Part shown: positions 1-36,200 of the stretch, piece by piece
How the letters are laid out: each line of letters opens with the position of its first letter
Position numbering within the stretch: position 1 is the stretch's first letter
IMG/VR virus record: IMGVR_UViG_3300031772_000131
Location: 1 to 36,200 of that record
Direction: 5' to 3' (one strand)
Length of the DNA: 36,200 nt
Origin: a virus
The notes under the pieces: generated by a model
Seen by the model: only the letters and a program-made list of their open reading frames with translations
Databases searched by the model: none
What the model was told of the DNA's origin: nothing
Program-made: the position numbers and the translations under genes

Positions 1-7
1 ATTCGCC

Positions 8-3000
8 GTGTCGAGCGAGTCCGGGGCCATCGCGAACGGTATCGGCGCACTCGCGCAGCAGCTCGGATTCGTGGACAAGGCTGCGATTGCGGCGCGCAAC
101 TCGCTGCTTGAGTTGCAGGCCGCATCTGCCGCTGGCGCTTCGGCGAGAGGTGCCTCCGCTGCCACCGGGGCCACGCTGGTAGCGAACGCGTCGGCGAAGA
201 AGGGATTCACGAAACTGGCCGGCGCCGAGGCAACGGCGAACATCCCGCGCCTGACAAAGGCGCAGTCAGCATTCTCGAAGCTCCTGTCAAACTCGTCAAA
301 GGCAGCGGTCGATTTTGGCCCGAAGCTCCTCAAGCTTGGAGTAGTTGTCGGAGTCGTCGTCTCGGCAGTAGAAGCTGCGGTCGGGATCTTCCGGGGATTC
401 AAGAAGGGACTCGACGAGACGCTGGAGTCGAGCGATGATTCTCGCCGCGGATTCGCGTTCCTTGCAACCGCAGCGAAGAAGACGTTCAGCGTCCTCAAGG
501 CAGCACTGAAGGTCATCCTCGATATCTTCGGGCAGATGGCTGACACGATCGAGCTCGTCGGAGTGTTGTTCGGGCGCACGTTCGGTCACGCGCTCGGGAC
601 CGTCACGAAGTTCGCTGACGCATTCGTGAAGCTGTTCAACGGTGACATCAAGGGAGCGCTCGGAGATTTCGGGCAGGCGGTGGCAGACCTCGTCATCAAT
701 CCGGTTCGAGACGCGACGCTGTTCCTGTTCGAGTCAATCGAGAGCGCCCTCGACAAGGCATCGAAGATCCCTGGTATCGGATCAAAGTTCAAGGATGACA
801 AGAAAGCCGTCAGCGACATCGTTGACGGACTCAAGGACGTCAACACCGAAGTAGAGAATGTCGGGAAGTCGGTCGTCGTCACCGGCAATGCTTCGAACAA
901 CATGTTCAGCAAGTTCAACGACCATGTGAAGGAGACGATCGATAACACGAAGTCGCTCGTCACCGAGCAGCAGAACTACGCGAACTCGATCAGAGACACG
1001 ACGTTCGCGACCGCGTTCCAGAAGATCACGTCTGGAGCAGAAGAGTCAACGCAGTCGCAGATCGACTTCTACAAGAAGCTGCTCGACGGATCCGCGCGCG
1101 CCGAGAAGCAGATCAAGTTCCTCGGACTGTCGCGCGCGGAAGTTCAGCGGAAGCTCTACCTGTCCGAGCAGGACCAGGTGAAGAAGCTGACGACTGGGCC
1201 GCTCGCCGAGCTGCAGAAGGCGTACAAGGCTCTCGCGCTCAACGGAAACATCACGCCCAGGTTCAATCGAGCGTCGCTGAACACGATCAACGCGAACATC
1301 CGGGCGTTCCAGCAGGAGAAGCGCGACATCCGAGCGCTCGGCCTGCCGAAGGATCAGGAGAAGAAGCTCATCTCGCAGGCGAACGCGGCCATCGCGAAGA
1401 TGCGCGCGCTCGTCGAGAAGCGTCCGGTCATCGTCAGGTTCAAGATCGCTGGCGATACGGTTCGCGGATTCTCCGACAAGAAGCAACTCGTCCGCGCCTT
1501 CCTTGGAACCGACGACGTTCCCGGCGCGCTGCGCAAGGCGCTCGATGATCCGCGCCTCGTCAAGCAGCTCTCCGACAGCCAGCGGGCAATCCTCCAGAAT
1601 GCGAGGGCGCAGGCGGAGGCGCAGGGCGCCGGAGGGAACAAGGACTTCATCCTCACGAACATCGCTGACCAGCTCCGCGAGGCAACGGCATCGAAGTCCG
1701 ACAAGCTCCGAATCAAGAAGACCGCATTCGGACTCGGGCAGGACGTCGCTACCGGACTCGCTGATGGTGCTGCAACGACGAGTCCGATCGTTCGACAGGC
1801 AGCGGTGCAGAACGCGAACGCGTACCTGTTCGGCCTGAACAGCGTCTTCGAGTTCGGATCGCCATCGAAGAAGACAATCGAGCTCGGACGCGACGTTGAC
1901 CAGGGCCTCGCTGATGGTATCAACGCGTTCGCGATCCTGCCGATGACAGCGGCATTCAATGCGGGCCGCAAGGTCATGCACATGTACGCGCTGGGCATCA
2001 CCGTCGGCACAGCAGAAGTCGTCGCAGCGACTCTGCACGTTGTCACGGCGGCCTCAAACGTCCTCTCAAATGTCGGATACGCGACTGCTCTCGCTGCCGG
2101 CATTCGATACATGGACGGATTCAAGAGCGGCATCATGTCCGGCTTCGGAACGCCCAAGGACAAGGGCAGCGTCGCATGGTACTTGAACGTCTTCATCCCC
2201 GAATGGATCAGGAACAACAAGGGACCAATCGCGTACGACGCGACGATCCTCGTGCCTGCAGGCGAAGCGGTCATGCAGGGATTCGGACGCGGCCTGCGAA
2301 GCGGGTTCTCGCAGATCCAGAGCTTCGTCAAGGATGTCGGACCATCGCTTTCCGAGTTCATCAGCACCGATGCATTCAGCGGTCGCACGGCTACCGTCAT
2401 GGCAGACATCGCGGTCGGCAAGACGCCTGATATCGACGGCGTTTTCGGTGACATCCGGGAGCAGATGGCTGCCGCGGCATTCTTCGGCGGCGGGGGAATC
2501 TCCGACCCGCGCCTCATGTCCCTGCACAAGACGCTTTCGCTCGCCGACACAGCGCAGATGGCGGACACGCTCGCGAAGACGTTCGGGCTTTCCGTCACCG
2601 CACTCAAGTACGACCACAACAAGTACACGGCGAGCGGAAACATCAGCGACCACTACGAGGGCGTCGCGGCCGACCTCTCGAACAGCAGTGGTGGTGGAGA
2701 CGACCCGAATAGCAACACGCCGCAGATGGGCGCTCTCGCAGCAGCTATTAAGCCGCTGTTCGGATCGATCTTCAAGCAGATCATCTACCAGAACAAGGAC
2801 ATCAATCAGGGATTCCATGTCGGCGGCCATCAAAACCACGTGCACGCCGCGTGGCTCAAGGGTGAAGGATTCGATCTGCTCAGCGGCAAGAAGGGCGAGC
2901 CTGCCGGGTTCGACTTCCCTGACGCTCCCGCCGATGTGGACGCCGCCATCGCGTACGCTGCAGCGAAGACCAAGCTAGACCCGCTCCTCATCGCCGCGGT

Positions 3001-3574
3001 CATGAAGCAGGAGTCCGGGTTCCGCAAGAACGTCGTCTCGTTTGATGGCGGCTACGGACTCATGCAGCTCACCTCGCAGAGCCTCGTGGACGCCGCCGAT
3101 CGCATCGGCGGACGCTTCGATCCGAAGGCGAACGCGCTCATCGGATCGAAGTACCTGGCCGACTTGATCAGCCAGCTCGGATCCGTACCGCTCGGCCTAT
3201 CCGCCTACAACTCCGGTCCCGCTGGTGGAGAACAGTCCGGTAGCGTCGATGTTCCCCAGTACGTCTCCTCCGTGCTCGGGTTCCTCAACGAGTTCAAGAA
3301 GAAGTTCGGTGGCGCTCGCGAGCACGGCGGTCCAGTCAACGCGAATGTCCCCTACCTCGTTGGCGAGAAGGGCCCCGAGCTCATGATGCCGCGCACGAAA
3401 GGGACGATCGTCAACGCGCGCGACACCGCGGCTATGATGAGCACACCGATGGGCCGAACCTACAACGACAATCGCCAGATCACGCTGCAGACGAATGCGA
3501 CGCAGCCTGCTGCGATCATCGGATACCTCAAGGCGCATACGAGTGATGACCTCGCCGGGATGGCCTGGCTGTGA
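8..3574 (+). CDS. Tail tape measure protein with M15-like and lytic transglycosylase domains (5' end outside window)
   Basis: At least 1188 residues. It sets tail length and threads the tail tube, and its lytic domains probably help cut peptidoglycan during DNA entry. The first in-window start is GTG at 8, but the frame is open to the left edge, so the true start probably lies upstream. Hydrophobic segments occur early (LGVVVGVVVSAVEAAVGIF near residue 110). Around residues 870-950 a metallopeptidase-like pattern is visible: SDHYEGVAADLS and later NHVHAAW, as in M15-type enzymes. Residues about 970-1075 form an SLT/goose-lysozyme-like domain with KQESGF (catalytic Glu near 1000), GYGLMQLTSQS and SAYNSGPAGG. 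The motif YLVGEKGPELMMPR near the C-terminus is typical of tape measure proteins. The stop overlaps the next GTG start. Tape measure identity is firm. The M15-like assignment is from motif only. Confidence 0.93.
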   Translation: MSSESGAIANGIGALAQQLGFVDKAAIAARNSLLELQAASAAGASARGASAATGATLVANASAKKGFTKLAGAEATANIPRLTKAQSAFSKLLSNSSKAAVDFGPKLLKLGVVVGVVVSAVEAAVGIFRGFKKGLDETLESSDDSRRGFAFLATAAKKTFSVLKAALKVILDIFGQMADTIELVGVLFGRTFGHALGTVTKFADAFVKLFNGDIKGALGDFGQAVADLVINPVRDATLFLFESIESALDKASKIPGIGSKFKDDKKAVSDIVDGLKDVNTEVENVGKSVVVTGNASNNMFSKFNDHVKETIDNTKSLVTEQQNYANSIRDTTFATAFQKITSGAEESTQSQIDFYKKLLDGSARAEKQIKFLGLSRAEVQRKLYLSEQDQVKKLTTGPLAELQKAYKALALNGNITPRFNRASLNTINANIRAFQQEKRDIRALGLPKDQEKKLISQANAAIAKMRALVEKRPVIVRFKIAGDTVRGFSDKKQLVRAFLGTDDVPGALRKALDDPRLVKQLSDSQRAILQNARAQAEAQGAGGNKDFILTNIADQLREATASKSDKLRIKKTAFGLGQDVATGLADGAATTSPIVRQAAVQNANAYLFGLNSVFEFGSPSKKTIELGRDVDQGLADGINAFAILPMTAAFNAGRKVMHMYALGITVGTAEVVAATLHVVTAASNVLSNVGYATALAAGIRYMDGFKSGIMSGFGTPKDKGSVAWYLNVFIPEWIRNNKGPIAYDATILVPAGEAVMQGFGRGLRSGFSQIQSFVKDVGPSLSEFISTDAFSGRTATVMADIAVGKTPDIDGVFGDIREQMAAAAFFGGGGISDPRLMSLHKTLSLADTAQMADTLAKTFGLSVTALKYDHNKYTASGNISDHYEGVAADLSNSSGGGDDPNSNTPQMGALAAAIKPLFGSIFKQIIYQNKDINQGFHVGGHQNHVHAAWLKGEGFDLLSGKKGEPAGFDFPDAPADVDAAIAYAAAKTKLDPLLIAAVMKQESGFRKNVVSFDGGYGLMQLTSQSLVDAADRIGGRFDPKANALIGSKYLADLISQLGSVPLGLSAYNSGPAGGEQSGSVDVPQYVSSVLGFLNEFKKKFGGAREHGGPVNANVPYLVGEKGPELMMPRTKGTIVNARDTAAMMSTPMGRTYNDNRQITLQTNATQPAAIIGYLKAHTSDDLAGMAWL

Positions 3575-4953
3575 GTAGCATCAACTCCTACGCGTGCTTC
3601 GGATGCGTCGAGTTTGCGCATAACGCGCGCACGTACGCCTACTACAGGTGGGCGTGCACGACGGGTCGGTTCCAGGAGTGCACGCCGCCGAACCACATTA
3701 TGCAGACGCTCACGTGCTCGTGCAGCGACGATGACCCAGAAAACCCGTTCGTCGATCCGATCACCGATGATGTCTGCTGGTACGATCCGCTGATTCCCGA
3801 GTCTGCAGATTTCCTCGGAGTCATCATCGAGTCGATCAGTGGGATCCGCACGAGCACGTTCACGCGTGAGGTGACGACTGGTATCGCTGGCGGGTCGATT
3901 CTGGGCCAGCCGTACACGATCGGCAAGGAGCTGCAGTTCACGGTCTACATCATCGCCACAAGCTGCGCGGGGATGGACTACGGCTTCGAGTTCATGCGGC
4001 GCCAGCTCGAGGACGCGTCGAACTGCCCGAAGGCCGGGTCATCGTGCGCGTCGTGCCAGGGGCAGGTGCTTACCGTGCGCGTGCACTGCACCGACGAGCC
4101 CACGCTGGACGACGGCTTGCACACGTTCCAGTCGGCGGGCACGGTCGATGGCTTCTCGATGATCGAGGGCGAGTACCCGCTCGGACAGCAGTGCTGCTGT
4201 ACGATGCGCAAGGCGACGTTCACGATCCAGACGGAGAGCTCGGCCTCGTACTCGACGCTGCCGATCACGACGGACACTGTGTACGCGTCCGATGCCTTCG
4301 GCGCCCTCATGAACTGCAACACGAGTCCGAAGACGCAGTGCTGTCCTGTCTGCGCCGCGACGTGCGACCCGTGCACGACGGATCCCGGTTGCGACTGCAT
4401 GCCGCCGTACATCCTCGAACCTGCGAGGATCGGAGTCGACGCGCCATGCTTCTCGTGCATCCCGTGCAGGTGCATCGGGGCGATACCGATCGGGAACGTT
4501 CCGAGCGGCTACGAGACGGCGCTGCGCCTCACGCTGTTCGCTGGCATCGACCCGCTGAACACGCCGTTCTCGACGTTCGGGATGCGCAACACGATCGTAC
4601 GCATATTCGAGAATCCTCGCGGTCTTCCGGCGCCGACTGACGAGGCATCGTACGACGCGCTCATCGAAGCGTACGCGCCGTGCGCTGAGATCGGTATCTC
4701 ATGGATGCCGGCAGGCTCCGAGCTCGTCATCGATGGCACGAGCGGGAAGACCTGGCTGAAGTGTAATGGTGAATGTGTTGACCATTCTGGCCGCGTAAGT
4801 GTGATTAGTGGTTCAATTCAGCCCCTCACGACGCGTTGCACCGACCTTATCGCCGTTGTCGAATGGGACTGCATCAACTCGCAGGACAATGCCGTGCTCC
4901 CCGCATGGGCGTCTTCGATGACCGTTGACACATATCTCGGATTCAAGCTGTGA
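3571..4953 (+). CDS. Cysteine-rich tail-tip (distal/minor tail) protein
   Basis: 460 residues, starting at a GTG that overlaps the tape measure stop (GTGA). Position directly after the tape measure is where distal or minor tail proteins lie in siphophages, and that is the main basis for the role. About 32 cysteines were counted by eye, many paired or clustered: QCCCTM near residue 210 and a dense cluster near residues 250-300 (CCPVCAATCDPC, CFSCIPCRC). The N-terminal half contains a stretch like distal tail proteins (TSTFTREVTTGIAGGSILG). Cysteines at this density suggest disulfide cross-links or bound metal in the tail tip. No enzymatic motif is visible. Confidence 0.85.
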   Translation: MSSINSYACFGCVEFAHNARTYAYYRWACTTGRFQECTPPNHIMQTLTCSCSDDDPENPFVDPITDDVCWYDPLIPESADFLGVIIESISGIRTSTFTREVTTGIAGGSILGQPYTIGKELQFTVYIIATSCAGMDYGFEFMRRQLEDASNCPKAGSSCASCQGQVLTVRVHCTDEPTLDDGLHTFQSAGTVDGFSMIEGEYPLGQQCCCTMRKATFTIQTESSASYSTLPITTDTVYASDAFGALMNCNTSPKTQCCPVCAATCDPCTTDPGCDCMPPYILEPARIGVDAPCFSCIPCRCIGAIPIGNVPSGYETALRLTLFAGIDPLNTPFSTFGMRNTIVRIFENPRGLPAPTDEASYDALIEAYAPCAEIGISWMPAGSELVIDGTSGKTWLKCNGECVDHSGRVSVISGSIQPLTTRCTDLIAVVEWDCINSQDNAVLPAWASSMTVDTYLGFKL

Positions 4954-5999
4954 CGGCGCCCTGCCAGCTCGGGGACTACAATGTTCACCTGATCAAGAAC
5001 GGCTTGCCGCTCTCCGCTGGGCGCGCGACGCTCGAGCGCATCCAGTACGGCCGCGCGATCGATGTTGCTTCGACGGCATCCGTGAACTTCGCGACGGCTG
5101 GATCGGATTGCTGCGGGCAGCTCGGCGCGGTCGATCACTGGAACACCGACCTCGTGATCGCAGAAGGACAAGACGAACTCTGGCGCGGCCCCGTGCGCAA
5201 GATCGCGTATCGCCGCGGGCGCGTCGTCATCGATGCAGTTGATGTGATCGGATGGCTGGCGAAACGCGTCATCCCGATCGACGTATCGTTCACGAGTGTC
5301 GATGTCACCGACATATTCGCAGCCATCTACGACGCGTCTGTCGGATACGTGGACTCCCCCGTCTACGAGATCATCAAGTACCCGAGCGGAGTCGCGGAGA
5401 CTCGCAGCGTCAAGGCATCCGAGTACAAGATGGCGCAGAGCGAGATATCGCAGATGCTCGACTCGGGACTCGACATCACGACGTTCGGCCGCTACATCAT
5501 TGCCGGAATGCCCGCGTTCGAGCCGATCAAGATGACCGATCTCGACGTGCAGGGCGACATCGAAGTCGTGAAGGACGGTGACGAGTTCGCGAACGGCGTC
5601 ATCACCGACGCGAACACGCAGATCGTCTCCCTGTACCCGCCAGCGCCGCAGATTGGCACGAACGGATACCCGCTCGTGCAGGCCAGGCTCTACGATCCCG
5701 GCCTCGAGGACCAGCAGTCTGCCGACAACGCCGCGAAGGCGCGGTACGACTTCTCCAGCAACGGTATTCGCCGAGTACGCTCGAATGGCGGCTTGATCCT
5801 GCTGCCGACAGCGAAGGTCGATCAACGGCGCGTCATCGCGGGGCAGCTCGTCAACTTCAAGGCGACGCAGACGTGCTACTCCGCAGAGGAGACGCTGCGC
5901 ATCGGATCGCTCGCTGTCGTCGTGGAGCGGGGCACGGAGATGACTACGATCGACTTGCAGCCGATCGGCGCCGTGCAGGGACTCGATACGATCCAGTGA
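4950..5999 (+). CDS. Minor tail / tail-tip hub-like protein
   Basis: 349 residues. GTG start at 4950 overlaps the preceding stop (GTGA), so the two are translationally coupled. The gene follows the cysteine-rich tail protein, and the order tape measure, distal tail, hub-like protein is the usual siphophage order. The sequence has alternating beta-type stretches (VVIDAVDVIGWLAKRVIPID, EVVKDGDEFANGVITD) resembling the hub-type minor tail proteins of actinophages (Gp37-like), but this is judged from pattern and position only. It probably forms part of the tail tip to which fibres attach. No catalytic motif was seen. Confidence 0.78.
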   Translation: MTAPCQLGDYNVHLIKNGLPLSAGRATLERIQYGRAIDVASTASVNFATAGSDCCGQLGAVDHWNTDLVIAEGQDELWRGPVRKIAYRRGRVVIDAVDVIGWLAKRVIPIDVSFTSVDVTDIFAAIYDASVGYVDSPVYEIIKYPSGVAETRSVKASEYKMAQSEISQMLDSGLDITTFGRYIIAGMPAFEPIKMTDLDVQGDIEVVKDGDEFANGVITDANTQIVSLYPPAPQIGTNGYPLVQARLYDPGLEDQQSADNAAKARYDFSSNGIRRVRSNGGLILLPTAKVDQRRVIAGQLVNFKATQTCYSAEETLRIGSLAVVVERGTEMTTIDLQPIGAVQGLDTIQ

Positions 6000-6020
6000 T
6001 ATAACACTGGTAGGTAGAAT

Positions 6021-6215
6021 ATGCCCCCTAGAATCCCCGAAACCACGAACTACGCAGACGTTTTGCGCAACATCCTGAAACGTCTGACAAGGGTGGAGCA
6101 GGCGATTCGGACGGGTGCTCTGCCTGTTGGATACGAGTTCTCGACTGACGGCTCGGGAAACATCGTCATCACGCGTATCAGTGACGGCGCAACAGGAACG
6201 GTAGTGCTCACGTGA
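6021..6215 (+). CDS. Small tail-associated protein with N-terminal helical segment
   Basis: 64 residues. ATG at 6021 has a purine-rich stretch (GGTAGGTAGA) just upstream. The first half is a predicted helix (NILKRLTRVEQAIRTG) of coiled-coil character, followed by a beta-like tail (GSGNIVITRISDGATGTVVLT). This trimerising-helix plus short-beta layout is common in small structural proteins between the hub and fibre genes of actinophages. The stop overlaps the GTG of the next gene. A structural role is inferred from position. Confidence 0.7.
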   Translation: MPPRIPETTNYADVLRNILKRLTRVEQAIRTGALPVGYEFSTDGSGNIVITRISDGATGTVVLT

Positions 6216-6469
6216 TCGACATCCTCGTACAGCGCAACATCGCAGGGCACAGGCGCGGCGAGGTCGTGAGGGTGCATTCCGACGATCCAAGGTACGCAGC
6301 GCACCTCTCTGCTGGAAATGTGATCGAGCTCGCTCCCGCGGTCGATGACGTTGCCGACGCCGTGCTCTCAGATGCTCCTGCGCCGACCGGTTCCCCGTGG
6401 ATTCATCCGGACGAGGACTACGACGACGCTCCGCTCCACGACAGCGGCGACGAGGATCTTGAAGACTGA
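6212..6469 (+). CDS. Small acidic tail-module protein, unknown
   Basis: 85 residues, GTG start at 6212 overlapping the previous stop (GTGA). The N-terminal half (ILVQRNIAGHRRGEVVRVHSDD) looks like a small beta domain; the last 40 residues are very acidic and low in complexity (PDEDYDDAPLHDSGDEDLED). The gene is held in the tail operon by overlaps on both sides. It may be a head-tail or tail accessory protein, but nothing in the sequence fixes a function. Confidence 0.68.
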   Translation: MIDILVQRNIAGHRRGEVVRVHSDDPRYAAHLSAGNVIELAPAVDDVADAVLSDAPAPTGSPWIHPDEDYDDAPLHDSGDEDLED

Positions 6470-6822
6470 TGTGTGGATGCCGATCAGGATCAGCTCCGGC
6501 GCCGATCGCTCCATCTGGAGCCAGGTCAAGCATCCCCGGACTCTCGGCCAGCAGCCCCGTCGTGATCGGAAATCCGATCGACGGCGAGGAGCCGATCCGC
6601 ATTCGCGTCGTCATGGAGCTCGACGGCCTGCGCCCCATGCAGTCAGCATGGGTAGTTGGCGACGGCGTTGACGAAGCAATCAACGACGGCTCGATCATCC
6701 TGCTCGGCGCGCAGCCGCAACTCGGACGACTCTGGCGCGTCGGACAGCACACGTATCACGACAAGTCGATCGCTGAGCGGGTAGCCGCGCAGACTGGTCA
6801 GACGATGGTGGAGGTCGCCTGA
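6469..6822 (+). CDS. Tail-module protein, unknown, with N-terminal Cys motif
   Basis: 117 residues, ATG in a TGATG junction with the gene before. It begins with CGC and a Ser/Ala/Pro-rich linker (about 25 residues), then a compact beta-rich domain (IRIRVVMELDGLRPMQSAWVVG) and ends in a helix. The short N-terminal Cys motif recurs in neighbouring tail proteins (the 365-residue protein begins PCGCQNACGC). Probably a small structural protein of the tail tip or fibre base; no recognised domain. Confidence 0.7.
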   Translation: MCGCRSGSAPAPIAPSGARSSIPGLSASSPVVIGNPIDGEEPIRIRVVMELDGLRPMQSAWVVGDGVDEAINDGSIILLGAQPQLGRLWRVGQHTYHDKSIAERVAAQTGQTMVEVA

Positions 6823-7565
6823 TGGCTGCTCGATGTTTCGTAGATAGCTGCGGTGTTGCGTGGAGCGAGGTCGTCACCGGCAGCGGTCCCGGATTCCAGG
6901 CTGATACCGTCCTCGATCCCGACGGAGGGATAATCTGCACTGAAGACCTGGGACTCGGAGTCAGTCTCCTCGATGCGACGCCGGAAGCAATCGTTCCCGG
7001 TCGCGAGTGCGCGAACATCCTCCGCAAGGATGCCGCGGGAGCGCTCCATGCGATCGTCCCGAACTCGCTGATCACGACTGTCACGCCCGGCATCCTGCGC
7101 AGCATCCCGAACAACGGGTCCGCGTCCGGCACGAGCCAGACAACGGTGATCACGAACACGACCGGATGCGCGGCGCTGCTCATCCTGCGCGGCCAGTTCC
7201 AGGTCAACTGGGAGGTCAATGATACGGTCGGAGGGCCAGCCCCAGCGGTCAACGTCGACTACAACGCGCTGCTCCAGATGTCGCTCATCTTCAACGGCAC
7301 GCCGGTCGATGTCCAGTACGGATCATACGGGGGCCGTAAGCCGGTAGCCGGCACCTGCTACATGAAGGACTGGCGAGACATCTCCTACATGCAGGCGATG
7401 CCTGCCGGTCAGGCGATCACGATCACCGATTCTGTCGTGCACGACCTCACCGACATCGGTATTCGTCGCAACTGGGCTGCGAACATCGCAACGAACCCGC
7501 CGAACTTCCAGACCGGCTACCGAGTCGTGCTGACCGCGGACATCCTCCCGATCGGCGCGATCTGA
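6822..7565 (+). CDS. Probable tail fibre or tail-surface protein
   Basis: 247 residues, ATG in a TGATG junction. The sequence is rich in beta-type stretches with many Thr, Val and Gly residues (TSQTTVITNTTGCAALLILRGQFQVNWEV) and contains four or five cysteines. Such composition, and a place between the tail tip and the lysis genes, fits a fibre or receptor-binding protein. Residues about 105-245 look like one beta-sandwich-like domain ending in a beta strand (GYRVVLTADILPIG). No depolymerase signature was seen. The specific role is inferred. Confidence 0.7.
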   Translation: MAARCFVDSCGVAWSEVVTGSGPGFQADTVLDPDGGIICTEDLGLGVSLLDATPEAIVPGRECANILRKDAAGALHAIVPNSLITTVTPGILRSIPNNGSASGTSQTTVITNTTGCAALLILRGQFQVNWEVNDTVGGPAPAVNVDYNALLQMSLIFNGTPVDVQYGSYGGRKPVAGTCYMKDWRDISYMQAMPAGQAITITDSVVHDLTDIGIRRNWAANIATNPPNFQTGYRVVLTADILPIGAI

Positions 7566-7566
7566 T

Positions 7567-8664
7567 ATGCCGTGCGGCTGCCAAAACGCCTGCGGCTGCG
7601 TCATCCTCGGAGATGGCGTCACCACGACCGCTGTCACCGTCGGAGACACGACTACTGTCAGCGCCGTCCAGACGTTCCTCGGAGTCCTGAGCACGCCGTG
7701 CATCGCGCTGAGCGTCGCCGCGGGCATCGTGAGCGCGGCGCTCGTGCTCGACCCGACGACTCAGAGCATCGTCTTCTCGTGCGGCGCGACCGGCCTGATC
7801 GCGAACCTGAAGATCGACGGCACAGCGACCGCTGTGATTCACAGCGTCTCGAACGCTGGACTCTCCTCGATCCTGCGCCTCGACCCTGCATCGAGCGCGC
7901 CTGTATCGCAGAGCGCCGCTGGACTCAAGGTGGACTGCTGCCCCGCAGGTCCTCCGGCGATTTCCGACACTGCTACGGTCGATCTCTCGATCCCGCTCGG
8001 AATCCTCAACGCGGTCGTCATCCCGAACACGACAGCCGGCATCGAGAACCAAGCGCTCGGCGTGTCGATCAAACTTGAGGGTGATCCGGCAGCGATTGTG
8101 CCACTCGCTGCTGCGAACATCGCACGCTTCACTACGGCCGGCGACCTGACTGTTCATCGCAACGACGCTGCAGGAGCGGCGGGCATCGACGTTCGAGTGG
8201 TGTCAGATGGTTCGGCTGTATTCTTGAGCGCAGGCGCAGTTGGCGCTTTCGGTGGAACGTCGTTGACGCTGCTCGTGACGAACACCGACGTTGTACCGCT
8301 ATACGTCAACCTGCAAGGAATCGGAATCATACAGGCGTCCGCGCTCGCACCGAACCCGGACCAAATCGGCGTGAACATGCTCCTTGAAATCAGTGGCGGT
8401 ACAGGGCTGTCGATTGGCGGACGCGCCGAGCACGCGATCACTGATGACGCACAACTGGCTGCCGGATTCTTGATGCACTGGCGTGGCGACTTGTCAAAGT
8501 GGGCGCTTCTAGACCCCGGCGAGAACGTCACATTCGTGGCCCGCACGCAAGTGCTCCAACCAATCATCAACTACACTACCGGCGTTCCCGGCCCGTCATT
8601 CTTCCAGTTCATCAACCCGACACTCGCGGCGTACCCGGTACGCACTGGAGGATGGAGCGTATGA
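7567..8664 (+). CDS. Probable tail fibre protein with N-terminal Cys-Gly motif
   Basis: 365 residues, ATG one base after the preceding stop. The start PCGCQNACGC has four cysteines within 10 residues and may be a metal or disulfide knot anchoring the fibre. The next 120 residues are repetitive beta-type sequence (TTTAVTVGDTTTVSAVQTFLG), as in fibre shafts, and the last 190 residues look like a more compact beta domain (LLEISGGTGLSIGGRAEHAI). It lies directly before the lysis genes. Its stop overlaps the next ATG (ATGA). Host-receptor binding is inferred. Confidence 0.7.
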   Translation: MPCGCQNACGCVILGDGVTTTAVTVGDTTTVSAVQTFLGVLSTPCIALSVAAGIVSAALVLDPTTQSIVFSCGATGLIANLKIDGTATAVIHSVSNAGLSSILRLDPASSAPVSQSAAGLKVDCCPAGPPAISDTATVDLSIPLGILNAVVIPNTTAGIENQALGVSIKLEGDPAAIVPLAAANIARFTTAGDLTVHRNDAAGAAGIDVRVVSDGSAVFLSAGAVGAFGGTSLTLLVTNTDVVPLYVNLQGIGIIQASALAPNPDQIGVNMLLEISGGTGLSIGGRAEHAITDDAQLAAGFLMHWRGDLSKWALLDPGENVTFVARTQVLQPIINYTTGVPGPSFFQFINPTLAAYPVRTGGWSV

Positions 8665-8966
8665 CGATCGTATCGACCTACTACATCAACCCCGACGGGT
8701 CGGTTGCGTTCACTCACGAGGATTCCGAGGCTGGATACGCCGAGACTGGCGGAGAAGTTGCGGTCGATGCTGTCGAATCTACGCTTGCCGAATACGATGC
8801 GCGTATCGTAGAGATCGGCGACGAGGCTGACGTATACGTCGCGGAGGTGGTCGCCGACGCAGCGGTTGTGCAGGCTGCTGCAGACGCGGCTCGCGCAACC
8901 GTGCTCGCCGCGCTCGCAACGGCATCAGGATTGACAGTCGAAGAGATCGAGGCGGCACTAGGATGA
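8661..8966 (+). CDS. Small acidic alpha-helical protein, unknown
   Basis: 101 residues when started at the ATG at 8661, which overlaps the previous stop (ATGA). The frame stays open upstream but that part is antigenic noise in the fibre gene. After a short beta start (TIVSTYYINPDGSVAF) the protein is almost entirely Ala/Val/Glu/Asp helix (VVADAAVVQAAADAARATVL), probably coiled coil. It could be a fibre-tip or fibre-assembly accessory protein or part of lysis control. Function unknown. Confidence 0.7.
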   Translation: MTIVSTYYINPDGSVAFTHEDSEAGYAETGGEVAVDAVESTLAEYDARIVEIGDEADVYVAEVVADAAVVQAAADAARATVLAALATASGLTVEEIEAALG

Positions 8967-9217
8967 AGACCCCAGACGTGACGAAGGTACAGGGCGGCGC
9001 CGCAGGCGTGTTCGTGGCGATTGCGCTCGCAGCTCCGCAGGCGGGATACGATGGTGGACACCTGGACATGCTCGTTGCAGCATCGGCGGTAGTCGCGATT
9101 GCAGCGATCATTGCAGACGCGATGATTCGCAGGGGCAGGGCTGCTGTGCTCGTAGTAGATGATGGCGAAGACGCCGAACTGCACATGCTGCACGGCGACG
9201 ACACGGAAGAGGAGTGA
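8963..9217 (+). CDS. Holin candidate (two hydrophobic segments, acidic tail)
   Basis: 84 residues, ATG overlapping the previous stop (ATGA). Two hydrophobic segments are visible, AAGVFVAIALAAP (about residues 13-25) and MLVAASAVVAIAAIIADAMI (about 37-56), followed by a basic RRGR and a highly charged, acidic C-terminus ending DDTEEE. Size, topology and position immediately upstream of the endolysin are those of a class II-type holin, which forms holes in the cytoplasmic membrane at lysis time. Holins share little sequence, so the call rests on topology and context. Confidence 0.72.
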   Translation: MKTPDVTKVQGGAAGVFVAIALAAPQAGYDGGHLDMLVAASAVVAIAAIIADAMIRRGRAAVLVVDDGEDAELHMLHGDDTEEE

Positions 9218-9218
9218 C

Positions 9219-9680
9219 ATGAAGCGCAAGTACGGAGTGAACGGGACTATCGGGCCAGCGTTCAGGTTCACGTGGGCAGAGACGACGTGCACCGATGGCA
9301 CGAAGATTCCGACTGCGTACCGCAGCCGCGCCGTGAAGAGCGGTCGCGCTTTGAACAAGCTCCGCAAGCGCGTCGCAAAGCGGTACGGAGTGAAGTTCAC
9401 CGACGTCAGCATCAACGTCAACTCGTGGTACCGCTCGCCTGCATACAACAAGAAGATCGGTGGCGCGACGTTCTCGCAGCACGTCGAAGGCCGCGCGACT
9501 GACGTCACGGTGCACGTCAATGGTCACGGCAAGGTGCATCCCGGCCGCGTCGCTGAGATCGCCGCGCAGGTACCCGAGTTCGCGAGTGGTGGTATCGGCT
9601 GGTACGACGAGAAGCACGGATCGTTCACGCATGTGGACACCAGGCCGAACGGACCTGCGCGCTGGATCAACAAGGGTTGA
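9219..9680 (+). CDS. Endolysin, M15-type peptidase
   Basis: 153 residues from the ATG at 9219, one base after the holin-candidate stop, with GGAAGAGGAG just upstream as ribosome-binding site. The M15 peptidase pattern is clear: SWYRSPAYNKKIGG, then SQHVEGRATDVTV (zinc ligands His and Asp) and GSFTHVDTR near the end (third ligand His). Enzymes of this family cleave peptide bonds in peptidoglycan (D,D- or L,D-carboxy/endopeptidase). No separate cell-wall-binding domain is present; the basic N-terminal 40 residues may serve this role. With the adjacent holin candidate it forms the lysis cassette. Confidence 0.9.
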   Translation: MKRKYGVNGTIGPAFRFTWAETTCTDGTKIPTAYRSRAVKSGRALNKLRKRVAKRYGVKFTDVSINVNSWYRSPAYNKKIGGATFSQHVEGRATDVTVHVNGHGKVHPGRVAEIAAQVPEFASGGIGWYDEKHGSFTHVDTRPNGPARWINKG

Positions 9681-9776
9681 GCCGCAAGTCATCCGGGCGG
9701 GTCCGCAAGCCTTACCAGAAGATTCCTGTAGTAAAGGATCGTGATCTGCGCAGGGACGCGCCGGAAGGTGAGGCGT

Positions 9777-11042
9777 ATGGCGTGGTGGATGACCGAACAC
9801 GAGTTTCTGGCAGCGATCGACCTGCATGGGAACCCGTCAGCAGCAGCGAGGATGCTCGGCGGGATCAAGGAGCGCCGCGCGCGGGAGATCGCGAAGATCC
9901 TGGACGTGACGGGCAACTTTCCTGCAAGCTCTGCGTCGTCTTCGGACGACACGATCGATGCCCGTGCCAGCGCGGAGATCACTGACACGACCGCAGTCCT
10001 GATCTCCGCCGCGAACCCGCGCGGCACCGACATGCTCACGCCGGAGGAGATGCTGCTTGAGCGCGGCCTGGATCCGGACGAGTGGGATTTCAAGGTGAGC
10101 GCCACGAGCTACGACGCGCTCGCTGGCGACGGGAAGATAACGACGCTGCACCGCATCCGCGTCGATGCCGTGCGGCGCCCAGAGGCGCTCGTCCCGATCT
10201 TCTTCTCGTCGGACTGGCGCCCCCAGAAGCCGCGCCGTGCGCGAAGGCCGAAGCAGAAGCCTCGCGTCGTCCCGCACTTCCCCGACCCGCACTTCCCCAT
10301 GCACGAGCCGGCGCTCTACGAAGCGTCGCTCGCATGGCTCGACGAGTTCAATCCGGACGAGCTCGTCCTGCTCGGCGACCTGTCGGACGCGTCACCGTTC
10401 AAGCGTCACCGCAAGAACCCTCGCACCGACGTCACTGTGCCGCAGCACGTCGGAGGAACGTACGAGGGACTCGCGGGATGGCGCGGCGCCGCGCCGAACA
10501 CGAAGATCCGCGCGCTGCGTGGCAACCATGATGCGTGGATGGCGGCCCGCGTGCTCGAGATGTTCCCAGCGTTCGCCGAGCTCGTGCGGCCAGGTGAGGA
10601 CATGCCCCTCCTGTCGATGCGCAGCGTGCTGAACCTCGACTCGCTACACATCGAGACGATCGAGTCGAGCGGCGAGTACCACGATGAGGTGTTCGAGATA
10701 TTCCCTGATCTCGTCGCGATGCACGGCGTCAAGGCTGGCGTCAACGGCGCCGTGAAGGAGTTCGACGCGTGGGAAGCGACGTCGATCATCCAGGGGCACG
10801 CGCACAAACTGCAGATCACCGCGATCTGCAAGCGGCTCGCCAGGGGCGGGTCGACGCAGCGGTACGCGATTAACGGCGGCACGATGGGGCGCAGGGATCT
10901 CGGCTACGACCACAAGCACGACGTGGCGCAGGGCTGGGTCGTGTTCGTGCAGCACGCGTGCGGATCGTGGATCCCCGAGCTCGTCACCTTCGACCCGCAG
11001 ACGGAAACGACGATGTTCCGCGAGTGGATCTACAAGCCGTGA
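9777..11042 (+). CDS. Metallophosphoesterase with N-terminal HTH-like segment
   Basis: 421 residues from the ATG at 9777, preceded by a good ribosome-binding site (GGAAGGTGAGG). The calcineurin-like phosphoesterase motifs are in order: FPDPHF (D-x-H), VLLGDLSD (G-D-x-x-D), LRGNHDAW (G-N-H-D), AMHGVK, and QGHAHK (G-H-x-H). The N-terminal 45 residues (FLAAIDLHGNPSAAARMLGG) resemble a helix-turn-helix. Related proteins are frequent in actinophage genomes; substrate is unknown (nucleic acid end or nucleotide phosphate are possible). It is the last rightward gene; the convergent leftward gene ends only six bases away. A 96-base gap separates it from the endolysin. Confidence 0.88.
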   Translation: MAWWMTEHEFLAAIDLHGNPSAAARMLGGIKERRAREIAKILDVTGNFPASSASSSDDTIDARASAEITDTTAVLISAANPRGTDMLTPEEMLLERGLDPDEWDFKVSATSYDALAGDGKITTLHRIRVDAVRRPEALVPIFFSSDWRPQKPRRARRPKQKPRVVPHFPDPHFPMHEPALYEASLAWLDEFNPDELVLLGDLSDASPFKRHRKNPRTDVTVPQHVGGTYEGLAGWRGAAPNTKIRALRGNHDAWMAARVLEMFPAFAELVRPGEDMPLLSMRSVLNLDSLHIETIESSGEYHDEVFEIFPDLVAMHGVKAGVNGAVKEFDAWEATSIIQGHAHKLQITAICKRLARGGSTQRYAINGGTMGRRDLGYDHKHDVAQGWVVFVQHACGSWIPELVTFDPQTETTMFREWIYKP

Positions 11043-11048
11043 CCCGCC

Positions 11049-11129
11049 TCAGCGGCTGATCGCTCGGAAGAACGCGATCACGAGCAGCAGGAAGACGAGG
11101 ATCCAGATGATCTGGGGGATGCCGTTCAT
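11049..11129 (-). CDS. 26-residue single-span membrane protein
   Basis: A very short gene with good support. ATG at 11129 is preceded by GAAGGA at the proper distance, and it overlaps the stop of the upstream gene (ATGA). The product is almost entirely one hydrophobic helix (IIWILVFLLLVIAFF) ending in RAISR, so it should insert in the membrane with a basic cytoplasmic end. It is the last gene of the leftward train and lies next to the convergent metallophosphoesterase. A small lysis or membrane-modulating role is possible; function unknown. Confidence 0.62.
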   Translation of the reverse strand: MNGIPQIIWILVFLLLVIAFFRAISR

Positions 11130-11293
11130 CGCCAGTCCTTCGGGACGAGCAGCGGCTCATCGATCGGGAGCGTCACGACTGGAGGCTCTGTCGGCTCAAC
11201 CGGCAGTGTGATCGGATCGGTGAGCCATGGCGGCACCACACCGCCATTGCCGTTGCTTGGTACTGGAACTGGTGCTACTGGTGAAATCAACAT
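11126..11293 (-). CDS. Small proline-rich protein, unknown
   Basis: 55 residues, ATG at 11293, stop overlapping the ATG of the 26-residue membrane protein. The product is rich in Pro and Val with a PxPxP pattern (SPVAPVPVP) and further Pro pairs, ending VPKDWR. No signal peptide or lipobox is visible. It begins 17 bases after the stop of the secreted protein gene. Codon use and the stop/start overlap favour a real gene. Function unknown; proline-rich partners of membrane lysis proteins exist in other phages, but no such link is shown here. Confidence 0.55.
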   Translation of the reverse strand: MLISPVAPVPVPSNGNGGVVPPWLTDPITLPVEPTEPPVVTLPIDEPLLVPKDWR

Positions 11294-11310
11294 GCCCGCA
11301 CACTACCACA

Positions 11311-12189
11311 CTACGATCGGACGCGCCAACGAACATTCACCTTCTTCGCGCTCGTAGCGATATTTGTACAGCGCGTGAGCTTGTCTGATCCAACTTTTAC
11401 GATCCTCGTGCATCGCCACTTCTTCGGCGCCTTGCCGTTGCGCCGCACGAAGCGCGCGACATTGCGCGCAGTGATGCACTCCACGTCTGCGGACGAGATG
11501 ATCGCGCCCGGCAGCGTGCACTCGACTACTCCATCTCCGTCAGTGTCCACGAGCGGACCCGGCGCCACGTATCCTGGCCAGCAGATCGGGATGATCTCTG
11601 CGGGCGCGGTTGGTAGCGGCGCGGGAGCTCCGGAGGCATCGTGCGTCTCGTAGCTCGAGCACTGCGGCGTGTTCGCGCTCGGGTCGCTCAGCGCGCTGAT
11701 CGAGTTGGCGGACTTCTGCGTCTCGAGGCCATCGAGTGCACGGAACGTGGCGATCGTACCCATCGAGTACGGGCGATCGGTCCTGTACTTGTGGTAGAGC
11801 GACCACTGGTGCGTCACGAAGTAGCCGCTCACCGGCACGCACGGCGCGTATCCGTACGGCTGCGCGGGCGGGTAGAAGATCGTGCCGCAGCCGAGCGTGG
11901 ACGTCTGTCCCTGCTGATTCGTGTCGATGCGCCGATACCATCCTCCTGCGAGCTGCAGGTTGCCGATCTGGTCGACCTGAAACGACTCCGTGTGGACCTC
12001 GCCTGCGCTCCGCGTGTAGCAGACTCCCCACGCGCACCACTGCTTCGGCGCCGCGAACGAGCCGCTACCCGGCTGCGTGCACTGCGAGCCGGTCATCGGA
12101 AAACAGCCGGGCGGCGCCGGCATCGCTGCCCCGGCGCCAGGTGCAATCGCGAGCAGGGCAATGATCGGGAGTAGCCAGAGAGTCCGCAT
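11311..12189 (-). CDS. Secreted cysteine-rich protein with signal peptide
   Basis: 292 residues. The N-terminus MRTLWLLPIIALLAIAPGAGA is a classical signal peptide with cleavage expected near AGA-AMP. The mature part has at least 12 cysteines (for example CFPMTGSQC, CAWGVC, CGTIF), consistent with disulfide bonds outside the cytoplasm. Near residue 220 DTDGDGVVEC matches the calcium-binding D-x-D-x-D-G loop seen in thrombospondin type 3 or dockerin-like repeats. The last 50 residues are basic. No known enzyme motif was found. An exported phage protein of this size is unusual; it could act on the cell surface or be a virion-associated surface protein. Confidence 0.8.
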   Translation of the reverse strand: MRTLWLLPIIALLAIAPGAGAAMPAPPGCFPMTGSQCTQPGSGSFAAPKQWCAWGVCYTRSAGEVHTESFQVDQIGNLQLAGGWYRRIDTNQQGQTSTLGCGTIFYPPAQPYGYAPCVPVSGYFVTHQWSLYHKYRTDRPYSMGTIATFRALDGLETQKSANSISALSDPSANTPQCSSYETHDASGAPAPLPTAPAEIIPICWPGYVAPGPLVDTDGDGVVECTLPGAIISSADVECITARNVARFVRRNGKAPKKWRCTRIVKVGSDKLTRCTNIATSAKKVNVRWRVRS

Positions 12190-12207
12190 ACCTCACGTAT
12201 CGGCAGA

Positions 12208-12726
12208 TCAGCGCTCGAGCTTGAACGATTCGTGCCGAGCCTTGACCGCCTGCCACGCCCACCGGACGAGCTGTCGCTGCGCGCCGGGCACGTCGAAGCA
12301 GTAGCTATCGAACTGGACGAGATCGTTCATCAACACCTTCATGTCGCTCACCTCGATCGGCGGGCAGATCACGATCACCGGACGATCCTCGCTCACCGAG
12401 AACGCCGCGAGCGCCGTCTTGCAGCGCTCGACCGCGAATCCTGCGACGCCAAGCGCCGACGACGCGGTGTAAACGAGCTCGACGTTCGTTCCGAGCACGA
12501 TCACTCGACGGTGGCGCATCCCGAACTCGTTGAAGCTACGTTGGTCGCGCGCGAACTCGACGTCCTCCTGCGACAGCATCATTCCCGTGCGCCTGTCCGC
12601 GCGCGTCGACTCGTAGTTCATGACGCCGATCTGGCCGCTCCTGACCATTCCCCGCACCGACGCGACGCTGCAGCCGATGATCTTCGACGCCTCTGTGATC
12701 GTCACCTGGCGGTAGTCAAGTGCCAT
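12208..12726 (-). CDS. HTH DNA-binding domain fused to a degenerate receiver-like domain
   Basis: 172 residues from the ATG at 12726; the frame is open further upstream but runs antisense-like there. Residues 8-60 resemble a MerR/excisionase-type winged helix (TITEASKIIGCSVASVRGMV, then RRTGMMLSQEDVEFA). Residues 70-150 have the beta-alpha pattern of a response-regulator receiver (RRVIVLGTNVELVYTASSAL, VIVICPPIEVSDMKVLMNDL), but the acidic pocket and phospho-acceptor Asp are missing. If the fold call is right it is a phosphorylation-independent regulator. It overlaps the upstream gene by 11 bases. Domain calls are from pattern only. Confidence 0.72.
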   Translation of the reverse strand: MALDYRQVTITEASKIIGCSVASVRGMVRSGQIGVMNYESTRADRRTGMMLSQEDVEFARDQRSFNEFGMRHRRVIVLGTNVELVYTASSALGVAGFAVERCKTALAAFSVSEDRPVIVICPPIEVSDMKVLMNDLVQFDSYCFDVPGAQRQLVRWAWQAVKARHESFKLER

Positions 12727-13087
12727 GGTAGTAGGCGAGATCGGTCTGGCTCGCGAGGAACGTGGCGAGCGCGTCGATCGATTCACGGCGCATGTTCTTC
12801 TCGGACTCCGGATTGCCGTCCATGAATCGCATGACGAGCTGATCGATGAACTCACGTGTCACGAGCTCGCGCGTACCATCGGCCCAGTCGTACCCGTTGA
12901 TCATCTCGAGCGGCTTCTCGACGGCGATCACTGCGTGCGCGATGTAATCGACGAGATTGTCGGCAACGTCGTGGAGTAGCGGCCCCTGCTGGCACGCCTC
13001 GTGCACGCGCTTGAGCTGGATGCTCGGCTGCGGCTTGTCGAAGCGACCCGGATCCTGCAGCTTCTCGAACTTCGTCTTCAGGTCCAT
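12716..13087 (-). CDS. Hypothetical protein, mostly helical
   Basis: 123 residues. The ATG at 13087 overlaps the HNH gene stop (TGATG) and has AGAAGGG upstream. The sequence is helical and soluble (LKTKFEKLQDPGRF, LHDVADNLVDYIAHAVIAVE) and ends in a segment rich in charged residues. Nothing identifies a family. It is coupled with the HNH endonuclease upstream and the DNA-binding fusion downstream, so a role in DNA transactions is possible but unproven. Confidence 0.72.
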   Translation of the reverse strand: MDLKTKFEKLQDPGRFDKPQPSIQLKRVHEACQQGPLLHDVADNLVDYIAHAVIAVEKPLEMINGYDWADGTRELVTREFIDQLVMRFMDGNPESEKNMRRESIDALATFLASQTDLAYYHGT

Positions 13088-13533
13088 CAGATCACCCTTC
13101 TGAGCGGTTGGCATGTGTGTATGGACACGATGAACACGTGGAACGCGAGCGCGCGGTCGCGTCCATCCTGCGTCGTGAGGTCGAGCGCGGGCAACTGGCC
13201 CTTGATCAGGTTGCACGGGTAGCTGTGCGCGAGCGCCATGTTGTCGAGCCGGTTCGCGCCGCCGAGTATGAGCGGCTGGATGTGGTCCCACGTCGCGTCC
13301 GTCGGCTTGACTGGCACGTCACTCTCGCCGCCGTGCTGCGTCATCGGCTCGTGGCAGATGTAGCAGAGTCCGCCCTGCTCAGCGTAGATGCGATCCTTCG
13401 TGCTGCGCGCGAGGCGCACGTTCGGGCGCTTGTATCCATCCTTCGGCTTCTTCACGCCGTGGTACAGGCGATCGATGCCGAGCCAGCGCTCCCACCATGT
13501 ATGCGAGCGCACCTTCCTCACTGGCATACCCAT
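13087..13533 (-). CDS. HNH endonuclease
   Basis: 148 residues from the ATG at 13533 (a second ATG lies two codons later; neither has a strong ribosome-binding site). The HNH signature is clear: GLCYICHEPM (first zinc pair), then ATWDHIQPLILGG (D-H of the active site), then NMALAHSYPCNLIKG (Asn/His). Such free-standing HNH nucleases cut DNA; in phages they act as homing enzymes or assist terminase packaging. The N-terminus is basic and aromatic (SHTWWERWLG). The start overlaps the end of the exported lysozyme-like gene by 16 bases. Confidence 0.85.
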   Translation of the reverse strand: MGMPVRKVRSHTWWERWLGIDRLYHGVKKPKDGYKRPNVRLARSTKDRIYAEQGGLCYICHEPMTQHGGESDVPVKPTDATWDHIQPLILGGANRLDNMALAHSYPCNLIKGQLPALDLTTQDGRDRALAFHVFIVSIHTCQPLRRVI

Positions 13534-14045
13534 GGTTGCGGCCCGCGCGCGTTGTAGAGCTTGAGCGCCGACTTCACCTGCGTCGTCGCGGGGTCGCCCG
13601 CGATGTACCATCCGTAGGAGTGGCGCTCGGGGGCGCCGAGCTGGAAGATGCCGACGTGACCGCTCGAGTTCGATGACCAACGGCCGAGCCCATGCGCGCG
13701 CGCGTACTCGTTCGATACGGATGCCGTCGACTCGCACTCTGCGACGCGCTTCGCCCACGGGATCGATGATGCTGGCCACCAGCAGTCGATCGCTGCGAAC
13801 GGAGTCAGGTCGAGGCGCTTGCACCAGTGTGCCGATGCATGCTTGATGCGCAGGCGATTGCAGTTGGAGAGCTGCGATTGGCGCGACTGCGGTGTCGGCC
13901 AGAGGGATGCTGTGCGAGCGCAGTCGGGCGCGGTGACGGTGTGCGCCTCCGCGGGCGGCGCGAGCGCTGTTGCGAGGACGATCAGCACGAGGACCGTGAG
14001 CGAGAACGCTCCAGCGATGATGATGTCTTTCGGGTTCAGTTTCAT
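13518..14045 (-). CDS. Exported lysozyme/transglycosylase-like protein
   Basis: 175 residues. The N-terminus carries a signal or anchor segment (IIIAGAFSLTVLVLIVLATA, ending PPAEA). The second half resembles Rpf/SLT-type transglycosylase domains of actinobacteria: AECESTASVS with a candidate catalytic Glu, GHVGIFQLG, and the closing pattern LYNARGPQPWVC. Such enzymes cut the glycan strand of peptidoglycan. Six cysteines suggest disulfides outside the cytoplasm. It is far from the holin/endolysin cassette and on the other strand, so it may be an early or auxiliary wall-active enzyme. The family call is moderately sure. Confidence 0.75.
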   Translation of the reverse strand: MKLNPKDIIIAGAFSLTVLVLIVLATALAPPAEAHTVTAPDCARTASLWPTPQSRQSQLSNCNRLRIKHASAHWCKRLDLTPFAAIDCWWPASSIPWAKRVAECESTASVSNEYARAHGLGRWSSNSSGHVGIFQLGAPERHSYGWYIAGDPATTQVKSALKLYNARGPQPWVCQ

Positions 14046-14052
14046 CGTCGCA

Positions 14053-15660
14053 TCATGCCTTCGCGTCCGGACGCAGGTCGGTCCAGCCGTCGGGAAATCC
14101 TTGCAGCCATTCCACGAAACCCGGATTTAGTCCGCCCTTCGGACGATTCTCGCGCGTGTATCCCTCGAGCTTCGCCATCTCAACGGTCACGTCCGGCGTG
14201 TTGCGATCCCACATCGCTGGCGGCGCCGTCGAGTTCTTCGACGCGTTTACTGCCGGCGTGGGTAGCAGGCGCTGCGAGGTCGGTGAATCCGTCGGGGAAC
14301 TGCATGAGCCACTCGACGAATCTCGGGTTGAGCCCCCCCCACCCGTCGCCTTCACCTGGTCATTGCCATTGCGATCCGTCTCGGCGTTCACGCGTCCCAC
14401 GGCGCTGCCCGTGCGGATGATCTTCGTGAGCGATCCGCTCGGATCCTTCGATCCATCGGTGGCGAGGGGCGTGGGAAGGAGTTTCGCTGCGGTACGCAGG
14501 TTCATGCCGCCCTTCGTGGCGTGACCCGGGCCCCCCGTCGCGTCGCTGCCCGTGGGCGTGGGTAGTAGTGTCGCAAGCAGGCGCGGCTGATCGACCTTCG
14601 AGAGTACCTGCAGCGACGTGATCGACTTGCGTCCCATGCGGTCCTTCATCGCCATGTGTGCCTCGGGCGTCTTCCCATCATCGCGCGCTACGGGAGTCGG
14701 CCACATGCCATCGATGCCATCAGGACGAGGCCGCAGCGACTCGGCCATGTTCTCGAGCGCCCGCGCCTTCGCGAACCTCTGCGGCGCAGACCTGACGCGT
14801 CCGACGACATGACCGTTCGTCATCCTGCCCGCGCGCGGGAGCTTGTCGCCAGCGATCGGCGGCAAGATACCAAATATCGCCGCCTTTGCGTACTTCGGGA
14901 CGCCATTCCTATCCAGATCATCCGAAGACATGTCGTGGGTAAAGACGTCGCCGCGCTGATAGGCCCAGTTTGGATCGCTCTCCAGCCGCTCCTTCAAGAT
15001 CCCCGCAACATGCTCCGCGACGGCAGGAACCACTGCATTCCCCAAGCAGCGCAGCCGCGCGACGCGCTGCTCCACGCCGACAGCGAGGCGCGGCACGCCC
15101 GCGCGCTCCTCGAGCCAGTCCTCGCTCAGCGCAGGCTCGGGCCAGGTGCCGTGCAGCGCCGTTCCCTGCGGCCACGCGATGATGAACATGCGCTCACGTA
15201 GATGCGGTGCGCCTACGGATGCGGCGCTGATCACGTCCCATTCCGCGTCGTAGCCGAGTCGGTACAGGTCGGTGAGCACGATGTCGAGGCCGCGACTCGC
15301 GAGAGCTGCGACGTTCTCAATCAGCACGCCGCGCGGCTTGATCGCATCGATCGCGTCAGCGTAGTAGGACCAGAGGCCGGAGCGAGCGCCTGCTGCGACG
15401 CCGCCGCCCTTGCCTGCGAGTGAAATATCTTGACATGGAAATCCGCCTGCGATCACGTCGATTCCTTCGAGTGAAGCGAGGTCGATCGTCGTGATGTCCC
15501 CGAGGTTCGGCACACCCGGCCACCGCGCCGCGAGAACCTCTGCTGCGTACTGGCGCTTCTGCTTTGGATCGTACTCGGAGAACGCTACGGCCTCGAAGCC
15601 GGCGCGTTCCATGCCGATCTCGATCCCTCCGACTCCAGAAAATAGCGACAGTACCCTCAT
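14053..15660 (-). CDS. DNA (cytosine-5) methyltransferase with LPTP-repeat C-terminal region and internal G8 tract
   Basis: 535 residues in the given frame. C5-methyltransferase motifs: SLFSGVGG (I, residue 5), GGFPCQDIS (IV, catalytic Cys76), ENV (VI, 115), RERMFIIAW (VIII, 155) and GNAVVPAVAEHV (X, 207). Only about 50 residues separate VIII from X, too few for a normal target recognition domain, so recognition may lie in the 300-residue C-terminal part. That part carries four (W/L)PTP motifs at residues about 320, 366, 395 and 466, and ends LNPGFVEWLQGFPDGWTDL. A G8 run at 14333-14340 (C on the + strand) precedes a second, out-of-frame copy of that ending. The start overlaps the upstream stop (ATGA). 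It probably protects phage DNA against host restriction. Confidence 0.9.
   Translation of the reverse strand: MRVLSLFSGVGGIEIGMERAGFEAVAFSEYDPKQKRQYAAEVLAARWPGVPNLGDITTIDLASLEGIDVIAGGFPCQDISLAGKGGGVAAGARSGLWSYYADAIDAIKPRGVLIENVAALASRGLDIVLTDLYRLGYDAEWDVISAASVGAPHLRERMFIIAWPQGTALHGTWPEPALSEDWLEERAGVPRLAVGVEQRVARLRCLGNAVVPAVAEHVAGILKERLESDPNWAYQRGDVFTHDMSSDDLDRNGVPKYAKAAIFGILPPIAGDKLPRAGRMTNGHVVGRVRSAPQRFAKARALENMAESLRPRPDGIDGMWPTPVARDDGKTPEAHMAMKDRMGRKSITSLQVLSKVDQPRLLATLLPTPTGSDATGGPGHATKGGMNLRTAAKLLPTPLATDGSKDPSGSLTKIIRTGSAVGRVNAETDRNGNDQVKATGGGGSTRDSSSGSCSSPTDSPTSQRLLPTPAVNASKNSTAPPAMWDRNTPDVTVEMAKLEGYTRENRPKGGLNPGFVEWLQGFPDGWTDLRPDAKA
14333..14340 (-). repeat. G8 homopolymer in the methyltransferase gene
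   Basis: Eight C on the + strand, G8 in the coding strand, at codons about 440-443 of the methyltransferase. Reading frames to both sides carry related protein endings: one more G (or a -1 slip) changes the frame and gives LNPRFVEWLMQFPDGFTDL followed by a stop at 14180-14182. Homopolymers like this mutate by slippage and are also frequent sites of sequencing error. Confidence 0.85.
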
Positions 15661-16007
15661 GCGTGACTCCCGTCAGTCCCGTACATCCATGTAAGTTTCT
15701 CGTCACGAGATACATCAAGCATCGACTGCTGCTCGCCAACCATCCGGCACGACTCGTCGAGGACGACGCGGATGATGCCCATACTCGTCGGGCCAGTATC
15801 AACCGAGACGATGCACACCTTCTCGCCGCCGATATTCGTGACGCGCCGCTCGCGCCGCACCTGCCCCTGGCCACCCTGCTCAATGATGCGCTCCGGCTCG
15901 ACCGCATGCGCGTGCCTGACGCCGCCAGCGCTCTGCATCGAACGCTTCACCTCGGGAACGACGCGCCGCGTGAACGAGATATAGTCACCCTTCTTTGGAC
16001 TGATCAT
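15657..16007 (-). CDS. Hypothetical protein, unknown
   Basis: 116 residues from the ATG at 16007; the stop overlaps the methyltransferase ATG. It starts ISPKKGDYISFTRRVVPEVK, has a basic middle (VRRERRVTNIGGEK) and a beta-like region (VCIVSVDTGPTSMGIIRVVL). The size and beta-rich nature suggest a small soluble protein. Coupling to the methyltransferase could mean a shared role, but no family was recognised. Confidence 0.68.
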   Translation of the reverse strand: MISPKKGDYISFTRRVVPEVKRSMQSAGGVRHAHAVEPERIIEQGGQGQVRRERRVTNIGGEKVCIVSVDTGPTSMGIIRVVLDESCRMVGEQQSMLDVSRDEKLTWMYGTDGSHA

Positions 16008-16203
16008 CGTCCCAGTTCCTCCCCGGATACGGCCCACTCGTGACCGCGTGCTTCGCGCCGGGATACGCCATCAGCTCGTCATGGAGCGACTCGATGTTGT
16101 ACGACTCCTCGCGGATGTCAGTCGTGTCGATCGTCTTCGTCTTCACGACGCCGCCAGCATGGTTGTAGGCGATGACGCGGTGGTATTGGGGAGGGCGGGT
16201 CAT
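15985..16203 (-). CDS. Small hypothetical protein
   Basis: 72 residues from the ATG at 16203, which overlaps the upstream stop (ATGA). The 3' end overlaps the next gene by 23 bases. The product is polar (HRVIAYNHAGGVVKTKTIDT) with an acidic, hydrophilic end (NWDDDQSKEG). No domain recognised. Confidence 0.62.
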   Translation of the reverse strand: MTRPPQYHRVIAYNHAGGVVKTKTIDTTDIREESYNIESLHDELMAYPGAKHAVTSGPYPGRNWDDDQSKEG

Positions 16204-16388
16204 TCGAACTCCATCATCTTGTATGCGTCCATGACGAGCGGGCCGAATACCCATCCGAAATGACCGTATCGGGGGAAGGCGACGCCTATACACCACTTGC
16301 TCCAGTTGAGTGTGATCTGGTATCGCACACCTCGAAGCTCACAGATGCACCAGTGACGATTACGCCAAATACTAGGATTCTCGCCCAT
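16200..16388 (-). CDS. Small Trp-rich hypothetical protein
   Basis: 62 residues, ATG at 16388 in a TGATG junction with the HD hydrolase stop. Five tryptophans and three cysteines in this length (IWRNRHWCICELRG, SKWCIGVAF) are unusual and suggest a compact beta fold or membrane-proximal protein. The lower G+C of this stretch (for example ATTACGCCAAATACTAGG on the + strand near 16358) differs from its neighbours. Function unknown. Confidence 0.62.
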   Translation of the reverse strand: MGENPSIWRNRHWCICELRGVRYQITLNWSKWCIGVAFPRYGHFGWVFGPLVMDAYKMMEFE

Positions 16389-16975
16389 CAGACCACCACC
16401 TCCGTACCAACATCCACGCCCGCCGCCGCGAGCGCCTCGTGGAACACCTGGATCGCCGTCTCCGCCATGAGCATGTCCCGCGTCTTGTCGCGTGCGATGT
16501 TGCCCTGCGTGAGGCGGTACGCTTCTTCGGCGAGTTCATCGAACTCGGCTCGGGGCCACCACTTCTCTGCCTGCGCGCGGCCCAGGGCGTGTGCCTCGGC
16601 GCGCAGGCAGGCGTAGTCGGCTCGCTTCACTGAATCGAGCGCCTCGTCGGACGGAAGATCGACTCCGAGTTCGGCGTAGATGAGTCGCAGGAGGTCATCC
16701 TCGTCGTTCTTCGTCGCATCGTGCTTCCACGTCGTGACGATATCTCCGAGGATCGCTTCCGGAGCGTCGTGGAGCAGCCGGTGGATGCGGTGCTCCGGCT
16801 CGTCGATGTTCGCGCAGACGATCGAGTGCGCGAGCACCGAGTACAGCTTCTGAGTCTGACCCGCGAACCTGATGTGGCGCGCGAGTCCCACGGCGATGTC
16901 CCGGTACGTCGGAGACTCGCCCGTATGGTGCTGGGAGTCGATCGGCCAGACTGACCTTGCGTCGAACGTGATCAT
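16388..16975 (-). CDS. HD-domain hydrolase (5'-deoxynucleotidase YfbR-like)
   Basis: 195 residues from the ATG at 16975, which overlaps the thyX stop (ATGA). Metal-binding HD motifs are visible: VLAHSIVCANI, then HRLLHDAPEAILGDI (His-Asp pair and following Glu/Gly-Asp-Ile, as in YfbR-type enzymes), then a conserved Lys (TTWKHDATK). YfbR-like enzymes remove the phosphate from deoxynucleoside monophosphates. Its position directly after thyX and dNMP kinase supports a role in the dNTP pool. The substrate cannot be told from sequence. Confidence 0.82.
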   Translation of the reverse strand: MITFDARSVWPIDSQHHTGESPTYRDIAVGLARHIRFAGQTQKLYSVLAHSIVCANIDEPEHRIHRLLHDAPEAILGDIVTTWKHDATKNDEDDLLRLIYAELGVDLPSDEALDSVKRADYACLRAEAHALGRAQAEKWWPRAEFDELAEEAYRLTQGNIARDKTRDMLMAETAIQVFHEALAAAGVDVGTEVVV

Positions 16976-17649
16976 GGTGCCGTCCTTCCATTGCTGATAA
17001 ATGCGTCCATCGCCACTGGTGCGACTGACATCGCCATCTCCTCCATCGCCTCCGCGTACACGCGAATCTCGCGCTGAGCGCGATCGTGGTTGCGGAGCGA
17101 CAGGAAGTTCATCAGAGCACGCAGGTTGGTCTTCCACACCATCTTGGAGTAGGTGTTGACGGGAAGCACGAGGCGAGCGACCTCCTTCGCTACTCCATTC
17201 GCCAGCATGATCTCGTAGTCGTCGAACGCCGTGTGCGATGCCCGGTGAATGGTAGCCATCGTCACCTTCGCATCGTTGTCGCTCTCCATCGTCTCGTAGT
17301 AGTACGCTCCGGGCTTGCCCTTCTGCACCCTGATGTCCTCGCGCGCAGGAACGTAGAACTCGCGCTCCAGCTCCACATATCTTCCTGACATCTCGTTGAT
17401 GCTGGCGATGCGGTGGCGGTGCCACTCGCGGAACACGAAGATGGGTGCCTTGACGGCGAACTTGAACTCGACCATCTCGAATGGCGTGCCGTGTCGCTCG
17501 CGCATCAGGAAGTTGATCAGGCCCTTGTCGTTCTGCGTCAACTTGGCGCTCGGATTGTTGTAGCTCGTGCGCGCGGCATTGACGATCGACAGGTCGCTTC
17601 CCATCGAATCGACGAGGCTAACGTATCCGTGGTCGAGTACGTCAGTCAT
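16972..17649 (-). CDS. thyX: FAD-dependent thymidylate synthase ThyX
   Basis: 225 residues from the ATG at 17649, overlapping the dNMP kinase stop. The ThyX signature RHRIASINEMSGRY is at residues 78-91, preceded by FVFREWH. ThyX makes dTMP from dUMP using methylene-tetrahydrofolate as carbon donor and FAD/NADPH as reductant; it acts in the cytoplasm as a homotetramer. Length matches the family (about 220-250). It stands between dNMP kinase (which would phosphorylate dTMP) and an HD nucleotidase, forming a deoxynucleotide module that would raise thymidine supply for phage replication. Confidence 0.95.
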   Translation of the reverse strand: MTDVLDHGYVSLVDSMGSDLSIVNAARTSYNNPSAKLTQNDKGLINFLMRERHGTPFEMVEFKFAVKAPIFVFREWHRHRIASINEMSGRYVELEREFYVPAREDIRVQKGKPGAYYYETMESDNDAKVTMATIHRASHTAFDDYEIMLANGVAKEVARLVLPVNTYSKMVWKTNLRALMNFLSLRNHDRAQREIRVYAEAMEEMAMSVAPVAMDAFISNGRTAP

Positions 17650-18248
17650 CGGATAAACTCCGCGATCTGCAGATCGAGGTGCTCGAAATCGTCGCCGCGC
17701 AGCGTGTTGTTGATCGTCCACCTGATCAGCTCGCCCGGCAGCGGCGTCTCGCTCGCGTGGTCGCCCGTGTCCTCGTCATGGCCAATGATGTGCCACACCT
17801 CGCCGCCGCGATCGATGATCGCGAGCGCCTCGTTCTCGAAGCGCGCATCCGTGAAGACGTACGTCGGCGGCTCGACTCGGCGCGTGGCATGCTTCCACTC
17901 ATCGCGCTCGATCTTCTTCATCGCGATGTCAACCCAGAAGTATTTGCCGAAGATGTCGCGGCCGACCTCTGTACCCATCCGCTGCAGCACGGCACGCACC
18001 GTCAATCCTTCGCCGACCATCTGGTCGAGCTTTCCATACTCGCCGAGCACGAGGCGGTATGAATCGTCGCGCTTGAGCTCCTCGAGCTTCTCGACGCTGA
18101 TGCCGAGCAGCGCGGATGTCGCCTCCTTCAGCGCAGCCGCGAAGGATGCCTGCTCGTAGGCGTCCGGCTTGAGCGCCTGCATGCGTAGCAGCACGGTATC
18201 CTTGCCGCTGCCCATCTTTCCGTGGAGGCCGATCAGTTTCGTTTTCAT
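17646..18248 (-). CDS. Deoxynucleoside monophosphate kinase
   Basis: 200 residues, ATG at 18248, with overlaps on both sides. Walker A GKMGSGKDT is at residues 10-18. The region AYEQASFAAALKEATSALLG and the later FTDARFENEALAIIDRGGEVWHI follow the pattern of phage dNMP kinases (T4 gp1/AAA_21-like), where the DxRF-NE segment helps bind the monophosphate. The product converts dNMPs to dNDPs, the step after ThyX. Family assignment is good; exact specificity unknown. Confidence 0.88.
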   Translation of the reverse strand: MKTKLIGLHGKMGSGKDTVLLRMQALKPDAYEQASFAAALKEATSALLGISVEKLEELKRDDSYRLVLGEYGKLDQMVGEGLTVRAVLQRMGTEVGRDIFGKYFWVDIAMKKIERDEWKHATRRVEPPTYVFTDARFENEALAIIDRGGEVWHIIGHDEDTGDHASETPLPGELIRWTINNTLRGDDFEHLDLQIAEFIR

Positions 18249-18322
18249 GCGTAGCTCCGTATGAGTAGTATTGCCATGAACAGAATGAAGTAGAAGAAGA
18301 GCACGTCACGAATCTCGCGCAT
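18245..18322 (-). CDS. 25-residue single-span membrane protein
   Basis: ATG at 18322 lies in a TGATG junction with the upstream stop, and its own stop overlaps the dNMP kinase ATG (ATGA). The peptide is one hydrophobic span (VLFFYFILFMAILLI) between short charged ends. Both-sided coupling makes a real gene likely despite its size. Upstream GGGGAG is rather far away, so translation probably depends on coupling. Function unknown. Confidence 0.55.
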   Translation of the reverse strand: MREIRDVLFFYFILFMAILLIRSYA

Positions 18323-18513
18323 CAGTGCATCGGCTCCCCGCTCGATCCTGGCCCGGTATGCGGCGGAGTCCAGATGCGGCGCATGATCGCTGACGCCGCC
18401 TTCTCGTCGCAGTACGAAACCATCGTCTCGGGGAGCTTGCCGTTCGCGAAGTGAGACGAGTCTCGTTCGACCACCTCGCCGCACGCGTCGCATCGATAGT
18501 CGGCAGTCGTCAT
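18322..18513 (-). CDS. Small Cys-containing protein
   Basis: 63 residues from the ATG at 18513, overlapping the upstream stop. It has a CDACG knuckle near the start and another Cys in MVSYCDEK, too few for a complete zinc ribbon unless His residues contribute. Similar single-knuckle mini-proteins occur repeatedly in this gene train. Function unknown. Confidence 0.62.
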   Translation of the reverse strand: MTTADYRCDACGEVVERDSSHFANGKLPETMVSYCDEKAASAIMRRIWTPPHTGPGSSGEPMH

Positions 18514-18722
18514 GATGCTCGCACCTTCGCCGCAAGCCGCAGTCCGCACGACTCAGCAAGGATCTGCGCGAGGCAGTGGTCCGAGCATGTCACTGCTGCG
18601 CGCAGAGTGACATAACGACCGTGCCCCTCTGCCTGACTGACGATCTCGAAGTGCTCGCACGTGTAGCGGATGATCGACTGATTAAGCGGCGCCTTGCACG
18701 ATTGACACAGGATCCTACTCAT
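18510..18722 (-). CDS. Small zinc-finger-like protein
   Basis: 70 residues from the ATG at 18722, which overlaps the end of the methyltransferase gene by 8 bases. Cysteines and histidines are spaced CQSCKAP, CEHFE and CSDHC, so a structural zinc site is plausible (CxxC, CxH, CxxHC). The C-terminus is basic. Possibly a small nucleic-acid-binding or regulatory protein; no family recognised. Confidence 0.65.
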   Translation of the reverse strand: MSRILCQSCKAPLNQSIIRYTCEHFEIVSQAEGHGRYVTLRAAVTCSDHCLAQILAESCGLRLAAKVRAS

Positions 18723-19893
18723 CTCCTGCCTCCGCAACCGCGTTCCAATGCTTCATCCTGGCCTCCGCGATATGCATGTACTCGGGCGACATCTCGATGC
18801 CAACGAACTTGAATCCTTCGAGCATCGCTGCGCAGCCCGTCGTGCCGCTTCCGAGGAAACAGTCGAGGATCGTGCCGTTCGGCGGGGTGACGAGGCGGGC
18901 GAGATAGCGCATTAGGTCCAGGCCTTTTGTGGTTTCGTGCATACGCTTCGGCAAGTCCTCGGGGACGCCTGCGAGCTTCTCCGCCTTCGAGGGCTTCGCC
19001 TTGTAGAAGAAGCGGGACGCGCCGCCCTCGTCGATGCCGCGCTGAGGATTCGCGTCCTCCTGTCCAGCAAGCTCCTTTAGGACGTTCCTGTTCTTGTCGG
19101 CGCCTCGCTTCGTGGGATTCGCACCTGACGTAAGCTGACCGCTCTGCGCGTCGAGCAGTTCAGCAGCGGCGTCGTCAAGGATCACGTTCGCCGGATGCCG
19201 TCCGCGATCATAGTCAACCTTCTCGCTCGTACCCATCGCGCCGTAGATCGGCGAATCTGCTTGGCGGCCATTGTTGCGCGACCCGATCGTCCCAATCCTG
19301 CATGCGTCGATGTTCAGCGCGCCTACTCCGTGCTCGAGCAATCCCTGCGAGATAGTGCCATTGAACGGCTTTTGGAAGAGAACGATCGGCTCGACCGCTG
19401 GCTTCATCTGAGTGTTGAATCCTTCCCACGAATCAGCCGCTTGGTCCTCGCCAATCTTGCGCAGCGCCTTCGAGGCATTGAGTCCCTTCGGCATACCCTG
19501 GCCGTGCAGGTACATGAGCGTGTCGCGGATCTCGAAGCCCGCGTCCTCGAGCCCCGCAGCGAGGCGGTGGTACGTGCGCGTCGCGCCGAAGCAAACACCG
19601 TACGCACCCGGCTTCATCACACGCAGGGCTTCGACGCCCCACGTGCGGCACCACTCTTGAAACATCACGGGATCGTTTCGCTTTATTTCCGGGCGCTTCA
19701 CGCCTGGCGGGAACTTCGTAAATCCGCCGCTGATGCCGATCGCCGTGCCGAGCATCTCCGCTGGCTTGTCGAAGTCGAGCCCCATGAAACTGAGAGCGTA
19801 GGGCGCGTCGGTCACGATCGCATCGACCGACTCGGCCTTCGCGTTCGCCATCACCTCGATGGAGTTTCCCGTGATCAGTTTGTACGGCGGCAT
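18715..19893 (-). CDS. DNA adenine-N6 or cytosine-N4 methyltransferase, beta-type order
   Basis: 392 residues, ATG at 19893. The catalytic motif IV TDAPYALSF is at residues 28-36 (DAPY in place of the usual DPPY) and the SAM-binding motif I ILDCFLGSGTTG is near residue 345, so motif order IV, target recognition, I places it in the beta class. Residues 185-300 are the likely recognition region. LVTPPNGTILDCFLG and FVGIEMSPEYMHIAE are typical of this class. It would modify phage DNA or escape restriction; N6 versus N4 cannot be told. It is coupled to the upstream small membrane protein by TGATG. Confidence 0.88.
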   Translation of the reverse strand: MPPYKLITGNSIEVMANAKAESVDAIVTDAPYALSFMGLDFDKPAEMLGTAIGISGGFTKFPPGVKRPEIKRNDPVMFQEWCRTWGVEALRVMKPGAYGVCFGATRTYHRLAAGLEDAGFEIRDTLMYLHGQGMPKGLNASKALRKIGEDQAADSWEGFNTQMKPAVEPIVLFQKPFNGTISQGLLEHGVGALNIDACRIGTIGSRNNGRQADSPIYGAMGTSEKVDYDRGRHPANVILDDAAAELLDAQSGQLTSGANPTKRGADKNRNVLKELAGQEDANPQRGIDEGGASRFFYKAKPSKAEKLAGVPEDLPKRMHETTKGLDLMRYLARLVTPPNGTILDCFLGSGTTGCAAMLEGFKFVGIEMSPEYMHIAEARMKHWNAVAEAGDE

Positions 19894-20018
19894 CAGAAGA
19901 TTACTCCCCAGAAGAAGTCGATGCCAGCAAGCATCAGCATCGCCATGAACACGACTGACAGCACGATGAAGATGAGCGTGATGATGCCGATTATCAGATA
20001 ACCGATGTCCTCAAGCAT
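19893..20018 (-). CDS. 41-residue membrane protein
   Basis: Start ATG at 20018 has a strong ribosome-binding site GAGGAGG with a five-base gap, and it lies in a TGATG junction with the DUF1360-like gene; the stop overlaps the next ATG in the same way. The product is almost wholly hydrophobic (IIGIITLIFIVLSVVFMAML), with an aromatic end (FFWGVIF). It should span the membrane once or twice. Function unknown; it may work with the membrane protein encoded directly upstream. Confidence 0.62.
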   Translation of the reverse strand: MLEDIGYLIIGIITLIFIVLSVVFMAMLMLAGIDFFWGVIF

Positions 20019-20443
20019 CAGAACCTCCTCGCAACGAGGTTCGCCAGACTCCACGCAGCGAACAACGTGAGCACCGCGATCGTCTCTGCCGGGTAGTTCA
20101 TATACGCGACGAGCGCCGCGAGCGCGACCCAGAAGCTCATGCAGTCGGGGCAGGATACGAGCCTACCGATCCATCCGGGATCTCTTCCGGCCAGGTCCGC
20201 TGGGAGGATATCTACGGACCATCGTCCGAGGCCGCGCGCGCGCTCCTCCTCGTTGTTGCGCCAGTACGTGACGCGCCGAGCGGGGACGCGCTCGCCGTAG
20301 ACGATGACGTCGCCATGCTCGGGCGGCGAGTGCTTCCAGATCAGGCGCCGCGCCGGCTCGAAGATATCGTCGCTTGTGAGGCTGTACGCGATCCTGCCGG
20401 AGGCAAGGACGAGCACTGCGGCGTCGTAGAGGGGCAGTTTCAT
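20018..20443 (-). CDS. DUF1360-like membrane protein
   Basis: 141 residues. Pattern of the DUF1360 family: an N-terminal hydrophobic segment (AAVLVLASGRIAYSLTSD), GxWSVDILP-like central stretch, then LVSCPDCMSFWVALAALV with a C-P-x-C motif at a membrane edge, and a last hydrophobic helix (AVLTLFAAWSLANLVAR). Members are found in actinobacteria and their phages and lack a known function. Membrane location is well supported. The ATG lies next to the upstream gene stop (ATGA). Confidence 0.78.
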   Translation of the reverse strand: MKLPLYDAAVLVLASGRIAYSLTSDDIFEPARRLIWKHSPPEHGDVIVYGERVPARRVTYWRNNEEERARGLGRWSVDILPADLAGRDPGWIGRLVSCPDCMSFWVALAALVAYMNYPAETIAVLTLFAAWSLANLVARRF

Positions 20444-20688
20444 GACGAGCCCCTAGCAGTCAGCAGCACGAGGCGATCCGCTGCGCGCAGCATCCCTGGC
20501 CCGTACGCCTCGTTGTCCGGGTCGTCCCCGAGCGCGTTCAAGAGGATCGCGAGGCCCTCGCCGATCGCGATCACCAGATCGTCGAGGCGTGGCGGCGCCT
20601 GCAGGTGCAGGATCGGAGCCAGTTTCCCGCCCTGCGCGAACGTCGGTGCGCTCGGCTGGTTCAGCGGCTTATTGTCAGTGCTCGACAT
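20440..20688 (-). CDS. Hypothetical protein, unknown
   Basis: 82 residues from the ATG at 20688; the stop overlaps the DUF1360-like start. It has a polar N-terminus (SSTDNKPLNQPSAPTF) and a helical body (LDDLVIAIGEGLAILLNALG). The 5' part overlaps the upstream gene by 28 bases, so one of the two starts may be misplaced. No family recognised. Confidence 0.6.
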   Translation of the reverse strand: MSSTDNKPLNQPSAPTFAQGGKLAPILHLQAPPRLDDLVIAIGEGLAILLNALGDDPDNEAYGPGMLRAADRLVLLTARGSS

Positions 20689-20930
20689 GCTTCCTCCAGT
20701 TCGTCTGCGATTTGCCACGGGTTGCGATGCGCGTCAGCCGCGACTGGGTTCCAGCCGATCTTCGTGATCAACCACGAGCCGCTGGCCTTCGAGTCGATTC
20801 CGAGGCGGCGCCGAAGCACGTGCTCGACGTGCTGCTCGAGATCCGTCATCAAGCTCCCCACGGCGATCATCCCAATCCCCGAGCAGAACGTCCCGTTGTG
20901 CCAGCCCAGCAAGGCTTGATCTTTCAGCAT
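20661..20930 (-). CDS. Hypothetical protein, unknown
   Basis: 89 residues, ATG at 20930, with GGGAGTGGGG upstream as a possible ribosome-binding site. It contains a helical segment (MTDLEQHVEHVLRRRLGI) and WLITKIGWNP. The gap of 116 bases between this start and the terminase stop is the largest near here and holds a weak promoter-like element plus a possible 14-codon peptide. Function unknown. Confidence 0.65.
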   Translation of the reverse strand: MLKDQALLGWHNGTFCSGIGMIAVGSLMTDLEQHVEHVLRRRLGIDSKASGSWLITKIGWNPVAADAHRNPWQIADELEEACRALTISR

Positions 20931-20980
20931 GCATCCCCACTCCCACCGTCTGCCCGGTACCCACGACCGGCGCGGCGAGA

Positions 20981-21009
20981 AACTAAACCAAGCAATACGT
21001 GCACGTCAA
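20981..21009 (-). promoter_or_regulatory. Weak promoter-like element
   Basis: TTGACG on the - strand (21004-21009) with a 17-base gap to TTAGTT (20981-20986). The -35 match is good but the -10 is poor. It would serve the genes from 20930 leftward. It is offered as a candidate because this is one of the few non-coding gaps in the leftward train. Confidence 0.25.
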
Positions 21010-21046
21010 GCTGGTCGCGCTGCGATTCCTGCTAGTTGCGACTTTT

Positions 21047-22597
21047 TCATGCGATCCACTTGCTCACATCCGACGGCTTCTGGAAGCTATTCGGCGTCGC
21101 CTCGCGCAGCAGGAGCCGCGTCGCACCGTACACGCACGCGTCGAGCCTGTCCGGAGACTTCGCCTTCGCGCCTGTCTTGTTCGGGTTCCAGCTCTTCCAC
21201 TGCCACTCGAGCTTCTCGAGGCTCCAGTCCGGCGTGCGCGCGCACGGGCAATGCAGCATGCGCTTGCGAGCGTAGAGCGCGCTCACGGGGTCCGCACGCT
21301 TCTTCTTCGACTTGTTTCCGTGCGGCATCTTCTTGATCTTCACGACCCTGCCGATGCGCTCCAGCGCGTCGTCGTCCGAGAGTACCCGTTTCACCACATC
21401 GACCACGAGTCCCTCGTCCTCGCAGGCGAGCTCGCGGATCTCCGGGTACGCGATCAGCGCCTCGATGATGCGCTCTCCCCACTCGTCCGACCCGCCCTTG
21501 CACGAGGCGTCCGCGAAGACGTAGCCGCGTCCCTCGAGACGGCCGATGACGACGATGCCGCACTCATCCGACTTCACGTCGTCTGAATGATTCGCATCGA
21601 CAGCCAGGACAGTCTTCTCCATCTGCGATGGATCGCGGCGCCGCGGATCGCCGTCAGGGCAGCGGATCGCTGCGAGCTGCGACTCCCCGAGCAGCGCGCG
21701 CGGGGAGGATAGCAGCAGCTTGCCTTCGAGCTTCGAGATGTAGTGCACGGACGACTTGTCAGTCTCCTCGTACATCTGCTCGAACATGACGCGATCAACG
21801 TTGTCGAGGTTCTCGCGCGTAGCGAGCTCGCGGAAGCCGTACCTGTCCGGACGCTTCTCGTAGGACTCGTGCAGGTTCGTGATCAGCTCAGTCGCATCCG
21901 GTGTTCCGGTCACGATCTTACGGATCGGCTCGCCCTTGTCGCCTACGAGGCGCACGCCAGGCTCGGCCTTCACGCGGTAGATGCAGTCGTCGCCGCCCGC
22001 GCCGATCAGCTCCGCAACCTCGTCTACCCAGAGTCCATGATACTCCGGACCCTCGATCGATGACGTGTTCTCGGACGTGAAGCAGAACACCTGCGACCCG
22101 TTGACGAGCGTGAGGATCTTGTCGACCTTGTTGTAGTCGGCGACGAGCGTCTTGTCGAACTCCTCGATCAGCGTCTTGAGGCCGCTCTGTCCGAGGATGC
22201 CGACGCGCTCCGAAATCTTGTACGTGGGTCCGATGATCGAGAGGCGAAAGTTGGGGCGCTCGAGAATCTCCGGCATCCACCATCCGGAGGCGCTCATGGT
22301 CTTCCCGCTCGACCTGCCGCCAAGGTAGATCATCGTCCTGATCTTGTCGTCGCGCAGCATCCAGTCCGGTATCTGCGACTCGCGCGCGACTCGGTACTTC
22401 GGCTTGCACTGCTCGCACGGGCGCTCGGGAACCGATGGAGCCAGGCCGCAGACCTTGCATGTGAGCAGACGATCGACTGCATCGGGCTGGTAGATGCGTG
22501 CGAACCAGATGCGCCGCAGCATCTTGCCCGCCATCGCGCAGCGCTCGACGTCGGTCATCTTCGAATACTGCGACGCTGCCTTGCTGGCGCGGCTCAT
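21047..22597 (-). CDS. terL: Terminase large subunit
   Basis: 516 residues. ATPase motifs: Walker A GGRSSGKT (residues 93-100), Walker [11 protein letters not shown] (188-197) and VTGTPD (229-234). Nuclease acidic residues: AVDANHSDD (332-340), CEDEG (392-396) and [12 protein letters not shown] (481-492). The enzyme cuts and pumps concatemeric DNA into proheads. Residues 47-64 hold CKVC and CEQC, a possible zinc site before the ATPase not usual in TerL. The gene lies on the strand opposite the tail module; four genes separate it from the small-subunit-like gene upstream. The first ATG is coupled to the upstream stop (ATGA). Confidence 0.92.
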
Positions 22598-22860
22598 ACG
22601 CCGAGCGGCCCGACTTCATCGTAGGTCGCGGCGAAGATGTCAGGCTTGCACGGGTAGAGTTCGCCCGAAACGCCCTCGATGATCCAGTCGCCGACGCGCG
22701 CTTCCATCCGGCCCTCGAGCGTCTCGATGTATGCCGACGTGTCGCCGTCTTCTGTTGGTCCGTAGATGTGACCGGCGCCGCGCCAGTCCCACAGGAGTCC
22801 TACGTCGCCCGTGTACTGAACGGCCTCGATAACGATCGGCTTCTTGCGAAACATCGGCAT
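22594..22860 (-). CDS. Conserved phage protein of the [13 protein letters not shown] type
   Basis: 88 residues from the ATG at 22860. The sequence [15 protein letters not shown], then [18 protein letters not shown] and [15 protein letters not shown] is the hallmark of a small protein found in very many phages and prophages; its function is unknown. It overlaps the terminase start. The start was chosen because the upstream gene ends one base earlier. Confidence 0.82.
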
Positions 22861-22861
22861 G

Positions 22862-23077
22862 TCAGTCCACCCAACCCGACGGGCAACCGCACTTACTACG
22901 GCCCCGATTCTTCCACCCGATGTAGAGGTTGCCGATGCGCAGTCCCCAGCGAACCCGTCCCGGCTTGCGACTACTATCGGCACGTGCGAAGAATCCTCCG
23001 GGGCCAATCCTGCCGGTTCGGTACGTCACGAATATTCCGTCGCCGCCAGCGAACCTGCCGATCAGATCCTTGTGCAT
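22862..23077 (-). CDS. Small hypothetical protein
   Basis: 71 residues from the ATG at 23077 (TGATG junction). It is basic with glycine/aromatic patterns ([20 protein letters not shown]) ending CGCPSGWVD. Possibly a small beta protein. No family recognised. Confidence 0.62.
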
Positions 23078-23286
23078 CACTCCACCTCTTCCCAGTTCTT
23101 GCGATAGTGAATTTCGTAGTGCATGTCTTTCCCTTCAGCGTCTTTTAGCGGAGCGTATAGTAGTCGGCCGCGCTCCGCGTGCATCCATATGCGCTCGGCT
23201 CCCCAGTACGTCCAGAAGCGAGGGCCGCCAGTGGCGTAAGATCCGTCAGCATACGCTTCGACGATCTCGTAGCGTCGGAAAATCAT
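23077..23286 (-). CDS. Small hypothetical protein
   Basis: 69 residues from the ATG at 23286, coupled by TGATG on both sides. It is aromatic and polar (RRYEIVEAYADGSYATGG, RFWTYWGAERIWMHAE). The frame is open much farther upstream, but that region is antisense to the terminase small-subunit-like gene. Function unknown. Confidence 0.65.
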   Translation of the reverse strand: MIFRRYEIVEAYADGSYATGGPRFWTYWGAERIWMHAERGRLLYAPLKDAEGKDMHYEIHYRKNWEEVE

Positions 23287-23765
23287 CACTCCACCTCTTC
23301 CCCAAGCAAGTCTGCCCACATCTCGTCCACGCGACGAGTCGTCGTGTGATCGATCTTCATGTCTGCGACGCCCGCGCCGCGCCTCGCCATCTCGCTGCCA
23401 AACTGCATGAGCTCGCGGATGTCCTTCATCTTCAGCAGCGCGGGATTCTTGTACTTGAGCGCGGTGAGCCCCATGCGCAGCATCAGCATCCCTGCCGTGT
23501 ACTGCGCATGGAGCGCCTCCCCCTCGTCCATCTCCAGTATCGCAGCGAGCTCGGACACAGCCGCGTCGTACGGCGCAGCGCGCAGCGCCCACGAATGCTT
23601 CGTCGCGGTCGTGCGCACCATACTCACGGGGACGCCGCACCGCTTCGCAACGAGCTGCTCACTACGGCTCTCTCCGAGTTCGCAATACTTCGTGAACCAC
23701 GCGTACTCGTGGTTGGACTCGCCGCTCTGGCGGTCCCACGGGCGGATCGGCTCGAGCGCGCTCAA
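23286..23765 (-). CDS. Terminase small-subunit-like DNA-binding protein
   Basis: 159 residues, ATG at 23765. Residues 20-60 (YAWFTKYCELGESRSEQLVA, RCGVPVSMVRTTATKHSW) resemble the helix-turn-helix of terminase small subunits, and the rest is a long helical region with an acidic end, as in many TerS proteins. Small subunits recognise the packaging site and recruit TerL. It lies three genes before the large subunit on the same strand, which supports the call, but the family was not confirmed by any search. Confidence 0.7.
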   Translation of the reverse strand: MSALEPIRPWDRQSGESNHEYAWFTKYCELGESRSEQLVAKRCGVPVSMVRTTATKHSWALRAAPYDAAVSELAAILEMDEGEALHAQYTAGMLMLRMGLTALKYKNPALLKMKDIRELMQFGSEMARRGAGVADMKIDHTTTRRVDEMWADLLGEEVE

Positions 23766-24019
23766 TGCAGATCCCTCACGAGTTTGGACTGCGCGTCCGC
23801 TGCGGCGAGCATACCCTTCACGTCGCCCATCTCATCAGCTATCTCATACGCGGCTTGGAAGCGGTGCCATGCGATGACGAGAGGCCACGCGCCCTGGACC
23901 TCCATCGGTGATCGGTCGATGAGATCCTGCATCGTGGCAGCCGCAGCTTCATCGCCGTACTCGCGTGCGACCGCTGCGACACTGCCGTGCTTGATGAGCT
24001 GTGTTTCGCGCTCGTTCAT
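23762..24019 (-). CDS. Hypothetical helical protein
   Basis: 85 residues from the ATG at 24019, coupled by ATGA to the upstream and downstream genes. It is helical and acidic (VAAVAREYGDEAAAATMQDL, GDVKGMLAAADAQSKLVRDL). Function unknown; coupling to a terminase-like gene suggests a packaging accessory, but this is only context. Confidence 0.65.
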   Translation of the reverse strand: MNERETQLIKHGSVAAVAREYGDEAAAATMQDLIDRSPMEVQGAWPLVIAWHRFQAAYEIADEMGDVKGMLAAADAQSKLVRDLH

Positions 24020-24531
24020 CTGCTCTTGTCCACGACCCTCGTGCGCTCCCAGCTCTCGATCTCTTCTTCCTCGCCCGGCATGATCGAGACTGCGACGAAC
24101 TTCTTGATGTACTCGGCTTCCTCCGCTGGCGAGAGGTGGCCGGCCATGAACTTGTCGATCAGCGCGCGCGGCGGGCGCATCGTCGCCCAATGGCTGATCG
24201 CGCGCTCGTCGCTGATGCGCTTCCACATTCTGTAGTAGATGTGCGTCTGGATCTGCACGGGGCGCTGGTACTCGTAGGAGTCCACGCCTTCAACCAGCCC
24301 GAGCAGCGCCGCGGCCTCAAGGTCATCGAACTCGCACCTGCTCATGCTGGGGAGGCTGATCAGCTTGTTGACGATGCGGCCCGCGTACGGCATGCAGATC
24401 GTGATCGCCTCGTCGCGCTCGCGGTGCACGGACAGTCCGGCGCACATCGCCGCTGCGAGCGATGCATGCCCGCAGCACGCCTGGCTGATCAGCATCGTCG
24501 CGCGCTGGGAGTCGATCTGCTTACGGGCCAT
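24016..24531 (-). CDS. Sigma-70 region 2-like protein without region 4
   Basis: 171 residues from the ATG at 24531. A stretch of about 75 residues resembles sigma region 2, the part that binds RNA polymerase and the -10 element: YAGRIVNKLISLPSM, CEFDDLEAAALLGLVEGVDS and IQTHIYYRMWKRISDE. The remaining 65 residues are acidic and helical (EEAEYIKKFVAVSIMPGEEE) with no visible region 4 helix-turn-helix. It may be a specialised sigma, an anti-host transcription factor, or a decayed sigma. Overlaps the upstream gene by 11 bases. Confidence 0.72.
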   Translation of the reverse strand: MARKQIDSQRATMLISQACCGHASLAAAMCAGLSVHRERDEAITICMPYAGRIVNKLISLPSMSRCEFDDLEAAALLGLVEGVDSYEYQRPVQIQTHIYYRMWKRISDERAISHWATMRPPRALIDKFMAGHLSPAEEAEYIKKFVAVSIMPGEEEEIESWERTRVVDKSR

Positions 24532-24769
24532 CGGTTGCTACCCCGTACACCTTGCCATCGTACACCGCGCGCACTTCCTCGAGGTTGCCGCGGTGCGACT
24601 GAACGATGCGCTTCGCGTGGAGGAGCGCGGTGAGCGCGTCGTTGCGGTAGACGCGCTGTCCTTTGATCGTGCGATCAGTCGCAGCGTCGGCGAGCACGTC
24701 GAGCATCAGTGCGGTGCGCGAGCACTCCGCGATCTCCTCGTCGAGCTTCAATCGTGCGTGGTCGGCCAT
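24521..24769 (-). CDS. Small helical hypothetical protein
   Basis: 82 residues, ATG at 24769; overlaps neighbours at both ends (22 and 11 bases). Predicted mostly helix (LKLDEEIAECSRTALMLDVL) with a basic middle (IKGQRVYRNDALTALLHAKR). No family recognised; its neighbours suggest a regulatory setting. Confidence 0.62.
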   Translation of the reverse strand: MADHARLKLDEEIAECSRTALMLDVLADAATDRTIKGQRVYRNDALTALLHAKRIVQSHRGNLEEVRAVYDGKVYGVATDGP

Positions 24770-25065
24770 GCCACCATCGTATCCCGCTGGGCGCGTGCCA
24801 CTGCGGCGCGGCTATGACGGCTGCGGGGGATGTGCAGCACGAGCCACGACTCGATCTGCGTGCGCAGCCAGAGCTTGCGATTCGAGATGCGGCATACGGG
24901 AGCGGGCATCGGGCCGTAGACACGGTGCGCGCGGCGCCCGGTCGCATAACTGCGCAGCGTCGCGGCCTTGAGGAACGGTGCGAGCGCGTAGATATCGGTG
25001 AGCGATACCAGGTCGCCCGGATCGTAGGACTCTTCATGCCACTGCGGGATGGTCACGCATATCAT
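24748..25065 (-). CDS. Helix-turn-helix-like DNA-binding protein
   Basis: 105 residues from the ATG at 25065. The segment LVSLTDIYALAPFLKAATLR followed by RISNRKLWLRTQIESWL has the layout of a MerR/excisionase-type DNA-binding domain, with a basic C-terminus (RSRHSRAAVARAQR). No Shine-Dalgarno sequence is well placed. A GTG at 25056 would give a protein starting TIPQWHEESYDP, and it lies seven bases from a TATCAT box, so leaderless expression from there is possible. A 14-15 bp perfect inverted repeat sits just upstream. Regulator is inferred. Confidence 0.6.
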   Translation of the reverse strand: MICVTIPQWHEESYDPGDLVSLTDIYALAPFLKAATLRSYATGRRAHRVYGPMPAPVCRISNRKLWLRTQIESWLVLHIPRSRHSRAAVARAQRDTMVAWPTTHD

Positions 25066-25092
25066 GATACCGGCTCGATCCCTCAGTGCGAA
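25064..25092 (-). promoter_or_regulatory. Candidate promoter, TTCGCA - 17 - TATCAT
   Basis: On the - strand TTCGCA (25087-25092) and TATCAT (25064-25069) are 17 bases apart, matching the sigma-70 consensus at 4 and 5 of 6 positions. The spacer lies inside the 3' arm of the hairpin. Transcription would start about seven bases on, next to the GTG at 25056. This would be the only local promoter for the terminase-end block. Confidence 0.4.
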
Positions 25093-25106
25093 GGGATCGA
25101 GCCGGT
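25069..25106. repeat. Perfect inverted repeat, 15-bp arms, 8-base loop
   Basis: ACCGGCTCGATCCC (25069-25082) pairs perfectly with GGGATCGAGCCGGT (25093-25106), with one more T-A pair inside, leaving a loop of eight bases. No run of T follows on either strand, so a classic terminator is not evident. It lies in the 76-base gap between the SSB-like and DNA-binding genes and overlaps the candidate promoter spacer, so it may be an operator, a T-less terminator, or a structured 5' leader that hides a start site. Confidence 0.8.
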
Positions 25107-25141
25107 GGTGGTTCACTTACGGGTCTTGAGAGTGTAGCAGA

Positions 25142-26062
25142 TCAGAACGGAATCTCGTCTTCTGCCGGCTCCTCTGGTCCTCCGACGACCGCAGCGAATG
25201 CGGCGTCGAGCTCAGCTTCCTTCGAGGAAGGCTCCGGATTGGCCACCTGCGGATCAGGAGTGCGCACCTGCGTCACCTCCGCTGCCTCGAACGCCTCGTC
25301 CCCCGAGTCGGCGACCGCTGCAAACGGATCATTTTGCACGAGTGCCTTGACGCTGCGGCTGTACTCGAGCATCTGCGCAGCGTGCTGCGGCTCGAGCTTC
25401 TCCACGACGCGGAACGTCGCCGCGCTGTACTCCTTGTTCGCGGCGTTCTTCTCCTTCTTCAGGCCGATACCCACGACCACGTTCGTGAACCGCTTGTACT
25501 TGCCCACGACGGTCAGGCCGCTGAACAGCTTCCACGCCTTGAGGGACGCAGCCGAGAGGCTGACCTGTACCGGGAAGACGGCGCCGTCGCCCAGGTAGAG
25601 GAACACCTCGCGGTAGTTGTTCGTCGCCTTGCCGTCGCCCGAGCCACCGAGCAGATGCGCGGACCCGAACTGATTGTACGGGCACGTGAGCAGGTTCGTG
25701 TCGGGACGCGGCAGGCCGCGCTCCTTGCACTTCTCGTACGTCGCTGCGGGGATGACCTGCACCTTGCCATCGATGCTCCACATGTCGGGCTTGCCGGAGT
25801 CGCCAGCCTGCCGCGAGTCGTAGGAATCGAGGTAGGTGCGGCTCGACTCGTGGTGCGCGACGACGATGCCGATGAGCTCCTTCACGGAGTCGGGGTTCTC
25901 GGGGTCGTCTCCGGCAACCTCCCATGCGGTGCTGCCACCGCTCGGGGTCTTGATGCGGGCGATCGGCGGAGCCTCGTCGCCCATCTCCTCTCGCCACACC
26001 GACGCGAAGTCGGAGGCGTCTTCGAGCTCGAACTTCTCTGCTACTACCAGTTCTGTAGACAT
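25142..26062 (-). CDS. Candidate single-stranded DNA-binding protein with acidic DEIPF tail
   Basis: 306 residues from the ATG at 26062, which has AAAGGGAG upstream. The tail is acidic and ends EEPAEDEIPF, the pattern used by bacterial and phage SSBs (DDDIPF) to recruit partners. The middle contains KVQVIPAATYEKC and GNNYREVFLYLGDGA-like beta stretches and FPVQVSLSAASLKAWKLFSG, which could be an OB-type region, though no OB fold was proved. Residues 270-300 look disordered. If correct it coats ssDNA in replication/recombination. The alternative is an unknown conserved phage replication protein. Confidence 0.6.
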   Translation of the reverse strand: MSTELVVAEKFELEDASDFASVWREEMGDEAPPIARIKTPSGGSTAWEVAGDDPENPDSVKELIGIVVAHHESSRTYLDSYDSRQAGDSGKPDMWSIDGKVQVIPAATYEKCKERGLPRPDTNLLTCPYNQFGSAHLLGGSGDGKATNNYREVFLYLGDGAVFPVQVSLSAASLKAWKLFSGLTVVGKYKRFTNVVVGIGLKKEKNAANKEYSAATFRVVEKLEPQHAAQMLEYSRSVKALVQNDPFAAVADSGDEAFEAAEVTQVRTPDPQVANPEPSSKEAELDAAFAAVVGGPEEPAEDEIPF

Positions 26063-26083
26063 GCTGCATTGCTCCCTTTGAGA

Positions 26084-26100
26084 CGCTGCCGTGTGCAGCG
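26084..26100. repeat. Small hairpin upstream of the SSB-like gene
   Basis: CGCTGC (26084-26089) and GCAGCG (26095-26100) form a 6-bp stem with a 5-base loop in the 80-base gap between the SSB-like start (26062) and the upstream stop (26143). It might stabilise or attenuate the leader. Short GC hairpins also occur by chance in DNA of this composition. Confidence 0.3.
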
Positions 26101-26142
26101 GTTGAGGAGAGCATGAAGATGTGGTCGGACGCAGGTGTTGCG

Positions 26143-26421
26143 CTACCGCTGCGCCAACCGCCAGAGCATCCGCGCAGCGACGCACTCGGGACACGACTCG
26201 TCCCAGCCTTCGAGGCTACACGAGTGGTCGAGGCAGGTTCGGCTCATCGCTTCGACGAGTTCATCGAATGTGGGGACGCCCGCCTGGGGCGCGAGGGTGA
26301 CGCCTGTCGCGAGCTGCTGGCGCAGGTCGGCGTGCGCGCCTTCTGGCAGGTCGCGGTAGAGAGCGCGCCACGAGTGGACGGGGAGGCGCACCTCGAACAT
26401 GCGCAGGTCGTCGAGGGTCAT
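26143..26421 (-). CDS. Small hypothetical protein with Cys pair
   Basis: 92 residues from the ATG at 26421 (ATGA junction). It has an N-terminal helical region (MTLDDLRMFEVRLPVHSWRAL) and a C-terminal cysteine pattern (CLDHSCSLEGW and CPECVAARML), a possible zinc site. First of a run of such small proteins. Function unknown. Confidence 0.65.
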   Translation of the reverse strand: MTLDDLRMFEVRLPVHSWRALYRDLPEGAHADLRQQLATGVTLAPQAGVPTFDELVEAMSRTCLDHSCSLEGWDESCPECVAARMLWRLAQR

Positions 26422-26669
26422 GGGGTCGCACGGTCCTCGCCGCGCTCGACGCCTAGTGCCAACTGGTGCCCCCATGCGTTCATCGCGCGAAGCCGAGGAC
26501 CGGCTACGCGATCCTCCAGCATCGCGCTCTTCGCGATAGCGTCTTCGGCTCGTTCGTGTAGCCATGCCGCGATGCTTGCGCGATCATCGGCCTTGCCGGC
26601 CTCGAAGCACTCGCATCCGTAACCGTCATTGCATGAAGGACACGGTGGACCTGACGCGATGTCAGTCAT
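26418..26669 (-). CDS. Small zinc-ribbon-like protein
   Basis: 83 residues from the ATG at 26669 (TGATG junction). CPSCNDGYGCECFEAG near the N-terminus is a Cys knuckle (C-x-x-C, C-x-C) of the type used to bind zinc. The rest is helical (AAWLHERAEDAIAKSAML). Probably binds metal; partner or nucleic acid target unknown. Confidence 0.66.
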   Translation of the reverse strand: MTDIASGPPCPSCNDGYGCECFEAGKADDRASIAAWLHERAEDAIAKSAMLEDRVAGPRLRAMNAWGHQLALGVERGEDRATP

Positions 26670-27043
26670 CAGAACAACTCCTCCGTGTCGCACTCCACCA
26701 CGAACTGCTTGTCGGTCGCCTCGTGCACGATCCCGTCCTGCTCGAGGTCGAGTTCAATGTGATCCGCTTGTGATTCGCGTATGACGAGCATCACATCCGG
26801 CGCCTCGCCGCGCTCCCAACTCATCGCGCCAGCGTCCCGATCCGCGTAGTGGACGTCATCCTCCTGCGCCTGCACGAGGATCTCGACGTTCTCGTCGCGG
26901 CCCGTGAGCGCGCCCGCCGTGCGGCCCTCGTCGAGCATGTGGAGCAGGGATGCGAGGTTGCGGCGGGAGAGCGTGAGGACGATGCCTGTCAACTCGTCCT
27001 CGGCGTCCGGGTGGCGCGGTGCATACTGTAAAGATACTCTCAT
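26669..27043 (-). CDS. Acidic hypothetical protein
   Basis: 124 residues from the ATG at 27043. Acidic throughout (HPDAEDELTGIVLTLSRRN, LVQAQEDDVHYADRD) with a beta-like end (KQFVVECDTEELF). Coupled on both sides by overlaps. Small acidic phage proteins often mimic DNA or inhibit host enzymes, but nothing specific shows that here. Confidence 0.65.
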   Translation of the reverse strand: MRVSLQYAPRHPDAEDELTGIVLTLSRRNLASLLHMLDEGRTAGALTGRDENVEILVQAQEDDVHYADRDAGAMSWERGEAPDVMLVIRESQADHIELDLEQDGIVHEATDKQFVVECDTEELF

Positions 27044-27381
27044 GATGACTCCTTCAGATTGTTGAGCGCGGTCGTGGCCGTCTCGTGGAACCACCAGCCG
27101 TTATCACGAGCCGTCCCCGCAGCGGCGATCAACTTGAGCGCGCAGATGAGCATGCGTCGCTCTTGGCGCAAGTATTCGATGCTCTCCGTCACGTCGATGT
27201 AGTCCTCCTCGCCGGCTACGTCCTGGTAGTAGCGGGGGGCATGGTGCTCCTGCAGGTCGCCTTGCTGTCCCTTTCCATGGCAGGCCGGGCAGTCGTCGGC
27301 ACCTTCGGCACCCTGCCAGCGGTGAGCGCACACGGGACATTCCAGATTCCATGCCTGCTGCCGTTGTTCATGGTCAGACAT
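27040..27381 (-). CDS. Zinc-ribbon protein
   Basis: 113 residues, ATG at 27381. LECPVCAHRWQGAEGADDC then CPACHGKG form a CPxC...CPxC zinc ribbon (rubredoxin-like) near residues 14-36. The C-terminal half is helical (YLRQERRMLICALKLIAAAG). The rest of the gene train carries several such proteins. Probably binds DNA, RNA or protein; function unknown. Confidence 0.7.
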   Translation of the reverse strand: MSDHEQRQQAWNLECPVCAHRWQGAEGADDCPACHGKGQQGDLQEHHAPRYYQDVAGEEDYIDVTESIEYLRQERRMLICALKLIAAAGTARDNGWWFHETATTALNNLKESS

Positions 27382-27850
27382 CGGGCATGCCTTTCATCTC
27401 GCGGTAGTCGCGGTGGGCGGTATCGAGTTCCCGCCAGATTGACGTGGCCAGATCCGCCGCCCTGCCGGGGTAGCCGTGCGCCCGTCGCAGCTCAAGCGAA
27501 TCGGCCAACCGCTTGAGCCAGTACAGGTTGCGCGACACCGCCTCGGGAAGCTCGCTGTCGGCCGCTCGCTGGTGCCTGCCAATGACCGCGACCTCCCCCA
27601 CGCAGTCCTGATCGCCGTCAACGGCCCCGTAGATCACCTCACAGAACGATTCGTCCGGCTCTTGGAAGCTGCCATCCGCGTGGCTGTAGCCCAGCGCGAG
27701 GCAAACGAGCAAAGCGGCATCTTCTCGTGCCTGCAACTGGGAGGGCAGGAGCCGGTGCTCGTCGCAGCGGTCGCCCGTGGTCGGCGGCGTCCAGCATTGG
27801 CCGACGACGCAGCGGCTCGATGCACGCTCGCGTGATTCGGTGTCGGTCAT
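27374..27850 (-). CDS. Hypothetical protein with N-terminal Cys/His site
   Basis: 158 residues from the ATG at 27850, which overlaps the upstream stop (ATGA). The N-terminus has a Cys/His arrangement (RCVVGQCWTPPTTGDRCDEH) that could hold zinc. The remainder is helical (QAREDAALLVCLALGYSHAD, LYWLKRLADSLELRRAHGY). Function unknown. Confidence 0.68.
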   Translation of the reverse strand: MTDTESRERASSRCVVGQCWTPPTTGDRCDEHRLLPSQLQAREDAALLVCLALGYSHADGSFQEPDESFCEVIYGAVDGDQDCVGEVAVIGRHQRAADSELPEAVSRNLYWLKRLADSLELRRAHGYPGRAADLATSIWRELDTAHRDYREMKGMPDV

Positions 27851-28239
27851 CGGTTCGCTCCTACCGTGTCGAGGATGCGCATGCAGTGGTTCGGGTTCAG
27901 GTCGCTGCCCTCGTCCTCGAATCGGTCGAACAGGATGCGCAACTCGCGGTCGATGCGCGACTGTTCGGATCGCACTGCCATGTTGTGCGCCTCCATCGTG
28001 TGGACGATCACCGCCTCCCGGCACATGGGATGCGCGATCCACTCGCCAAGTCGCGGGGCGTGAGTGAGCGGGTCGCCGCAGATCGCGCACCTTGCTTCGA
28101 CGGTCGGCTCATGCCGCGAAACGTCGCTGTGGCACGAACACGCGCATCCGATCGAAGTCCACGGACAGTCTGGGCCGCAGTTCCGCAGGTGAGCCCGCTC
28201 ACCGAACCGTCGCTGCTGGATTTGGTCAGGCGTCGTCAT
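27847..28239 (-). CDS. Zinc-ribbon protein with SRHEPTVE motif
   Basis: 130 residues, ATG at 28239. Two cysteine/histidine groups: CGPDCPWTSIGCACSCH and, after SRHEPTVEAR, CAICGDP with a later His/Cys pair (HPMC). The motif SRHEPTVE and a 24-base DNA repeat behind it are shared with the next gene upstream, so the two genes are paralogous there. The C-terminal half is helical and acidic. Possibly nucleic-acid binding; function unknown. Confidence 0.68.
   Translation of the reverse strand: MTTPDQIQQRRFGERAHLRNCGPDCPWTSIGCACSCHSDVSRHEPTVEARCAICGDPLTHAPRLGEWIAHPMCREAVIVHTMEAHNMAVRSEQSRIDRELRILFDRFEDEGSDLNPNHCMRILDTVGANR
28096..28119. repeat. 24-base direct repeat, copy 1
   Basis: Perfect 24-base match to 28601-28624. 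It encodes the SRHEPTVE stretch (read on the - strand) in the 130-residue zinc-ribbon protein. Near-identity at DNA level in two adjacent genes indicates a recent duplication or gene conversion. Confidence 0.85.
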
Positions 28240-28819
28240 CGGTGGCCTTTCGGTAGTGGTCGATCATGTCTACGAACGCATCGCAGGCCCCGGCATCATC
28301 GAAACGACCATCCGCGTCCTGTGTCTCGGCGAACCGGATGGCCGCTTCTACTACGGCGAGCATGCGGTCCCGCTCGGCTGCCAGTTGGCGGTAGTTCAGG
28401 TCCATGACTTCGACCGCTCGGAACACGTCGCGAGCCCATCGCGCACACTGGTCGCCGACGCGCCGCACGTCGGGTGCTCGACTGCCGGGCCGGATGATGC
28501 TGCCGCACTCGTATGGATACGAGCCGTCGCATACGTTCTGTCCGGTGGTGATGCGCGGCGCTCCGCACAGGTGGCACGGGCTTGGCTCCTGCAACCGGGA
28601 TTCGACGGTCGGCTCATGCCGCGAGTTGTGCTCCCCGACGGAACATCCGGGATGATGGTCGTCGATTGGCTGCCAGCACTCCATGCACTCATGCTGCGAT
28701 CGGTGCTGCTCGCCGCAGTACCCTTTCGCGTGGGCCTTCGATACGCCTTCGGGGTCGTTCGTGCATCCGGGATAGCGACAGGACACGAACTGGGACTGGT
28801 GTGCTGGTTCGCGTGTCAT
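28226..28819 (-). CDS. Zinc-binding protein with SRHEPTVE motif
   Basis: 197 residues from the ATG at 28819. The first 80 residues have many Cys and His residues (CRYPGCTNDPEG, YCGEQHRSQHECMECW, HPGCSVGEHN), then SRHEPTVESR, then CHLCGAPRIT and CGSII, so two or three metal sites may exist. The rest is a long helix (AERDRMLAVVEAAIRFAETQ). It shares a 24-base repeat with the adjacent gene and overlaps it by 14 bases. No family recognised. Confidence 0.68.
   Translation of the reverse strand: MTREPAHQSQFVSCRYPGCTNDPEGVSKAHAKGYCGEQHRSQHECMECWQPIDDHHPGCSVGEHNSRHEPTVESRLQEPSPCHLCGAPRITTGQNVCDGSYPYECGSIIRPGSRAPDVRRVGDQCARWARDVFRAVEVMDLNYRQLAAERDRMLAVVEAAIRFAETQDADGRFDDAGACDAFVDMIDHYRKATDDDA
28601..28624. 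repeat. 24-base direct repeat, copy 2
   Basis: Perfect match to 28096-28119, encoding the SRHEPTVE stretch in the 197-residue protein. Confidence 0.85.
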
Positions 28820-28821
28820 GG

Positions 28822-29121
28822 TCAAGCCCCCGTCATCTGGTCGACGTAGCAGAGGCCCGGCCCGCAGTCGCCGCAGCACGTGTCGTGAAACTCGAGCAGC
28901 TCGACAGGCTCCTGTACCTGAACGTGTGTGAGCGCGATGCATGCCGCCTCGCCGACAACCCACACGACTGCCGTGTGCCCGCCGAGAATCCTCTCGCGCT
29001 CGGCGTAGAGCTGCTGCATCGACTCGACGCGCGCCTGCAGCCACGCGATCTGCTCCTCCGGCGAGCTCCACTGACGCCGCTGCCCGGATGGGATGCTGAT
29101 CCATGACAGGCCATCACTCAC
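28822..29121 (-). CDS. Hypothetical protein with C-terminal Cys cluster
   Basis: 99 residues, GTG at 29121 overlapping the preceding stop (GTGA). A central helix (EEQIAWLQARVESMQQLYAE) looks like coiled coil, followed by a hydrophobic stretch (VVWVVGEAACIALTHVQV) and CCGDCGPGLC, a possible metal-binding or disulfide cluster. Function unknown. Confidence 0.62.
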   Translation of the reverse strand: MSDGLSWISIPSGQRRQWSSPEEQIAWLQARVESMQQLYAERERILGGHTAVVWVVGEAACIALTHVQVQEPVELLEFHDTCCGDCGPGLCYVDQMTGA

Positions 29122-29363
29122 TTCGCTATCTCGCTGCGACGCTGCAGAAGAACGTTCACGATTGCCTCGTTCAAGTCCTCTTTGATTCTCACGAGCCGAT
29201 TCGCCTCGTCGCGCAGGCGACGAATGCGATGCGCGTCAGAGACGCGCGTATCGCCGACGCACAGTTCGAGGAGGCGCGAGCTCGCGAGCGACGCGATGCC
29301 CTTCGACTTCTCGATATCCTTCGCGATCGATTCGAGCTTCTTGTTCGTGATGCGCGGCGTCAT
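29118..29363 (-). CDS. Small basic helical protein
   Basis: 81 residues, ATG at 29363, coupled by ATGA upstream. Predicted helical and basic (KKLESIAKDIEKSKGIASLA, RIRRLRDEANRLVRIKED) with coiled-coil character. May bind DNA or partner proteins; no family recognised. Confidence 0.66.
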   Translation of the reverse strand: MTPRITNKKLESIAKDIEKSKGIASLASSRLLELCVGDTRVSDAHRIRRLRDEANRLVRIKEDLNEAIVNVLLQRRSEIAK

Positions 29364-29692
29364 GACGACTCCCTTTCAAGGACGCGCCGCGCAGCCGCGC
29401 GCAGTTCGGATCGCTCCACGTACGCCTCCGCCGTGTAGCCGATCGGAGTAGATGTTCCGTCCGGCAGGGTGACGTAGTACGAGTCGCCCTGGTCGCTCTT
29501 GATGAGCGCGTCGATCTCGGCGTCCGTGAGCGGCACTGGTTCACGCCTGTTCGCGAGGTCTGTATCGCGGAGCGCCTCGATGATCTTCGCACGGATCATC
29601 CGCGCGTTATCACTATCGTCTTCGGTCAGGATGTCCTGGATGCAGTAGAGCGCCTCACGCAGAGTCCAGTAGTCGCTATAGCCGTCTCCCAT
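29360..29692 (-). CDS. Acidic hypothetical protein
   Basis: 110 residues, ATG at 29692, one base after the ParB-like gene stop. Acidic N-terminal half (CIQDILTEDDSDNARMIRAK) and a C-terminal helix (ERSELRAAARRVLERESS). Function unknown. Confidence 0.65.
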   Translation of the reverse strand: MGDGYSDYWTLREALYCIQDILTEDDSDNARMIRAKIIEALRDTDLANRREPVPLTDAEIDALIKSDQGDSYYVTLPDGTSTPIGYTAEAYVERSELRAAARRVLERESS

Positions 29693-29693
29693 G

Positions 29694-30503
29694 TCACGCT
29701 CCCGTCACGATGGTTGGAAACTCTTCCGGCGCCGAGCCGCCAGCCCTGAATGTGAGCACGCGGATCGACCCCCCGTTCATGTACGCGTTCCACGCCTTCA
29801 CAACGCACGCGTGCATGATGATCGGGAGCGGCTTGTGCGTCGAGATCGAGATGTTCTCGATGTAGCGACGCAGCGTGTGGATCGGATCGCCTTCGGAGAG
29901 CTCGAGGCCGGACGCGAGCTTCGCAACGAACAGATCCCAGTCGTGATTGTTCTTCGCGTAGATGCGGATCGCGGAGAGCGGCGTGCGAATCTTCTTGATG
30001 ATCGGATTGTTGTTCGCCCCGACCATGTTCACGCAGTCCGTGATCTCGGGATTCTGCTCGAGCCAGTTCATCATCTCGCTGTTCGTCGCCTGGTCGAAAC
30101 AGACCTTGCGCTCAGGATCCTCGTAGAGCACGCACCAACGGATCGCCGAAGCGGTCAGGTTCGTGTTCTTGAATCCCTGCAACTTGAGGACGTCGCTGAA
30201 AGTCCGCTTCGCGCCGGTATCCATCGCCAGCATCGATGCCTTGCTGAGGCCGCGGATCACGATCATCTTCTGGGGCATGCCGGACTCGATGATCGCGGAG
30301 AGGCGGTGCTGTCCGTCGAGTAGCGTGCCGTCGCCGTTGAAGCGGATCGGGTCGCCGGATTCGAGCCAGTTGCCAGCCTTCATGTCGCGGGCGTAGCGCT
30401 TCACCGCGTTCTTGCGGATCGTGCGGTTGCTGTCGTTGCCCTTCAGGAACGTAGCTGCCTTCGCGGGTGTGACCTTCTCGATTTTCATCTGTATCGCGCT
30501 CAT
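29694..30503 (-). CDS. ParB-like nuclease-domain protein
   Basis: 269 residues from the ATG at 30503. The ParB/sulfiredoxin-like core is clear: RTIRKNAVKRYARDMKAGNW, then GTLLDGQHRLSAIIESG. Conserved phage proteins of this kind are widespread, and some ParB-like domains bind DNA or hydrolyse CTP/ATP. The C-terminal half is helical, with a cysteine-containing patch and a basic segment (NNNPIIKKIRTPLSAIRIYA). Role here unknown; DNA partition, replication or nuclease control are options. Overlaps the upstream zinc protein by four bases (ATGA). Confidence 0.85.
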   Translation of the reverse strand: MSAIQMKIEKVTPAKAATFLKGNDSNRTIRKNAVKRYARDMKAGNWLESGDPIRFNGDGTLLDGQHRLSAIIESGMPQKMIVIRGLSKASMLAMDTGAKRTFSDVLKLQGFKNTNLTASAIRWCVLYEDPERKVCFDQATNSEMMNWLEQNPEITDCVNMVGANNNPIIKKIRTPLSAIRIYAKNNHDWDLFVAKLASGLELSEGDPIHTLRRYIENISISTHKPLPIIMHACVVKAWNAYMNGGSIRVLTFRAGGSAPEEFPTIVTGA

Positions 30504-30700
30504 GATGCGTGGTCCTTGGCTTGGGGGCTGTTGGTTTGGAAACGCTCTGGAGCGATCGTCATGTCGCCATCGCACTCGTCGCAGAGGATCGGATTCTTCA
30601 CCTGTGTGACGAGGAGACTACAGGACGGGCACCACCACGCGGTTGCTTTCGCGTCACGGTCGACGCCGAGTCCCTGGCGTGTCTGGTAGGAGAAGTTCAT
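30500..30700 (-). CDS. Small zinc-ribbon protein
   Basis: 66 residues, ATG at 30700, coupled by overlaps on both sides. AWWCPSCSLLV and ILCDECDGDM form a C-x-x-C pair set typical of a zinc ribbon. Acidic/polar end. Could be a small nucleic-acid- or protein-binding factor; no family. Confidence 0.68.
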   Translation of the reverse strand: MNFSYQTRQGLGVDRDAKATAWWCPSCSLLVTQVKNPILCDECDGDMTIAPERFQTNSPQAKDHAS

Positions 30701-31011
30701 GCGTTGGCTTCCTGCTTCTCGGCAGCTTTTATCGCATTGCCGAGATCGAAGGCGCGCTGCAGTCCAGCGTGGCCGGCGATGTCATCCCTGTCTACCCATT
30801 CGAGCTGCCAGCCCTGCGGATAATGCGCATGGTACTTGTCGTGCTTCCAATCAGAATCGCCGAAACCAAGATCGTGACGAAAGAACGCTGGACTCGAGCA
30901 GACGTGCCGTGCGAGCACATGGCCATCCTCGGCGATTGCCATGACCCCCCACCACTGGGGGCTCCCGCCGTTGAGGAATCCGTAGATGACTGGCTTGCTT
31001 GATTCGCTCAT
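30697..31011 (-). CDS. Conserved-type hypothetical protein
   Basis: 104 residues from the ATG at 31011 (TGATG junction). Starts SESSKPVIYGFLNGGSPQWW, with an aromatic core (RHDLGFGDSDWKHDKYHAHY, GWQLEWVDRD). Mixed alpha/beta. No family named with confidence. Confidence 0.66.
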   Translation of the reverse strand: MSESSKPVIYGFLNGGSPQWWGVMAIAEDGHVLARHVCSSPAFFRHDLGFGDSDWKHDKYHAHYPQGWQLEWVDRDDIAGHAGLQRAFDLGNAIKAAEKQEANA

Positions 31012-31124
31012 CAGTATCCCGACTTTCGTGCTGGGCAGTACAGGCAGTAGTAGCCTCTGTACGGACTCGGCTTCCAGTAGTGCTGACCCGGCTCGCAGCC
31101 GAACAGCCCGAGAATCCACGTCAT
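31011..31124 (-). CDS. 37-residue Cys/aromatic peptide
   Basis: ATG at 31124 lies in a TGATG junction with the upstream stop, and its own stop overlaps the next ATG in the same manner. The product (TWILGLFGCEPG, YYCLYCPARKSGY) has three cysteines and eight aromatic residues. Coupling on both sides strongly supports translation. It may bind metal with a partner. Function unknown. Confidence 0.6.
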   Translation of the reverse strand: MTWILGLFGCEPGQHYWKPSPYRGYYCLYCPARKSGY

Positions 31125-31675
31125 CACTTCCCCGCCTTCCGAATGCCGACCTCGCCGACGCGCGTGACCTGCAGCAGCGCATCCCAGCCTTCAGGCAGCT
31201 TCGACTCGTCGTACTCCTCGCTGCCGTCCTGGTTCTCGGTCTTCATCAGCTCGCGCACCGCGGCGCCGAAGCTCTGCGCGTTGACCTTCGCCTTCGCTAG
31301 GTCGCCCAGTCCGTTATCGGAGAGCCACTCGATGAGATCCTCGTCGTCGTAGCCGACGGTCGATCGAGCGTACACCGACTGCTTGAGGTAGAGCACCTGT
31401 CCCTTTCGATTGAACGACTGCATCTCGTTGTCGATCATGTGCTCGTACTGCACCTCGTTCAGATCCTCGAGCCGCTCGTTCACGGCTTCCGTCGCGAGCT
31501 TGAGCGCGTCCCTGATCTGGCGCAGGTTCAGGATCTCGTCCGCCGTCTTGAAGACGTCGGTGAGGTCAGCCTCGAGGTTGAGTTGCTCGATGAGAGACAG
31601 CGCGAGCAGGCCGCTCCACGCGTGGTCGCGCTGCAGGCGGGGCAGGTTGTCTTGAAGCGTCGATACCTTGCTCAT
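31124..31675 (-). CDS. Conserved-type phage protein, unknown
   Basis: 183 residues from the ATG at 31675. Helical N-terminal half (LTDVFKTADEILNLRQIRDAL, EAVNERLEDLNEVQYEHMID) and a mixed C-terminal half with WLSDNGLGDLAKAKVNAQSF and IRKAGK at the end. The layout resembles a family of phage proteins of unknown function. No enzyme motif was seen. Coupled to the RHH gene upstream by ATGA. Confidence 0.68.
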   Translation of the reverse strand: MSKVSTLQDNLPRLQRDHAWSGLLALSLIEQLNLEADLTDVFKTADEILNLRQIRDALKLATEAVNERLEDLNEVQYEHMIDNEMQSFNRKGQVLYLKQSVYARSTVGYDDEDLIEWLSDNGLGDLAKAKVNAQSFGAAVRELMKTENQDGSEEYDESKLPEGWDALLQVTRVGEVGIRKAGK

Positions 31676-31851
31676 GCTGCATCCTTCGGTTCGGGTGTCC
31701 ACTCGCCCGTGCGGCGATGAATGTAGAGGTCGATCGCCTGGCGCACGGTCCAGCCTATGCTGGCGTCCTGCGACTCCGCGATGCGCTGCAGGTGCGCGTA
31801 TTGCTCCTCGCGCACGCGGATGTGGAGGGCGCGGTGGTAGGGGCCGTTCAT
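31672..31851 (-). CDS. Ribbon-helix-helix DNA-binding protein
   Basis: 59 residues, ATG at 31851 overlapping the upstream stop (ATGA). HRALHIRVREEQYAHLQRIA followed by WTVRQAIDLYIHRR is the beta-strand, helix, helix pattern of Arc/CopG/MetJ-type repressors. Such proteins bind operator DNA as dimers. It is the second gene of a unit that begins behind a promoter containing a palindrome with a repeated half-site (32127-32152), so autorepression there is a reasonable inference. Confidence 0.72.
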   Translation of the reverse strand: MNGPYHRALHIRVREEQYAHLQRIAESQDASIGWTVRQAIDLYIHRRTGEWTPEPKDAA

Positions 31852-32126
31852 GCTTCGCTGCCGATCGCCAGCAGGAGTGGCGCGAGGTCACGCACGAGGT
31901 CGCAGTCTGGGTATCGGCGATACTGTTCGAGCACAGCCTCGGCAAGTTCCGGCGCGAGAGCGATCAGCTCGGCGCTCGGGCCGCTTGACCACGAGCGATG
32001 CCTCGCGATTAGCACTCTGTCGTCGGCATCGTCGATCCCCCGCAGGGCACCGCCCTCGCTCCACTCCCACGGGCCTTGCATCCACGGCCGCTGCTCCTGT
32101 ACACTGTTCGCCTGTTCGTTGCTCAT
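31848..32126 (-). CDS. Hypothetical protein, first gene behind the 32.1 kb promoter
   Basis: 92 residues, ATG at 32126. Polar start (SNEQANSVQEQRPWMQGPWE), then IDDADDRVLIARHRSW and a helical end (AELIALAPELAEAVLEQYRR). No ribosome-binding site precedes the ATG; the TACAGT box ends six bases upstream, which fits a leaderless message. Function unknown. It heads the downstream gene train. Confidence 0.7.
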   Translation of the reverse strand: MSNEQANSVQEQRPWMQGPWEWSEGGALRGIDDADDRVLIARHRSWSSGPSAELIALAPELAEAVLEQYRRYPDCDLVRDLAPLLLAIGSEA

Positions 32127-32152
32127 GGCTACACTGTAGCAAGAGTGGCTAC
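32127..32152. promoter_or_regulatory. Candidate operator: palindrome and repeated half-site
   Basis: GCTAC-ACT-GTAGC (32128-32140) is a palindrome that includes the TACAGT box read on the - strand. The half-site GGCTAC occurs again 20 bases away (32127-32132 and 32147-32152), on the same face of the helix. The arrangement fits binding of a dimeric repressor over the promoter. Confidence 0.5.
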
Positions 32153-32161
32153 GCGGGGCAA
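32133..32161 (-). promoter_or_regulatory. Candidate sigma-70-type promoter with start at the ATG
   Basis: On the - strand TTGCCC (32156-32161), 17 bases, then TACAGT (32133-32138). The ATG of the next gene starts seven bases after the TACAGT box, so RNA would begin at or next to the start codon. No Shine-Dalgarno sequence lies between. TGC before TACAGT adds an extended -10 element. It is the best promoter candidate found in the leftward train and sits in a 57-base gap after the helicase stop. Confidence 0.6.
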
Positions 32162-32183
32162 GGGCACGGACGGGGGTTGGCCG

Positions 32184-33680
32184 CTATGGGCCAGCCAAGA
32201 ATCTTCTCCACCCTCCCGATCCGATCTCCTCAGCGACGCTGCGCTTCTCCATGAGCGTCTCGTACACGTGCTCGTCTACTGTTCCTCGTGCGAGCAGGTG
32301 CTCGTGTATCACCTTCTTCGTCTGCCCGATGCGATGTAGCCGCGCACGAGCCTGTTCGAACTCGGCGCCGCTGAATCCAGTCGAGTAGAAGATCGACACG
32401 CACGCGGCGTGCAGCGTGATGCCGAGCCCGGCGCTCGCGATCTGCGCTACGAAGATGCGAGCATCATCATCCGTCTGGAAGCGGTGCACCATTTCAGCAC
32501 GATCCTTCGCGGCGATGTCGCCTGCGATGCACGGCTGCGGGATCGGCTTCTTCGGCGTGCCGACGAGCGATGCAGCGAGCTTGCGAATCTCCTCGCCCTC
32601 GCGCGTGAAGCGATGGAACACGACGACCTTGTTGCCCGCGTCGAGGTGCGTCTCCAGCCGCTCCTTCAGCATCTTGCGCTTCGCGTCGCTGATCTCGACG
32701 AGCGCGCCGGACTGCTCGTTCGTCACAAAGCCTCCGCTGATCTGTGAGAGGCGCAGCAGGCGCGTGAGCACATGGTCGCCGAGGATCTCCCCGTACTCCC
32801 CAAACTCGTCCTCGAGCAGCGCGATCGACTCCTTCGCGAGCTGGTCGTAGACCTTCTGCGCCTTCGGCTCGAGGTCTAAGGGGAGTACCACGTCTACCTG
32901 GTCGGGCAGGTCGAGCGCGTCCTCCTTCGTGACGCGATGCGCGCGCGAGAACACGATCCTTTCGAGCTCCGGGAGCATGAACTGATTGATCGTGACCTTC
33001 GGAAATGTCTGTCCAGCCTTCGTCTTGAGCTCGATCGTGTGCGCGTACTTCGCGGTGAAGTTCACATGACTCGTACCCAGCATCGTCTCGTCGAGGAAAC
33101 GGTACTGGCCATACAGGTCGAGGGCGGACTCGGGCGTCGGCGTGCCCGTCAGGATCGCGCGATACTTCGCTGTCTTGCCGATGCGGTGCATTGCGCGAGA
33201 CTGCTTCGATCCTGGCGCCTTGATGCGCTGCGACTCGTCGACCACGATCATGTCGAAGCGCGCAGCGCGCAGCACGTGCTCCATCCGCCACGACTTCTCC
33301 AGATTCACGACAGCCACGAGCGGCCCCTCGCGATGCTCGAGGAGCGCGCGCTGTAGTTTTGCCTCGCATTGAGCCGACGAACCAGTGAGCGCCACGACGT
33401 TCGCGTTGGGCAGATGCTTGCCGTCCTTCTCCCATGCTCCGATGACCGACGTGGGACACACGACGAGCATCGTCTCCGCGTCGCCGCGTTGATGCAGGAT
33501 ACCGAATGCCCCGAGCGTCGAGAGCGTCTTTCCGCAGCCGGGATCGTGAAATACGGCGAACACGCCGCTGCGCTCGAACTCGCTGAGCATGAGCGCGACC
33601 GCGGTCGACTGGTGCCCGTACGGCGTGATGCCGAGCAGTTCCTTGAGGCAGTGCCGCGCGCGCGAGAAGGTGGGAAACAT
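32184..33680 (-). CDS. SNF2-type DNA helicase/translocase
   Basis: 498 residues, ATG at 33680. Superfamily 2 motifs are in order: Q-motif YGHQSTAV (residue 21), Walker A DPGCGKT (46-52), LVVCPTSVIGAWEKD (Ia region), VVDESQRIKAPGS (DESQ, 147-159), AILTGTPTP (III), then in the second lobe VVVFHRFTREGEEIR (IV), IFVAQIASAGLGITLH (V) and ARARLHRIGQTKK (VI). SNF2-like enzymes move along DNA with ATP and remodel or clear DNA. In phages they may assist replication, recombination or packaging. The gene stands alone between the small zinc protein and the promoter at 32.1 kb. Confidence 0.92.
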   Translation of the reverse strand: MFPTFSRARHCLKELLGITPYGHQSTAVALMLSEFERSGVFAVFHDPGCGKTLSTLGAFGILHQRGDAETMLVVCPTSVIGAWEKDGKHLPNANVVALTGSSAQCEAKLQRALLEHREGPLVAVVNLEKSWRMEHVLRAARFDMIVVDESQRIKAPGSKQSRAMHRIGKTAKYRAILTGTPTPESALDLYGQYRFLDETMLGTSHVNFTAKYAHTIELKTKAGQTFPKVTINQFMLPELERIVFSRAHRVTKEDALDLPDQVDVVLPLDLEPKAQKVYDQLAKESIALLEDEFGEYGEILGDHVLTRLLRLSQISGGFVTNEQSGALVEISDAKRKMLKERLETHLDAGNKVVVFHRFTREGEEIRKLAASLVGTPKKPIPQPCIAGDIAAKDRAEMVHRFQTDDDARIFVAQIASAGLGITLHAACVSIFYSTGFSGAEFEQARARLHRIGQTKKVIHEHLLARGTVDEHVYETLMEKRSVAEEIGSGGWRRFLAGP

Positions 33681-33708
33681 CGTAGGAGCATCGCAGCGGG
33701 GCCGGACG

Positions 33709-34026
33709 CTACGCCCGCGTCAAGTTTTCCTTGCCGCAAACTTGACAGCGGCGCATCGTCCATGCCCTGAGCCATCGACTGTGACCAAGCCCCGGCCACT
33801 TGTCGAACGGCTGCCAGTCGTGCTCCTTGCCGACCTTGCCGCGGCACCACCGCTTCGTATCCTTGCGGCGCCGCTTGCCTCCATGCATCGGAGCTCCATC
33901 GATCGCGCTGTCCTCGATCGCGGCGTCGTGGATCGCATGCTTCTTCTCGCGTGCTTCGACCTTGCGGGGGCGGCGACCCCACTCACTGCCGCCCTTGTCG
34001 AAGTGACGATTCGCGTTGCTACCCAT
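33709..34026 (-). CDS. Small zinc-binding protein
   Basis: 105 residues, ATG at 34026. Basic N-terminal half (REKKHAIHDAAIEDSAIDG, GGKRRRKDTKRW) and a C-terminal Cys/His arrangement (WCRGKVGKEHDWQPFD, RRCQVCGKEN) that may bind zinc. Similar small actinophage proteins have the KWCxGKxGxEH pattern, function unknown. Confidence 0.7.
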   Translation of the reverse strand: MGSNANRHFDKGGSEWGRRPRKVEAREKKHAIHDAAIEDSAIDGAPMHGGKRRRKDTKRWCRGKVGKEHDWQPFDKWPGLGHSRWLRAWTMRRCQVCGKENLTRA

Positions 34027-34035
34027 GCGCGCAGC

Positions 34036-34245
34036 CTACCTGTTGCGCCGCCGCGCAGCCTTCTGCGCCTTCGTCTTCGCGCGCAGCTTCGCATGGTTGA
34101 CGCGCGCCTGCGCAGCCGCGGTGCCGAAGCCTGCGGAGCGAGCGACGCCTCGATCGTGGCTCGACATGCCGGCCTGGGAGACGGCGCGCTCGAGCGAGCC
34201 GCCCTTGAGCTTGGTATCGAGGAGGTGCTGCGTGATCGGATTCAT
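34036..34245 (-). CDS. Small basic protein, first gene of the leftward train
   Basis: 69 residues from the ATG at 34245. C-terminal half is strongly basic (ARVNHAKLRAKTKAQKAARR), suggesting nucleic acid binding. No ribosome-binding site is present; CATGAT lies six bases before the ATG, a possible -10 and leaderless start. Function unknown. Confidence 0.62.
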   Translation of the reverse strand: MNPITQHLLDTKLKGGSLERAVSQAGMSSHDRGVARSAGFGTAAAQARVNHAKLRAKTKAQKAARRRNR

Positions 34246-34358
34246 GTCTGCATCATGACGAGACACGCGGACGCAGTTTGTGCTCCCCTGCCTGACGAAT
34301 CTCCATCCAACCATCTGCCAAGACGGGTGGCTCGTCAGCACAGCGCTATGGAGGCTTC

Positions 34359-34502
34359 ATGCACCTGGCAGTGCTTTCCGGAGACGCCTCGCAGGTTCGC
34401 GAGACAATCGTACCAGACGCACAGGCGCCCCCATCCGAAGACGGGGGCGCTGTCCCCACACAGCTATCCGGTGGGCCGACGCCGGCTGCACGTGCAGCAT
34501 AG
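34359..34502 (+). CDS. Possible 47-residue protein in the control region
   Basis: ATG at 34359 is preceded by GGAGG with a four-base gap, which is a good ribosome-binding site. The product starts HLAVLSGDASQVRETIV and is Pro/Ala/Gly rich and acidic. A GC hairpin lies inside. The codon pattern is plausible but too short to judge, and it could be chance. Confidence 0.3.
   Translation: MHLAVLSGDASQVRETIVPDAQAPPSEDGGAVPTQLSGGPTPAARAA
34425..34450. repeat. GC-rich hairpin, 8-bp arms
   Basis: GCGCCCCC (34425-34432), 10-base loop, GGGGGCGC (34443-34450). No T run follows, so a standard terminator is not shown. It could act as a terminator for a short upstream transcript or as an operator. Confidence 0.5.
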
Positions 34503-34526
34503 CATGTAGGTGCGTCCGCAACCATC

Positions 34527-34545
34527 CATAGCATGCTGCGCTATG
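34527..34545. promoter_or_regulatory. Inverted repeat CATAGC...GCTATG at the sigma start
   Basis: CATAGC (34527-34532) and GCTATG (34540-34545) form an inverted repeat with a 7-base centre, covering a TAGCAT box (34529-34534) and the ATG at 34543. A regulator bound here would block initiation. No Shine-Dalgarno sequence precedes the ATG, so a leaderless start is possible. Confidence 0.4.
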
Positions 34546-35262
34546 AACACGATCATGGCGAAGCGATCAATCAGCAACAGCGTTGATGGGGGCGGCATCG
34601 CCGCGCTCGTCAAGCAGTCGAAGGTGGTACCGCGCGAGAAGCTCATCGCGCTCACCGTCGCCGCGCAGGAGGGTGACGAGGATGCCATGCGGCAGGTCAT
34701 CGACGCCTGTAGCCGCCTCGTGCTCTCGATCTCAAGCAGGCTGTGGATGCAGTGGTCGATCCAGATCCCCGAGTCCGCATCGTTCGACGACATCTTCCAG
34801 GCCGGCCTCGAGGGACTGTACGTCGCGGTCATGAAGTTCGACGAGTCCCGCGGCAACACGCTCACCACCGTCGCGACGCCATGGATTCACACGCGCGCGC
34901 AGCGAACGATCTACACGCTCATCGGCATCTGCCACATCCCCGAGCGCCTGATCACCGGCCACGACGAGGACATCAGCCATCTGCTGCGCAGGTGCACGGC
35001 CAGCCTCGACATGTCGGTGCTCGACGACGCCGAGAGCATGGTGCACCGGCTCATGGGATCCGAGGATGACCCGCAGTGCGGCGCCGATGACATCCTGCGC
35101 GCGCTCGCAGCCGCGGACGAGCGACTGCCCGCGATGATCACGCTCTCGAGCGAAGGCTACACCGATGGCGAGATCGGCGAGATGTTCGGCGTGACGTACG
35201 AGCGGATCCGACAGATGCGCGGCAAGGCCGCGCGCGCGCTCGAAGCTGCCGGCCTCGTCTAG
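34543..35262 (+). CDS. Sigma-70-type RNA polymerase sigma factor
   Basis: 239 residues from the ATG at 34543 (a second ATG at 34555). Region 2: FDDIFQAGLEGLYVAVMKFD and TTVATPWIHTRAQRTIYTL. Region 4: ITLSSEGYTDGEIGEMFGVT and YERIRQMRGKAARALEAAG, a helix-turn-helix that would read the -35 element. A degenerate region between (residues 135-190) replaces region 3. The protein would direct host RNA polymerase to phage promoters. It has an acidic linker. It is the only + strand gene in the right half apart from the edges. Convergent with the next gene, sharing the stop codon region (35259-35262). Confidence 0.85.
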   Translation: MNTIMAKRSISNSVDGGGIAALVKQSKVVPREKLIALTVAAQEGDEDAMRQVIDACSRLVLSISSRLWMQWSIQIPESASFDDIFQAGLEGLYVAVMKFDESRGNTLTTVATPWIHTRAQRTIYTLIGICHIPERLITGHDEDISHLLRRCTASLDMSVLDDAESMVHRLMGSEDDPQCGADDILRALAAADERLPAMITLSSEGYTDGEIGEMFGVTYERIRQMRGKAARALEAAGLV

Positions 35263-35690
35263 TAGTCGTCCTCCGACATCGTGAGCATGTCAACTGACTC
35301 GAGCTCCAGCAGGTCGCGCTTCATGCCCGAGCGGTCCCACTCGTAGAGCGCGGCGACCATCGCCAGGTGATGCTGGTCGAGCTTGCCGTAGTTCACCACG
35401 AAACATGCCGGGCACCTGCCCGCGAGCACGCCCATGTTCTCGCCCGAGCTCGGATCGATGTACGACTCCTCGAGCCAGCAGCACAGCGGCGCGTGCCCGC
35501 ATCCCTCGCAGACGACGATCTGCCGCGCGCGCAGGATGCACTCCTCGATCATCGCCGCCTCGCCTCCAGCCGGCGCCGCGCCATCCTCACGCTCCTGCTC
35601 GAGATGCGCCCAGGACTTGCCGACCTCGAACATGAAGTACGCCCCAAGGATGCACGCGAGGCCGAGTCCCAGCCCCCCCGCGTCAATCAT
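35259..35690 (-). CDS. Membrane-anchored zinc-ribbon-like protein
   Basis: 143 residues, ATG at 35690. A hydrophobic N-terminal segment (LGLGLACILGAYFMFEVG) likely anchors it in the membrane. The body contains CEGCGHAPLCCWLEES and GRCPACFVVNYGK, two CxxC-type pairs for zinc. Ends acidic (TMSEDDY). It overlaps the sigma gene end by four bases, tail to tail. Function unknown. Confidence 0.72.
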   Translation of the reverse strand: MIDAGGLGLGLACILGAYFMFEVGKSWAHLEQEREDGAAPAGGEAAMIEECILRARQIVVCEGCGHAPLCCWLEESYIDPSSGENMGVLAGRCPACFVVNYGKLDQHHLAMVAALYEWDRSGMKRDLLELESVDMLTMSEDDY

Positions 35691-36141
35691 CCGGCGCCCC
35701 GATCATGAACCACTCGGGCGCATACATGCGAAGCATGAGAAGGATGCGATAGATGCGAACATGCTCGCGCTTCAAATCGAGCAGGAGGTCCGCATCAATA
35801 TCCGGGTTCTGGATCTGCTTGCCGACCTCGACGCACTTGCCCCAGAGCCGCGCGGGCGCCCGATCACCAAGCTCGCCCACCTTCGCCCAGCGCGGATCAT
35901 CCAGCGGCGGCGGGTCAGCGACCTCGATGCCGTCAGCCTCGAACGCCTCACGCAGCGCTACGAGTTCGAAGCGCGCCTCATTCGCGATCTGCGCGCGCGC
36001 CTCCGCCTCGCCTGGATCGAGCTGGTACATCCCATCGCTCCACCTGAACGTCGCCACTTCTTCCATCTCCTCGTCATCTGCTTGTGATTCGTCTGTGAAA
36101 TCGGTGGGACATGGATGTTCACTACCGCTGTGAATATCCAC
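35683..36141 (-). CDS. Acidic hypothetical protein (5' end uncertain)
   Basis: 152 residues with the GTG at 36141. The frame is open to the window edge, so the gene might start beyond it. A GTG at 36057 with GAGGAG nine bases upstream is another start choice and would give ATFRWSDGMYQLDPGEAEAR as its beginning. The body is helical (IANEARFELVALREAFEADG, LLLDLKREHVRIYRILLMLR). Overlaps the next gene by eight bases. Function unknown. Confidence 0.62.
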   Translation of the reverse strand: MDIHSGSEHPCPTDFTDESQADDEEMEEVATFRWSDGMYQLDPGEAEARAQIANEARFELVALREAFEADGIEVADPPPLDDPRWAKVGELGDRAPARLWGKCVEVGKQIQNPDIDADLLLDLKREHVRIYRILLMLRMYAPEWFMIGAPDD

Positions 36142-36164
36142 TGAATCGTGAATATCGGGAGGAA

Positions 36165-36200
36165 ATGAGTACCCAGACGTATCTTCTTCGGGAGGATTCG
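36165..36200 (+). CDS. Start of a + strand gene running off the window
   Basis: ATG at 36165 is preceded by GGGAGGAA, a strong ribosome-binding site. Only about 12 codons are visible (STQTYLLREDS), open to the right edge. Identity cannot be judged. Confidence 0.5.
   Translation, partial: MSTQTYLLREDS

Follow-up and report, generated by a model that had tools for sequence, protein, structure and literature searches.

A 36.2-kb virus record encodes a small phage sigma factor and a second protein with weak likeness to sigma domain 2 and no detectable region 4

Virus record IMGVR_UViG_3300031772_000131, which was analysed over its whole length (36,200 bases, 63% G+C) and is referred to below as the window, encodes two sigma-like proteins: a 239-residue protein that is, by its sequence, an ordinary small phage sigma factor, and a 171-residue protein that is very probably a descendant of sigma domain 2. 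Sigma factors are the proteins that tell RNA polymerase where to start, and we know of few region-4-less sigma proteins that direct transcription, the model being T4 gp55. From sequence likeness and by analogy, we tentatively favour reading the 171-residue protein as a gp55-like specificity factor that would recognize the -10 element only, require an upstream partner and serve later transcription. The database cautions that the 36.2-kb record is possibly a fragment of the virus.

Two sigma-like genes in one virus record

The original prediction had assigned sigma regions 2 and 4 to a plus-strand gene and a region 2-like part without region 4 to a minus-strand gene, and hence two sigma-like proteins to one phage, one of them lacking the part that reads the -35 element. 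As possible roles it offered a transcription cascade or, for the short protein, competition for core RNA polymerase. Profile searches bear out the region assignments. In a six-frame search of the record, Sigma70 region 2 is matched at two places only, in the 239-residue (E 1.1e-8) and the 171-residue (E 9.5e-5) genes, and Sigma70_r4 is matched in the former alone, with nothing in or beside the latter; the Sigma70_r4_2 and sigma region 3 profiles find no match in the six frames.

34543-35262, plus strand: 239-residue sigma factor with regions 2 and 4 (phrog_351, Sigma70_r2, Sigma70_r4)
35152-35241, plus strand: sole region 4 match in the record (six-frame Sigma70_r4 search)
24016-24531, minus strand: 171-residue sigma-domain-2 protein without region 4 (Sigma70_r2, TIGR02937)
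24205-24342, minus strand: Sigma70 region 2 match within the 171-residue gene (six-frame search)

Both genes are open at these coordinates, with a possible alternative in-frame GTG start at 34510 that would add 11 residues to the 239-residue protein, and their G+C contents by codon position are alike (0.58/0.45/0.90 and 0.62/0.45/0.90). Comparison of the two proteins by BLASTP is not significant (E 1.9).

The longer protein matches phrog_351 (E 1e-26, residues 28-234), a family annotated as 'RNA polymerase sigma factor', Sigma70_r2 with 28.3 bits (E 1.5e-6; Pfam cut-off 24) and Sigma70_r4 with a sub-threshold 20.3 bits (E 4e-4; cut-off 24.1). Searched against PDB sequences, it yields 81 distinct matches at E ≤1, the first at E 2.2e-12, and the best 60 of the 81 are all sigma factors. 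Within the 201-bp gap that separates this gene from the divergent minus-strand genes lies a strong G+C-rich hairpin (34424-34451) with no T run downstream; the surrounding segment, 34410-34480, folds with a z of -1.94 relative to shuffled sequences, 11 of 200 of which fold equally well.

Likeness of the 171-residue protein to sigma region 2

Each of the libraries searched with the 171-residue protein returned sigma families, and no unrelated family was found. The single Pfam match is Sigma70_r2 (residues 64-109, E 0.0081), whose 16.4 bits lie below the cut-off of 24; the single PHROG match is a weak one to phrog_351 (E 0.13); and the six NCBIfam matches are led by TIGR02937 (residues 38-137, E 0.0015) and include the FliA/WhiG family (residues 53-109, E 0.0019), so that eight of eight matches are to sigma families. 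Among ten decoys of the protein, one reversed and nine shuffled, three had any NCBIfam match (best E 0.022) and none matched a sigma family. When the protein was compared with E. coli FliA, the real score was beaten by one of 5000 shuffles, and a search of PDB sequences gave nine matches, seven to sigma factors and two to angiotensinogen, at a non-significant best E of 0.15. Judged by these searches, the likeness to region 2 exceeds chance, yet is weak.

The low score has to be read against that of T4 gp55, a proven specificity factor whose sigma likeness is confined to domain 2 (PMC2988020): with 13.1 bits (E 0.087) against the same Sigma70_r2 model, gp55 falls below both the cut-off and the 171-residue protein, and ranks behind two unrelated families. 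A weak score is thus compatible with a working sigma. It is also what would be expected of a helical protein whose resemblance to region 2 is accidental, as are the one shuffle in 5000 that scored higher against FliA, the best PDB-sequence E of 0.15 and the lack of orthologues; we nevertheless hold such a coincidence to be most improbable, since three libraries point to sigma families only, the ten decoys point to none and gp55 itself scores lower. A home-made profile built from 80 pattern-selected sigma factors, which found the 171-residue protein at E 0.0012 among the frames of the window, was set aside because its sequences had been chosen with the protein's own motif.

Anatomy and predicted fold

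Residues 64-117 of the 171-residue protein align without gaps to E. coli FliA (sigma-28), which in addition carries regions 3 and 4, and we read this stretch as regions 2.2 to 2.4. In a MAFFT alignment with viral sigma factors, unlike in the gap-free FliA match, the helix of region 2.3 carries a two-residue insertion, and the aromatic residues of sigma-70 region 2.3 are partly kept. The gp55 residues reported to touch the clamp helices of the beta-prime subunit are E70, D74 and E77 (PMC7892883); in a five-sequence alignment with columns read by eye, the 171-residue protein has D, A and L at these positions, thus keeping an acid at one of the three (D70, at the E70 position), and FliA shows the same pattern with D, A and I. 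Overall identity to gp55 in this alignment is 10%.

The partly lost contact residues and the low profile score would suit a decayed sigma domain whose role is to titrate an anti-sigma factor or other regulator, much as the sigma-like domain of PhyR does not initiate transcription but titrates NepR (PMC8103513). We regard such mimicry as very unlikely: a FliA-like 2.4 helix has been kept, and no anti-sigma gene occurs among the families found in the scanned part of the window.

Structure prediction with AlphaFold2 from the single sequence was poor (pLDDT 47.7), and the Foldseek results for that model are meaningless. A second model, computed from an alignment that included 21 viral sigma stretches, reaches a pLDDT of 80-87 at residues 41-110. 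By title and chain, the best 50 structures listed by Foldseek for this model are sigma chains, with a best E of 0.012 and none below 0.001, and VIA-align 2 places the N-terminal domain of SigE first (Z 12.5, rmsd 2.3, 78 aligned residues), with the program's own caution that helical bundles may reach such Z values. As sigma sequences were fed into its alignment, the model indicates compatibility with a sigma-2 fold and is not proof of it. The tail (residues 110-171) gave the impression by eye of a sigma region 3.2 finger, which we do not claim.

Gene neighbourhood and proposed role

On the minus strand, the 171-residue gene is part of an overlapping gene chain leading from a 122-residue protein through the 82-, 171- and 85-residue proteins to the terminase small subunit, with successive overlaps of 22, 11, 4 and 4 bp.

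24748-25116, minus strand: 122-residue protein, phrog_597 'DNA binding protein' (E 2.9e-5)
24521-24769, minus strand: 82-residue protein without assigned family, overlapping the start of the 171-residue gene by 11 bp
23762-24019, minus strand: 85-residue protein without assigned family, overlapping the end of the 171-residue gene by 4 bp (ATGA)
23286-23765, minus strand: terminase small subunit (phrog_6299, E 1.5e-13)
21047-22597, minus strand: terminase large subunit (phrog_979, E 6.7e-16)
18715-19893, minus strand: DNA methyltransferase (phrog_67, E 4.8e-54)
14053-15660, minus strand: DNA methyltransferase (phrog_363, E 2.4e-65)
8-3574, plus strand: tape-measure gene

A PHROG search with the longer frame of the 85-residue gene (23762-24226) gave no match. 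The scanned genes of the record also include a minus-strand DNA helicase gene, and in that scanned part neither a portal or capsid gene nor any T4-type gene was seen. The serial overlaps into the terminase small subunit suggest that the chain is expressed together with the packaging genes. In other phages, late-gene activators such as Xpf of PBSX may adjoin the terminase genes.

We propose, conditionally, the following scheme. The 171-residue protein would bind the host RNA polymerase at the clamp helices of its beta-prime subunit, and would read and open a -10-like element with no contact to a -35 element. Upstream grip would be provided by a partner, most simply a small protein of its own gene chain, with the phrog_597 protein as a possible DNA-binding candidate, or else a protein encoded outside the record. 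The host polymerase could thereby be redirected to later genes, after the 239-residue sigma or a host sigma had driven the earlier ones.

For the gp55-like reading count, on the sequence side, the eight of eight sigma matches set against none of ten decoys, a score above that of gp55 and a gp55-like layout; the gap-free FliA alignment, the alignment-based model and the gene chain into the terminase small subunit count for it as well. Against it count the sub-cut-off region 2 score, the lack of an orthologue, the model's dependence on a sigma alignment, the insertion in region 2.3, the retention of only one of three clamp-contact acids, the partly kept aromatics, the lack of a clamp of two families and the lack of a shared promoter motif.

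Two other functions have to be weighed at this point. According to PMC2988020, sigma binds the core mainly through its domain 2, and the same paper mentions unpublished evidence of effective competition between a gp55-gp33 fusion and sigma-70; together with the missing region 4, this would be in keeping with a competitor that binds the beta-prime clamp helices, displaces host sigma and shuts off the host while initiating nothing itself. A pure blocker, however, would need no FliA likeness through region 2.4, and the gene's place in the chain leading to the terminase small subunit may count against it as well; we consider this function distinctly unlikely. The phrog_597 DNA-binding protein gene two genes upstream could, alternatively, supply one subunit of a split sigma of which the 171-residue protein is the other. 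Precedents are the SigO-RsoA pair, in which SigO carries sigma-4 and RsoA sigma-2 as separate proteins (PMC8103513, PMC10028694; in a table of PMC10141391 the two domain assignments are reversed), and the homologues of GafA that are split in some Rhizobiales (PMC6363796). The record, possibly a fragment, holds no second region 4 match to play the SigO part, though a gp33-like partner is not recognizable by sequence as described in PMC2988020 and would escape such a search; a split sigma of this kind is, in our estimate, a rather improbable arrangement.

Sequence signals in the DNA give the gp55-like reading no promoter to point to: 8-mers upstream of 18 genes, a partly hand-made list with the + ORF 4950-5999 left out, do not recur beyond what is found in random stretches, and a promoter and terminator scan of 22500-36200 shows no excess over shuffled sequences.

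Comparison with known systems

The kind of factor proposed here is already known, with T4 gp55, gp28 and gp34 of SPO1 and SigO-RsoA as precedents; the variant, in which region 4 is missing and neither a clamp nor a T4-type gene is found among the scanned genes, appears to be new in the collections searched. As described in PMC2988020, gp55 is 185 residues long, with regions 2.1-2.4 spanning positions 44-123; it is regarded with gp33 as a split sigma, and on its own supports basal, accurate initiation. The 171-residue protein resembles it in length, in the placement of its sigma part (38-137), in a tail of about 55-60 residues, in having a domain 2, here a sub-threshold match, without region 4, and in scoring weakly on Pfam. 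It differs from the T4 system in that the gp45-slide_C and DNA_pol3_beta profiles of the sliding clamp find no match in this possibly fragmentary record.

To Bacillus subtilis SigO-RsoA the likeness is one of description, a sigma-2 function residing on a protein that lacks region 4; the sigma-4 partner present there makes the difference. Phage SPO1, a 132.6-kb Bacillus phage and in that respect different, likewise has more than one sigma-type factor, since gp28 and gp34 are described as serving middle and late genes (PMC9429907); on profiles, SPO1 gp2.21 matches region 2 and, below threshold, region 4. GafA, a phage-derived protein that activates the Rhodobacter gene transfer agent, is also likened by description through its sigma-like domain (PMC6363796), but is a single protein in which a DnaA-like DNA-binding domain precedes that part.

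A stronger version of the proposal, in which a phage with no kinship to T4 evolved a sigma devoid of region 4 that works without a clamp, takes its upstream grip from proteins of the chain and gives this small phage a cascade of two sigmas, is in our view unlikely. If the gp55-like reading is true, it would provide a second independent case from which to learn how little of sigma suffices for promoter-specific initiation and what can stand in for the -35 contact, and a small phage would be able to run its own sigma cascade.

Search for relatives and linked genes

No close relative of the 171-residue protein was found in the collections searched, where it stands as an orphan. A tblastn search of 50,697 phage records gave one match, at E 9, which was discarded; peptide patterns retrieved no relative from viral contigs, and none was found in genome contigs. 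Loci linked to the terminase, 80 viral (among at least 599 stretches) and eight phage, hold no relative either (best phmmer E 2). A DNA pattern of the protein's region 2 matched 83 stretches, and all 80 loci read (L096-L175) show a sigma region 2 by eye, none being an orthologue; as the pattern itself is sigma-like, the support that this lends is weak. A pattern of a longer stretch matched one viral and 13 genome stretches, and none of the 14, all of which were read, is a sigma.

Another gene of the window was followed in the same way. The protein encoded at 25142-26194 belongs to phrog_23155 (E 2e-36; function unassigned), and none of the 80 loci kept, out of 107 linked to this family, holds a relative of the 171-residue protein (best E 0.19). 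The candidate at that E, a 90-residue ORF with the look of a helix-turn-helix protein, was dismissed by eye. A tblastn match to the window's helicase is present in 71 of 80 loci with a phrog_23155 relative, which indicates that these genes frequently go together. Full sigma-like genes are present on two phage contigs that have both (L207:3471-4049 and L236:3049-3702, with region 2 at E 6.4e-7 and 2.4e-7, respectively), so that sigma genes do occur in phages with phrog_23155.

Two further proteins of the window were assigned to families. That at 31124-31945 matches DUF7307, 'Pam3 gp33-like protein' (E 6.4e-20), and that at 29694-30575 belongs to phrog_5931 (E 2.2e-71), relatives of which are present in 90 phage records, many with actinobacterial hosts and a few annotated as ParB-like.
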